The notes beneath the pieces are model-generated. The model had not been told where the DNA came from. It saw nothing but the letters and a program-made list of their open reading frames with translations, and did not search any database. A stretch of DNA of 64,000 nt from Diogma glabrata. Its lineage: Eukaryota > Arthropoda > Insecta > Diptera > Cylindrotomidae. The translations under genes and the position numbers were made by a program. This document shows, in pieces, positions 1 to 64,000 of the stretch. Numbering within the stretch: position 1 is the stretch's first letter; every line of letters begins with the position of its first letter. The stretch lies in assembly GCA_963693315.1 (NCBI GenBank), contig OY856186.1, positions 135,228,428-135,292,427 on the forward strand, read 5' to 3'.

Positions 1-2160
1 ATTCCAAAACAAAAGATAGCAAAGAAACGAAAAATCACATGCTGCATTGATAAGGTTCTGTGCAGCGCCTCTAGTGTCTACATTTTCTTGTTGATCACTT
101 AACTTCTCAATTTCAGCCACAATCCCATCAAAGTTTTCGGCCAATACTTTTACTGCAGCATAATGAGCACTCCAATGCGCTGTTAAGAGTATTTTAACAG
201 TTGCTTTGTTGTGTTTAGCAAGTACTTCCCAGCGGCTAGTCGAAGCAGAAAAACATGTAAAAATGGCTTCCACTAACGAGTGTTGGCCGTATAAATTAAT
301 TGAATGATCTTTACAGTCCACAAAAATCGCTTTGTTATTTTTTGCTTTAATAATAGCTTGCACTTCTCCATGTATACTACTCATAACAGCTGCATTATCA
401 TAACCTTTGGGAGCGACAATTCATAACATCTATACCATCATTTTCAAGATTTTTACACTGAAAAAAAACATGTCCTATTTTCAATCGAAATGCAGTTGTC
501 TCAACCTCACCGTGCGGGCAGATATGGCGAATCGAAATACGAGATTGATTCAACAACCGTACAATGATAAGCCGATGCAGTTGAGACAATCACATGAAAT
601 ATTTATGTGAAAATAAAATATAGTTCAATTAATCTCAAATAGTTAAATTTTAAAATGAAAAATTCATGATATAAGGCCAAAGAAATATGTTTTCATGGAA
701 ATAGTTATTAACTTTATTCAACTACTGTTATATTGGATATAACACTTTATATTTTAAATAAGCCTCATTCTGTTGTCAGGACCATGTTACTGAGTACTAA
801 GTAGTTGTCCCAATCACGGTGAAATTGTTTGTAAATATCTTTTCTTTGCATGAATAATAAACTGCCATCTTCGTGATGAGGTTATCATTACTTCAATTTT
901 TTTTTTCAGTGTAAGAATTTCATCGCTTAAATCAGCGGCTTTTTTCCACGTAAAGGAAAAAATCCAAGGAATGCTTCCTTGATTTCCACTTTACTACCAT
1001 CAATTTCCACATAACGAATCACTTCTGACATTTGATCAATATGTGAAATGTCAGGTGTGCTATCAAACATAATTCCAAAATATTTAACCGATTTAATTTC
1101 GTTGACAAGCTTAAACTTTACGTGGATCGCTAAAACATTTATGAACTCATTTTGTATATCTGGTGACAAATATGATACTTTTGGTGATTTACCATGCTCC
1201 AAATTCAAAATGTGTTCTTTTAACACTACATCATACATTGACAATAGTTTGGTTAGTTCTAAGAAATTGCCTTTATTTGAAGAACTTTGTCCTTCATCAT
1301 GTCCATGAAATGCTGGGTTTTGTTTAGATAATAACAAAGTTATATCCAATCATCTTGATAAAAGATGTTTCTACTTCTGTTTTTTATTATATATTAATTG
1401 CAAGGCTGCGTCTCGTATCGTTTTATGAATTTTTAACCTCATTTCCAAAGTTTTCCACTTTTCAAAATTCTCCAGATGTTCATTTGAAGTTTCATGCTCG
1501 GCCACTTTGGGATTTAGTTTCCACCGCTTCTGATATCCAGTAGTAAATGTTGATTTTGTATTATTATTATTGGTGACAGCAAATACACGACAACAGAAGC
1601 AATACAGGACGCAAGTTATTATTTACAGGAGAATAAACAATCCATGGCCGTAGAATTTTTCACCATTATTCATCATTTTATAAAACCATTCTTTAGAAAG
1701 ATGGCGAACATCACCTTTTATGTCTAACAAGTGTCTAGATACAGTAACAAACGACCCTTCTCTATTTTGAAAATGTTCACTTTCTTTTTTTATGATTTCA
1801 ATGCGAACATTACCAGAGACGAGTATATTCCAATGTGATACATCTCTTAAGTCCTGAAGTGATTCACCCATGCAAATACTGTCTTCGATAGTAGAAGCAT
1901 TAGCGGCATTATCACTGTCATTTTCATTATTCCTTTCTAATTCGTCATCATAGGTTATCATTATTAATTCTGTATTGTTGCTGTTACTTTCCGAAGATGA
2001 GCCAATATTCTCTGAAACATTCGTTGCATCAACGTGATAATCAGTTTCTTGGATATCATCGGGTTTTGTAACATATTTATAGATTTGGTCTTTCTCTGCT
2101 GGAACCAACTTTTTCTTTAAAAAGTATGAACTCCTCGTGGCATATTTATTTTTTGGGATA
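1..2160 (-). pseudogene. hAT-family transposase with TTF zinc finger and DUF4371, decayed
   Basis: Read right to left, this follows the TTF/ZMYM-like hAT transposase order. An acidic N-terminal region (2108-1900) leads into the TTF-like block SHWNILVSGNVRIEIIKK (about 1840-1790) and the KEWFYKMMNNGEKFYG block (about 1690-1640). The rest of the TTF finger, containing KVAEHETSNEHLENFEKW, is at about 1520-1430. The DUF4371 core with YLSPDIQNEFINVLA and FDSTPDISHIDQ is at 1350-930. The segment with ENDGIDVMNCR, GYDNAAVMSSIHG and TAHWSAHYAAVKVLAEN runs from about 480 to the window edge. Several frameshifts and a roughly 440-bp non-coding break (about 490-925) separate the blocks, so no functional protein can be made. 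Family assignment is from motif recognition. The C-terminal dimerisation domain would lie left of the window. Confidence 0.8.
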
Positions 2161-2419
2161 TTTGCTAAACGAAATCTAAAAAAATATTTTTAATTATAGT
2201 ATAGGTATCAGCAAAGCATTAATTCTAAATATATTTGTAGGATACATAATAGGTACATAGTTCATAATAAGTACACTGTGTTAACGACTAAATACACCGC
2301 CAAGAAAATTAATTTATTTAAATTTCCTTGTAACAACTTATATTAAATAATATTTGATAAAATGGAATTTACAAATCATAGCCTAATATTATAAGGAACT
2401 ATTTAAAAAAATATGTAAG
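2161..2419. other. AT-rich spacer
   Basis: Between the 5' end of the hAT transposase and the Penelope scrap I see only AT-rich sequence with no coding pattern. Confidence 0.5.
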
Positions 2420-2803
2420 TATGAAATCCTAAAAGATATTTTATATAAAGAATTGAAACCAAAATTAAATATCCAATTAGAATCATGCTCAATAATTTAC
2501 AAAATTGAATGTGATTTTTGTGAAAAATTTTACATCGGGAAAACCGGAAAATGTTTTAAAGACTGATTTAAGGAATACCTGCCTAAGAAGAAAAATAAAC
2601 AAAATTTAAAGTTTATTTTTGCAAACCATTTACATAGTTAATAACAATAGCTACACCACTTTTAAAAAAAAATTGAAGGCTTTACATTTATGTAGCCAAG
2701 GATCTTTAAAAGAATCACTTGATGAGTTTGAAATTTCCAAGGGATTTAAAACCCAACAAAATGTAATTTTAAATGATAAACTTTCATTTAATTCAAATAT
2801 ATA
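2420..2803 (+). pseudogene. Penelope-like element 3' scrap (GIY-YIG endonuclease domain)
   Basis: One frame reads ILKDILYKELKPKLNIQLES, then IIYKIECDFCEKFYIGKTGK, which is the GIY-YIG region typical of Penelope-like retroelements (paired cysteines followed by FYIGxTG). It stops at 2562-2564 just after the block. The conserved C-terminal tail (LKALHLCSQGSLKESLDEFE, ending ILNDKLSFNSN) follows in another frame to 2803. The reverse transcriptase is absent, so this is a 5'-truncated, frameshifted insertion. It is related in type to the longer copy at 60.3-61.3 kb. Confidence 0.75.
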
Positions 2804-3487
2804 AATATATAAAACGAGTATGAGTATGTATCAACCTACAAAAATTTGCAAAACTGCAGTAATTGCATAACTGCCATTTTATTCCACAGTAATTATTTTT
2901 GTGTCCATTGAAAAACGATCTATTTCAATTTATTCTTTGAGTTTCAAGATAAAAGAAAAAAATTATTTTGAGATCATTTACAAACACGGTAATTTGATTG
3001 TTTGTTAGTTTCCTTAGGTGTTTGCAATTAATTTGTTTGAAATGTAAAACATATATTAGGTAGTAAGGTTAAGCGGATATTTTAGAAATAATTTTGGAAT
3101 AGAGACATTGTAACTCAAGGGTGCCACCCTATCGACAAAGGGTGCCACATTATCGACGTAAACCACTTTTCCTATACATTATTCAGCATATGTGTTTTCA
3201 GACCTGGTCATTAAATAATCATGCTTGCATACTAAATAATATATCGTAAAAAACGGTCAATATGGTATCTATAGGAATATTCAAAGCTATTGAGTAATTG
3301 TGGTGATGGGATTCAATGCTCAACATGTTGATTCGATTAATATTGTTAAAATTTTATTTCACGTAATAACTCAAAAATTTTAAAAAGTAGAATAGATTCT
3401 TTTTGAACCAATAACACATGTATAGGACACATTTATAAGTTATCACAATTTATAAATTAAAATTATATGGATAACCTGGTTAAAATG
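2804..3487. other. Geneless AT-rich stretch
   Basis: No coding pattern was found. Around 3117-3160 the phrase GGGTGCCACCYTATCGAC occurs twice in slightly different form and resembles the GGGTGTCACCCC core of the adjacent minisatellite. The tandem array may have grown from such sequence. Confidence 0.4.
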
Positions 3488-4334
3488 GTTTCCAAGTGAT
3501 TTATCGTTGAAAACATGTGATGGTTTGTTTAAGTTTTTTACGTTCGGGTGTCACCCCAAAACGGTTTCGAAGTGATTTATCGTTGAAAACATGTGATGGT
3601 TTGTTTAAGTTTTTTACGTTCGGGTGTCACCCCAAAACGGTGTCGAAGTGATTTATCGTTGAAAACATTGTGATGGTTTGTTTAAGTTGTTTACGTTCGG
3701 GTGTCACCCCAAAACGGTTTCGAAGTGATTTATCGTTGAAAACATTGTGATGGTTTGTTTAAGTTTTTTACGTTCGGGTGTCACCCCAAAACGGTTTCGA
3801 AGTGATTTATCGTTGAAAACATTGTGATGGTTTGTTTAAGTTTTTTACGTTCGGGTGTCACCCCAAAACGGTTTCGAAGTGATTTATCATTGAAAACATT
3901 GTGATGGTTTGTTTAAGTTGTTTACGTTCGAGTGTCCGCCCAAAACGGTTTCGAAGTGATTTATCGTTGAAAACATTGTGATGGTTTGTTTAAGTTTTTT
4001 ACGTTCGGGTGTCACCCCAAAACGGTTTCGAAGTGATTTATCATTGAAAACATTGTGATGGTTTGTTTAAGTTGTTTACGTTCGAGTGTCCGCCCAAAAC
4101 GGTTTCGAAGTGATTTATCGTTGAAAACATTGTGATGGTTTGTTTAAGTTTTTTACGTTCGGGTGTCCCCCCAAAACGGTTTCGAAGTGATTTATTATTG
4201 AAAACATTGTGATGGTTTGTTTAAGTTGTTTACATTCGGGTGTCACCCCAAAACGGTTTCGAAGTGATTTATCGTTGAAAACATTGTGATGGTTTGTTTA
4301 AGTTTTTTACGTTCGGGTGTCACCCCAAAACGGG
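3488..4334. repeat. 77-bp minisatellite, about 11 copies
   Basis: Near-identical 77-bp units each contain GTGATTTATCGTTGAAAACA, GTGATGGTTTGTTTAAG, TTTACGTTCGGGTGTCACCC and CAAAACGGTTTCGAA. The first two units have AACATGTG where the later ones have AACATTGTG. Variants such as GTGTCCGCCC and ATTATTGAAA recur in alternate units, suggesting growth of higher-order blocks. GGGTGTCACCCC is itself nearly palindromic. The array ends directly at the C-rich hAT terminus. Confidence 0.9.
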
Positions 4335-4406
4335 TGACACCTGGGGCGGACCGCCCCCCCCGCCCCCCCCCGCCCCCCCCCGCCCCCCCCCCTAGCTACG
4401 CCTCTG
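4335..4406. repeat. C-homopolymer tract and hAT terminal inverted repeat
   Basis: GGTGACACCTGGGGCGGACC is followed by four runs of 8-11 C separated by single G residues, then CCTAGCTACGCCTCTG. The last 16 bases match a hAT-type end. The long C runs are a probable sequencing and assembly weak point. Confidence 0.65.
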
Positions 4407-5404
4407 CTCTCTTGTGCAGCATCATTCCTCATGAATTTCAATATTAAAAACTGAATTTTGAATTCATGTTCTTTTTTCTAAGTGTTAATATTAAGTAGTA
4501 AAATTTTAATTAAATTAAATTTTTTTCAATTAGTGCAATTAGATCAATTTATTTTAAATGTCTCTGTCCAATTAGATCAAATTTAAAAAAAATATATATG
4601 TTTGTGTTGTTTAAAACACAGAAAACACAAAAAAATAAATTTACATGTTAATGCCGTATAAAAATAACAAAGAAAATATTACATAATATGTTTGTGCCGT
4701 TCAAGTTAATGAAAAAGAATTATATGCAATTGTTTGTGTTGCAAAAACAAAAAAACTCTTTGTTACTCTCTTATGTCTTTTGTGATCAATCTCGTGAATA
4801 TCAGGAAACAAATTGTGGAATTTATTTTTTTGAATTCACGTTTTCTTTATTCGAATTAAGTAGTGAAATTTTAACTAGTCTAAATTTTGGGAGTGCAATT
4901 AGTAAAAAAAATTAGGAACGTGTTTGTATATACTAGTTAATTTATTTGTGTAAAAATTCTAGTCAAATTTATAACAAAAAAAAAAGATCGTATGTGTTTG
5001 TGCCGTTCAATTTGATGACGCAGTTTTTATTAAAGAAAAAAAATAATTTATATATGTTTGAGCTTTTAATTCATTAGTCAAATTTACAACCAAAAAAAAA
5101 TATATATATGTTTGTGCTGTAAAAACAGAAAAAGCTCTTACTGGATTGTTTTGTTTTGGCGTCTGCTGAGGAGTGTCATTCATATATTATTCAAACAAAT
5201 TATTACCGGCTTTTCAACTTATTCAACCACTATTGTTACCAATTGTTACATTTAATTTACAACGTGTTCAACGAGATTGGGAGTTTGTTCTACGTCTGTA
5301 TATCCAACCTGTTACCTGTTCATTTGGACATAATTGTTGCTGATGGAGGGCTGAGCCTGTAAGACGTTGTGGCCGGCCGGATTTAACTAATGGGGTGAGT
5401 GACG
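4407..5404. other. Geneless AT-rich stretch with TATATATGTTTGTG motifs
   Basis: TATATATGTTTGTGCCGTT-like phrases recur at about 4597, 4688, 4992, 5054 and 5106, giving a loose, degenerate tandem pattern of AT-rich modules. No convincing protein similarity is seen. Confidence 0.4.
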
Positions 5405-5974
5405 TTATATTTTTTTTATTTCTTTTCTTAGTTTAACGTAGAAGTGTGAATGTGTGTGAAGGGGCGTATTAGTGATTGAATGGGGGCGTGTTAGTCGTTG
5501 CGTGGGCGTGCGAACTGGCGGTGTGTGTAGCAAGGCACCTATAGTCTGAATTGGAAATGCTTCTAATCTCAATATTATCCTTCCAAATACGTTTTCTTTA
5601 ATTATCTTGCCCAGATCTGTGATTTTATATTTTTTTTTGTAAACCAAGAATCATTCGCGATCAACCTGTATTACAATAAAAAAAAAAAACGAAAACCAAA
5701 TTCTTGTTATGTTTTAGGTTCAAGGAATATATAATAAATTAACCAACTGTAAACTGCAGGTATGGAAACACACTGGTTTGGACATGAGGATCTAACTTAC
5801 CAATAAAATTTATATTTTTTTTGATTGTAATTATTTTTGTTTTGGGAATTACCTATGGTTCTTAAAAATTCGTTTTTAAATGTTATTAATAAAGAAAAGG
5901 GGAAGTATTCCATAACGACTTTCAATATAGCGTGTGACGTTCCCCAGTGCTCTAAGATTCGATCTACGGTTTAC
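5405..5974. other. G/T-rich segment and spacer
   Basis: 5445-5545 is GTGTG-rich and resembles the leader at 6100-6190, so it may be another decayed copy of that Gypsy leader. 5550-5970 shows no coding pattern. Confidence 0.35.
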
Positions 5975-6220
5975 CAGCAATGGAAGTGGTTTATGGGCTG
6001 TACCATGGTGCTCATGTGACAGCAATACAACTCAATCTTGATTACTATCACTTGCGATGCGTGCTGCGGGTCTTGGAGCTTAAGTGTCTTGCTTCGCCGT
6101 CTGAATGTGTGGGTGAATGTTTGAATGTTAGTATGTGTGAAGTGTGAGTGTGTGGGCGTCTGAGAGTGATTGTGGGGGTTGGACGTGTTGATCGTAGGTC
6201 TTTCGCAAACGGGGTCGCCA
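5975..6220 (-). other. Gypsy leader with PBS-like site
   Basis: Directly after the LTR end, TGGCGACCCCGTTTGCGAAA is read on the minus strand, followed by a CAC-rich leader that matches 63,491-63,600. The TGG start suits a tRNA primer site. The tRNA cannot be named with confidence. Confidence 0.5.
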
Positions 6221-6426
6221 GAGTCTCCCTTTTCCACTTGTATTTTTATTCATTTCTGTGACTTTTCGTAAATAGCGTACATTTCTATATTTGTGCTGAA
6301 GTAACAGGGTTTCTTAATCGTTCCCATAGATTGAAGCTGGCTTGGGGCAAGAAAATAAATCTCGCTAGGTACGCTTCCTGCTGTGCCATTCTCATTGGTT
6401 CGCCAATGAGAAAGCTCTTCATTACA
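6221..6426 (-). repeat. LTR of the Gypsy remnant, about 206 bp
   Basis: On the minus strand it begins TGTAATGAAGAGCTTTCTCA and runs to GGGAGACTC just before the PBS-like site. It aligns along its length with 63,284-63,490 (plus strand, TGTAATGAAGCGCTTTCTCA start). Boundaries rest on that pairwise match and the TG start. Confidence 0.6.
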
Positions 6427-6539
6427 CACCATTGAACCCTCGATACAACCAGTAAAATATGACCCGGGAGGTGTGAACCCCAGTGACAACAACCAAACAA
6501 AGGAACAACCCTACCGAACGAAAGACATAATTCCCTGAT

Positions 6540-6842
6540 GTCCTTCGCACGATGGACACCAAGACTCTTACCGCTCATATCTATGCACTTATACAGTACA
6601 TTTCCAATCTTAGTCTTAATCATTGCAGGTAAGAACTTTGGAGCCAATTTCGCCGAGAACTTTTTAGTAGCGTCACTCAAATGATGTTGTCGTACAAACA
6701 CACGTTGTTGAGGTTGAAAGGTCCGTAGCTTCGTTCGCAGATTATAATGATGTTTAGACTTCCTGAAAGCTGCATTTAAATTTTGTTGAACTCGATTTCT
6801 GAGCATGTTCAAATGATCAGAACGTTGTAGTGACCATAAGGG
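6540..6842 (-). pseudogene. Gypsy integrase C-terminal fragment
   Basis: The minus-strand frame carries HHYNLRTKLRTFQPQQRVFV, then FSAKLAPKFLPAMIKTKIGN and HRAKDIREL. This is the basic C-terminal tail of a Gypsy integrase, clearly related to the tail at 48.2 and 54.4 kb (SAKLAPKFIKAIVLRRIG). The catalytic core is missing: the fragment begins at the edge of the mdg1-like LTR, which therefore inserted here or recombined into it. The open frame continues into the linker and LTR, which is incidental. Confidence 0.8.
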
Positions 6843-7166
6843 TGTCACCGTATTTGATATTTACTTTAATATATGAAATGCTAAATAAGCATTTCATAAT
6901 ATGAAATAAATATCAAATACCAAGCTGCGCAGTCAGCAATTTCAATATTAACACATAAGTTTAATAAAACAAAGCATTCATAAATAGGAGTTGAAACAAA
7001 AAGATGTTACCCATAAAAGTGAAAACATTAACATTCATAAATAGGAGTTGAAACAAAAAGATGTTACCCATAAAAGTGAAAACATTAAGTGAATAAATAA
7101 ATAAGTATATAATTAATTGGTGTTTGTTTAATCGATATAAACCCTCTGGATATCATCTCCTATACA
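6843..7166 (+). repeat. 5' LTR of the mdg1/412-like element
   Basis: It starts TGTCACC and ends TATACA immediately before the primer-binding site. The first 80 bases form an almost perfect palindrome (about 6850-6922, arms GTATTTGATATTTA with TGCTAAATAAGCA at the centre). A 53-56-bp phrase (CATTCATAAATAGGAGTTGA and onward) is duplicated in tandem at about 6976-7085. Confidence 0.65.
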
Positions 7167-7183
7167 TGGCGACCGTGACAGGA
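7167..7183 (+). promoter_or_regulatory. tRNA-Arg-type primer-binding site
   Basis: TGGCGACCGTGACAGGA directly abuts the LTR end. Elements of the mdg1/412 group use this PBS, complementary to a tRNA-Arg 3' end. Confidence 0.75.
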
Positions 7184-7813
7184 CCCAGAAAATATAAGCC
7201 ACAAAAACCGTGAGTAAAAACAAAAAAAAATCATGTAATTAATGCTCAATATACATAAAAGATTCGTGAGAAGTGAAATACCATATGTAGAACAAGAACA
7301 GTGAAAAAAAGTTTAATTAAAAACAAAATGTGTAATTTAAAATTCTTTTAACTAGATAGTGTAGTAAAATTATATGGTTAAGTTTAAGTACAAAGTTTAA
7401 TATTAAAAGTTGCTGCATACAATACCAGGTGTAAACTAAACTGAAAAGTTTTTTTAAAAGTGCATTTACAATACCCGGTTGGAAATTAAAAATGAAATGT
7501 TTTTAAAGTACACATACAATACCCGGTTCTTATAATAAATTTCAAGGACAAACAAAAGTACTAAAAGTTTAGTACTTGTATATTAGTATACCCGGTATAC
7601 GTAAGGCAATAATAAACGTAAGGCAATAATAAAATACAAAAATTAATAAAGTTCTGCGAGCCATTGTTATTCTTGAATTGACAAGTGATGAATAAATAAT
7701 TTTTTTTTGTTGTCTGATAATTTATTGATAATTAATTATCTAATAAATTTCTTTTTTTTTTCTCCTTAAATTTAATTAAAACATATACCTATAAATTAAA
7801 AATAAATTACGCT
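7184..7813 (+). other. AT-rich leader of the mdg1/412-like element
   Basis: No ORF is seen. The phrase ACAATACCCGGTT recurs with variations at about 7418, 7468, 7516 and 7588, a diffuse internal repeat. Confidence 0.5.
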
Positions 7814-8035
7814 ATGGGTTCAAGCAAATCAAAAAACGAACACCAAAGCTCGAATGGTCAAGTAAACAACAACGTAACAATAGGAAACGAGCAAACCTTC
7901 AATGTGTACAGTATTGAAATCGTACTATTATTTCTAATAATAGTGGTTTTAAAAATAATAAAATTTATCATGCTGCTATGCCAAAAGCAGAAAAGGGGAC
8001 TCAAGAAGAGATACGCTTCAACATTAGTAGTATAA
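7814..8035 (+). CDS. Small membrane-type ORF of the mdg1/412 group
   Basis: A 73-residue protein begins MGSSKSKNEHQSSNGQVNNN. A glycine at position 2 followed by serines and lysines resembles an N-myristoylation signal. Residues about 34-54 (IEIVLLFLIIVVLKIIKFIM) form one hydrophobic segment, followed by a basic tail containing RGLKKRYAS. Elements of this group carry a small ORF of just this build (MG start, N-rich stretch, one membrane segment, LKKRYxSR-like tail) ahead of gag. Its role is unknown to me; membrane targeting is an inference from the sequence. Confidence 0.65.
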   Translation: MGSSKSKNEHQSSNGQVNNNVTIGNEQTFNVYSIEIVLLFLIIVVLKIIKFIMLLCQKQKRGLKKRYASTLVV

Positions 8036-8279
8036 AAAAAAGGATGAGTATAACTCCGTATCGAAACAATATTTTTATAATTCTAAATAAAATATAATTA
8101 CATGCATTAAAGCATGCATTTAGTAATTTAATGTAAAAATTTAAATTGTTTTTAATAAAAAAAAAATAATAAGCAAAATTTAAGAAACTTTTCAAAAAAT
8201 AATATTTTTATCAATTTCAAAGATTAATATTTCAAAAATTAGTATTTTTATCAATTTCAAAGATTAATATTTCAAAATT

Positions 8280-9262
8280 CAATATTTCAAAAAGGCTTAC
8301 GTACCAATAGAAAAAGTTATAAATGGTTTACAAGAAGAAATAAGAATTTTGGCAAAGCAAACGGGCAGTAGTAAAGATAGCATCCATTTAACTGAAAAAA
8401 CACGAGATCAAAATACAATGGAACCATTAAAGGCAAATGAGGTAATAGATTTGGTGACGAAAATTTTAAGGGACGATTACAATGGTGATCCTATGCTTCT
8501 TAATAGCATAGTCGACAAACTGAAAATACTAGAACTATCAATTAAGCATGTCGGGAACCAGGACTGGTAAACTTAATTAAATCAAAATTTTCTGCAAAAG
8601 CGAGGGAAGCTACATCGGAAAGATGCAACTCAATAAAAAACATTATAGAAAAATTAAAACAGACTTGTAAGGGTCAAGTGTCATGGGAGATAGCTGCGTC
8701 ACTAGAAGGAGTAAGGGCTAATGCAAAAGATCGATATATGAAAGACATTTCGGAAATGACAGAAAAACTGAAGCAGGCTTATATCAATGAAGGAGCAGAT
8801 CAAGAGACAGCGTCGTAATATGTAGTCCAGGCAGCTGTGAAGAATATAAAAAAGAATTATCCAAGCAACATCGTATTACAAAGTGTAATGTCAACTGAAT
8901 TTAAAAATATCGACCAAGTGATGCATAGGTTCCAGTCGCTACAAAACGAAAAGGATGCGCAGGTGCTAGCTTTCAGAACTGCTTATGGCGGTGAGCAGCG
9001 ACCAAAACTCAACAACAGGTACAGAGGCAATCAGGATACAGGCAGATATAGAGGTAATTTTAGCAATGTTGGAAATTATCGATGCCAACATAGTTTTTGT
9101 AGAACCCCAAATAATTATTACAGTAATCAAAAACCAACTAACATGTATTATAATAATAATAATAAAAATTTTAGTAAATATGAATATAGAAATAAAAATA
9201 ATAAAGCTAATATAAGAAATATAGATGTAGAAAGAGTAGATTCTCCTTCACAGGAAAACTAA
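8280..9262 (+). pseudogene. Gag of the mdg1/412-like element, disrupted
   Basis: The first part (8349-8570) reads NEVIDLVTKILRDDYNGDPM. After a shift of frame, the next contains KFSAKAREATSERCNSIKNI and KLKQAYINEGADQETAS, with a stop at 8818. The nucleocapsid part (8837-9262) contains HRFQSLQNEKDAQVLAFRTA followed by a basic R/G/N/Y-rich tail without CCHC knuckles, as is usual for this group. At least one frameshift and one stop interrupt it. Codons are strongly A/T-biased like the rest of the element. Confidence 0.7.
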
Positions 9263-9339
9263 AGGCTCCTCGGTGCACAGGGGAACACTTTAAAATTTTA
9301 AATTTCAATTTAAACTACTGTATTTTCATAAATCTGAGC

Positions 9340-10698
9340 TTGAATGAAAAATTAACAAATAATATATGTTTTTTACTAGATACAGGAGCAGAGGTCTCTT
9401 TAATAAAGTTTAATGATCAATTAACAAAAAATAACTATATTATTATTAACAATGTAATTAAATTAAAAGGCATAACAGATGTCGAAGTAAAAACGATAGG
9501 TACCATAAAGAAAGAGGTTTTTGTTGGAGGATATGCGATCAAACATGAGTTTCATGTAGTCCGAGATGATTTTCCAATACCGACAGCAGGTTTTATAGGG
9601 ATGGATTTCTTTACCAAATTCTCGTGTAATATTAGTTTTGAGGACTTTACGTTAGAAATAAATGAGCGTAATATTTCGTTTAAAATTCCGATTCAAACAG
9701 GACCAAGAATAGATACAATCTATATTCCTCCTAGATGTGAAGTAATCAGAAGATTACCGCACCGAAATATATCTACAGATTCAGTAGCAATCTATAATGG
9801 TGAATTAACACCAGGTGTATTTGTGAGTAAGACAATAGTGAGTAACAGTAGCCCATATGTTCAATTGTTGAACACTACTGATACAGGAATAACAATTCCT
9901 CACACTGACTTTTCTTTTGAACCTTTAGATAACTTCGAAGTATTCCAAATGGTAACCAATAAGGGTACAGATAGTTCAACCAAGAAATCCAAGCAGGAAG
10001 AGATAGTAGGTAAAATTTTAGAAAACAACAAAAATTTGGATCCTAATGTTAATAGTGATATCAAAAAATTAATTTCAAATCATATAGATATATTTTCTAG
10101 CGAAAATGAAAAGCTAACAGTAAATAATTTTTACAGTCAAAACATTCATTTGAAGGATGATACGCCAGTATACACAAAACCTTATCGACTGCCCCATTCT
10201 CAAAAACAAGAGATTAACCAACAGGTTTCTACAATGTTAAGAGATGGCATAATAGAGCCATCGATTTCTGACTATAATAGTCCAATTTTGCTAGTCCCTA
10301 AAAAATCAAAGGAAGGTATAAAGAAATTTCGTCTTGTTGTAGATTTTAGAAATATAAACAAGAAGGTAGTTGCGGATAAATTCCCGCTACCGTGAATTGA
10401 TGATATATTAGACCAACTTGGCAGAACTAAGTATTTTAGTGGTGTAGACCTTCAATCTGGTTTTCACCAAATACCATTGGAGGAAAATTCCAAAAATGTC
10501 ACTTCTTTTAGTACCGAAACTGGATCTTATCGGTATACAAGACTTCCTTTCGGACTGTCAGTAAGTCCAAATTCATTCCAAAGGATGATGACATTTGCAT
10601 TTGCCAATCTGTCACCATCACGAGCATTTTTATACATGGATGATTTAATCATTTTTGGCTGTTCTAGAAATCACCATTTAAAAAATTTAGAAAGCCCA
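9340..10698 (+). pseudogene. Pol (protease + reverse transcriptase), truncated
   Basis: The aspartic protease motif FLLDTGAEVSLI is near residue 12 from 9340. The RT begins about 10,120 with VYTKPYRLPHSQKQEINQQV and continues through PILLVPKKSKEGIKKFRLVV. A TGA at 10,393-10,395 interrupts the frame, which resumes with ILDQLGRTKYFSGVDLQSGF and reaches the catalytic FLYMDDLIIF (about 10,625-10,655). The sequence leaves pol at about 10,698 within the thumb. One stop plus loss of RNase H and integrase make it inactive. Confidence 0.85.
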
Positions 10699-13685
10699 TA
10701 GTTTTTTCAATTTATCAACTATATTAGTTGACTTTCGGTTAATTGGAGATCCAGTGTGATGATAGTTGTTAATGTTTTTCTTAATAACAGTTTGACGTGT
10801 CCTCCGAGTTCGAAGTCCAGCGTTCTACCACTAGACCACCCAACAAACAATTATAATTCTTTAGATTACAAAAATATATAAAGTTCCTTTGGGAAAATAA
10901 ACAGGTGGAGCATAATGTTTGTAAACAATAGCAAAATATTTTGTATTATATTATATTGATAATATGCTGGACCATAATAAAGTTTGAGAAAACCACTAGT
11001 ATAAAATTTTCCGACTTTTCAAGATCATATCTTCTTTGTTTTTTAGTTATGAATTTCGTTTTCACTCTCATAAGGGAATATTGTTTTTATGGTTTTTGGG
11101 ATTTAAAATACGGTCGTAATTTAAGTAGTACTTGTTACAGAAATTTAAAGGATTGCATTTATAATTATTCTCTTGGGACAAAAGTTTTTATAATTTGTTT
11201 TCCTTTATTTATCTCAGATAAAGTAAATTGAAAAAATGTTGAAAAAGTTTGAAAAATTTAAATTTTTGATATAAATCCCAAAGCCAATTGAAACATATTG
11301 ATTTTCAGCTTTTGTATTGCTTATTGCTTAAACTTCCTGTTATAACTAACACACAGACATTTACAGTCAAACTTAAAGCAAAATGAAAAACATTAAATAC
11401 CAATAATAGTTACAGAAAACGGAAAACCGTAAAACGGAAATTATGATTTTCATTTATGATTTGTTTTTACTATATTGAATTTTGATGAATTGAAATAAAA
11501 ATTTTAGTTTATATTTTATGATTTTTAATGATTTTTATTATTGTATTGGGAAATTGAAGTTTATTGAAACTAACAGTTCAAACTTTAATAATATGGCATA
11601 TAATATTAAACAAGAAAACAATGGTAAAAAAGAAAATACCAATAAAATGGGCAGATTAAATTTGTTGTGAAATATCAGCATTAAATTATACAAAATCAAT
11701 GTGTCTATGTGTCTAGGTCTTCTTATAATAATTTTTAAGGAATTAAAAAATGAAATAAAAAACAGAACGACTACTACGTTAAAATCAAAAATTAATTTTG
11801 CTGCTTTCTTCTAGAATGCTTATTGCCGTAAAAATCAACAAGTATAGGGAATACGAGCATAAATTCTTTTTCATCGTGTCATTCAATGAGCTGATGGGTA
11901 GCTACCACAATTTTCATGCGACGTTCATAAAACGGACATTTGATGCTTTTCGGTAATTCAAACCACCAGCGGAGGACAGTAAAATATGGGTCTGTTTATC
12001 GAAAGGGAGGAGATGGCAATGCCACCCCTGTAAGAAGTATTTAGAAGCAGACTACTTCTGTGCATATTGCAGGACTATAGAATATTGCTAGCGTTCAAAA
12101 ACGTTCTATGGAAGCAGTTATTCAATCAAAATCGTATAGATCCCTTATAGTAATAATGTTTATGTTCCAGGGAAAATAGATAATATAGTGGGCAATGACA
12201 AGGTGTAATAAGTATTTGTCTAGTACTTGCCGAATTAATATACCTTTTGCGTAACCCTCGCGAGCTTAATAAACTTACTTACATAATGATCGCTGTATAT
12301 TAACGGTTGATCTATTTAATTTTAATAAAAACCACCTACCTTGGCCTATAAAAAATTCGAACCTAAATGATTTTTAAACACGACTTTTAAGCTTTAAACA
12401 TTTGCTGCTTACCAAACTTTTGTTATGCCATTTATTAAAAAGACTTATAAATAAACGCCTGTGGAAATATGAAATGTAAAAGTACAGTGTGTTCAATACG
12501 GTAACTCTTAATTTAACTTTCAACACCCTTTTAGTTTTAACTCTTGCTGTGAGTTGCAATGAGGTACAAAGGCTGAGGCATACAGGCCACACCAGATTGA
12601 AAAGTGTATACCTATTGAGAAACCTATAAACAACGTTAATTAATAAGCTACAACTCGTAAGTAGCAATTGGATATCGAAACTGTTTAATTGCCTTAAAAT
12701 AGATTGTATCTGTTTCTTATATACACAACGGCATCTACAAAACAAAACAGATGAAAAAAGATGAAAAATGTGATCTATACAGGTGAAACAGTCGAAATTT
12801 GATCTTGACCATTTTTGGTTTTTCTGAAACTTGGCATATAAGTAGTATGGACAAAATAAAAAATATAACTTATTTTACAATTTTTTTAAAGTGCATCAAA
12901 ACCCCCGATATAGAAGCCTTCTTCATTTTTTAGCACAGTAAAAATCGTGAACTTGTAGCGCCATTTTGAAATTAAAACTCAATATAAAAAAGTTCAAAAA
13001 ATCGCCATAACGCTCATAACGCTATCTGGAAAAATAAAACTCCATATAAAAATAATTTAAAAAAATTTAATCTAAAACACTAATCCAATTTTTTGCATAT
13101 GGCAATGTTTATTGTTTATTGCAAATGGCGTGAAAGTGTAGGGCTATGATATATCGGGGGTTTTGAGTGCATACATAGTTTGAGCATAGGGCACCCCAAC
13201 ATGCATGAAAAATGAAAATTCTGAAAATCCGATGTAATTTTGAAATTAAACTGCTTAAGAACGGCTATACTGATTTCATCAAACTTTATTTGTTTGAATA
13301 GGTGATTAGTTATTCATTTGAAAAAAAATTAATCAATTGTTTTGTAATTAATTTGAAAATTAAAATATTAAAAAAACTTTTTTTATAAACCGGATAAAAC
13401 CGAAACCCGTTACCCTTGTTTTGTTAATTTTTACAAAACCGTCAAAAACCGGGTTTTGCCGTGAAAACCGGGTTTTCTATAAACATCGAAAGTTTTTTTA
13501 TTGTTTATTCTAGAAAGTAAATTTAGTTTTTTGTATTCTGGATGCCATAGAATATAGATTCATTAATTAAAAATCGTATAGAAATGGATCGCATTTCTGC
13601 ATAGAAATATTCATAACTTACAGTATAGTTGTTAACAACGAATACGTTACCCAAATACAATGTGGAATACTTTAAAGCCTTCACT
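10699..13685. other. Geneless repeat-rich stretch
   Basis: No believable ORF is present. It includes a tRNA-like segment (10,795-10,853). It has an inverted pair (ACCCCCGATATA at about 12,902 with TATATCGGGGGT at 13,150). It also holds phrases of the CCGAAACCCGTTACC type (13,390-13,480) that recur inverted at 43,510-43,600, and a block at 12,765-12,900 that recurs inverted at 43,630-43,740. The two regions are therefore scraps of one dispersed repeat. Confidence 0.5.
10795..10853 (-). repeat. tRNA-derived (SINE-like) segment
   Basis: The minus strand reads GGGTGGTCTAGTGGTAGAAC, a box-A-like D-arm. The TTCGAAC beyond it is too close for a normal T-arm. It starts just downstream of the broken end of the mdg1-like element. 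The tRNA fold is not convincing, so I treat it as a tRNA-derived repeat rather than a functional gene. Confidence 0.3.
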
Positions 13686-13691
13686 TGCACC
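13686..13691. repeat. Left 6-bp target duplication of the Polinton (TGCACC)
   Basis: It is identical to 37,297-37,302 on the other side of the element. A 6-bp duplication is the hallmark of Polinton integration. Confidence 0.9.
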
Positions 13692-14650
13692 AGTAGTGTA
13701 GTGGGGGTATCGTCACATTTTCATGAAAAAAATAAGAAATGAGGGAATATCGAACATTTTCATGAAAAAAAATAAGAAATGAGGTAGGATCGAACATTGA
13801 AAGAAAAAAAGGAAAAAAGCATTGATTTTTTTCCGGAGTGAATATATGAACAGTATTTTTTGTTTTAAAAATAGATTATTCAATGTAAAAGATGTATGTT
13901 CGTGGGAGGTCGTCAAATGTTTTAAAAGAAGATGAGAAAAACGAAAGTGAATATAATTTATTTTTTTTACAACAATTTCATTTAGAATGTTGTTGAAAGA
14001 AACTAAAGGCAAAATTATTTTCATTATTTTTTTTGTTACCTAATAAGAAAAAATATGGTAATATGTTATCTAATAAGAAATAAAAAAATGGATTTAGTCA
14101 TACTATCTATAAAACAGAATGAGAAAGCAAAATATGAAAAAGCAGCTGAAATTAATTCAATTGCATTGAGAGAAAAAACAAATCATATGATTTTTGATTT
14201 TTAAAAAGAATGAGTTTGTGTTTTAATCTTATTTTGCAAAATAATTTTTGCGGGAGGTCGTTTAAATTTTACGAATAAAATAAATTTAATGAATAAAAAA
14301 AAACGTTGACAAAAAATTGTGAAGATTTTATTGATATATTTTTTTTTGTATGTAACAAAATTGTTTTTGTTGGTTGTTTTAATCTGTTGTTTTCCTGTTT
14401 GTTATGTAAGATTTGATTTTGTAAGATTTTGATTTTTTCATTGGGGCACATGTGTTGTTCTAGTTTTCTGGTTGTTATATAAGATTTGTGTATAAGGCGA
14501 CCAGAAGAATTAGAACATATTGTGATGTGATTTGAACAAAAATTATGATGTGTTGGAAAACAAAAACTTTTTATTTGGAATTTTAGACGGATGCCTGAAA
14601 TAAGTTGTTAATTGAAAAAACTAAAAAATTATAAATAGATGTTCGAAATC
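13692..14650 (+). repeat. Left terminal inverted repeat of the Polinton
   Basis: It matches the reverse complement of about 36,368-37,296 with scattered substitutions and small indels. Similarity fades at the phrase ATAGATGTTCGAAAT. A short reading frame within it (14,451-14,269 minus; mirrored at 36,524-36,775) has the same start, MCPNEKIKILQNQILHNK, in both repeats. This follows from the inversion and is not evidence of a gene. Confidence 0.9.
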
Positions 14651-14694
14651 GACCATATCGTTTATATCAAAAATATGTGGAACAACCTTTTACC

Positions 14695-15258
14695 ATGCAG
14701 ATTTCTGTTCCTTCTTCTTCGGGGAAGACCACATTTGTATTAAAGTTCTTGCCACATATTCATGGTATAAAGAAACTGGTTTGGTGCAATGGTGAAACTA
14801 ATTCGGTCGATCTAAAAGATTTCGATTTTGAAGATTTTGAAATGTTAGACAACGTCCCCGAAAATTTTGATAATCTAGAAAACACATCAATCATCTTGGA
14901 TGATTTAATGACTGAGGCGTATAATAAAAACGTTTGTGAATTATTTACTAAGGGTTCACATCATCGAAATATATCTGTTATATTAATTACCCAAAATGTG
15001 TTCCATCAAGGAAAATTTTGCAGAGACATTTCGTTAAACTGCAAATACTTAGTTATGTTTAATAAAGCCCGAGATAAATCTCAAATCGACCCGCTTGCTA
15101 GACAAATTTATCCAGAAAATATCAACGAGTTTGTAAGAGTATATAAAGAGGCAACTTAAAAGCCTTACGGTTATTTATTTATGGATTTGAATCGTGCAAC
15201 GACTTATTTCGTTGCAATCGTGCAACGACTTATTTCGCTTCCGCTCGAGTATTTTTAA
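14695..15258 (+). pseudogene. Polinton A32-like packaging ATPase with in-frame stop
   Basis: FtsK/HerA-superfamily ATPase that in Polintons and related viruses is thought to pump DNA into capsids. Walker A is SVPSSSGKTTF. Walker B is TSIILDDL, about 65 residues on. The downstream LITQNVFHQGKFCRDISLN block is the usual sensor region. The frame is open from 14,635 but has no ATG before 14,695. TAA at 15,157-15,159 interrupts the conserved C-terminal block, which continues in the same frame (KPYGYLFMDLN) to a stop at 15,256. A short duplication (CGTGCAACGACTTATTTCG, twice, 15,193-15,238) follows. It is the first gene inside the left terminal repeat. Confidence 0.85.
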
Positions 15259-15649
15259 TAAAGATTATCAAGAGTGTTATGCGCCATCTAAACTAGTATC
15301 ACAGCTAAAAAGGAATGAAGCGGCTCATGGTACACAAACATACGTTACATATGTTAAGAAATTGTAATACCGTATACGTAAATTTATATTAGAAAAAAGC
15401 AAAACAGATTTAATAAAAGCCTTATATGAAGTGTGTTTAAATGTTTTAAATGGTAATGTCAATATTGATAACAACTGTAAAACTCGTTTGAAGAAACATA
15501 AGAGTGCTTTACGTAAAATTGTCGATTCCAAATCTAATTTATCGGTGAAACGTAAGGTGCTAGTACAAAAAGGTGGATTTTTGCCTATTATCTTATCAGC
15601 TGTTTTATCTGGGGTTATTGGAAAGATATTGGAGGAAGTTACAAAATGA
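15259..15649 (+). pseudogene. Polinton conserved small protein with hydrophobic C-terminus, stop-interrupted
   Basis: The frame contains CYAPSKLVSQLKRNEAAHGT, stops at TAA (15,365-15,367), then continues in the same frame with a helical middle and a C-terminus KVLVQKGGFLPIILSAVLSG. I recognise the build (CYxPSKL near the start, QKGGFLP plus a hydrophobic tail at the end) as a small protein that commonly follows the ATPase in arthropod Polintons. Its function is not established. No ATG in this frame lies near the expected start. The end at 15,649 overlaps the next gene's ATG by 4 bases (ATGA at 15,646-15,649). Confidence 0.65.
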
Positions 15650-17406
15650 GTCTACAACGTATGATTGTTGTTCATCCTGATACATTTGAGCAGTGGAAAA
15701 AAATTATGTTAAAAGACAATAAACTATCGGCATTAGATCGTGAAATGAAAAAGATTTTGTACAATAATAAACTAAACGATATCGATAAATGGAACTATTA
15801 CCGACAAAGTCTTTTAAAAATGTTAAATGTGAAAAGAAGACCAATTGGAATAAATCATTTTCCAGGCTTAAACACTAGCGTTGTATTAAATAAACAGACG
15901 CAAGCTGATAGCGATGCTTTAAATAACCAGCTAAAGGTGGATGGGAACACGCAAACGAAGATTTTAAAAGGGCGAAACGCAAAAAATCAAACTGAAACGT
16001 CTGAAGGTCGAAATATTGCAACACAAACTAAGATGATGAAACAAATTCAAGAGCCTAAATCATCTGATGAACTGTTTGAAACATCGAATAGATTTTCTAG
16101 TTTTGAAAATGCGGATAATAATGACGATCAGAGTTTTCGTAGTTTTGATGAAATTCAAGAATTAGATATGGATGATAGCGTACGACGAAGAGCTCTAGAA
16201 GGTCAACCACCCGATGTAAGAATATCGAAAGAAAGATTTTCTCTAAATCCTCAAGAGTACAGAGTATTTGAATTGAATACGGGAGAGAATGTGAACGTTC
16301 CAGTTGAACGCCGTTTCACACGTTCTACAGCAAAAAGGTCGAGGGTTGATCCAACGCAAAGTGTTATAAATTTTCCTAAACGGAAAAAAACAAAAAGTGA
16401 AACGAGCACACCAAAAAAAACACAAAAAACAAAATCAAAACAACAAACGATCCCTGGCAAAGCTATAAAAGTTAAGTTTAGAAGTGTTAATCATCATTCA
16501 GATTTTTGGTGTTATCACACGACGTCTACAATGCTAGCTGATCAAAAATCTTTTTATATTACATTAACAAGTAACAGCTCACTGGATTTTTATCCGCATA
16601 ACACACTATCAAGATTTACTGTTAAACTTCCTTATTCACTTAACTTGAAGGGTGACGATCACGCAGAATGGTATATGGGTGTATCAAAATTTGCTTGCAC
16701 CTCTATAATGAAGAAACGCGGATAAGATCCGACTATAACGTTTATTGCAGAACGAGGTAATACTGGTGTAGAAATATTAGATATATTAAGACAGTATCCA
16801 ACTTTATTTGCAATCGTTCAACATGAAGATTTTTTCGATCGATATTCTGAGTCTGCTGACTTGCCTTTTTACGTTTTTTCAAAAGATTTCGTTCAAGTTG
16901 GTGTAGATAAACGCAATTTTAAATTAAAATTTAATAAAGAATACACAATAAATCTACTCTTTGACTACTTATTTTCACAAATTGATAAAACTGAATGGAG
17001 CAAAGTTATAAAAAATTTAAAAGAATCGATTGCTATTAAACCTTCACAATCTTTATCAGAGGAAAAACTAACGATGTTAAAGAAACGTGTCAAAGTAATT
17101 TTACCAGAGCCCATCCCAGAACCTGAAGCTGTACCGAACTATAGGTGTATTTATTGTGATATAGTGCGACCTCAAATGTTTGGTAATATAATGGCTAGAG
17201 GGTTAGTAATGTATCCCGTAATATATAAAAGGCATTTTGAGAGTTATCAAAACTGTGAAATAGGAAAAATTCAATATGCACGACTCGAGAGAACACTGAT
17301 TACAGATATCATCCTACTATCAACGGATGAAAATGGGGAACAGATTAATTTTAAAAATGATTCATTTTGTACAATGGTTGTTTTACATTTTCGTAAAGGT
17401 ATATAA
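15646..17406 (+). pseudogene. Basic N-terminal region fused to Polinton penton (minor capsid) protein, one stop
   Basis: One frame of 1,761 bp is interrupted once by TAA at 16,723-16,725. Residues 1-60 (MSLQRMIVVHPDTFEQWKKI) resemble a separate small Polinton protein. Residues 60-285 are low-complexity, acidic and then Lys/Arg/Thr-rich (KRKKTKSETSTPKKTQKTKS). From about 16,530 the penton-type fold appears: FYITLTSNSSLDFYPHNTLS, FTVKLPYSLNL, then after the stop YRCIYCDIVRPQMFGNIMAR and the closing MVVLHFRKGI. The single-jelly-roll minor capsid protein forms vertices in Polinton capsids. Fusion of the two is unusual. The frame is otherwise intact. Confidence 0.8.
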
Positions 17407-17437
17407 AGAGGTGAAGCTGTTTTTAAATTTTATTACA

Positions 17438-17929
17438 ATGCATAACGCTTATCTAAAATATTACGTTCAACAACACGGTGGAAATAATCCAACCGCCAAC
17501 GATGAATTTGGAAATGTGTTAAAATTGCCAAAAGTATATCGGCGAGGTCGAGGGATTGGTAGTGTATTTGCTAGTTTCTGGGAATATCTTCAACCGCTTC
17601 TAAAAAGCGGTGCAAATTTTTTAAAGAATGAGTTAATTGACACGGGTTCCGACATTTTAAAAAATATAAGCGCACAAAAACCGATTCAAAATATTCTTCG
17701 TGATCGATCGGTGCAAGTTGTTGACAAATTAAGAGATAAGACAATCGATAAAATAAATGCAATGGCTGGAAACGGCATCGAAAAGCGCAAAAGAAAAAGA
17801 TTCAAACGAAGCTTGAAAAACCCAATAAATAAGAGAGCAACTTCTGAAAAAATACAATCGAGCATCTTAGCAGCTCGTGTAAAGAAGCATCACCAAATAA
17901 ACGCACGCCTAACAAAAAACCACGCGTAA
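17438..17929 (+). CDS. Polinton pVI/pX-like minor virion protein
   Basis: The protein of about 163 residues starts MHNAYLKYYVQQHGGNN (an upstream in-frame ATG at 17,327 overlaps the penton end, so I prefer 17,438). The block VYRRGRGIGSVFASFWEYLQ, followed by an amphipathic stretch with PLLKSGANFLKNELIDTGSD, is typical of the small membrane-active virion proteins encoded next to the capsid genes in Polintons and adenovirus-like elements. The C-terminus is strongly basic (KRKRKRFKRSLKN). Unlike its neighbours it has no stop or frameshift. The role is known only by analogy. Confidence 0.7.
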   Translation: MHNAYLKYYVQQHGGNNPTANDEFGNVLKLPKVYRRGRGIGSVFASFWEYLQPLLKSGANFLKNELIDTGSDILKNISAQKPIQNILRDRSVQVVDKLRDKTIDKINAMAGNGIEKRKRKRFKRSLKNPINKRATSEKIQSSILAARVKKHHQINARLTKNHA

Positions 17930-17976
17930 TTTAAAAACTTAAACAAAATGTCTTTCCGGGAGTGTATGAAATCCGA

Positions 17977-19890
17977 ATTAGAGATTATTCTCGAGAATTC
18001 TTTTTCTCGATTTCTCAAGAATTCTCTATAGATTTTTATTTCTCATTTCTCAAGAAATTTTGTTTTATTTCTCGAGATTTTGAAAAAAGTTAAAGACAAA
18101 CAAAAAACACTCATTAAATTTTTTAAACCTTAAATTTAAATTTTTTAAAACTCACTAAGCTTTTCTTGCAGTCAAATGATGAATCGCTGACGAATTATTA
18201 GATTTTTTTCGTATAATGTCCTGTAACGTCCGGTATATTCACCTAAACAATAATAAAACCAATTCATCTTCTGTTTCTAATTCAATAAAAATTTATTTCA
18301 ATACTTTCAGTTCATTTTTACATCAATAATAATTTTTTTAAAATTTTTAAATAATTAACGGCCAGCTAAATTTCGAATATATTATAAAAATAAACGAACG
18401 TACCAATTTTATTTTCATTTCTAACGAACAGATGTCGTTACTCAATTTTTGCTGAATCTTGGTGTTGCACGATTTTCATTAGAAGATGTCAAGGAAATCA
18501 CATTTTTTTGTTTTTAATCAGTTTTTTCGATGTTAAAAATCTGATATAATAAAAATGCATTCCGGTTTTGGTTTTTCAAAAGATCACGTCTTGAAAAAGT
18601 AAAAATAGTAAAAATAATGCAATTAATATAATTTCAATATAAAAGTGATTGTATTGTATGTTTTATCATTATACTTTTTTATAATAATTACTTGTGAAAA
18701 ATAATAGTGAAATTTTGAAAATCGTTTAAACAAAGAAAAGGATAAATTATTCATATATATATAGTGACGAAGAAAATTTTCCTTGATTTTATAAAAATAA
18801 AAATAACCTTGATTTGTTAATGTTAAAAATATTTGTGATACGTCATTTGTCTTAAAACAAAAAGAAATAAAAATTATTGAATAAAGAAAAATAAATGATT
18901 TTACAATCATCATTTCGAATTGGAATAAATAAATAAAATAAAAGGAATAAATCAAATCAAATATAAATAAAATAATTATAATTACTTAAAGGTGACATCA
19001 TCAATAATTAGAAAATGAAATACATTTTTAATATATAAAAATAAAATAATAAAACTAAAGGAAAATATGTGTTGTACGGGATTCTGGGGAACAATTTCGG
19101 ATTTCATCAGTCTCAACGATCTTTAAGATAAGTTTCTATTTTTATATAATTAATGTTACTAAATTATATTATTCTTTGTATTCTTGGTAGTCCTATGCAA
19201 TGATAGGCTAATTTTATAAAAGTTAAGAGATTCCCAAATTTAGGATTCGTGTGGGGACAAACCGCATCCCGTGTATATTTTTTTATATTTTGTTAGCAAA
19301 AGTCCAAGCCATTATACAGTGGCAGAACAGTCCATAAAGGAACGTAAATTTTATGGCCGAATTTCACTTGAAGACTTAATTTAATCGATTAGTTTTATAT
19401 GGGTGACCTAAGTGAGGACCAAAGTTTATTCAAATAGTATATAGTTGTTTTAATTACACCCCCAATAGAAATTATGTATCGCAACACTCTGTAAAAACCG
19501 AGAAAAAAAACAGGAAACAGTTTTTTTTTATTTGATTTCAAAATTCGTAAGAATAGTTTGTTAACTTTGATAGAGCATTTTTACAGGACTGGTGTCCCAT
19601 ACAGAAAATGATTTGACTGTCAAGAAACTTTAACAAAGCGTCCGCCGATTTAAACAGAAACATCTCTCAATTCTTGTTACTTTAAAAAATCCCAGATAGC
19701 TATTGATAATTTGGCGGTTATAATTAGAGAATAGGGTTTATTAGGAGTTATTGGGTTAGAAAATTATTTTTTAATTAAAGAAAATTAATAAAGAATTATC
19801 TCGAGAATTCTTGAGAATTCTCGAGAAACAGATTGCCGTTCTCAATTTTTCTCGAGAAACAGAAAATGTCGCGAAAAGCGTATCTCTAAT
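17977..19890. mobile_element. Non-autonomous DNA transposon in the capsid gene, TSD CCGA
   Basis: Ends are ATTAGAGAT and ATCTCTAAT, flanked by CCGA on both sides (17,973-17,976; 19,891-19,894). Just inside both ends are dense repeats of the palindromic words TCTCGAGAATTC and TTCTCGAGAAA (17,985-18,075 and 19,800-19,860). The interior is AT-rich and has no ORF resembling a transposase. The superfamily is unassigned; a 4-bp duplication is compatible with several. Confidence 0.85.
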
Positions 19891-20566
19891 CCGAGTTGGA
19901 TCTTTTCGCACCTCGTAACATTCAAACAAACATTGTGAAAACCGAAGAAGTTGCCTACAAACCTTTAACTAGTTTAGAAAACCAATCGATCATTGAATTC
20001 GTATGTCATGGACACAGTGATATGTATTTAGATTTATCGTCCATACGCCTATGTGTAAAACTACGTCTAACCAAAAGTAATGGTGCATTGTACACGGATG
20101 CGGATACATCTCAACCAACTGTAATAAATAATATGCTGCATTCACTGTTTCGTCAGGTAAATGTTTCGTTGAATGGAAAAAACATAAATTCCTCAGACGG
20201 TAATTACAGTTATAAAGCGTACATTGAAACATTATTGAATTTTGGTGAGGATGCGAGCAGGACGCATTTAGAGTTATCGGGGTTTTATCCGGATACCAAA
20301 AAACTTGATACCTTACCGCCATCTCAAGAAGGATTGTTGAAAAGACACAGTTTAGTGAAAAATAGTAACATTGTTGAGCTGTACGGAAAAGTGCATGCAG
20401 ATATGTTAAATCAACCGCTATTGCTTTTGAATAATGTTGATGTGAGATTAACTTTTACGCTCAACAAACCTGAATTTTATCTTATGACTGATGCGGCAAT
20501 CGATGACACATCTATAAAAATACTTGAGGCAACAATTTACGTAAAACAATGTGCAATTAATCCTAA

Positions 20567-20934
20567 TAGACTGAGAGCCCGCGACGGCCAGACCTTCGTT
20601 ATTTTATAAAAGCTGAAAGTTTCTCTGCGCATACCCCCTACTCAGGTAGGAACGATTAACGACATATGAAGTTTGGATCATAGTGGCTTTGGCAGGGAGC
20701 AGGTTCCAGAGGGGCCTCCAAAGTTTCGTGAAAGTATAAAAGCTAATTTTTTTATATATTATTCGGGATAGTATTAGAAGTCACGTCACCCAATGCCAGA
20801 CACTTACTATCGTGGAAACCCCCAGCCAGACACCCTTAAACTTTAAAGTTCCTACCTGAGTAGGGGGTATGCGCAGAGAAACTTTCAGCTTTTATAAAAT
20901 AACGAAGGTCTGGCCGTCGCGGGCTCTTAGTCTA
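20567..20934. mobile_element. 368-bp MITE with about 88-bp inverted repeats, TSD TAA
   Basis: Arms (20,567-20,654 and 20,847-20,934) begin TAGACTGAGAGCCCGCGACG and TAGACTAAGAGCCCGCGACG when read inward, and share CATACCCCCTACTCAGGTAG. TAA precedes and follows the element. A 3-bp TWA duplication fits PIF/Harbinger. An alternative reading is a TA duplication. It is much more G+C-rich than its surroundings. Confidence 0.85.
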
Positions 20935-21578
20935 TAATGTTTTAATCGCGCATCATTAGATGCTTGAACAAACAAATGCAAAATATCATTATAAGAGATG
21001 TGAGGTGAAATCATATACGATACCTGCAAGCGGTAACTCCTTAAATTTGGATAATATTGTGTTGGGGCAGATGCCAACAAATTTAATATTTTTTATAATT
21101 GATAATGATGCATACATTGGTTCGAAGAAAAAGAATCCTTACAATTTCAAACACAATAAAATGGCTTCGTGCACTTTTTATGTAAATGGGGCTCCAACAC
21201 CTAGTGCATCTATAACAACCTCATTTACCGGTAGTGATTCGTGTGCGCGTGCATATTCGACAATCTTTTCTACTATGGGTATACTGCACTCACCTCAGGG
21301 CAACCTTATTACAAGAGAAATGTATGCATCCGGCTATTTTATGATCGCGTACGATCTCACACCGGATTTAGCATCCAACGATGGCTGTTCATCTTTAGTC
21401 AATCAAGGAAATATACGTTTTGAGGCCCGTTTTGATGCACCGATTCCTAACACCTTAACATGTTTAATTTACATGGAGTATGTTGCTAGCTTGGAGATTG
21501 ATCAAAATAGAAACATTATTTTAGATCAGCAAAATTATAAATAAACAAACTTCAGATTTAACTACACATTAAGACATT

Positions 21579-22054
21579 ATGAATACAACAGAGTTAATTA
21601 TAGCCCTATAAAAAAATGCTGTCACAAAAAAATATTTTCGTGGTGTGTACGCAATTGATCAACTGCCTAAAACAGTCTTAAATAAACCCGCATGCTACGT
21701 TATTAATACTGATCCATCACACAAACCGGGAACACATTGGGTGGCAATTCATTTTCCCTGTGGAGCTCGTGCCGAGTTTTTTGATTCGTTTGGTAGAAAG
21801 CCATTCGATCGTAGATTTCGCACTTTTTTGTTAAACAACTCAAAGTCATACATTTACAATCCAAAAGAACTACAAAATCGATACAGTTTAATGTGTGGTA
21901 AATATTGCTGTATCTACCTCCATCATAGATGTAGTGGAAAATCAATGAAAAGTTTTTTAACGGATTTGCAACCTATATGTCTGACTACAACGATCGCATC
22001 GTGAATTTTGTCTATAAAAAGTACTTTAACAAAATGGCAAAGAAAAAACGGTGA
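21579..22054 (+). pseudogene. Polinton adenain-like cysteine protease with early stop and frameshift
   Basis: It starts MNTTELIIAL, then TAA at codon 11 (21,609-21,611), then resumes in frame (VTKKYFRGVYAIDQLPK). The core NTDPSHKPGTHWVAIHFP carries the catalytic His, AEFFDSFGR the Asp, and SLMCGKYCCIYLHHRCSG the Cys of the adenovirus-type maturation protease. Near 21,985 the frame shifts, and the terminal block (NDRIVNFVYKKYFN) lies in another frame ending at 22,054. In related viruses this enzyme processes capsid precursors. Not functional as it stands. Confidence 0.85.
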
Positions 22055-22422
22055 ACGAACCAAATAAAAACTCGTCCAGCTTGAAAAACATGATCAAACT
22101 TGTTCAATGTAGGTAAAAGTGTGTTATTAAATTTTTTTAAATCAACTAATAACAAACTTTTATTTTCAGACTTTCAATACCACTGCAGAAAAAAATTCAA
22201 AAAAAAAAAATTTAAAAAAAAAACATTAAAAAAAAAAAATTTAAAAAAAAAAAAAAAAAAAAATTTAAAAAAAAAAATTAAAAAAAAAAATTTAAAAAAA
22301 AAAATAAAAAAAAAAAAATTTAAAATAAAAAATTTAATAAAAAAAAAATTTAATAAAAAAAAATTTAATAAAAACAAAATGAAACAATTTTTTACTAATT
22401 ATATTATTTTTTTTAATATGTC
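22055..22422. other. A-rich low-complexity spacer
   Basis: 22,185-22,380 consists of A runs broken by TTT, so the apparent Lys/Phe/Asn frame through it is a compositional artefact. No gene is seen. Confidence 0.8.
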
Positions 22423-22956
22423 TCAAATATTTATACACAGATTATTATATAAGTCACAAATCAGCTTATTTTTAGACAAAATTGGTAGCTCGTTAAATAA
22501 TCTCGAATAGTTGCATTGATTTGTATTTTCGTGTGTTGGCGTAAAAAAGTCTTTGTAGTCTAGCTTTGTGCAATTTTGTTGAACACATTTTTGCATATAT
22601 AAATTGTAATAGGCTCTTACATCCTTGTAAGTTAGCCTATACCAACTAAATATTGAGTGAATCAAAGGCGCCAACTCCTGCAATCTGCCCCATTCTTCTC
22701 CATTCAATTGTATTTTAAAAGATTTATCGGAAAAGATTACATACTTCTTCCCGTTGTTGTACGATAATCTGTATCTGTTGTCTTTCCTGGCTAACATTTG
22801 TTTGAATTTTTCGATGTCATCTTCCTCAAAATATTGTTGAACTAATCCAATTTGGTTGAAAAATAGATTCCAGTCATCCCAAGCAAAGCAAATAAAATCT
22901 TTATCAGTGATCAACAACAGTTGAGGTTTGAAAATTTCTGTATTGAAGCCAATCAC
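22423..22956 (-). CDS. Unidentified Polinton cargo protein (N-terminally truncated by rearrangement)
   Basis: This minus-strand frame encodes about 177 residues, with GFNTEIFKPQLLLITDKDFI, FAWDDWNLFFNQIGL, EEDDIEKFKQMLARKDNRYR and IHSIFSWYRLTYKDVRAYYN. It is rich in aromatic residues and acidic/basic pairs. I do not recognise the family. Comparison with 23,306-23,557 shows that this copy has lost a 70-base part of its 5' end: a shorter start, MIGFNT, replaces the longer N-terminus of the other copy. It is transcribed away from the plus-strand gene at 23.1 kb. Confidence 0.5.
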   Translation of the reverse strand: MIGFNTEIFKPQLLLITDKDFICFAWDDWNLFFNQIGLVQQYFEEDDIEKFKQMLARKDNRYRLSYNNGKKYVIFSDKSFKIQLNGEEWGRLQELAPLIHSIFSWYRLTYKDVRAYYNLYMQKCVQQNCTKLDYKDFFTPTHENTNQCNYSRLFNELPILSKNKLICDLYNNLCINI

Positions 22957-23092
22957 AATAAAACATGATTTATTGTCGTACTAACCTCTCCATTTTTTAC
23001 TGTGAAGTAGGTACTCAGTTGAAAAGAACTTAATAAACTAAAATCAACTGAATTTATCAACACTTACTATTTGATCAACAGCATTGAACATT

Positions 23093-23100
23093 TATAAATA
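23093..23100 (+). promoter_or_regulatory. TATA box, unit A
   Basis: TATAAATA lies in CATTTATAAATAGCC, upstream of the 23,112 frame. The identical context occurs in unit B. Confidence 0.5.
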
Positions 23101-23111
23101 GCCAGCGTCGT

Positions 23112-23303
23112 GTGGAAGCTATTAGAACAACCAATAACTTCAATAAAAAAGGGGCTCGCCAAGAAGTGCTAAACGAACTACGCAAACAAGCAAGAAAAAA
23201 ATTTCGAAACTGTGATTTCCTCAAACAATTTGTGAAATTTGGCCAAACTAAAACAAATTTTAAAGATTGTATTCTTCTTTTTTTAATTGATTTATTGCTT
23301 TAA
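23112..23303 (+). pseudogene. Truncated copy of the unit-B plus-strand leader frame
   Basis: The open frame contains EVLNELRKQARKKFRNCDFL and ends FLIDLLL with a stop overlapping an ATG (TAATG). No ATG lies within it; it opens at GTG. The downstream protein-coding part is missing, because the duplication breakpoint falls 35 bases after the ATG. It may be untranslated leader rather than protein. Confidence 0.4.
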
Positions 23304-23305
23304 TG

Positions 23306-23557
23306 TTATTTAAGCTTTTTGAAAACTTGATAAATTGGTGTTTCAATTTGGTTGAAAAATAGATACCAGTCACGCCAAGCAAAGCAAATAAAATCTTTAT
23401 CATTGATCAACAACAGCTGAGGTTTGAAAATTTCTGTATTGAAGCCAATTTCAATAAAACATGATTTATTGTCGTTTAAAAAATAAACATAAGATAGCAA
23501 TAAATCTGGTTTACGCATTTCTAGCTTCTTAACTTTTTCCTTAACAAACCTCTCCAT
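23306..23557 (-). pseudogene. 5' fragment of the unidentified minus-strand cargo gene
   Basis: MERFVKEKVKKLEMRKPDLL is the apparent true N-terminus. It continues YVYFLNDNKSCFIEIGFN and matches the gene at 22,956 downward to FFNQI, after which the duplication breakpoint truncates it. It is divergently oriented to the gene at 23.67 kb, sharing the promoter interval. Confidence 0.55.
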
Positions 23558-23654
23558 TTTTACTGTCTGTGAAGAACTCAGTTGAAAAGACTTAATAAAC
23601 TAAAATCAAATGAATTTAACAACACTTACTATTTGATCAACAGCATTGAACATT

Positions 23655-23662
23655 TATAAATA
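23655..23662 (+). promoter_or_regulatory. TATA box, unit B
   Basis: TATAAATA lies in CATTTATAAATAGCC, about 200 bases upstream of the ATG of the transglutaminase-like gene. Confidence 0.5.
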
Positions 23663-23673
23663 GCCAACGTCGC

Positions 23674-23862
23674 GTGGAAGCTATTAGAACAACCAATAAC
23701 TTTAATCAAAACGGAGCGCCAAGAAGTGATAAACGAATTACACAAACAAGCAAGAAAAAATTTCGAAATCGTGATTTCCTCAAACAATTTGTGAAATTTG
23801 ACCAAACTAAAACAAATTTTGAAGATTGTATTCTTCTTTTCTTAATTGATTTATTGCTTTAA
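23674..23862 (+). other. Upstream frame overlapping the next ATG (TAATG)
   Basis: The open frame from GTG contains KFRNRDFLKQFVKFDQTKTN and ends FLIDLLL. Its TAA shares its last A with the ATG at 23,862. It has no ATG, so it is leader, an exon of a spliced start, or the N-terminal part of the next gene reached by frameshift. Both duplicated units keep the TAATG overlap. Confidence 0.4.
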
Positions 23863-24449
23863 TGCTATTTAAGCTTTTTGAAAACTTGATAAATTGGTGT
23901 TACTCTCAACCATCAATATCATTTGTTATTTGTACGTCCGCGAATATAATTGCTATGATTTTGAATAATAATTTAAAACTAAATCTGGTATTGGTAAATT
24001 TAATCTCCGAAATAATTTCGCAAGAATTTATTAGTGCACGTAAATATGGTGTTTGTCTTCCAGCTAACTTAATCCTGTGGGCAGCATTAAAAAAATATAA
24101 CTTAGAATCTAAATTAGTTGTTGGACACCTTCAATACAATAAAAACAATACTGTTATAAATATCGTCGTACACTTTTGGAATGAATTTAATAATAAGATA
24201 GTAGATCCAACACGAAAAATTACCGAATTTTACACTGGAGAAACTGAAAAGGGCATATACACCTATTTGCCTAATCAACAGCAGCCGTCCAATATGGAGG
24301 AAAAAATCATGCTTAAAATTTTCAACCAGTGTTTAGCCAAATTTTCAACCAATTCAAATATTTACTGGAATATTGCACCAAAATGTTTAAAAGAGCTAAA
24401 ATATAAAATTGAGTGCAGAATAAAAGATGTGATTGGGAAAAATATTTAA
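23862..24449 (+). CDS. Putative transglutaminase/NAT-like cysteine enzyme, Polinton cargo
   Basis: A 195-residue protein. Its core has KYGVCLPANLILWAALKKYN (Cys65 at the start of a helix), then NIVVHFWNEFNNKIVDPTRK (His104, Asp115). Cys-helix, beta-His and Asp-Pro-Thr in this spacing is the catalytic arrangement of transglutaminase-like and arylamine N-acetyltransferase-like folds. The family is not one I know from standard Polinton gene sets. The start at 23,862 is the first ATG. The frame is intact to TAA at 24,447. Function is an inference from motif spacing alone; it could act on proteins or be inactive. Confidence 0.5.
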   Translation: MLFKLFENLINWCYSQPSISFVICTSANIIAMILNNNLKLNLVLVNLISEIISQEFISARKYGVCLPANLILWAALKKYNLESKLVVGHLQYNKNNTVINIVVHFWNEFNNKIVDPTRKITEFYTGETEKGIYTYLPNQQQPSNMEEKIMLKIFNQCLAKFSTNSNIYWNIAPKCLKELKYKIECRIKDVIGKNI

Positions 24450-24840
24450 AAACGATTTGATTCAAATAAAAATAAAAAATTTTAAATGCTTTAATAATAA
24501 TAATTACGTGTTAGAGTTTTTATTTGGCCTAATCGGATCGGCTGTCGTCGCCGTTGGTGTTGTTGTTGTTGCCGCAGCAGCTGCTGCTCCAGTCTGTGAA
24601 TTTGCAGCTGCAACAGGGCGAAACGTGAATTTGAATAAGTCGACGAAGATCTTGGAGATGTGTGTTTTGCTGTAAACGGTATGAACAACAAATCACCATC
24701 GTTTTCTTCACTCGAAGTTGCAAACTATAGTTGGTCCTCTTCATTGCCATAATTTCCTTCTGGACTGCCTTCTTCATTATCGTTATGATATTCAGACTCT
24801 TCTAAATCAACTTCTTCCTCGGATTCTTCATTCTAACTAT
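24450..24840 (-). pseudogene. Decayed acidic/Gln-rich protein gene
   Basis: Read leftward from about 24,835: an acidic segment (NEESEEEVDLEESEYHNDNE, EEGSPEGNYGNEEDQL), a TAG, then in the same frame SSEENDGDLLFIPFTAKHTS and a Gln-rich stretch (LEQQLLRQQQQHQ) to about 24,540. 24,833-24,960 partly duplicates the acidic part with a small deletion. I do not recognise the family. An Ala-rich frame on the opposite strand is the shadow of the Gln repeat. Confidence 0.4.
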
Positions 24841-25300
24841 AACTCGTTCTACCAAATATCTGTTTTTACCAAAATACCAGTCATGTCGCAAACACAGGAA
24901 TTTCCATAATTTCCTTCTGGATTGCCTTCTTCATTATCGATATTCAGGCTCTTCTGAATTCAGCCAATGGCCAAGCCATTTTGTCAAAGTTTTGTCACAA
25001 GCTATCATTTTGTCAATAAAAAACAATAAAAAATAAAAAATTAAAATGAAAATAAAAAACAAAACAAAAAACAAAACATAAAAAAAACGAAGAAAAAAAA
25101 AATGAAAAAAAAAATTAACAAAAAAAGAACAAAAAAAAAACGAAGAAAAAAAAATTAACAAAACAAAAAAAACAAAAAAAAAAATATAAAAAAAAAAAAT
25201 TAAACAAAAAAACCAACTTACAAAAAAAAAATTCAGATACTTCAGAAAAAATTCCAGTCAAGCCAGCACGTTCAGCTAAGGCCAAACCATTTTTCCAAAG
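24841..25300. other. Duplicated remnants and A-rich tract
   Basis: 25,020-25,215 is an A-rich homopolymer-like tract. Minus-strand words at 24,960-25,010 and 25,255-25,310 are duplicates of each other (TGTGACAAAACTTTGACAAA against TGTGACAATCTTTGGAAAAA). This suggests a duplicated, decayed coding segment around the tract. Confidence 0.4.
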
Positions 25301-28300
25301 ATTGTCACAATGCTGAGCCCAGTCTAAACGTCTTCAAAGATTTTAACAGACGTTTAGAATCATTTAAAACGCGGCCAAAAAAATATATTCACAAAAACCG
25401 CTTTAATTGAGTGATGCAGGGTTTCTAATCCTGCCAAGAAATGATGGCAAATCAAGTTTCTCTTGCTGTATTGTAGAAGAATGGGGTTCAGAAGAACAAC
25501 CAATGGACGAAGATTTTTGATTTTAAATTATTTGTGGTGATGATTTTAACCAAATAAACATCTATAGTTGCAAAATTGTCTACTTAAGCCTACCCAAGTA
25601 GCATTTTTGACATAAATTTTAAAATTATAACGGGCACATGTTGTATAATTCATCTATAGATATTGTCAATGTAGCAAAATTTTTCAATTTAAAGGTATGG
25701 TTTGAAGTTTCTCAGAAAAGTTGTGCGTGGAGACCCACCGCTCGGAAGAAGTGAAATTTCGTAATGTGGAAATAAAAACATATTACATTCTTTTAAAAGT
25801 CATTAATTATCAGCGAACTCATACTGTTCATATTCTTTAAGACAAACTTTATTAACATTGCTTACAATTCACAATTGATCGCAGCTTTTAATTATCATTT
25901 TCGAGTGGAGAAATCAATAACATCCAAATCAATAACATTTACAATGGGCTTATGAAAACTAAAGTAAGATACGAAATGTTTGAGTTCTATTTTTTCAATA
26001 TTTCTTGCAAAAACCTGCATTTTTTTCTCGTTTAAAATATTTCAACATAGAATGATAAGAAAATGAGTCATCTATCAGGAGTCTTCTATCAAAATGTTAA
26101 TGAAGCAACAAAAACCTATAGAAGCAAAATACACGATAATATGCTTTAAAAATATTTTTCTGAGTAATTATAGTATTTATCAAGAGACGCGGTAGTGTCT
26201 TGCGCGCCATGTTTTGAAAGACACTACTAGTATATATACTGTGCACCGAATAGGTTTTAAAGGTTAAAATTTTCATTTCGAATAATTTGCATTTTTTCTA
26301 CAACTGTATTCAAAGTTATCAATAAAAGTATATCTTATTTAACTATATGTTTCTCATTAGTAAAAAAAAAGTCAGCATTCATGCTTTTTTCTGAAAGTTT
26401 ATAAAATCAAAATTTTGCTTTCCCAAACTTGTAGTAAAATTAAAATGTTTTTACAAATTTTTATACCACGTTGGTAGCATTGCTATGAATGTAGTAATTT
26501 AGTATCATTTTGGCGAATTTTCAAAAACCAACCAAATGTACAGAATTGAAAAACACAAAATTATGTGAATTGAAATTTATTATCCCTCAATATTGGTAAT
26601 ATTTAACAACAGTTAAAAAACTTAAACACGAACCCAGATTAGTTTGCAAACATATACATAGTTGTTTTCGACAAAAATATTTGTTATGTTTGTATCCAGA
26701 AAACCCATCAAATGTTTTATTAATATATTAAATGGAAGTTGGTAATTATAAAGATATTAGAAAAAATAATATATTTAGAATATGCTTTCAGTAAAAAGAC
26801 CTATTATTGATGTGTTAAGAAAACGAAGTTGTGAAAACATGTATTTGGTCTATTATGTAAATTTGTTATCTGAGAGAACCCAACAAATGTTATATCGATA
26901 ATAAATTTTAATTTTTATTTCATTTTATTTTAGAACGTTGGTAGTTATTTTGAAGTGATGAGATTAAAAAATAATTTAGTAGGCTTTAAAATTTTGAGTT
27001 TTTAAGCTTTATGAGATATAAAGAAAAGAATTTGAGAAAATTTTATTATTATTTTAAGGGTTCCGTACTTTGAAAAAATAGAACAAAACCCTTATGGTGA
27101 GGACTTGATTGTTTATTATCCATTATTCACAACGACTTTCTCACTGAAAATGAAAATATATGTATTTACGTATATTTATGTGGTAAGATAAGGCGAAAAT
27201 GACAAATATGTGCCGATTTCGAGATTGAGGTGATATATAACCGTAAAAACTGAAATTTTTTAAAACTTTCAGTCAATCATAGACTATAAAGTTTATGGAA
27301 GACACCAATGGTACTTGGCTGAACATAATCAAGAATTTTTAAAAAAATTGTTTAATTGCGAAACACTTAATTTCACATCTTTTTTCGCACAATGTTGTTT
27401 TGTTTATTATTTATTTAGAGTAAATAACAATCGATTTAAGCTTTTATGCTATCCTCAAGAACTTTTATAAAATTGTTATGTTAATTTTTTAAAATTATTA
27501 GTCAAAGACTATAGATTTTATGTGTGTGTTTCCGTTGTATGTAATAATTTTTTTAATTTTCGAATGCATTGCCTTAGACTTATTTTCGAATATTTCTTTT
27601 ACTTTTTCATGAGTTGTTCATGTCATGAGTTGAGACCTGTTTATCAAAAAACGATACTTTTATTTTTTAAAATATTGCACCTAGGTCCTAGTGTGCTGAG
27701 CGTATATCATGATATCATTCTCGATGTCGTGTGTAAACGACATTTATACACTCTTGCTATCTGACTGCGTATTTATTATTTCAATTTTAACTTTTGTTGA
27801 TTTTAAATTAATTCACCAGAGATATAACACTGTCTATACGTCCGTATGTCCTGAACAGTCCGGTTTTTTGATGATACACTTTGCCGAAACAATTTTGCAC
27901 CAGGGAAAGAACCGTTAGACCCGTTTGACGTGCGTCAACTTAGGTCGTCGGGAGGATCAGAGCAAAATAAAAGACACTATTTAAATTCAAACTGATTCTA
28001 CCATTTATTATGAAAAATCATTTCTTTTATATTATTTCAAATACTTCCCCATCATATAATTATGTATATAAATTATGTATTTACAAATTATTTATTCCCC
28101 ACTTAAAACTTAAATCAATTAATATATTATGTATTCCCACTTAAATCAATTAATATACATATTTATATTGTTTTAAATTTACTTATTGCAAAAATGCAAT
28201 AACAACAAAAATGTACATAAAAGTGTTTTCAATTTATTTGCTCTATATTTTTCTTCAAATAAAATGTACAAGTCATCATAAGCATTTTAACTTTTATTTA

Positions 28301-28629
28301 AATTGTTTCAATGTTTTGAAACATAATATATGTGATGACACGTTTTGAATCTAAGTTCATAAACTTTATTTGTTTACAATTGACGATACGAAATAATGAA
28401 ATGTTTGTTTGTTATTTTGTTTTGACAAAATTTATGTCGTCATGGGAATTTCTTTATAACTTATTTATATAGGTTTTGATTTGGGTAAGTTGCTGAGTAG
28501 ACGTAGTAGTATCTCTACACTAGATTGATAAAAAATCGAGAGTAAAGTTCTCTGCAGAAAACATTTTATATGGATAATAATAATTTGATTCTCCCATATT
28601 ATATTATAACTTTACAAAAAACAGTCAAA
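25301..28629. other. Geneless Polinton interior
   Basis: Polymerase B or integrase would be expected in this part, but no long frame exists. 25,394-25,519 keeps a short coding-looking tail (DAGFLILPRNDGKSSFSCCI ending QPMDEDF), perhaps the end of a lost gene. 25,514-25,722 recurs in direct orientation at 29,797-30,000. The rest is AT-rich without recognisable content. Small frames at 27.5-27.9 kb look random. Confidence 0.5.
25514..25722. repeat. Dispersed repeat, copy 1
   Basis: It aligns with 29,797-30,000, sharing CATCTATAGTTGCAAAATT, GCATTTTTGACATAAATTTT and GGTATGGTTTGAAGTTTCTC. The last phrase also occurs at 42,725 and 43,236, marking it as part of a dispersed family. Confidence 0.7.
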
Positions 28630-29765
28630 TCGTCGCAAAAACAACCAAAAGGCTGTAAAAAAGCCGCGCCATGTTTTTCTTTAGCTTGAAACTATCATTT
28701 TAACTATAACAAATTAAATTCTTGTATCTTATTCTTTACAAAAACTTCTCAAATCATTAAGCACTAGTTATTATATTTCTTAATGGCATTTTGTTTTCTA
28801 AACATCTAGCTAAATTATATAATTTAAGTAAGACTCTAGAACTACATATCATAATTCTAAAATATATAATAAATATGCACATTATATTAAAATTTATTTA
28901 AACAGAGGAAATACAATTTATTTTTTTTTCTATAAAAACCGCTCGCTTTCACTTACATATTTCTTGAACAAAAACCTTGGCGCGACCTTTTCTTAATATG
29001 ACAATAAAGCCAACCGCATAGTGACTATGGTTGACCCATAGTAATATTAGTATAAACATTATATTGAAATAACCATTGATAAAATAGCAATATTAAATGA
29101 ATCTCAATTAATGTTAAAATTCAGTACGAAAATAAATTTATTGATAATGTTATTTCATAGTCATCGTTATATTGTTACAGTTGCCATTTGCTAAATATTC
29201 TTACAGCAAATCATGTCTAATATAAAATTAAGCATACGGCAATAATATAAAGGGAATTTCAAATACATTACTATACTTCAGGAAAATTGTAGAAAATATG
29301 ATACTGACTTATTAATATAATTAGAAGTCCACTGTTGAATTCATCGGCTTTTCACAGTCGTCTGACAATAGACCTTACGAATGAGATTATTAAATAAATT
29401 GAGAAAAGGTCGCTCCAAGGTTTTTGTTCAACAAATATGTAAGTGAAAGCGAGCGGTTTTTATAGAAAAAAAAATAAATTGTATTTCCTCTGTTTAAATA
29501 AATTTTAATATAATGTGCATATTTATTATATATTTTAGAATTATGATATGTAGTTCTAGAGTCTTACTTAAATTATATAATTTAGCTAGATGTTTAGAAA
29601 ACAAAATGCCATTAAGAAATATAATAACTAGTGCTTAATGATTTGAGAAGTTTTTGTAAAGAATAAGATACAAGAATTAAATTTGTTATAGTTAAAATGA
29701 TAGTTTCAAGCTAAAGAAAAACATGGCGCGGCTTTTTTACAGCCTTTTGGTTGTTTTTGCGACGA
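28630..29765. mobile_element. Foldback element with about 366-bp inverted arms
   Basis: 28,630-28,995 is the near-perfect reverse complement of 29,400-29,765: TCGTCGCAAAAACAACCAAA at the left, GGTTGTTTTTGCGACGA at the right, and inner ends near GGCGCGACCTTTTCT and AGAAAAGGTCGCTCC. The loop is about 405 bp. No coding content is seen. No clear target duplication is seen beyond a possible AT. Confidence 0.85.
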
Positions 29766-29796
29766 TAGGATTTATTACAGTATTTTTGGGGTTATT

Positions 29797-30000
29797 TTTG
29801 ATTTTAAATTATGTGTGGAGCTGATTTTAACCAAGTAAACATCTATAGTTGCAAAATTATCTACATAAGCCTACTCAAGCAGCATTTTTGACATAAATTT
29901 TAAAATAATCACAGTCAAATGTTGTATAATTCTTCTATAGATATTGTTAATGTAGCAAAATTTTTTAATTGAAAGGTATGGTTTGAAGTTTCTCAGAAAA
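29797..30000. repeat. Dispersed repeat, copy 2
   Basis: The partner of 25,514-25,722. Its last part, with the following 77 bases (GGTTTGAAGTTTCTCAGAAA to ATCTAGCAACTACA), is duplicated in tandem at 29,981-30,133. Confidence 0.7.
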
Positions 30001-30158
30001 AATGGTTCAGATACTGGATTTTCATTTGTAAATTCCATATCATCTAGCAACTACAAGGTTTGAAGTTTCTCAGAAAAAATGGTTCAGATACTGGATTTTC
30101 ATTTGTAAATTCCATATCATCTAGCAACTACATAGTTTAGTTCTGGTTTACTGTCTAG

Positions 30159-30647
30159 CAACCAAATTCTGTAACTGTGAAGTGGTGAAGTGTTAAAAAT
30201 TTCTTCATTTCGATTTTATCATTAATTTTTCATCATTTTACCATTTTTGCGATTCTATATGCGATTAGAGTGTTAAAAAATCTAATAGCAAGCCGCGCAC
30301 TGTCAAACGTCAAATATACATAAAATTAAATGTTTATTTTAAGTTTCAACACAATTTGAACGTAAATTTTTACAAATTTAGATATATACAACTATTTTAG
30401 AAATTAAATTTTTAAAATTAATCTGCATTTAATTTAGAAATGCAATTTTTAAAAATCAAATCGCATGGACGTTTTGCTGTTTTTTGACATAATATCAATA
30501 ACAACAAAAGAAACGATTTCATTTCATTGCCAAACAAAACGTCAGTGTTAACTTTATTGTTTTAAAACTTCACTCACTTAGATATTTTTGCGGTGAAGTG
30601 ATAAAAAACTTATCATTTTCCCACTTCACAGTTACAGAATTTGGCTG
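30159..30647. mobile_element. 489-bp MITE, TSD TAG, CAACCAAATTCTGTAACTG family
   Basis: Inverted ends are CAACCAAATTCTGTAACTG and CAGCCAAATTCTGTAACTG when read inward, then GTGAAGTGG. TAG lies at 30,156-30,158 and 30,648-30,650. An empty version of the site is present downstream (31,377-31,384, TCTAGATC), which confirms both the ends and the 3-bp duplication. A 106-bp relative is at 41,222-41,327. No coding content. Confidence 0.9.
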
Positions 30648-30790
30648 TAGATCAACTATTCATTTTGTTAGAAAGGGAAAGCGCATATACATTAAGGAAT
30701 TCGTATGATAAATGTGGGATACGTATGATAAATCTAGTATTTAAGAACGATACAAGGCTGAAATAATTTACATTAGTAAAAAACAATATA

Positions 30791-31193
30791 CATGGTAAGT
30801 TAAAATTGAAATTTTAATTTTATTTCGTTAATTGATTTATTTTTTATATTTAGATGTCTAGTTTGGTAGGAGTAAAAAAATATATATGTCCATACAATGT
30901 GAATCATCAAATAACCTACAGAAACTTCTTCCGGCACATTAACACTTGTAAAGACAAGCACCCGTCAGGAATACAGGTTATTATGTGTAAATATAATATT
31001 TACCACGTAATTCCAAAAGAAGACTATGAGGTAATTTGATAACTTAATACTCAAATTAATAAATATTTTGATTTAACATTTTTTCTTCTATTTACAGATT
31101 CATCTTCTTAATTGCCCTGATCGGGTGGTTTGGAAAGAAGTATTTGATTCATTCAAAAATCACGCCACACAAGACGAATGGTGCAGCGAATGA
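30791..31193 (+). CDS. GTSF1/Asterix-like double CHHC zinc-finger protein, three exons
   Basis: A 90-residue protein. The ATG at 30,854 is followed by an exon to 31,030, a GT-AG intron (31,031-31,097) and a last exon ending TGA at 31,193. An upstream exon probably ends CATG at 30,794 (intron 30,795-30,853), offering a second in-register ATG. Finger 1 is Cys12-x5-His18-x9-His28-x3-Cys32 (CPYNVNHQITYRNFFRHINTC without its tail). Finger 2 is Cys45-x5-His51-x9-His61-x3-Cys65, whose third ligand appears only after splicing. Two tandem CHHC fingers with NHQI in the first are the signature of GTSF1/Asterix proteins, which help Piwi-clade Argonautes silence transposons. AATAAA motifs follow near 31,265-31,280. 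The gene lies inside a Polinton, between direct repeats. Confidence 0.8.
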
Positions 31194-31360
31194 AAAAAAC
31201 TTAGGCCCAGTTATTTTTAATAATCATAATAGAAAAAACTTTAATAATTAACTATAAAATAAAATAAAAGAAATAATAAATTTGAAAAATATATAATGTT
31301 AGCAAAAAATGATGTCTTTTTATTTATCAAACCCTTTGAAAAAGTCTCTTAAATATGGTT

Positions 31361-31425
31361 CGTTCTTGTTTACTGTCTAGATCAACTATCGATTTGTTAG
31401 AAAGGGAAAGCGCATACACTTAAAG
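31361..31425. repeat. Direct repeat bracketing the GTSF1-like gene (right copy)
   Basis: TTCTTGTTTACTGTCTAGATCA through TTGTTAGAAAGGGAAAGCGC matches 30,140-30,158 plus 30,648-30,705 (the left copy, split by the 489-bp MITE). The gene therefore sits between two copies of about 65 bases. Confidence 0.8.
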
Positions 31426-32300
31426 ATAGCTAACTGTAAATCTTATACCTTACTGACTGTTTTAACCGCCATAAAAAATTAATTTGTTTTGGCCCCGTCT
31501 GATTCTTATCATTTCTGTGTCTCAATTTACCCCAAAGCGCATTAAAAAGAAATGAATCCCTTCATGCTCAAAACTCCCTAATGAAGTTTTCCTTTTCAAT
31601 TTGAGTGGAAACATTTGACGGTCAATCACTCGCTTCTTGTTTTAACTTAAGGAAGCAATTCATATATTCTGCGAACACGCCTCCACACTTATTTCCTACT
31701 AAGAAAGATAATCAATCTACAAATTTAATCGACACATGTCGTCCAACACAATTCATATTTATTCTTAAGAAAAAAAGTTTTAATTCAACAAAAAATTAAA
31801 AATTACCATACATGACAAGTTTTTATAGTATTTTTTATTTACTTATTTTCATGTGTCATCACAACGACAAAAAAAAAAAAAAACATTGAAAACAATTTAC
31901 TATACTGCGAATAACATTTACTAATTCCTTAAGAGCTCATCAAATGCGATACCAAATTTATATTTCTCATCTTTTATATTATTAATTTTCTGCCATATTT
32001 TTCTTGTTGCATTATTGCATAACATCAGAAATAACTTGACCGACAGACCGCGGTAAAAAAATTAAAATCTTACTTAATTATTAGCGTAAAAAAAAAGCCA
32101 AGCACCGCGAATAAACAAGTTTTTATTCATTTTTCAACTTCATACAACAAAAAAACAATGGTTTAATAGATATAGATCTTCGCAAGTTATATATTCATAC
32201 GTGAAAAATCAATTAACACATATATGAAAATGTGTGAGAGCCGCTATCTATTTATAATATTATAAAAATTAGACCACACAGCGAGTTTGAAAAAAGAAAA
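31426..32300. other. Geneless AT-rich stretch
   Basis: No coding signal is found; a frame at 31,605-31,799 looks accidental. An A run lies at 31,870. Confidence 0.5.
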
Positions 32301-32415
32301 ACGGTATAAATATAATTGCATAAAATCAATCTCAAATCATTTTTGGTCATTTTTCTTTTTTTGGGAGTTTGAAATAAGAAAAATAGTATATAAATAACTG
32401 CATAAAACCAATCTC
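32280..32415 (+). promoter_or_regulatory. Duplicated promoter-like module with two TATA boxes
   Basis: Two diverged copies (from GCGAGTTTGAAAAAAG and GGGAGTTTGAAATAAG) each contain a TATA box (TATAAATA 32,305-32,312; TATATAAATA 32,387-32,396) followed by ACTGCATAAAACCAATCTC or its variant. The second lies about 100 bases ahead of the ATG at 32,500. Confidence 0.55.
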
Positions 32416-32499
32416 GAAATCATAATCAGAAAAACTAAGGTGAACAACACATCACTTGAGAATTTATTTTGCAAAACATAACTAAAACCAAAATTCATA

Positions 32500-32922
32500 A
32501 TGGTAAGTAATCCTCACAAGCTATACTAATTAATTTATTCCATTAATTGTTTTTTAATTTTCTAGGCTTCTTCTTTTATCGAATCGTTAAACAGCGCAGC
32601 ACGGACTGTGCAAAGCCAAATATTAAAGCCAGAAGAATTGGGGCTTAACATCGAGCGCGAGGTGACCAGCTACAAGCTGGTAAAGACAAAATTTGGGGAC
32701 CGGGTTGTGTTGGTCATCAAAGATAGTGGGAATTTATATTTGCCGCCAAGACTAACAAAATTATTTGTTGGACAAGAAGCCAACATCACAAATATGCTGA
32801 TCAAATTCATCGGTAGAGATGTTTCCAAATTGAACGCGCCATTATATGAGTTTCGTGTGAAACCAATGGCGTTATTGGTTGAAGACGAAACACAATTCGA
32901 GATGGATGGTCAGCTGTTTTAA
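32500..32922 (+). CDS. Unidentified Polinton cargo protein with intron after the ATG
   Basis: The ATG (32,500-32,502) is followed at once by an intron (GTAAGT at 32,503 to CTAG at 32,565). The rest (32,566-32,922) is open in the same frame, giving about 119 residues that begin MASSFIESLNSAARTV. Downstream blocks are TSYKLVKTKFGDRVVLVIKD and NLYLPPRLTKLFVGQEANIT. It is predicted to be beta-rich; the TKFGDRVVLVIKD strand pattern could belong to an OB-like fold, but that is a guess. If the start is not spliced, the first ATG in frame would be 32,608. The frame is intact and the codon use less AT-skewed than its neighbours. Confidence 0.6.
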
Positions 32923-33112
32923 TAAAAAATTAATGTATTAAGACCAGGCATCCGAGACAAGCGAAAATCTTTCATAAACATCTCTTTAATAGAAATTGTG
33001 TTTATTTTTTATCATTGGATAACAAATGCTGATACATACAAACAGAAGCGTCGACAACAATAACAACAACAAAATTCTATCTATTTATAATATTATATTT
33101 TTTTATTTTCTC

Positions 33113-33123
33113 TCAATGCAATT
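33113..33123. repeat. Target duplication of the LINE (TCAATGCAATT), left
   Basis: Identical to 36,127-36,137. Confidence 0.8.
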
Positions 33124-36100
33124 TTTTTTTTTTTTTTTTTTTTAATAAAATGTGTTGTGTAATAGGGTTTAGAAGATGTGTCACAACAACACATAAATAC
33201 CTTTTAAGACCTAGGTCTAGACCTGGGTCCCACAACAACTGGCGTTCTGAGGTGTAGATTAACGCTTTTTTTAAACATCTGTGGGTTGAAGCCACCTGAG
33301 ACTAAGTGTTCCGGCAAACTATTCCATTTGTACGCAGTTCGGACAAAGAAGTATCTCTGCGATCTGCCAGTATGACAGCGCGGGATCTTTACCGTTTCAC
33401 TGGTTGCGGCAGCCGATTGCCGAGTGGAACGGGGGTAAGAATAAGTTTGAGGCATGATGCCGCTGATTTCATCTGAGCACTGCTGATGACGATATTTGTA
33501 AAAAACAACGAGGTCAGCAACAGTGCGACGATGTTGTAGGGAATCAAGTTTTGATGTCAAAGTTCGATCACCTACAATTCGTATAGCTCGCTTTTGAACA
33601 GAGTCCAAGAGGGCCAAGACAGTACTCCATACAGGGACGAATATAGGACTTATAAACATGGAGCAATTGGTATAGAGTGAAAAATTTTTTGCATCTATTT
33701 AGGAGGCCGAGTTTTTTAGACGCGCTTTTTGCCATCGCCATTACATGATCGTTCCAGAGTAGGTCATTTGAAACTGTGACACCCAATAAACGAATGTTTT
33801 TACATTCACCTATTGGTTCATCACACATACTAAATAAAATATCTTTGGGGAACTCGGTCTTTAATCTGGAAACAATCAACAGCTGTGTTTTGGTGGAGTT
33901 GAAATTGACAAGGTTTTGGTCACCCCAGTCGGCGACTTTATTCAGGTCTTTGTTCACGTTTATGGTAGCGTCTCTCCGGGCAGGATTAATTCGTTCGTGC
34001 ATTTTACCTTTTGAAGGAAGGGGCTCGAACGACTTGTGCAGAGTACTATCATCTGCAAAACTATTTATTGGATTACTGGTGATTTTCAACAATTCGTTGA
34101 TATAAATAAAAAATAGGGTTGGGGACAATACTGAGCCTTGGGGTACACCAGCGTTAATTAGTTTAGACTCAGAAGAATATCCGTCTAAGGTTACCGAAAT
34201 GTATCGGTCGGATAGAAAATTTTGAATCAGCTTCACAACATTGGGATGAAAACCGTACGCAACGAGCTTGTTGATTAAGTTGGCATGCCAGACTCGATCG
34301 AATGCCTTGGAGATGTCTAAAGCGATAACGTATGTTTCACCACCTTTATCAAGTATGCTGTTCCAACAATGCGCTACATAGTTTAATAGATCGGTAGTTG
34401 ATCTTTTGTTTCGAAAACCGTATTGGCTGTCGGATATTAAATGATTTTCTTCCAGAAATTTTGAAATATGTGTATTAATATAATGCTCATAGACTTTGGA
34501 TAGGACCGATAGTAAAGCTATTGGCCTATAATTTGAGATATCGGATTATGGTCCCTTTTTGGGGACGGGCTGGACATTTGCCAACTTCCAGCACGAGGGA
34601 AATATACCAGATTTGTAGGATTGGTAGAATATTTTAGTTAAAGTTGGTGCAAGTTCTTTGGAAAAGGTTTTTAAAATAATGGGTGGAATATTGTCCATTC
34701 CTGATGCTTTGTTGATGTTTAACCCCTTTAAAAGTTTAGCGACTATTTTGGGTTTGAAGTGAAGTTCATTCATATTAACTCCTGAAGACTGGATTTGGGG
34801 TATTTCTTTAGGAGTTTCCAAAACAGTGGAGTTCAGAGCAAAGCGTTCAGCGAACAAGTTAGCTTTTCTTGCGGGATCATTGACGATTGGTGATTTAATC
34901 GATAATAGGGGGAATAGAAAATTTTGTACCAGAATTTAAAGAATTAATGGCACTGTAGAAACTCTTGTCAGAAACAGACATAGACGTAAGTTTTGAGGCT
35001 TTCGCTCTGTCAATTTCGGACTTTTCGTTTGAGATAATCTGATTAGATATTTTGTTGGCCTTTAGATATTGGGATCGATTAGTGGGAGTTTTGTTATGAA
35101 TCCAAATATTAAATGATCTACGTTTGTTTCTAAGTGCCGTTTTGGCAGCTTTCGAATACAAGTATTTTTGTTTGGGTTTTACTATGGAGAAAGGGACAAA
35201 TTTATTGATAGCAAATTGGATGGTTTCTGTAAAGTTTTGAGCAGAAACATTTACATTGTCAGTGTAAAAACAATGACGGTCGAAAGGGAAACCATGGAAA
35301 AAATTTTGAAGACCACTCTTATCCATTTTTGAGTAGTGAAATATTTTACGGGGTTTGGGAGCTGTAGTTTTAAGTAAATCAATTTTGATAACTGATGAGA
35401 TTAAATAATGATCAGAATTTCCAATACTACCTTTCGCAACATCGACACTCGTAATATCTGGCATTGTGGTAAGATAGAGATCTAGTAGAAAACTATTATC
35501 ACCGCCATTACGGGGAGTGAAAGTCGGGCTTTTAACAATTTGGAATAGGCCCTGAGACGCGGCAAAAATTTCTGCCAGTTTTCCACTATTGTCAACATCG
35601 TCGGTCGATTTGGAGAATTCCAACCATGATTTGTTGTGGACGTTGAAGTCACCGGTAACGATAACTTCACAATTAGGGGACTTTGCTCTAATCTCGTCCA
35701 TAATTTTTGTCAGTATATTAAAAAAGTTTGGGTTACGTTTGTTGGGGGACCGGTATAAAGCTATTGTAAAAAAAGTCATTTCTGGAAGACAAATCTTTAA
35801 AACCATTGTATTGAAGCCGTCACCGTATAGTTCAAAATTTTTTGAAGCGCGTGTACGCAACACTCTCATGAATGAATCCGCATACGCTCTGATGGAGTTT
35901 GAAAGCTAATTCGAGCCTATATTTGGAATTAAGCGATTCTATAAAGAGAAAATTTTCAGAAACTTGTGTTTCTGTAAGGAATTTAATGTTCGGTTTGTCG
36001 TGCTCAAGATGATGTTTCACGTGGTCATGGTTAGCGTTCAATCCGCAGATGTTTTGAACATGCATTTTAAAATTTTTTATTGATTCATATATGTTTGGTC

Positions 36101-36126
36101 CCTGCAAATTCCAAATTGAATTAATT
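33124..36126 (-). mobile_element. Jockey-type LINE, 5'-truncated, in the Polinton
   Basis: A poly-T run at 33,122-33,143 is the poly-A tail on the minus strand. The element extends to 36,126, where the 11-bp duplication TCAATGCAATT recurs. It lacks ORF1 and starts just upstream of the endonuclease domain. Its 3' UTR (ACACAACACATTTTATT before the tail) is shared with fragments at 41.5 and 44.3 kb. Confidence 0.9.
33204..36069 (-). pseudogene. LINE ORF2: endonuclease and reverse transcriptase, frameshifted
   Basis: Read leftward: APE-type endonuclease start MHVQNICGLNANHDHVKHHL (about 36,065), FLTETQV, a frameshift near 35,850, then YRSPNKRNPNFFNILTKIMD, TGDFNVHNKSWLEF and IGNSDHYLISS (metal and His/Asp catalytic motifs). 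The RT follows: KASGMDNIPPIILKTF (34,720), a stop near 34,545, GVPQGSVLSPTLFFIYINEL (34,145) and the catalytic FADDS (34,060). The C-terminal cysteine-poor tail ends at 33,204. Three or four frame breaks make it inactive, but domain order is complete. Jockey/CR1-group assignment is from the RT motifs. Confidence 0.85.
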
Positions 36127-36137
36127 TCAATGCAATT

Positions 36138-36367
36138 GCTGTTGTCATTGCTTTTTCCTTTTTTTCTTTGAGCTTCGCGAGAAGCTAGAGACAAATGAAG
36201 AAGCCGAAACACAGTTCCAACAGGATGTGCAGCAATTTTGATAACTAACAATTTTTTTACAATTAATGTATAAAATATAATGTTTTTTCTATAAAATAAA
36301 TTCGTTATGAAAAATTGATTAATTTGTTCTTTTTTCGTTCAACATATTTTTAAAATAAATGAAGAAG
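36138..36367. other. Polinton sequence between LINE and right terminal repeat
   Basis: AT-rich, no clear gene. Confidence 0.5.
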
Positions 36368-37296
36368 CCATTTCGAGCATCTATTTACAATTTTTCTTTA
36401 ATCTAAAATTCCAAATAAAAAGTTTTTGTTTTCTAACACATCATAATTTTTGTTCAAATCACATCACAATATGTTCTAATTCTTCTGGTCGCTTATATAA
36501 CAACCAGAAAACTAGAACAACACATGTGCCCCAATGAAAAAATCAAAATCTTACAAAATCAAATCTTACATAACAAACAGAAAAACAACAGATTAAAACA
36601 ACCAACAAAAACAATTTTGTTACATACAAAAAAAAATATATCAATAAAATCTTCACAATTTTTTGTCAACGTTTTTTTTTTATTCATTAAATTTATTTTA
36701 TTCGTAAAATTTAAACGACCTCCCGCAAAAATTATTTTGCAAAATAAGATTAAAACACAAACTCATTCTTTTTAAAAATCAAAAATCATATGATTTGTTT
36801 TTTCTCTCAATGCAATTGAATTAATTTCAGCTGCTTTTTCATATTTTGCTTTCTCATTCTGTTTTATAGATAGTATGACTAAATCCGTTTTTTTTATTTC
36901 TTATTAGATAACATATTACCATATTTTTTCTTATTAGGTAACAAAAAAAAATAATGAAAATCATTTTTCTTTAGTTTCTTTCAACAACATTCTAAATGAA
37001 ATTGTTGTAGCCGAAGTAAAAAAAATAAATTATATTCACTTTCGTTTTTCTCAATTTTTTTAAAACATTTGACGACCTCACACGAACATACATCTTTTAC
37101 ATTGAATAATCTATTTTTAAAACAAAAAAGATACTGTTCATATATTCACTCCTGAAAAAAAATCAATGCTTTTTTCCTTTTTTTCTTTCAATGTTCGATA
37201 CTCCCTCATTTCTTATTTTTTTTCATGAAAATGTTCGATATTCCCTCATTTCTTATTTTTTTCATGAAAATGTGACGATACCCCCACTACACTACT
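36368..37296 (-). repeat. Right terminal inverted repeat of the Polinton
   Basis: Reverse complement of 13,692-14,650. It ends CCCCCACTACACTACT at 37,296. Confidence 0.9.
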
Positions 37297-37302
37297 TGCA
37301 CC
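37297..37302. repeat. Right 6-bp target duplication of the Polinton (TGCACC)
   Basis: Identical to 13,686-13,691. Confidence 0.9.
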
Positions 37303-39286
37303 CTTACCGTTCGTAAGGATTATATTAAACTAGGGGGCATCCCGCGGGCTCCGCCCCACCTTCCTTTCCCCCTCCCTACGCACACCTATACACTCTTGCT
37401 CTTTTCATCCGGCTTTGATACAACTACTAAGTACTATCCATCATAATCCAACCTCTTCTAATCTATTCTGTGTGTACCTTCTGCTTAGCTATAATTCTAT
37501 AAAAACTATCGTGAGGTTAACGATAAATTTTTATACGATCAATGACAAATGGTTGAAAATAATAATAATAAGAAAATACTGAAATAGCAGCTTTTGTTCT
37601 TCTATATTTTATTTACAGAAAATGAAGCTATGCAAAAATAATGATGGAAAAAAAATATTCTATGATTTTTAGCACTATCTGTCATATAAATAATTAATTT
37701 TCTTATTAATATCGCAACGATATAAATTTGAACGCAACGGCTAAAAGACAATTAGAGCAATAATTTTGAAAAACTACATTATCGAAAAATTTAAATGCCG
37801 TAAATGGAATTTTTATGAATAAAGAGGAATAATTTTTATGTTCTATAAAAAAAATAAACCAAAACAATAAAAATTAAATATAGGGTTCGCGTTGAGTTCC
37901 GAACCTTTCTCACAACCCCCTACATAGGCAATGACAACGAAATTTCGTACTGAGTTTCTTAAAGTTCATTTTATTAAATCGGTTTAAATTATTAAATGTT
38001 TGAAAATGTATATTATAACACAAACTATTTTTGTCCCAAAAATATCAAATGTTTTCCTACATTGTTTTAAAAATTGTTAAAAATCTATATTTTTCTTTGC
38101 TGTTATGTTCGCTGTACTATAGAACAATTTTCTGGTTCTGGTCCTGCCATAATAGCGCTAGTATTTTACGAAATGTTGTGTCAAAAAGTGAGGAAATAGA
38201 CCTTTATTTATGTACTTTCATCAATTTGTTTCCTCTTTTCTTTTTTAATAAACTTATTATAAAAACCATCTACCAACTTTACTATTTAATGTAAAAATTA
38301 TTCCTTTAAAAAAAGGTTATTATTCCTTTAAAAAAAATTCGATCTATTTTTCATAATAAATATTACATATCTTGTGACTAATTCAAAATAAAAAAGGTTT
38401 TATTAATAAAACATCAACAAAAATTATAAATATATGTATTATGTAACTTAATTAAAATAAAATCCCCTGAATGCATTCTAATTTTTATTAAAACTTCAAA
38501 TAACTAAACAAAATGACGTCACACGATCTTTTATGATAAAGCTGTTATATTGCAAGAGAAATACATTCTCAAATAGTAGTTTTTGTTTTTCCTTAATTTA
38601 GTTCACAGGAATGAAATTATGGCAAATAATTATCGGACACCACTATTATATGATTTTTAGCACTGCCTGTCAAAAAACTAATTAATTTTCTTGTTAATAT
38701 CGAAATTATAATAATTTGAACGAAACGGGAAATGACAGTGCAATAAAATGCTATAAAAACTGCATTATCGATTAAATTGCACTATCGTAAAACGAAATGT
38801 AAGTATGAATAAAATAAAAGTGTGTAAAAAAACAATAACTTTAATGTTATTTATAGTAGTTGTTGTTATTCTTAATATCGAAATGTAAATATCGAAATGA
38901 TTTTAATGATATTAATTTGAACAAATTATGGCAAGAGACAACTTAACTTTTTAACTAACTTTAAAGAACTACTTTATCGATAATTCTAAGAATCCAAAAA
39001 CAAAATTTTATCTAAGTTTTATTTATATATGAATTATTTATTTATATGAATTCATTCATGAATAATAAAATAAAAAAGCACAATAATTTTAAAGTTATGA
39101 ATTACCTTTATAATGAATTTATGAATAAAAAAAAAACAATTTTAATGTTATTTAAAATAAAAATTTAAAAACTGCATTATCGTAAAACGAAATGTATGTA
39201 TGAATATGAATAAAATAAAAGTGTGTAAAAAAACAATAATTTTAATGTTATTTAAAAAAAGAATAAAAAAAAATATGCAACAATCA
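37303..39286. repeat. Geneless stretch with diverged direct repeats
   Basis: 37,335-37,400 is a G/C-rich island (GGGGGCATCCCGCGGGCTCC) resembling a transposon end. 37,600-37,860 and 38,610-38,860 are diverged direct copies sharing ATGATTTTTAGCACT, TTAATTTTCTTRTTAATATCG and GCATTATCG. Partial copies continue at 38,880-39,260 (AAACTGCATTATCGTAAAACG near 39,170 and GTGTGTAAAAAAACAATAA twice). No coding frame is seen. Confidence 0.6.
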
Positions 39287-39834
39287 GGGATACGTTCCGA
39301 AACTTTACTATAGTTAACTATATTTAAATATCATTTAAATCCGGTCGTTCAGAAACAAAATCGTAAAGTTAATATTTAACTATTTGACAGCTGTTTGCGT
39401 TCAGAAACATACTATGCCCCGCCCCCATTTATTAAAAAATTAAATGTGCTCTCGAGTAGAGTTAAAAATTAAATACACATATACATAAGCATTATTTAAA
39501 ATTTAACGATTTCAAATTGACAGTTCAATTTATTTTGAAATTGCAGCATATATCAAATTCTGAATAAAATGCAAGTTTTCTATAACAATATGGTTAGTAA
39601 TTTCTATCTTAGTTTTTAATTTTTTCGGTTTTAATTTTACTCAATTGAAACATTATATGAAAGAATTATTCTGACATACGATTTTAACAGATTGTATTAG
39701 CATTTGTGTATTTAATATTTTACCAAATGATCGCCGTTCAGAAATTATTTAACTAAAGTTATTAAATATTTTAATGCGGTGATTTGATTGGTGCATTAAA
39801 TATTTAGCTATAGTAAAGTTTTGGAACGTATCCC
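39287..39834. mobile_element. 548-bp MITE with about 30-bp inverted ends
   Basis: The inward ends are GGGATACGTTCCGAAACTTT and GGGATACGTTCCAAAACTTT, continuing ACTATAG. CGTTCAGAAA words lie inside both ends. No clear target duplication is seen. The right end abuts a tRNA-like sequence. Confidence 0.8.
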
Positions 39835-39895
39835 AGGTTTCGAACTTTCAATCTATAGATCATCAGTCGAGCGCGCTGCCCATATACCAATTTGA
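39835..39895 (-). tRNA. tRNA-like sequence, 3' end cut by the MITE
   Basis: The minus strand reads TATATGGGCAGCGCGCTCGA (box-A-like D-arm), CTGATGATCTATAG (anticodon-arm-like) and GTTCGAAACCT (box B). The acceptor 3' half is replaced by the MITE end. A SINE head or a broken tRNA gene are both possible. The anticodon is not assigned. Confidence 0.4.
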
Positions 39896-40438
39896 ACTTT
39901 TGTGAAATAATAGACTAAAGGATAGATAAGATTGACCGTTACACTCGTATAGAAGGATAGACAAACGGCTATTATATTATGGAATCTTAAGTATAAACTT
40001 TTCAATTAAGTATTCGAACATAACATTCTTATCAACGATCTGAAATTTTCTCTGTCTAACATTGGAAGTAATTTTCAAAACATTTTACAATTTTATGTTT
40101 TGATTTCTGGGATACTAGATTTTTTCCATAACTTAATTATCTTATTTACAATAGAATGTTAGGCTGAATTAAGTGTTTGTTTTCTTTATTTGCAACGAAG
40201 AAATAAATATTTGATTTTAAACTCTTATTAACATTCAAGGTTAATCAAATTTCACGTTAAGAAACTGCTTTAATCAATTCCAATGAAGTATGCAAACAAA
40301 TATTGTATGCAACCCGTTAAAAACAGATTTTTTCGTACTTGGTGGCCGGTGCATTTCAAATCATCACACCTCATTCGGAAAAATTTTTCTTTTCTAAACG
40401 CACCAATAACTTTCTTCTGCTTTTCATGCAGAATTAAA
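39896..40438. other. Geneless stretch
   Basis: AT-rich, nothing recognised. Confidence 0.5.
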
Positions 40439-40949
40439 TACACCTATCCCCCGTTTTACACGGTAGATACGTTCCTGATAAAAACGTGTTAATCGAAAAT
40501 ATAAATTTTGTATGGAAAACCGTGTTAAACGAAAAACGTGGGTTTTTTGTCATTTCTTGCAACAAACAGATTCGGTAAAACATAAAAGTACCAGTTTAAT
40601 CACATAAGATTCATTCATCAATTCATTTTCAAAACGAAACATGTAACATAACCAATAAGAAATTTACAGAAAAATAAAAAGTAATTATGCATGCACATAC
40701 TAGCATTTTGACCTAAATCAAATCTAACTTAACTTGATTCAGTTCGGTGCGACTTGGAAGTTAAATTTGTAATTAATAATTGTGCTTTCTTTTTAGCTAA
40801 ATCTTGCAAACATTTTCATATTGACTTAAAAATTCGTTGACAATTCGCAGAAATCGGAGAGCTAGTTCAATATTCGGATCATGTTGTTGAAAGTAGTTGC
40901 ATTATTTATTATCTTCTGGTATAATGATTGCAATAAAGAAGTTTTAATT

Positions 40950-41218
40950 TTGGGTAGAAATACAATTTATCCATTTGTAAGCTGCAAATTTTGAGGGTGA
41001 CATGGAGCATTGTCCAGTAAAAGAAGAACCTTAAGTATTATTTTGATTAAATACTATTTTACTTGTGGTAGGCAAGAGTTATGAGACAAATCAATGAACA
41101 ATATGGCTTCAACCCAAGCTTTTGTATTGGCATTCCAACAAATGGAAAGAGTTTATTCCTTTTAACTTGAACGCTTTGCCACCTAAGCCTAATCGCTCTT
41201 TAGTATTGAAAACCTGAT
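40950..41218 (-). pseudogene. Tigger/pogo transposase scrap (DDE region)
   Basis: The minus-strand frame near 41,034-40,970 reads KVLLLLDNAPCHPQNLQLTN, the second-Asp block (LLLLDNAPxHP) of pogo/Tigger DDE transposases. Upstream (41,215-41,100) GGKAFKLKGINSFHLLECQY retains a trace of the block ahead of it, with several stops. Only a fragment of the DDE domain remains. Confidence 0.7.
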
Positions 41219-41221
41219 CAG

Positions 41222-41327
41222 CAGCCAAATTCTGTAATTGTGAAGCGGTGAAGTGATAAGTTTTTGAATGAACAGAAACGATGGAATTTTTAACGCTTCA
41301 CCGCTTCACAGTTACAGAACTTGGCTG
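41222..41327. mobile_element. 106-bp MITE, same family as 30,159-30,647, TSD CAG
   Basis: The ends are CAGCCAAATTCTGTAATTG and CAGCCAAGTTCTGTAACTG (inward), then GTGAAGCGGTGAAG. CAG flanks both sides. Nested in the Tigger relic. Confidence 0.85.
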
Positions 41328-41502
41328 CAGGACAGTAAGATGTACCGCAATTAATTTCAGTCAATTTTAGTGGGTACATACTGTTGTGCGCTTTTCAATT
41401 TTAAATTTTTGCAAAAAATGCCAGTGTTTAAATATTTCGAACCAACCATGACTTGCAATATAACTGCAAAGCCATATAATTAATTTATTTTCCTTTGTTT
41501 TT

Positions 41503-41640
41503 ATTTTTTTTAAATAAAATGTGTTGTGTAGTAGGAATTACAATATGTGTCAAAACAACAAATAAAAACTTTTAACATCACGGTCACCGCGATGTTGATG
41601 GACGATGTTGATGGACGCTAATTTTTATTGTTTGTGTTCT
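41503..41640 (-). repeat. LINE 3' end scrap
   Basis: T run, then AATAAAATGTGTTGTGTAGT as at 33,144-33,165, so it is a heavily 5'-truncated relative of the Jockey-type LINE. Confidence 0.65.
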
Positions 41641-42192
41641 TTAAATTTTTTTGAGTTGATAACTAAACAATAAATCCAATCATTTAATAAAATATTACAG
41701 ACCCAATATTTCATTTTAGGATAGAATAAGATCTCACTGCTATTGCCAGTGTTGTATAATATCTCACGTTAACTCGTATGTCAACAGATAGAATTATTTA
41801 CTTACAAATTAACTATGATCATTGATACACCTACGCATTTTGTATCTAGCTAATAACGATTTATTGCTTAAAATCAACTGATTTGCATAGAATCTCTTAC
41901 ATCCCATTGCTGATATACATCAACGTGTTATTTCAAAATTTTGCTTTGAACGCAGGCGTTTTTTGTTACAAGTTTCTTGCTTTCTTGTTTTAAGTAAAAC
42001 CTGTATGTATATGATCATAAGTGGTATACTGGTATACCAGAAGGTTTAATTAAAATAAAGTAGATATAAGTGCGTGTAATACCAAAATTTGTCTTTTTTT
42101 TAAATTTTTTTTTTTGGAAATTTTGATTTCAAAAACCGTGTAAAGTCGAAAACGTGTTAAGTGAGTGCCGTGTAAAGCGGGGGATAGGTGTA

Positions 42193-42655
42193 TTATCAAT
42201 ATTATCTTATAATAATTTATTGGTTTTCGACAATTTTTAAAAATTGTTAATTTTTTTTTAGAAAAATAAAGTTCTTATTCCTAAATCAAAATAAACATTT
42301 TAGGGAGCATTCACGAAGGTGAACTCGAACCAATGACATCCGTATCTGGTTCTTTATTACAACAGCTACAACAGTTAATTTCTGAAGTATTGCATGGGCT
42401 AACGAATGTGCAAACCAAAACAATTTTGAGTCGTCCATCCAAAAAGAAATGAAAATGTTTTGAATTACAAAGGAAAAATCGATAAGAATCAACAACTTAT
42501 CCAATGCTCTGGCATCATTTCAACCCACTTCAGACAGTGGGAGAGTCTTTTCGATCGCAGGTAATTTTTGTACTATGCAACGTTCATCTTTGAAATAAGT
42601 TTCGTTTCTATTTTTTGTTTACATACTATATAATGAATTTTGACATGTTATTTTC
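42193..42655. other. Geneless stretch
   Basis: 42,286-42,540 has a few protein-like words on either strand but nothing I can assign. Confidence 0.4.
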
Positions 42656-42925
42656 ATTTGGGATTTTTGAGATCAATTAAACTCAAGTAAGTAAAGAAGT
42701 AATTGGATTTTTTTCAATTCAAAGGTATGGTTTGATGTTTCTCAGAAAAAAACTCTACTTCACATTTTTCGTGTTTTGGATAAATTTCGAACCTTCCTCG
42801 TCAGTGCCCGGCTCGAATCCTTTGGCAGACACGCTATCGATTACGCCGTCGAGGCGATGACAATTTTGAAGTTGAAACTTCTCCATCACTTATTTATTTT
42901 TACTTAAGTTGAATTTTTCCACTGT
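42656..42925. repeat. tRNA-derived SINE-like repeat, copy 1
   Basis: It aligns with 43,168-43,450. The middle, read on the minus strand, has GGCGTAATCGATAGCGTGTC (box-A-like) and GGATTCGAGCCGGGCACTG (box-B-like). The AAGGTATGGTTTGATGTTTC segment links it to the repeats at 25.7 and 29.97 kb. Confidence 0.6.
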
Positions 42926-43167
42926 CATTAGACTCCATATTATGGAAATGTTTTTACATTATATGGGATTTTTTGCATTAAATTTCTAGACAATACTTTG
43001 TGTGAATTCATAGAATGGGGAACATTTCTATTCTAATTAACATCCTAAGTCACGATTGTATAGTCATTATTTATTGTTTCCAATCAGTGTGAAATCAATG
43101 GCTGACACTTAGTCAATTTGTAATCCTATATGTATTAACATTAGATTACATTAAGGGAATTTAAATT
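42926..43167. other. Spacer between SINE-like copies
   Basis: AT-rich, nothing recognised. Confidence 0.4.
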
Positions 43168-43450
43168 TATTTGGGATTTTTGAGATTAATTAAACTCAAG
43201 TAAGCTAAGAAGTAATTGGAATTTTTTCAATTCAAAGGTATGGTTTGAAGTTTCTCAGAAAAAAACTTCAATTCACATTTTTCGTGTTTCGGATGAATTC
43301 GAACCTTCCTCGTCACTTGTCAGTGCCCGGCTCGAATCCTTGGGCAGACACGCTATCGATTACGCCGTAAGGGCGATGACAATTTCGAAGTTGAAATGAA
43401 ACTTCTTCATCACTTATTTATTTTTACTTAGTTAAATTTTTCCACTGTTA
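43168..43450. repeat. tRNA-derived SINE-like repeat, copy 2
   Basis: See copy 1. It carries a 7-bp duplication (CACTTGT) and other small differences, so the two are separate insertions or an old duplication. Confidence 0.6.
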
Positions 43451-44280
43451 TGTTATTTTCAATTTTTCTTATAATATATTTAAAGTTTTACTCAACATAT
43501 CTTTTCAAATAACCAAAAACACCGGTTAAAACCCGGTTACCCGGTTTTTTCATTTTATTAAAAACCGAAACCCGGATTTTTAATTATTCGGGTTTTTACA
43601 TGCCCTCGGTGCCCCTATGCTCAAACTTTTCATTTTAAAAATAATGTAAAATAAGTCGTATTTTATATTTTGCTCATATTACTTCTATGCCAAGTTTCAG
43701 GAAAATCAAAAATGGTTAAGTTCTTCAAGTTCGGTCTAGAACACGTTTTTCTTCAACAACAAAAAACGATGTTTACAGCCAATTAAAATTTATTTCTTAC
43801 CTTTTATAAGTTTTGCTTCGTTATTTGGTTTCGTTTCTGTAAACGGTATTCATATTGAATTTCTTGGTCAGGTAAACGGGGCAAATTTTGAAGTTATACT
43901 TCTTTACGCTTGTTGTAAACATTTTGATGGGGTGTTGGTCGAGAAACCTCGTCACGCTTTTTGAAGTAATATTTTACCCTTGATGCTGTATGGTAATAAA
44001 GACGAAATTTGTAAATCAACCTTATGCTGTATGGTAATAAAGACGAAATTACTAAATCAATCATACTCTATAATAATAAAACATTATTCGGTTAGTTATC
44101 TTTGATCAATTTTTTTTTCACTTCTCGGAATTATCATTAAAATGAATAGTTAATGTATAATGTGACAAACAAATATGTACATTTATATGAAAATTATGTT
44201 AAATTATTTTTTAACAAATACATACATATTTCTAATTTACAACAAATATGTTCTTATGGTTTGCAATTATATAAAATATG
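43451..44280. other. Geneless stretch with dispersed-repeat scraps
   Basis: 43,510-43,740 is related, inverted, to 12,765-12,900 and 13,380-13,480. 43,977-44,063 contains CTTATGCTGTATGGTAATAA-type phrases in tandem (GCTGTATGGTAATAAAGACG twice). Confidence 0.5.
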
Positions 44281-44410
44281 TTTTTTTTTCTTAAATAAAA
44301 TGTGTTGTGTAGTAGGAATTACAATATGTGTCACAATAACACATAAAAACCTTTTAAGACCAAGGTCCAACAACGTTCAAAGGTGTTGATGGACGTAAAT
44401 CTTTCTTTTT
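44281..44410 (-). repeat. LINE 3' end scrap
   Basis: T run, then AATAAAATGTGTTGTGTAGT and GTGTCACAATAACACATAAA, as in the LINE at 33.1 kb. Confidence 0.65.
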
Positions 44411-45439
44411 TTTTGTTTTTTTTTTTTTTTTTGTTAAAGAATGGAAAACTAAACAAAAAATCCTATCACTGACAAAATATGACATAGGCCAATATTTTAT
44501 GATAGAATAGAGAAAATAAAAGTAAATTAAAAAATAAATAGCAAATTTTTACAAAAATTTGCTGAAACAAAACAAAAATGTAGTTGCCAATAATCCAGCC
44601 GGTTGCATATTTCTTAATCCTGTGACGCACTGTCTTTCTTGAAGATTAAAGCCAACACATAGTTATGTGAAGGTTCGTTTCCTCAAGGAAGCAATAGCGT
44701 CTCATCATCAAGGATAATTTCACAGCTAAGATTGAGGGTGCTACCGTTGATTGAATGCAGTTCATCCGCCACCATCCCTAAGATGTCACCTTGGCTAGTG
44801 ATATCTCACTGCTATTGCCTGTGGTATGTGATATCTCACGTTAACTCGTATGTCAATAGCAGGGACTGGAGTACGCGGGGTTGTCACACCCGTGGATCAA
44901 AAATTAAAAAAAAAAAATTCAAAATAATTAAAACTGATTCCTCCATGCGGTACATATTTCTATGCATCTATGCATTAGCACCAATACGATACATATAAGC
45001 ATTGCTTATATATGTTTAAACAAACCTGCTTGCATTAGCAGAACTGCCCTCACATGTTCCAAAAATTGGAAATTGACGTTTCTTTTCCTCTTCTTAGAAA
45101 CATTGATGAACCAAGAATTTGCATTGAATCTTAGTACCGAAAAAAAGATTATGAACAATTTCAAAACTACAGGTTCAAAGTGTTTTACTTATTGAGTGAA
45201 ATATGCTTCTCCATTACCTTCAAAACTATTATTGTTATTGCAAGGGATCTATAAAATATATGCAAATATGTTAACAATGTTTATGTTATTATTGTTATTG
45301 CAAGGGATCTATAAAATATATGCAAATATGTTGTGGTTTGACTGTTTTAATAATAATATATAAGTATGTTTTAATAATAATATAATGTATAAGTAATAAT
45401 ATGTAAGTAATAAGTGAATTTACAAATAAAATTAGCCTT
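44411..45439. other. Geneless stretch with shared scraps
   Basis: 44,800-44,865 (ATCTCACTGCTATTGCCTGT to TAACTCGTATGTCAAT) also occurs at 41,732-41,785. Both lie a few hundred bases past a LINE scrap, so scrap plus flank form one repeat. A 62-bp unit with GTTATTGCAAGGGATCTATA is duplicated in tandem at 45,229-45,333. Confidence 0.5.
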
Positions 45440-45935
45440 ATTATTATTTTTTCCAATTTTTGTTTTAAGTTGTGGGAAGGAATGTCGAAATAAGACGATG
45501 ACCATAAAGCGATAAAACCCATTGAACGAAAATATTCACTAAAAATGGTGGTATTCTTTAATCGGCCGGTGTATGCATCAATGTAGTAGAGTATTGCAGA
45601 CAATCGATAAAATGTATTTGCAAATTGCAATACGACCCTCTTCAGAACAGCATTCAAGGATTTATGGAATGCTGTTCATGGATTTCTTCATTTCTGGATT
45701 GATAAATGATTATAAGTCTACATGAAATACGACGCTAAACCAATAGCAATGAACCAGTGTACCTATTTTGTATGACGAATACGGTGGTTTCGGAGTAAGT
45801 AATTGACAATTGTGACATCCAATAAACAAATATATTTACGCTCACCTAATTGCTCGTGACACATTGAATTATTTGAATTAAATCTTTGGAATAAAATTTT
45901 AACTTTTTTCTAACCTTAATCTTTTGCCATCTACA
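45440..45935 (-). pseudogene. Decayed LINE reverse-transcriptase scrap
   Basis: 45,815-45,900 aligns with 33,770-33,850 of the Jockey-type ORF2 (GTGACATCCAATAAACAAAT against GTGACACCCAATAAACGAAT, followed by matching CTCACC, TTGCTC and AATAAAATTTT words). Stops are frequent. Boundaries are approximate. Confidence 0.5.
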
Positions 45936-46478
45936 TTTATAATAATAATCATTATTATTTGTCTGTCAATGTGTTTTAATTTTAACATACATTTAATATG
46001 TAAATTTATCTATAGCTTTAGAGACATATACTTAATGGCTTTTTTTGTATAATATTTTTTTCTTTTGAATAATATTTTTTTTTTTGTATAATATTTTTTT
46101 TGAATAATATTTTTGTTTTCTTTTTAGTTTATTTTTTTAATGTATCCTATCTGTCTGTCTGTGTGCGTGTGTGCGAGCGAATGGCCAAAGAAGTACTTCC
46201 ACCGTCTGGTCCGACGCACACCCTACTTTTTTTTAATGTTTTATATATGTAAACAAAAATATTTTTGCCAATAAGTACACTAATTAACTTAACACAAAAT
46301 TTCTTTTCAATTACATTTGAAAATTTATAACCAATTTTCTAATCTCTTGAAACATATTAAACTAAATTATGATAATTACCTACGTAAAACGAACAAATTT
46401 TTTTATATTTGTTTGTGTTACTAAATTTTAAAATGATTGATTATTTTAAAATTACTATGTGATCAAAATAAGAATACT
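45936..46478. other. Geneless AT-rich stretch
   Basis: 46,040-46,130 is a TATAATATTTTTTTT-type low-complexity array. Nothing coding. Confidence 0.5.
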
Positions 46479-47036
46479 TGTGACGAACTAGCTTTAATTT
46501 AATTTAAAATTTAAAGTGTTGGTTGCGACTAGCTTTAATAAATTGTGTAAGATGGTAGATTATTACGCCTAGTCAAGTTTTTGACATATTTTTTTCTTCT
46601 TCAAGAAAACACGTTGTAAATATTCGATGTAATTTTTCATATCTTGAATATAAAAAGTTCTTAGAAAGTTTTTGTATGTATCTTTAATTTTGATATAAAG
46701 AGATCGTCGTTTATGTGATAAGATAAACGGAACATATAGGCTGTTGAATAAATCAGTAAAAGCCATATTGTTGTGTTTTTCGTAATCATACGGGAATATT
46801 ATATAACCCGAAATAAGTTGTTGGTTAACGGTTCAATTGAGCTGTAAGGAAAACACACCTTCCAGAAACATTCCTGTGGTGTTGGATGTAGTTATCGGAG
46901 TTGGATTGAAGGAAAGAAAGGATTGAACGCAGAATTGATGTCATCATATGGTAAATAAACTTCACCAAAAATACATATCTGCGAGGGATTATTTTAATCT
47001 ACACAGTATTACGTTAACTCATACAACAACAGCTAT
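46479..47036 (+). repeat. 5' LTR of the CsRn1-type element
   Basis: It shares two blocks with the 3' LTR; about 90 bases near 46,540-46,650 are absent from the 3' copy. An open frame on the minus strand here is incidental. Confidence 0.75.
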
Positions 47037-47077
47037 AACCCTCATACCTTGTGGCAGCAATGTTACACCTCCTCTAA

Positions 47078-47363
47078 TGCAATGCGACTCCGACATTGGT
47101 GCCATGGGCTTCACACCTACACCTTTCTGGCATCACCAACCTGAATTGTGGTTTGCTACTTTAGAGTCTCAATTCACTCGAGCCCACAATCAGATGTATA
47201 GGTACAGAACCGTATGTCGCGCAATGACACCTGAGCTAGCATTCCTGGTTAGCGATATTATCGCCAACCCAGATCCCGATCATCCTTACGATAGTTTTAA
47301 ACGGACAGTTCTCTCTACACTTGGAAAGTCTGATACCGAACGTATCCGCACTGTTCTTCGCGG
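47078..47363 (+). pseudogene. CsRn1-type Gag, N-terminal part
   Basis: The frame reads MQCDSDIGAMGFTPTPFWHH, then QPELWFATLESQFTRAHNQM, AMTPELAFLVSDIIANPDPD and FKRTVLSTLGKSDTERIRTV. This is the capsid N-terminal pattern of CsRn1-type Gag (PFWxxxPxLWFAxxExQF). It breaks at 47,363, where the LTR start of the nested element begins. The remainder is at 56,667. Confidence 0.8.
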
Positions 47364-47383
47364 TGTAACAATTAGTTTGCAGC

Positions 47384-48349
47384 AATATCATTGGGCCACT
47401 ATGGCGCGTGATGTACAGAATTATATTCGAAATTGTGACACTTGTAAGCAAGCTAAGGCTACTAATTATAGAACTCAGCCTGAAATGGGAAAATACTTTG
47501 AAATATCTCGACCTTTTCAAAAGTTGTTTATCGATTTTTTGGGTCCTTATCCTCGTAGTACTTTGGGCAATTCCTACCTTTTAATAGTTTTGGATCAATA
47601 TACAAAATTTGTGTTACTAGAGCCATTTAAAAGTGCTACTGCTGGCTGGGGTCGTTTATTTTCTCAAAAAGAAAGTCTTTAGTGTGTTTGGAATTCCAGA
47701 ATTTTTAATGTCAGATAATGGTCCACAATTCAAATCCAATCAACTTGCTGAGCTGTTGCAGAACTTTGGAATTATCCACCAATTCACTCCAAAATATTCA
47801 CCACAATCCAATGCTTCGGAAATGGTAAATAGGACCATCATTTCCGCTATTAGAGCCTATATCAAAGACGACCACCGACTGTGGGATAGACATATCGATG
47901 AAATTAGTAGTGCGCTGAGGAATACTATACGTAGCTCCACAGGGTTCTCGCCATACTTCTTAACTTTTGGACAACACATGGTAAGCCATGGGTCCTCATA
48001 TAATCTAATGCGAGAGTTGAACATGTTAAGTGATAAACAAACATCACTAATGACTGTCACAAACAGACTCTCTGCTGTACAAGATAAGATTCTCAAACAT
48101 CTTCGTGAAGCCTATCAGCGTCATGTTGGTATTTACAATCTTCGTAGCAGGCCCCGTATTTTTGCACCTGGACAAACCGTTTTCGCTAGAAATTTTGTGC
48201 AGAGCAATGTTCTCACTGCATTTTCAGCAAAACTAGCGCCAAAGTTTATTAAAGCTATTGTTTTGCGTAGAATTGGTAATGTAGCTTATGAGTTGGCAGA
48301 TGACAAGGGTAAAATAATAGGCGTTTACCATGCAAAGGATATCCGCTAA
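47384..48349 (+). pseudogene. Integrase of the deleted first unit
   Basis: It begins inside the HHCC zinc-binding domain (QYHWATMARDVQNYIRNCDT, CKQAK), with the first His pair deleted. The core has KLFIDFLGPYPRSTLGNSYL, then the frameshift at about 47,655 also found in the second unit. EFLMSDNGPQFKSNQ carries the second Asp and SPQSNASEMVNRTI the Glu. The tail is FSAKLAPKFIKAIVLRRIG. Sharing the same frameshift with unit 2 shows that the mutation predates the tandem duplication. Confidence 0.85.
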
Positions 48350-48468
48350 ATCTTTTTTTTTTCTTTATGTTTCTTTCTAATATATATATTATATTACTTT
48401 TAACTCATATTTTGTCCTTTTGTACCCGGCTTGAGACATCTCATGGGTGCTGGGTCTTCCCCACGATT

Positions 48469-49856
48469 TGTAACAATTAGTTTGCAGCATTGCTACATTT
48501 TATAATTTAACAATGTTCCTAAAGGGTTAATTAAATTTTCCTTTAAAAGAAAACAAAAAAAAAAACAATTAAAGCAGGTCCATAAAATTTGTTTAATGGA
48601 GAGAATGAAAAGAAAGAATTGAAAAACAATTTTGTCTATTAAAGAAGATAAGGTATATGGAATTAACGATGTAACGGTTTTGAACAGATTACCAAAATTG
48701 AAGTTGGAATGTTTTTGAAAATGTTAGGATCATTAAGTTTTTGGCTTTCGAGCAATTGAATTATCTTTTTAAATATAAAAAAAGAAATATTAAATTAGAC
48801 ATAATTTTTGGTTTGCTTTTTTTTTTAAAAAAAATTAATTTTGTTAAACTATTTTGTTTTTATTGGAGTTTAAATAATTGATAAATTTAGTTAAATTTTT
48901 TTACGATTATGTTATGAAAGAAAAAACATATTTTGTGTACTGTAAAACATTGTGCAATTTTTTTTTCTTTTAATCAAAATTAACAAAGAGTGGCTTAAAT
49001 GTTAAAGCAAAGATAGAAGTATACCTATGTGTATGTATACTGCTAAATTATATTTTTTTAAAATATCGTTTACGATTAAGAGTTTATTAAAACAAATTAT
49101 ATGTATGTTACGTAAATTGGAGTTAAACTTTGGTACTTTGGTCAAGACCAAAAGTAAATAATTACATTACGCCATTAAATTATAGAACTAATTTGGGATA
49201 CTTAATTGGTTCTAAATACTGTCATATTTTTGGAAAATGATTTAAAATTAACAGTTTATCTTATGCTATCGGTAGATGGTTGTACTGTTGTACTATTATT
49301 AACATATATAACAAAAAATCAAATGAACATAATCAACGCGGGACATTCTTCGTGTTTTTTTGTGGATAAATAAATAAAACTGGACCTACAAAAAAAAATA
49401 GAAAAATGAAAAACAAAAAAATATATATATGTTTGTGAAGATTTGTGAAGATTAATAGAAAAAAAAATATTTATGTTTGTGTTTGTTATCTCTAGTGAAT
49501 AGGTACATTAGGGGGCGGGTAAGTTAAGTTATATAAATAATATTATATAGTTTTTTTTATAATATATAAGCAAATTTTTCCTTATTAAATATAATTTTAC
49601 TACCCAAATAAATATAAATGCTAAAATAAAATTTCTTTGTGAAAACAAAAACCAAAAATTATGAAGTTGATTATTGTTTTGTTGATTATTATTATATAAT
49701 GTTCTAGATTATTTTTTTTTGTGAGAGAGAGAGATGTAGGTGATCCAGAGTGTAATATGTAAGTAGAACCATTATTCCCCCCCCCCCTTTTGCTCATTCC
49801 AGATCACCTGGTGCACTGTTTAGCCCATTACCACCTCTCCCTAAATTAGTCGGCAA
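48469..49856 (+). repeat. Middle LTR of the nested Gypsy element
   Basis: It starts TGTAACAATTAGTTTGCAGC and ends near ATTAGTCGGCA. It is almost identical to 54,636-56,550 except for the 0.5-kb insert there. Confidence 0.8.
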
Positions 49857-49868
49857 CAGTTTATTGAG

Positions 49869-50960
49869 TTGGCTCGCAAAATATCATTATCTGTTTCGGC
49901 ACCTTTAAAATTAGATGCAACGAGCAAATATAATGTTAGCACCCCTGGCGATCGCAAACAACCTAAACCTCCAACGTGTCGTCCACAGCATGAAAGCGCA
50001 TATATAAGGCTAAAAGAATCTCAGTATGATCCAATAATACCGTCCAGGAAGAGTGATCAAATGAGTTGGCAAAATTTGGGGTTAAATAAATGGAAAATCT
50101 GTTTCGATGGATCCACCACCGGGCTACCTATTGAGCGGTTTCTTTATCGAGTTGAACGCTTAGCATGGGCCAACAATGTTACTCCTAAGAGACTGGTTAA
50201 TGGTCTTCACTTATTACTTAAGAATCCTGCTCTGGAATGGTATTGGTCTTCTTTGGAGCGTAATGGAAACATAGCTTGGTCAGATTTAAAAGACGATATG
50301 CTAGCGATGTTTAAAGACCGAAGGTCAGATGCCGAAATAAAGCAAACAATCGCTTCTCGAAAGCAATTACCAAAAGAAAACTTCAAGGATTTTTATATGG
50401 CCGTAGCTGAGCAAACATTAGCACTTCGCAGTCCTCTGTCAGAATCCGATTTAGAATTTATTTTACGAAGGAATATGAATCCATCCCTACAATATAAATT
50501 AGTGGGCTGCCGTATTACATCAATTCCAGATTTGGTAAATCAATGCGTAGAAATTGAGGATACTTGGAAAAGATTGTCTTCTGAAAATACATTCCCGCGA
50601 CGTTTTGTGAATGAATTTACAAGCTACTACCCCGAGCAGAAAGTTTCAGTTCATCATCCTGATATGGATACAACAATGCATTTTCAAACTTCAAATCCTT
50701 TTGGGGAAAATAATTTTTACCAACCCAAAGAGATCTGTGCTATGAAAAATGCTGGAGTAAATACCCCTGCTGGGAACTACTCACCGGGAAATAATAATCC
50801 TAACCCCAGCGCTAGAAACATTTCATGGAATCAATTTAATCGAGACTCAAACCAGATAAAACATTGTTTTGGATGTGATTAAACCAAATTGTCCAAATTG
50901 CAATAACTCGGAAAACAGGAAATGGGAAAGAAATACCCCTGGAATTCTTTCTTCCCCGAT
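49869..50960 (+). pseudogene. Gag of the nested Gypsy element, frameshifted at the zinc knuckle
   Basis: The frame from about 49,869 (no ATG at its start) contains WQNLGLNKWKICFDGSTTGL, VERLAWANNVTPKRLVNGLH, a retrotransposon-gag capsid core, and VNQCVEIEDTWKRLSSEN. It ends at CFGCD (50,880), where the frame shifts. The partner cysteines of the knuckle (CPNCNN) are in the next frame. This may be decay or a gag-pol frameshift site. Confidence 0.75.
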
Positions 50961-51259
50961 AATGAACCTTTCCAGGACAACAGAAGAAGCGGCATCAAAT
51001 ACTTGTCCGGAGCTGAAACGGAATCTGAAACCTATGTCATGACATTGCAGGTGACTGCAACAATATTAGCAACCCTTCTCTACTGTCTTCTACAAATCCA
51101 TTTCAATGCGCTTCTGATGCGTCTGCTGCCATAGAAAAATCATTTCATGACCAGCATACCCAAACTTTTCCAAATAATAAAAATAAGAAAAGTCGAAAAG
51201 TTCGATATTGGAAATTACGGCGAGGTATAAAGAAGATATTTTACAAAGAGTCGGATAAC

Positions 51260-51795
51260 CGTCCTTATACTGAAGTTATTATAGCCGGATCAACTTATTC
51301 TGGACTGCTTGACAGTGGAGCTAATATTAGTGTCTTAGGTGCAGGATCTGAAAAGTTCCTAGAAGATAATAACGTCAAAAAACACCATCTCACATCGTAT
51401 CTTAATACCGCAAGCGGCGAACAACTCAGGATTTTCGGTCATGTACTTTTGCCCGTGTCTTATATGGGAAAAACAAAAACTTTACGTTTGCATATTGCAC
51501 CTGGACTAACTCAAGCGCTNNNNNNNNNNNNNNNNNNNNNNNNNNNNNNNNNNNNNNNNNNNNNNNNNNNNNNNNNNNNNNNNNNNNNNNNNNNNNNNNN
51601 NNNNNNNNNNNNNNNNNNNNNNNNNNNNNNNNNNNNNNNNNNNNNNNNNNNNNNNNNNNNNNNNNNNNNNNNNNNNNNNNNNNNNNNNNNNNNNNNNNNN
51701 NNNNNNNNNNNNNNNNNNNTGGACTAACTCAAGCGCTCTATCTTGGTATCGACTTTTGGGATTTATTCGGTTTAGCTCCTGCTATTGTAAATGAG
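51260..51795 (+). pseudogene. Aspartic protease region, interrupted by an assembly gap
   Basis: The protease motif GLLDSGANISVLG is at about 51,301. LRIFGHVLLPVSYMGKTKTL leads into the gap, and LYLGIDFWDLFGLAPAIVNE follows it. The gap is flanked by the same 18 bases on both sides, so very little sequence, if any, is likely missing. Confidence 0.8.
51520..51719. other. Assembly gap (200 N)
   Basis: TGGACTAACTCAAGCGCT ends the left side (51,502-51,519) and begins the right side (51,720-51,737). Confidence 0.98.
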
Positions 51796-52653
51796 TTGGA
51801 ATTAGAGTTACCTAAATTTGTTGATGAAAAACGGCATGAGTTAGATTCCGATACTGAAAATCGACTAACTCGAACCATTGAACAATTTCCTTGCTCAATC
51901 AAAAATGGATTAGGAAGAACTCACTTAGTTACTCATGTCATTAATGTCGGTGAAGCCACTCCAGTTAAACAACGGCACTACCCGGTGTCTCCAGCTGTTC
52001 AAGCGGAAATTTATAAGGAACTTGATAGAATGTTAGAGCTTGGAGTGATAGAAGAAAGTCAAATCTCTTGGTCGTCACCCATTGCAGTTGTTAGGAAAGG
52101 TAATAAGCGTGTGAGGCTATGTATTGATGCTAGAAAAGTGAATGCGGTCACAGTGAAGGATGCTTATCCCTTGCCACTAATAGCTGGATTACTGAGTCGG
52201 TTGGATCAGACTAAATATATTTCTTCCATTGATTTGAAAGATGCCTTTTGGCAAATCCCACTTGACATGTGTTCTAGGGATAAGACAGCCTTTACGGTTC
52301 CCGGTCGACCACTTTACCATTTTACGGTTATGCCTTTTGGGTTGTGCAATGCACCCCAAACACTTTGCAGGTTAATGCATAAAGTGATTCCATACCACTT
52401 GCATGATAGGGTATTTGTTTATTTGGACGATTTACTGATAGTTTTAGCCGATCTGGAAGAGCATTTGTTCTTGTTGAGTAGTGTTGCAAATTTATTGAAA
52501 GCAGGAAATTTAACTATTAACACTGAGAAGAGTAAGAGTATCCTCAAAGAGACCAAATACCTGGGTCATGTAATTGGTGATGGAGTCATTAGAGTCGACA
52601 ATGATAAAGTGGTATCGATCGCGAATTTTCCAGTTCCAAAAACAGTGCGGTAG
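51796..52653 (+). pseudogene. Reverse transcriptase of the nested Gypsy element
   Basis: RQRHYPVSP-type entry (VKQRHYPVSPAVQAEIYKEL), SSPIAVVRKGNKRVRLCIDA, SSIDLKDAFWQIPLD, FTVMPFGLCNAPQTLCRLM and the catalytic VFVYLDDLLIV (about 52,410-52,440). The thumb has KYLGHVIGDGVI. TAG at 52,651-52,653 interrupts the frame, which otherwise runs straight on into RNase H (LRRFLGMAGWYRRF). Confidence 0.9.
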
Positions 52654-53850
52654 CTACGACGATTCCTTGGGATGGCTGGGTGGTACCGAAGATTTGTATC
52701 AGGGTATGCGAGTATTACGGTTCCTTTAACTGACCTTCTAAAGAAAGTACAAAAGCTTAATTGGAATGAGGCAGCTCAAAATGCATTCGAAGCGCTGAAA
52801 AATGCATTGACGTCTGCACCGGTGCTCCGAAATGCTGACTATAGTCAGCCGTTCTTCATACAATGTGACGCTAGCTCTTGTGGGATTGGAAGCGTACTTT
52901 TCCACAAGTCTGAACAGGACGAAGAACATCCCATCGCTTATTTTTCACACAAATTAAACTCGGCACAGCGAAAATATAGCGTAACCGAGCTTGAATGCTT
53001 AGCTGCCGTTATGAGTGTTAAAAAGTTTGGACCGTATATTGAAGGGTACCATTTTACGATAATTACAGACCATTCTAGTTTGCGTTGGCTAATGGATCAA
53101 CGTGATCTTTCTGGTAGACTTGCAAGATGGAGCCTTAAGCTCCAAGGTTTCAACTTCAACATCGAATATCGTAAAGGTTCCCTAAATATAGTGCCAGATG
53201 TTGTGTCTAGAGTCGAGTTGGAAGCATTTGTGAAGACACCAAATCAATGCCAAGATGATGAACATGTTAGTCCTTTACACGTGGACTTAGATTCTGACGC
53301 CTTTAAAGACCAAAAGTACCTCGACAGAATAAACGTTATCCAAGGAAATACATCAATCAAATCCAATTTAAAAACTGTTGATGATAAACTTTATATTCTC
53401 CCAAATGCCAGTTTTGATGATAATACAGATATTTCCAGTTGGAAACTGGTAATTCCCGACAAATTGGTTCCTAGCTTGCTTAAACAAGCACACAATCCAC
53501 CTTCTTGTGCGCATTTAGGAGTTGCAAAAACACTAAATCTGTTACAAAGGCAATATCATTGGGCCACTATGGCGCGTGATGTACAGAATTATATTCGAAA
53601 TTGTGACACTTGTAAGCAAGCTAAGGCTACTAATTATAGAACTCAGCCTGAAATGGGAAAATACTTTGAAATATCTCGACCTTTTCAAAAGTTGTTTATC
53701 GATTTTTTGGGTCCTTATCCTCGTAGTACTTTGGGCAATTCCTACCTTTTAATTGTTTTGGATCAATATACAAAATTTGTGTTACTAGAGCCATTTAAAA
53801 GTGCTACTGCTGGCTGGGGTCGTTTATTTTCTCAAAAAGAAAGTCTTTAG
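52654..53850 (+). pseudogene. RNase H and integrase N-terminal half of the nested Gypsy element
   Basis: RNase H motifs are FFIQCDASSCGIGSVLF (Asp), YSVTELECLAAVMSV (Glu), FTIITDHSSLRWL (Asp) and IVPDVVSRVE (Asp). The integrase HHCC finger includes CAHLGVAKTLNLLQRQYHWA and NCDTCKQAK. The core begins KLFIDFLGPYPRSTLGNSYL with the first catalytic Asp. At about 53,815 the frame shifts and this reading ends in FSQKESL. Confidence 0.9.
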
Positions 53851-54517
53851 TGTGTTTGGAATTCCAGAATTTTTAATGTCAGATGATAGTCCACAATTCA
53901 AATCCAATCAACTTGCTGAGCTGTTGCAGAACTTTGGAATTATCCACCAATTCACTCCAAAATATTCACCACAATCCAATGCTTCGGAAAGGGTAAATAG
54001 GACCATCATTTCCGCTATTAGAGCCTATATCAAAGACGACCACCGACTGTGGGATAGACATATCGATGAAATTAGTAGTGCGCTGAGGAATACTATACAT
54101 AGCTCCACAGGGTTCTCGCCATACTTCTTAACTTTTGGACAACACATGGTAAGCCATGGGTCCTCATATAATCTAATGCGAGAGTTGAACATGTTAAGTG
54201 ATAAACAAACATCACTAATGACTGTCACAAACAGACTCTCTGCTGTACAAGATAAGATTCTCAAACATCTTCGTGAAGCCTATCAGCGTCATGTTGGTAT
54301 TTACAATCTTCGTAGCAGGCCCCGTATTTTTGCACCTGGACAAACCGTTTTCGCTAGAAATTTTGTGCAGAGCAATGCTCTCACTGCATTTTCAGCAAAA
54401 CTAGCGCCAAAGTTTATTAAAGCTATTGTTTTGCGTAGAATTGGTCATGTAGCTTATGAGTTGGCAGATGACAAGGGTAAAATAATAGGCGTTTACCATG
54501 CAAAGGATATCCGCTAA
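53801..54517 (+). pseudogene. Integrase C-terminal half of the nested Gypsy element
   Basis: It continues from the frameshift: EFLMSDDSPQFKSNQLAELL (second Asp; the usual DNGPQF of the first unit is altered to DDSPQF), SPQSNASERVNRTIISAIR (Glu) and the basic tail to HAKDIR. It differs from the first unit at only a few positions. Confidence 0.9.
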
Positions 54518-54635
54518 ATCTTTTTTTTTCTTTATGTTTCTTTCTAATATATATATTATATTACTTTTAACTCATATTTTGTTCTTTTGTACCCGGCTTG
54601 AGACATCTCATGGGTGCTGGGTCTTCCCCACGGTT

Positions 54636-56550
54636 TGTAACAATTAGTTTGCAGCATTGCTACATTTTATAATTTAACAACGTTCCTAAAGGGTTAATTA
54701 AATTTTCCTTTAAAAGAAAACAAAAAAAAAAACAATTAAAGCAGGTCCATAAAATTTGTTTAATGGAGAGAATGAAAAGAAAGAATTGAAAAACAATTTT
54801 GTCTATTAAAGAAGATAAGGTATATGGAATTAACGATGTAACGGTTTTGAACAGATTACCAAAATTGAAGTTGGAATGTTTTTGAAAATGTTAGGATCAT
54901 TAAGTTTTTGGCTTTCGAGCAATTGAATTATCTTTTTAAATATAAAAAAAGAAATATTAAATTAGACATAATTTTTGGTTTGCTTTATTTTTAAAAAAAA
55001 TTAATTTTGTTAAACTATTTTGTTTTTATTGGAGTTTAAATAATTGATAAATTTAGTTAAATTTTTTTACGATTATGTTATGAAAGAAAAATAGTTATTT
55101 ATTATACAAGGGAAAAAAGTAGTAGATTTTAGCTCGAGGTTGTGTTGTCTCCCGACGCGAAGCGGAGGGAGACAAAAAACCGAGAGCTAAAATCTACAAT
55201 TTTTCCCGTGTATAATACACTATTTTTTTCTGTGACTGGATAAATATTAATATAATTATTGAAAAAATAATATTAAACAAATATTACAATATGTATATTC
55301 ACCACACCATACGAATTTTTCTTGAATAAAAACTTAAAATTAAGTTTCATTTTATTTGTCAAAACCAGTTATTAACATCAAGAAGAAAACGGTATAACTT
55401 TTCATTAACATTAAAATAGTCATAAATGTTCATAAATATTCATAATATTCATCATTTATGTGTATATATGTATTTATATATAAATTTTTATCTATCCGGG
55501 AAAAAAGTACATACTTTTTTCCCGGGGAAAAAAGTATTTCATGAAAAGTAGCATTTTTGCACCTGTCAGCAGAAGTAAAATGTTAAACTTTTTTCCCGTC
55601 ACAGAAAAAACATATTTTGTGTACTGTAAAACATTGTGCAATTTTTTTTTCTTTTAATCAAAATTAACAAAGAGTGGCTTAAATGTTAAAGCAAAGATAG
55701 AAGTATACCTATGTGTATGTATACTGCTAAATTATATTTTTTTTAAATATCGTTTACGATTAAGAGTTTATTAAAACAAATTAAATGTATGTTACGTAAA
55801 TTGGAGTTAAACTTTGGTACTTTGGTCAAGACCAAAAGTAAATAATTACATAACGCCATTAAATTATAGAACTAATTTGGGATACTTAATTGGTTCTAAA
55901 TACTGTCATATTTTTGGAAAATGATTTAAAATTAACAGTTTATCTTATGCTATCGGTAGATGGTTGTACTGTTGTACTATTATTAACATATATAACAAAA
56001 AATCAAATGAACATAATCAACGCGGGACATTCTTCGTGTTTTTTTTTGTGGATAAATAAATAAAACTGGACATACAAAAAAAAATAGAAAAATGAAAAAC
56101 AAAAAAATATATATATGTTTGTGAAGATTTGTGAAGATTAATAGAAAAAAAAATATTTATGTTTGTGTTTGTTATCTCTTGTGAATAGGTACATTAGGTG
56201 GCGGGTAAGTTAAGTTATATAAATAAAAATTATATAGTTTTTTTATAATATATAAGCAAATTTTTCCTTATTAAATATAATTTTATTACTCAAATAAATA
56301 TAAATGCTAAAATAAAATATATTGAATTTCTTTGTGAAAACAAAAACCAAAAATTATGAAGTTGATTATTGTGTTGTTGATTATTATCATATAATGTTCT
56401 AGATTATTTCTTTTTGTGAGAGAGAGAGATGTAGGTGATCCAGAGTGTAATATGTAAGTAGAACTATTATTTACCCCCCCCTTTTGCTCATTCCAGATCA
56501 CCTGGGGCACTGTTTAACCCATTACCACCTCTCCCTAAATTAGTCGGCAA
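54636..56550 (+). repeat. 3' LTR of the nested Gypsy element, carrying a 0.5-kb insert
   Basis: It starts TGTAACAATTAGTTTGCAGC like the middle LTR and matches it on both sides of 55,092-55,605. Confidence 0.8.
55092..55605. mobile_element. MITE-like palindromic insertion in the LTR
   Basis: It is absent from the middle LTR, where GAAAGAAAAAACATATTTTG is continuous. It contains an internal hairpin (AGTAGATTTTAGCTCGAGG with CCGAGAGCTAAAATCTAC) and several GGGAAAAAAGT and TTTTTTCCC words. CTGTGAC and GTCACAG occur inverted at 55,229 and 55,597. Confidence 0.75.
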
Positions 56551-56666
56551 CGGAGCAAAAAACCAGTGCAAACAAAAAACATACAATTCAACACACAAAT
56601 CAGGTGATATAAAAATTTTCTGTAGACGACTGTAATTGTTTTTTTTTTACAGTCATTGACAGCGGG
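56551..56666 (+). other. Unexplained segment within the split gag
   Basis: It sits between the nested LTR and the resumption of CsRn1 gag. It contains GTGATATAAAAATTTTCTGT to TTTTTTTTTTACAG (56,603-56,653), which looks like a roughly 50-base GT-AG intron, but I cannot show that it is used. Confidence 0.4.
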
Positions 56667-57209
56667 ATGGACCTAGGGGATAGACGTCCATCTGAATTGC
56701 TTCGTGCTATGCGAGCAGAAGCAAAGACAAATTTCTCAGACGAACTACTTAGGGTTATCTGGAGCGAAAAGCTTCCTCCACACGTCCGCACCTCCATCGC
56801 AGCAAGCGATGATACGCTTGACACTCAAGCACACATAGCAGATGCAGTTTTCAACGCTCGGATTTCTACTCCCATTTTCCAAATTGCAAAATCTTCGCAC
56901 AACAACTACAATTCTTCGGCTACCCCTGCCAACAATGAAATGGCATTGTTACAACAACAACTTCAAAAGATGGAACTTCAAATTTCTGCTTTAAGCAGCC
57001 AAGTTTCTAATCAAAACAGATCCAGATCTCGAACTCCTTACCAAAAACATGATCGTCGACCCCGGTCACGATCAACTTCACGTGCTCCACAGTTTTTCGA
57101 TGGAATCTGTTATTACCACCACAAATTCAGTAACCTCGCTCGGAAGTGCCATCCAAATTGCGCAAAGTACGCTACTTTTCCTTCAATTCCAGTTCCAAAA
57201 AACGCATAG
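56667..57209 (+). pseudogene. CsRn1-type Gag, C-terminal part with CHCC finger
   Basis: DLGDRRPSELLRAMRAEAKT is the capsid C-terminal block (xLGDRxPSxLLRxMR). It is followed by LPPHVRTSIAASDDTLDTQA, an Arg/Ser-rich stretch (QNRSRSRTPYQKHDRRPRSR) and CYYHHKFSNLARKCHPNC. The latter is the CHCC-type nucleocapsid finger characteristic of the CsRn1 clade rather than the common CCHC knuckle. It overlaps the protease frame, as a gag-pol junction would. Confidence 0.85.
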
Positions 57210-57490
57210 GCTCACCACACTTAGCGGAATGTGGTGATAGCCGAAATCACTATCGATTAATGGTTTATGATTCCATTAATCAAATTTATTTTCTAATCGA
57301 CACTGGAGCCGAAGTGTCAGTCCTTCCAGCTACTTCCACCCAGAAACTCACTATGACATCTCACCTTACCTTAGTTGCAGCGAATTCTACGACTGTGTCA
57401 ACCTAAGGAAATAAGTCATTGACATTAACTTTAGGACTTTGACGTTCATTCGTCCACAATTTTACAATTGCCAATGTTACTGTTCCGATA
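57146..57490 (+). pseudogene. Aspartic protease of the CsRn1-type element
   Basis: The active-site block IYFLIDTGAEVSVLPAT is at about 57,282-57,335, then LTLVAANSTTVST and a stop at 57,404. The downstream part (VTVPIIGADFLNKYG, about 57,473-57,520) is in another frame. One or two frame breaks. Confidence 0.85.
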
Positions 57491-57491
57491 A

Positions 57492-59326
57492 TTGGAGCTG
57501 ACTTTCTCAATAAATATGGCATACTGTGATATTAAACAGAGACGTATTATCGACCCTTTATCTGACATTTTCATGCCGGCAGGAACTGCCCCAATTTCCA
57601 CTCCTTCTTTATCTGTTCTCGTTAACGATCAATTTCCTCGCAAAATTAGCGAACTTCTACTCGAGTTCAACGACTTAACATTTGACTCGGGTCTTCCTTC
57701 AGCGGTGAAACACGATGTGACACACGCCATTATTACTACTGGACCTCCAGTCTGTTGCAAAACTCGCAGACTTGCAGCTGACAAACTCAAAGCTGCCAAA
57801 ACTGAGTTTGACCTTATGCTTCAGCAAGGTATATGCAGACCTTCTAGTAGTCAATGGTCCAGTCCCTTACACTTGGTCGAAAATAAAACAGCTGGTTTTC
57901 GTGTTTGCGGGGATTACCGTGGCTTAAATAAAGTCACAGTTCCCGACAAATATAACATTCCCTTTCTTCAGGATTTTTCGCAACAACTTAACGGTTGCAA
58001 TATTTTTTCGACTATCGACTTAGTGAGAGCTTACCACCAAATACCAATTGAGCCGTCTGACATTCCTAAGACAGCTATTTCTACTCCATTCGGACTATTC
58101 GAGTTCACACAAATGGGATTCGGTTTACGAAACGCTGGTCAAACGTTTCAGCGACATATGCACAACGTTTTAAGTGGTGTAGCATTCTGTTTCGTCTATT
58201 TAGACGATCTTTAGTCGCATCTAAGTCTTATGCCGAACACATAGGACATCTTAAAATCATCTTTCAAAAACTGCAAGATGCTGGTATGATCATCAACCTT
58301 GATAAGTGTAATTTCGCAAAAAAAGAAATCAATTTCTTAGGTCATACCATTAACTCAATAGGAGTTAGACCAACTCGAGAAAGAGTTAACGTTATTTCCA
58401 ATTTTCCTACTCCTCAAATGGTCAAAGATCTTCGTCGATTTCTGGGGATGATTAATTTTTATCGTCGTCTCATTCCACACGCCGCAGGTGACCAAGCCAT
58501 TTTAAACGATTTTTTAAAAGGTTCTAAAAAGAACGACAAACGACCTATTAACTGGTCGGAATCTTCACTTCTTGCTTTTGCAAACTGCAAAACACAACTG
58601 AGCGACGCAACCATGCTCGCACATCCTTCTCTCGAGGCACAACTCGCTATAATGGTCAACGCTTCCGACACAGCAGTTGGTGCAGTCGTTCAACAACTGG
58701 TCACTGATTCATGGCAGCCTCTTAGTTTCTTTTCAGTAAGGTTAACTGAAACCCAAAGACGCTACAGCGCCTTTGACCGTGAACTTCTGGCTGCTTATTT
58801 GGCCATCAAACACTCCCGTTACCTTCATGAAGGGCGCAATTTTATCCTGTTCACGGATCATAAACCTCTTATTTATGCTTTGTCCCAGAACCCAGACAAA
58901 GCTAGTCCTAGACAGTTTCATCATCTGGATTTTATCAGCCAGTTTACCACTGATATACGACATGTTTCTGGAGTTGACAATGTTGTTGCTGACGCTTTGT
59001 CACGCATTGATCAGCTTCAGTTACCTGAGAGCATTGATTACTCGGCCATCGCCGATGCTCAAATGACAGATTCAGAGTTTAAGGAGCTACTTTCGGAATA
59101 CAGCACGACGCTTAAATTCCAACATATTCCCCTATCCTTTGGCTCTGACAAATTCATTCATTGCGACGTTTCTATGGGGAAACAACGTCCATTTATACCC
59201 AAACAGTTTCGTCAACAAGTTTTCATGCAAATGCATAATATTTCTCATCCTGGTATCAAAGCTACTACTAAATTACTGACTGACGCTGTGGTCTGGCCGT
59301 CAATAAAAAAGATGTCCGGGAAATGA
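57492..59326 (+). pseudogene. Reverse transcriptase and RNase H of the CsRn1-type element
   Basis: RT motifs are LMLQQGICRPSSSQWSSPLH, FRVCGDYRGLNKVTVPDKYN, FSTIDLVRAYHQIPIEP, FEFTQMGFGLRNAGQTFQRH and the catalytic FCFVYLDDL (58,190-58,214). A one-base frameshift there produces a stop. The thumb resumes IINLDKCNFAKKEINFLGHT. RNase H follows: IMVNASDTAVGAVVQQL, YSAFDRELLAAYLAI, ILFTDHKPLIYAL and NVVADALSRID. At 59,310 a second frameshift leads into integrase. Confidence 0.9.
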
Positions 59327-60325
59327 CCCGAAACTGTTTACAGTGTCAGAAATCGAAAATTTCACGACACACTCGATCTCCTCTTGCTAATTATACTTTA
59401 ACTTCGGAACGATTTTCCGAAGTTCATTTAGATATTATTGGACCGATGCCTTCTTCCGAAGGACAACGGTATTGTGTAACTCTGATCGACAGATACACAC
59501 GATGGCCCGAAGCAATTCCGATACCAGAAATTACGGCTGCAACCGTAGCCACTGCTGTCTATTCTGGATGGATATCTCGCTTCGGTGTGCCTAATTTCAT
59601 TGTGACCGACCAAGGGTCACAATTTGAATCGCAGCTTTTTTCAGAACTTTCAAAGCTGTTAGGTTTCGACCATAGACGAACCACAGCTTATAATCCTAAA
59701 TGTAATGGCATGATCGAACGCTTTCATCGAACTCTGAAAGCGGCCATAATGTGTCACAATCGACCAGATTGGACACGTACTATCCCGACTATTCTCCTTG
59801 GACTTCGCACATCTTTTCGGGAAGATTTTGAATCCTCCTCTGCAGAATTAGTGTATGGAACTACCTTACGCTTACCGGGACATTTCTTATCGGAACAATC
59901 GACATTGGTTCCACAGTCGGATTTTGTAACCAACCTTAAACTACATTTTAACAATCTCCGACCAGTTTCTTCATCTCGTTATTCTACAAATAACGTTTTT
60001 GTCTTTAATGATTTAAAAACGTGTTCACACGTTTTCCTTAGGGTAGACACGGTCCGTAGGTCACTACAACAACCCTATGACGGACCTTTTCTTGTCATCG
60101 ATCGAAATGACAAAACTTTCACTATCGATATGAAAGGTAGAACGACCAAAGTTAGTATCGACAGACTTAAACCCAGTTATCAATATCACACCAAGTCTGA
60201 CGAACCACTAACAGTTCACGAATCTTTAATACATAGTTCTCCTCAGCACTCTCCTTCGACTTCTGTTTCGACTTCTACGAAGCAGAGTCACGACTCTAAC
60301 TCCGATCACATTTCGACCCCAATTT
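59323..60325 (+). pseudogene. Integrase of the CsRn1-type element
   Basis: The HHCC finger ends NCLQCQKSK. The catalytic core is [13 protein letters not shown] (Asp), [19 protein letters not shown] (Asp) and [20 protein letters not shown] (Glu). FDGPF-like [19 protein letters not shown] is the GPY/F-type C-terminal module. All three catalytic residues are present. The frame then runs without a stop into Penelope-like sequence at about 60,327, losing the normal C-terminus of this pol. Confidence 0.9.
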
Positions 60326-60326
60326 T

Positions 60327-61600
60327 TGGAAGTCCAATGGGTTCTCCTGTGAGTCCTTCTTGCGCAAATTTAATTATGGAATACGTTGAAGAAACCGTTT
60401 TAAAAGATATGGTAATAAGACCACCTTTTTTTTTCTTCCGATATGTAGATAACATTTTAACGGCAATTCCAAAAAATAAAATTCAAGATTTTCTATCAAA
60501 ATTTAATAGTTTTAACAACAAAATACAGTTTACTCTAGAAACAGAAATTGATTGCTGTTTACCGTTTTTGGATTTAGTCATACACCGTTCAAGTAACGGA
60601 CAGCTAGCTACTGATTGGTTCCACAAAAAACCTGGTCAGGGCGATATTTAAATTTTGATTCATGGCTGCCTCTATCTTATAAAAGAAACACTGTTACCTT
60701 AATGGTTCAAAAAATTTTGAAATTATCTGATCCGAAATTCCATATTAAAAATTTTAAACTACTTTTCGAAACTCTAGAAAAAAACAATTATCCAAAAAAT
60801 TTTATACAGAAATTAGTTAATCAACAAATTTATAGCAAAGAAAAAATCATTTTAAAAGAAACATCCATTAATAACAACAACAAAATTTACATGACTTTAC
60901 CATATGTAAAAACTCTTTTTGAACAAGTTAAACATTTGCTGAAAAAATTTAATTTTAAAGTAGTCGGAACAGCTAATAAAACGTTATATAACACCATTTT
61001 TACTAAATTAAAAGATAAAATACCCATTAATCTTCAATCGAATTTGGTTTACCAAGCTGATTGTGGATGTGGTAAATCATATATAGGCCAAACAAAACAA
61101 TATCTAGGTAAACGTGTCAAACAACATCTCAACGACGCAAAAAAGCAAATCGACAATATGAGCGCACTATCAAGTTACAAAAAAAGCTGTAATGCTAATC
61201 TACCTCTTCAAAATTTTAAAATTTTGGATAAAGAATCAAATTTAAACAGACATAGGATTTTAGAAATGATTCGTATTAAATAAAATAAAAATTGTATGAA
61301 CATACAAACGGATACAAATTTTTAAGTAACATTTATGATTTTGTTCTATGAAGCTAAACATTTTAGAAAAATGAAGTTTAGAAAGAAAGTTCAAACTTTA
61401 ACTGCCATATTTTTTATTATTTTTTGAATTGTATAATTGTTTGTTTTTCTTTTACTATTTTGCATTATAGTTAGCGTTCTTTTTTTTATTGTTATTTTTC
61501 AAAGCTTTTCTTTATTTATTTATGTCAATTTTTTGTTGAACAAAGCTTGTTTTTATTTTTGTATAATTGTATCCTTGAAGATGGTTTAAATAAACCGAAA
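60327..61600 (+). mobile_element. Penelope-like element, 5'-truncated, fused to Gypsy pol
   Basis: The RT C-terminal block ([39 protein letters not shown] with YVDN in place of [20 protein letters not shown]) is in the Gypsy reading frame to 60,651. A frameshift at about 60,637 moves to the 60,615-61,283 frame. The GIY-YIG endonuclease is there (LVYQADCGCGKSYIGQTKQY, KRVKQHLNDAKKQ), ending LNRHRILEMIRIK. 3' sequence to about 61,600 includes GATGGTTTAAATAAACCGAA, a tail phrase common in Penelope-like elements. Confidence 0.85.
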
Positions 61601-61780
61601 CAATTGTTGGGTAAAAAATAATATATTAATTATTTATTGGCTTTAACCAAAAATCTTTTTTTAAAATATAATTTAAAATACTAACAAGTTTTATGAATAA
61701 TCATTGTTAATAGTTCGTCAACTTTTGTAAACACAACCTTACGTGATATTGGTTGACAACATCACTGATAAGGGGGTGTA

Positions 61781-62249
61781 TGTGGCGAACTAGCTTTAAT
61801 TTAATTTAAAATTTAAAGTGTTGGTTGCGACTAGCTTTAATAAATTAGTTCTTATAGTTTTCTTAGAAAGTTTTTAGAAAGTTTTTGTATGTATCTTTAA
61901 TTTTGATATAAAGAGATCGTCGTTTATGTGATAAGATAAACGGAACATATAGGCTGTTGAATAAATCAGTAAAAGCCATATTGTTGTGTTTTTCGTAATC
62001 ATACGGGAATATTATATAACCCGAAATAAGTTGTTGGTTAACGGTTCAATTGAGCTGTAAGGAAAACACACCTTCCAGAAACATTCCTGTGGTGTTGGAT
62101 GTAGTTATCGGAGTTGGATTGAAGGAAAGAAAGGATTGAACTCAGAATTGATGTCATCATATGGTAAATAAACTACACCAAAAATACATATCTGCGAGGG
62201 ATTATTTTAATCTACACAGTATTACGTTAAATCATACAACAACAGCTAT
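61781..62249 (+). repeat. 3' LTR of the CsRn1-type element
   Basis: It starts TGTGGCGAACTAGCTTTAAT after AAGGGGGTGTA (polypurine tract) and ends GCTAT before the ATACT duplication. Confidence 0.8.
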
Positions 62250-62254
62250 ATACT

Positions 62255-63130
62255 AAATTCGTTTTAATTAAAACAATCTATTTATAATTGGAATGTTTGT
62301 TATAAAAAAATTTGATTAAAATATGTTCCACACTTCCAATATACTATAATCAATGATAACAAAAGGTAAACATTCTATAAAACTCAATTTAAAAGTATTG
62401 CTTACATATTTACAGCAAGCTTGTTATACAAATTAATGATTGAAGATAATAATTTTCCCTTACTTCATTGCAAAAACTACAAAAATTATTTTCAATCTTT
62501 TATGTTGATTTAAGCTTGAACGTCTATCTATCTTGCTTTAGTTCTTTTAAATTAAATAGAAAAAAACGTAATTGAGGTATAAGACAAAAGAAATGCTTTA
62601 CTCCATGAGAAAATAATGTTCAAGTAAAAAAGAAGAATAAAGTTTCAAGTGATTAAATCTCTTGAAACAGATATAAATTAATTTTTCCTGTGTTTTCTTT
62701 GCTTAACCTAAATTGTATTATGAAGAACTCTGTATTATTAATTAAAATTCATTCCATAGTTTGAAAATTGAATGAAGATTATCTAATTTAACGTTGTGTT
62801 TACATTGAATTTTATCATATATATTTATTGAAACTATTACATATATATTGATTCTATTAATTAATTCTAGTAATGCTGATTAGTTCATATTTTTAGGGTT
62901 CCATTTTTCATACGGAACACTATTGGTGAGAGTAAAACGAGTTTTTCACATTATATCGATTATCTCGTAAACTATAAATGCTATGGACCTGAAATTTGAG
63001 GTACGTATAAAACTAACTTATAACCACATAAGATGACAGATACAAATAAAACTAAAGTTGTTTTCGTTTGGTTTACAGGGTTACGATTTGAGACCTTTGA
63101 GAAAATACATTTTTTTTATAGATTCAAGTA
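62255..63130. other. Geneless AT-rich stretch
   Basis: Nothing coding. 62,897-62,925 (AGGGTTCCATTTTTCATACG) resembles the AAGGGTTCCGTACTTTG phrase at 27,056, a common insect dispersed repeat start. Confidence 0.5.
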
Positions 63131-63283
63131 GGGTATGTGTAATGAAGCGCTGCTTCATTGACTAACAACGAAGTGGCATAGCAGGCCGCGTACTTAGCGA
63201 GATTATTTTTAAGCTCCAGACTAGCTGCAGCCTATGGGGTCAAGAGAAGAATACCTGCTGCTCTAGCACAAATAACTGTATTT
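63131..63283 (+). repeat. Partial LTR copy of the 6-kb Gypsy remnant family
   Basis: It begins TGTAATGAAGCGCTGCTTCA and parallels the following LTR (GCATAGCAGGCCGCGTACTTAG against ACATAGCAGGAAGCGTACCTAG). It stops in the middle and is followed directly by a second LTR start. Confidence 0.6.
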
Positions 63284-63490
63284 TGTAATGAAGCGCTTTC
63301 TCAATGGCGAACCAATGAGAAGGACATAGCAGGAAGCGTACCTAGCGAGATTGATTTTCAAGCCCCAAACTAGCTTCAGCCCATGGGAACGATAAAGTAA
63401 CCCTGCTACTTCAGCACAAATACAGAAATGTACGCTATTTACGAAAATTTGCAGAAATGAAAAAAAATACAAGTGGAAAAACGGAGACTC
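63284..63490 (+). repeat. LTR of the 6-kb Gypsy remnant family
   Basis: It matches 6,426-6,221 on the opposite strand. It starts TGTAATGAAGCGC and ends GGAGACTC before TGGCGACCCC. Confidence 0.65.
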
Positions 63491-63800
63491 TGGCGACCCC
63501 TGTGGCGAAAGACCCACGATCAACACGTCCAACCCCTACGTTCACTCACATACGCCCACACACACACACACACACATTCACACCCCTTTATCATTATGAC
63601 CTAAGTAATAAAAATAAATTTACTCACCCCATGATTAAACCCCGTCCTCCTATTCTGCTTCCATCAGCCCTCCATCCGCACGTGGATCACGTTAGGAATC
63701 TCTCAAAAATATTTTGTATGATGAAAATGTTGAATGAAGTTGCACGTACAAACGTGGTACGAAATGTTAAGTGGAAACGTTATGCAAATTCGTAAAATTT
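63491..63800 (+). mobile_element. PBS-like site and leader of a Gypsy element running off the window
   Basis: TGGCGACCCC (63,491-63,500) is followed by the CAC-rich leader seen inverted at 6.0-6.2 kb. An open frame spans it (to 63,795), but its His/Thr/Pro-rich content is the leader translated; it is not a gene I can support. Confidence 0.55.
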
Positions 63801-64000
63801 TGTTGAATCAAAAATTATGTAATTGATGTAAAATATTGTTGAAGCAAAAATGATAAGTAGAAACGATATGCAAATTCGTAAAATTTTGTTGAATCGAAAA
63901 AATATTGTAACGGATGTAAAATTTTGTTGAATCAAAAATTATGTAATTGGTGTAAAATATTGTTGAATCAAAAATGGTAAACAGGAACGTTACATCAACT
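63735..64000. repeat. Interspersed tandem phrases to the window end
   Basis: Words such as GCAAATTCGTAAAATTTTGT, TGTTGAATCAAAAATTATGT and TGTAAAATATTGTTGAA alternate several times with small changes, giving units of about 60-130 bases. Confidence 0.7.

Follow-up and report, generated by a model that had tools for sequence, protein, structure and literature searches.

A GTSF1/Asterix-like gene is carried as cargo by a Polinton-type element in the genome of Diogma glabrata. The element lies in the stretch of DNA analysed here (the window, 64,000 nucleotides of contig OY856186.1), and this anatomy alone, a GTSF-like gene in a Polinton-type element, is nearly certain. The wider proposal, which includes the anatomy and adds that the captured, element-kept minimal GTSF competes with host GTSF1 and weakens silencing, stands at an even chance. 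The gene was resolved into the following parts.

30792..30853, plus strand: upstream ATG (30792-30794) and a possible 59-bp first intron (30795-30853), GT..AG ends seen, splicing predicted
30854..31030, plus strand: first coding exon with finger 1 and most of finger 2, from the splicing model, Pfam and the structure match
30887..30949, plus strand: CHHC finger 1, C12 to C32, read from the spliced frame
30986..31115, plus strand: CHHC finger 2, C45 to C65, split by the intron, read from the spliced frame
31031..31097, plus strand: intron of 67 bp, GT..AG, phase 0, with the site and phase of the host GTSF1 intron
31098..31193, plus strand: last coding exon including the stop codon (TGA, 31191-31193)
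31179..31181, plus strand: codon of Trp87 in the terminal DEWCSE, aligned to the acidic-Trp motif of GTSF1 proteins

The predicted spliced product has 90 residues in a stop-free frame, and a second ATG at the start of the exon at 30854 gives a one-residue ambiguity of the protein start. Two tandem CHHC fingers with the motif CPX4HX9HX3C are the hallmark of GTSF1/Asterix proteins in the available text of PMC9539491. The ligands of the element protein are C12-x5-H18-x9-H28-x3-C32 in finger 1 and C45-x5-H51-x9-H61-x3-C65 in finger 2; both spacings match the published motif exactly, with CP in finger 1 and CK in finger 2. The sequence-only reading had described two such fingers, the second completed only by removal of the 67-bp intron, and a frame without stop. 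All of this was borne out in the spliced frame, which is open through to the TGA.

The assignment to GTSF1/Asterix made in that reading also held. The protein matched the CHHC finger family in Pfam (zf-U11-48K, E 1.8e-9, 37.7 bits against a cut-off of 21.1) in two stretches, and its best solved-structure match was mouse GTSF1 (6x46, E 3.8e-9), followed by a second GTSF1 structure (9nhb, E 1.6e-4). The U11-48K finger reached only E 0.2 against the 90-residue protein in the same comparison, and no TRM13 chain was present among the solved-structure matches. A profile search gave 1.7e-30 for GTSF1 vs 2.9e-5 for U11-48K, with a profile that itself contained GTSF1 rows. A U11-48K or TRM13 relative was ruled out by these scores and by the presence of two fingers, and a chance CHHC motif by the Pfam and structure E-values. 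Past the fingers, the element sequence DEWCSE aligned with EDNWDD of the host, EENWED of a moth and DEDWDK of a mammal, a motif with a putative role in binding PIWI or Vreteno. The element protein stops three residues past the tryptophan and does not have the conserved insect tail (Y-x-P ... TPSERK-type), so it falls outside the long insect GTSF1 proteins as defined by this tail. The tail does not define the whole GTSF family, since short host paralogues are also without it.

The surrounding element is of Polinton type with a capsid module, and its features in the window are as follows.

13686..13691, unstranded: left copy of the 6-bp target-site duplication TGCACC
13692..37296, unstranded: Polinton-type element carrying the GTSF-like gene, with inverted repeats, 6-bp duplication and capsid-module open reading frames (ORFs)
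13692..14590, plus strand: left terminal inverted repeat, first letters AGTAGTGTAGTGGGGG; aligned to the right repeat with 869 matches, 14 mismatches and 31 gap bases
14635..15159, plus strand: packaging ATPase (A32-like), Pfam PF04665 E 9.3e-7, 29 bits against a cut-off of 22.8
19890..20609, plus strand: N-terminal part of a probable major capsid protein, Capsid_N E 0.015, under its cut-off
20559-20942: inverted-repeat element where the capsid frame breaks
20960..21544, plus strand: probable continuation of the capsid gene, from position only
21612..22004, plus strand: adenain-type maturation protease, Pfam PF00770 E 4.4e-5, 23.7 bits against a cut-off of 21.3
26181..29764, unstranded: later insertion including the palindrome 28629-29766, absent from related copies such as L002 and L008
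30159..30647, unstranded: later MITE-like insertion upstream of the GTSF-like gene, absent from the copies aligned there
32566..32922, plus strand: 118-aa Polinton ORF (ORF118) adjoining the right end, linked to GTSF in a divergent lineage too
33130..36340 (approximate), minus strand: non-LTR retrotransposon insertion separating ORF118 from the right repeat, with RVT_1 at E 1.5e-34 and endonuclease at E 6.7e-14
36399..37296, minus strand: right terminal inverted repeat, pairing with the left repeat
37297..37302, unstranded: right copy of the 6-bp target-site duplication TGCACC

The gene had been described as lying inside a Polinton, and it is indeed enclosed by terminal inverted repeats of about 0.9 kb each and by the 6-bp duplication, in an element whose ATPase and protease score above their Pfam cut-offs. 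The window ATPase is shorter than the open frames of 237-248 aa found at many other genomic places. The structure model of the capsid piece had a pLDDT of 46.5; its weak best matches include double jelly-roll capsids, none with E below 0.001, and the ORF at 20960..21544 gave no informative family or structure match. Among the 73 window ORFs of at least 55 aa, the 21 that were scanned gave no match to a protein-primed DNA polymerase B or a retroviral-type integrase; the window copy may thus be incomplete and have lost these genes.

Other repeats were also observed in the window. An imperfect direct repeat of about 37 bp, at 30649 and 31379, brackets the GTSF gene and could mark entry of a cassette. 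Pieces of Polinton ORFs are duplicated in tandem at 22848-23901 (repeat families D11, D13 and D14), and a tandem array with a 77-bp unit and about ten copies occupies 3438-4430. Gypsy-like retrotransposon ORFs are situated at 46651-62163, with near-identical segments about 6.2 and 15.2 kb apart, and the 200 N of the window fall within one open frame of this group.

The gene is multicopy. A search of the 1.33 Gb genome for the gene returned at least 157 matches, about 150 of them listed (best 150 of 454 candidates scored), and the element-protein and mouse-GTSF1 searches together revealed at least 169 distinct GTSF places on chromosomes and contigs, two host genes left out. In these 169 listed places, 104 form 52 inverted (minus, plus) pairs less than 16 kb apart, with a median distance of 6754 bp. 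Three pairs read in detail (L031-L033) showed long inverted arms of Polinton right-half sequence, and the spacing and orientation of the remaining pairs suggest that they are likewise palindromic. The large, non-autonomous Polinton derivative at C3:405923195-405936738 (L035, L031, L036) has arms about 99-100% complementary, with one GTSF gene per arm pointing outward. It possesses terminal repeats related to those of the window and a 6-bp duplication, ACCGTA, on either side, which indicates that it moved as a unit. In a fourth pair (L034) the second exon is truncated. With a gene copy in either arm, such palindromic derivatives are of structural interest in their own right.

Linkage to Polinton DNA was analysed with 3.2 kb of surrounding sequence at 40 places, one of them the window. 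Beyond the gene, 39 of these contain 150 bp or more of window-Polinton DNA, and the 40th (L043) adjoins a homologue of the 118-aa ORF with 42% identity. For an unpaired copy at C1:204323889, the next 6 kb upstream contained no Polinton sequence, which suggests that this copy is cut or interrupted there. Copies lying only outside Polintons would speak against cargo status; here 39 of the 40 places are Polinton-linked and the other one stands beside a divergent Polinton ORF. As the gene is multicopy in Polinton sequence and a separate host GTSF1 exists, it is cargo of the element and not a host gene. The sequence-only reading had also considered a domesticated gene, and this was not supported, for the gene occurs in many copies and travels with the element.

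The host GTSF1, identified by the mouse GTSF1 search, is a separate three-exon gene at C3:424443118 (L040), and a short, apparently intronless host GTSF paralogue is present at C1:125556842 (L039). As that search scored the best 150 of 182 candidates, mostly element copies, additional host paralogues may exist. The closest named full-length relative of the host GTSF1, among 137 proteins returned, was from Pseudolycoriella hygida, with 45% identity over 154 residues. The short paralogue most resembles an 80-residue Hermetia illucens protein (P0127), and both are without the tail and without the terminal acidic-Trp motif. The earlier reading had asked whether the window gene is the sole host orthologue; the own GTSF1 of the host at C3:424443118 shows that it is not. 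A host orthologue at the window locus was ruled out in the same way, the window gene being multicopy.

The first intron of host GTSF1 is in phase 0 and interrupts the x9 spacer of finger 2 after its eighth residue, and the 67-bp intron of the element gene occupies the identical point in the same phase. An intron at the host site suggests that the element gene most likely descends from a GTSF1 gene captured as DNA. Because the intron is retained, capture did not proceed via a spliced RNA copy, and a retrocopy was ruled out. Over the fingers the element protein shows 30% identity to the host GTSF1, 36% to the short paralogue and 33% to mouse, and 25-36% to the four other GTSF proteins compared. 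The range of 30-36% points to a capture that is old or from another lineage; recent capture from host GTSF1 was ruled out by this identity although the intron site agrees.

The gene was also found in a divergent Polinton lineage. In two copies, L043 (C4:167492486) and L069 (C3:229564708), only the gene and short flanks match the window.

30780..31341, plus strand: stretch common to the window and the GTSF copies L043 and L069, 85% identical

The neighbouring homologues of the 118-aa ORF show 42-46% amino-acid identity. The relative orientation of GTSF and this ORF in L043 is opposite to that of the window, and L069 contains additional partial copies of the GTSF cassette. GTSF is 87% identical in amino acids (filtered row) where the adjoining ORF is 42% identical. 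This pattern could reflect stronger constraint on the gene than on its surroundings; exchange of the cassette between Polinton lineages is favoured, as the intron is kept equally well.

The many copies make a ready natural experiment on selection. The set comprised 45 distinct copies from 78 rows (some places occur twice) projected onto the window frame, and recruitment by protein likeness biases it towards intact ones. Each zinc ligand is retained in 41 to 45 of the 45 copies, all eight ligands in 35 and the GT..AG intron ends in 35. W87 was found in 37 of the 39 copies with data, six further copies being without data at this site. Ligands, splice sites, absence of stops and W87 are all intact in 23 of the 45, missing data counted as failure. 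Codon variants private to one copy comprised 15 synonymous, 76 replacement and 8 stop changes, and those present in two or more copies 30, 49 and 0, respectively (Fisher P 0.00085; 0.0018 without stops). Random mutation of the gene would give about 18-25% synonymous changes. The private variants therefore look neutral and the shared ones filtered, which fits working lineages under selection and individual copies in decay.

The sequence-only reading had proposed comparing copies in the genome for purifying selection (dN/dS below 1). In deep-lineage pairs dN/dS was 0.25-0.36, and in closer pairs it rose to as much as about 1. One deep pair, L001 vs L071, gave dS 0.606 and dN 0.159, with 28 of 47 changes at third positions (P 0.0002); this excess was missing in 5 of the 13 pairs tested. 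The mean dN/dS for all 210 pairs of 21 representatives was 0.43. Between copies, intron and exon sequences are conserved to about the same degree, and this and the values of the closer pairs were counted against the competitor reading. The donor is AT instead of GT in four derivative copies (L023-L026). Taken as a whole, the evidence for selection is real but modest.

The fate of the gene was compared with that of the ATPase, for which the best 150 of 698 candidates were scored. Among the places listed, 43 ATPase matches have a listed GTSF no more than 4 kb away, which in 42 cases is on the other strand, the arrangement of the palindromic derivatives. At least one stop interrupts every one of these 43 ATPase remnants, whereas the paired GTSF exon contains one in 1 of 42 cases; just past 4 kb there is a stop-free remnant at C3:228088043 (4.1 kb) and one broken remnant (4.7 kb). 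Since a single founder is the probable source of the ATPase stops and the ATPase match is a longer target than the GTSF exon, the contrast is only suggestive and does not amount to a test. At six places among the matches listed, including the window, an open ATPase is followed 9-23 kb downstream by a GTSF on the same strand. In three of these the GTSF copy (L014, L015, L016) has a CT donor, L014 and L015 being nearly identical and possibly one locus. ATPase and GTSF within one bounded element were seen for the window only. No listed GTSF lies within 30 kb of 97 of the 150 listed ATPase places, 89 of them open (GTSF: best 150 of 454), hinting that the gene may be optional in Polintons.

In the proposed mechanism, a Polinton would long ago have captured a GTSF1 gene as genomic DNA, intron included, from a donor in the ancestry of the Diogma glabrata host or from another animal. 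Its product would be a minimal GTSF with two RNA-binding-type fingers, no C-terminal tail and the acidic-Trp motif, which engages the PIWI machinery in insect GTSF proteins. In the germline this protein might take the position of the full host protein within complexes of PIWI or Vreteno; displacement of host GTSF1 would weaken silencing of the element, and the element would thereby retain the gene. The sequence-only reading had likewise put forward a decoy or modulator of host silencing, a role that stays a proposal. The available part of PMC10711660 describes a conserved W99 that Bombyx Gtsf1L requires to bind Vreteno and that also enhances its binding of Ago3. For fly Asterix, the accessible text of PMC9539491 states that removal of the C-terminal half abolishes rescue and that finger mutants still bind Piwi. 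A docking motif without the tail would correspond to the classical form of a competitor. The competitor reading is backed by the family match, the anatomy, the filtering of shared variants, the deep dN/dS, the mostly open GTSF beside broken ATPase remnants, the kept acidic-Trp motif and the absent tail. It is weakened by the short host paralogues, which are tail-less too, and by the short-tailed Bombyx Gtsf1L, which acts within piRNA biogenesis and supports the pathway according to the sections available of PMC10711660. A more specific version, in which the truncated GTSF1 is an anti-piRNA factor and the palindromic satellites spread because each carries two gene copies, is tentative and falls well short of an even chance. 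If true, it would represent a transposon-encoded suppressor made from the silencing machinery itself.

The main rival of the competitor reading, rather unlikely in itself, is a passive hitchhiker: the gene would have been captured by chance near the Polinton right end, and a well-transposing palindromic derivative would have amplified it without any function. Equal conservation of introns and exons speaks for this, and many listed copies have equal match scores, so that the amplification looks recent. The AT donor in the four derivative copies, the 22 of 45 distinct copies that do not pass every integrity check (missing data counted as failure) and the 89 open ATPase places without a listed GTSF within 30 kb, among the matches listed, agree with it as well. 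Depletion of replacements and stops among variants common to several copies does not, nor does the dN/dS of 0.25-0.36 in deep lineages. The GTSF mostly open beside a broken ATPase remnant and the presence of the gene in divergent Polinton lineages with very different neighbours also argue against a functionless passenger. Two further alternatives, an assembly artefact and an ordinary GTSF paralogue of the host situated near a Polinton, are scarcely credible: the repeat-rich setting is all that speaks for them, and they are already contradicted by the multicopy, element-linked distribution. The gene is enclosed by terminal repeats and a target duplication, occurs at no fewer than 169 places on chromosomes and contigs, has a host GTSF1 elsewhere, and is borne by a derivative with a 6-bp duplication of its own.

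Two other functions were weighed against competition. The element GTSF might boost PIWI slicing or amplification, so that competitors of the element are silenced or its self-harm is limited. Retention of both fingers and the acidic-Trp motif would suit such a pro-silencing modulator, and so would the role of the short-tailed Bombyx Gtsf1L in piRNA biogenesis, as far as given in PMC10711660; the benefit to the element is less direct, and this explanation was considered improbable. Still less probable is a role outside the piRNA pathway, in which the protein would bind structured RNA during expression or replication of the element and the likeness to GTSF1 would reflect ancestry only. According to the text available of PMC9539491, binding of structured RNA is common to the CHHC fingers of all three known families, and over the fingers the element protein is only 25-36% identical to the other four GTSF proteins in the comparison. 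Against such a role stands the acidic-Trp motif: it lies outside the fingers, and its retention in 37 of the 39 copies with data would not be accounted for by RNA binding alone. If the product does interfere with PIWI complexes, as the competitor reading proposes, it would be direct evidence of protein-level transposon counter-defence, an open question in transposon-host conflict.

Relatives of the element protein were sought in wider collections. Peptide-pattern scans of IMG/VR revealed no relative of the GTSF-like gene and none of the capsid piece, comparison with PHROGs gave no informative match, and a single-protein search of a set of 5.8 billion proteins returned no relative of the element protein. 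When the same set was searched with a profile that included element copies, 21 proteins were listed; none of them is closely similar to the element protein, and the named ones carried vertebrate or insect annotations. Among the 137 proteins returned, the best matches were 30-41% identical. One protein of Anolis carolinensis (P0058) combines a reverse transcriptase domain with the CHHC finger family, perhaps through an artefact of the gene model. Full-text searches of the literature revealed no description of a GTSF1/Asterix gene carried by an element, the available portions of PMC13269885 and PMC11071296 included, and no precedent was found for a mobile element carrying a core cofactor of an animal transposon-silencing pathway.

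The element and its cargo share distinct features with several known systems. With GTSF1/Asterix, the protein shares two tandem CHHC fingers of equal spacing, the acidic-Trp motif past the fingers and the host intron site and phase; it differs in that the gene is multicopy and mobile, and the protein ends three residues past the tryptophan without a TPSERK-type tail. The short GTSF1-like paralogues (Hermetia P0127, the short Diogma paralogue and Bombyx Gtsf1L) are likewise small, with fingers and little or no tail, but they are not element-borne as far as seen, and in comparison with P0127 and the Diogma paralogue the terminal acidic-Trp motif is kept only in the element protein. Like Polinton/Maverick elements and adintoviruses, the element has inverted repeats, a 6-bp duplication, an A32-like ATPase, an adenain-type protease and a probable capsid gene. 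It is distinguished from these by the GTSF cargo and the palindromic derivatives with cargo in both arms, and no polymerase B or integrase was found among the 21 of 73 window ORFs scanned. Large mobile DNA is known to capture host genes, as in poxvirus capture by LINE-1, Helitron captures and Starships, in which, as here, a host gene is carried by a mobile element. The surprise is the cargo itself, a cofactor of transposon silencing: unlike in the known captures, the gene comes from the transposon-silencing machinery and has retained its intron.
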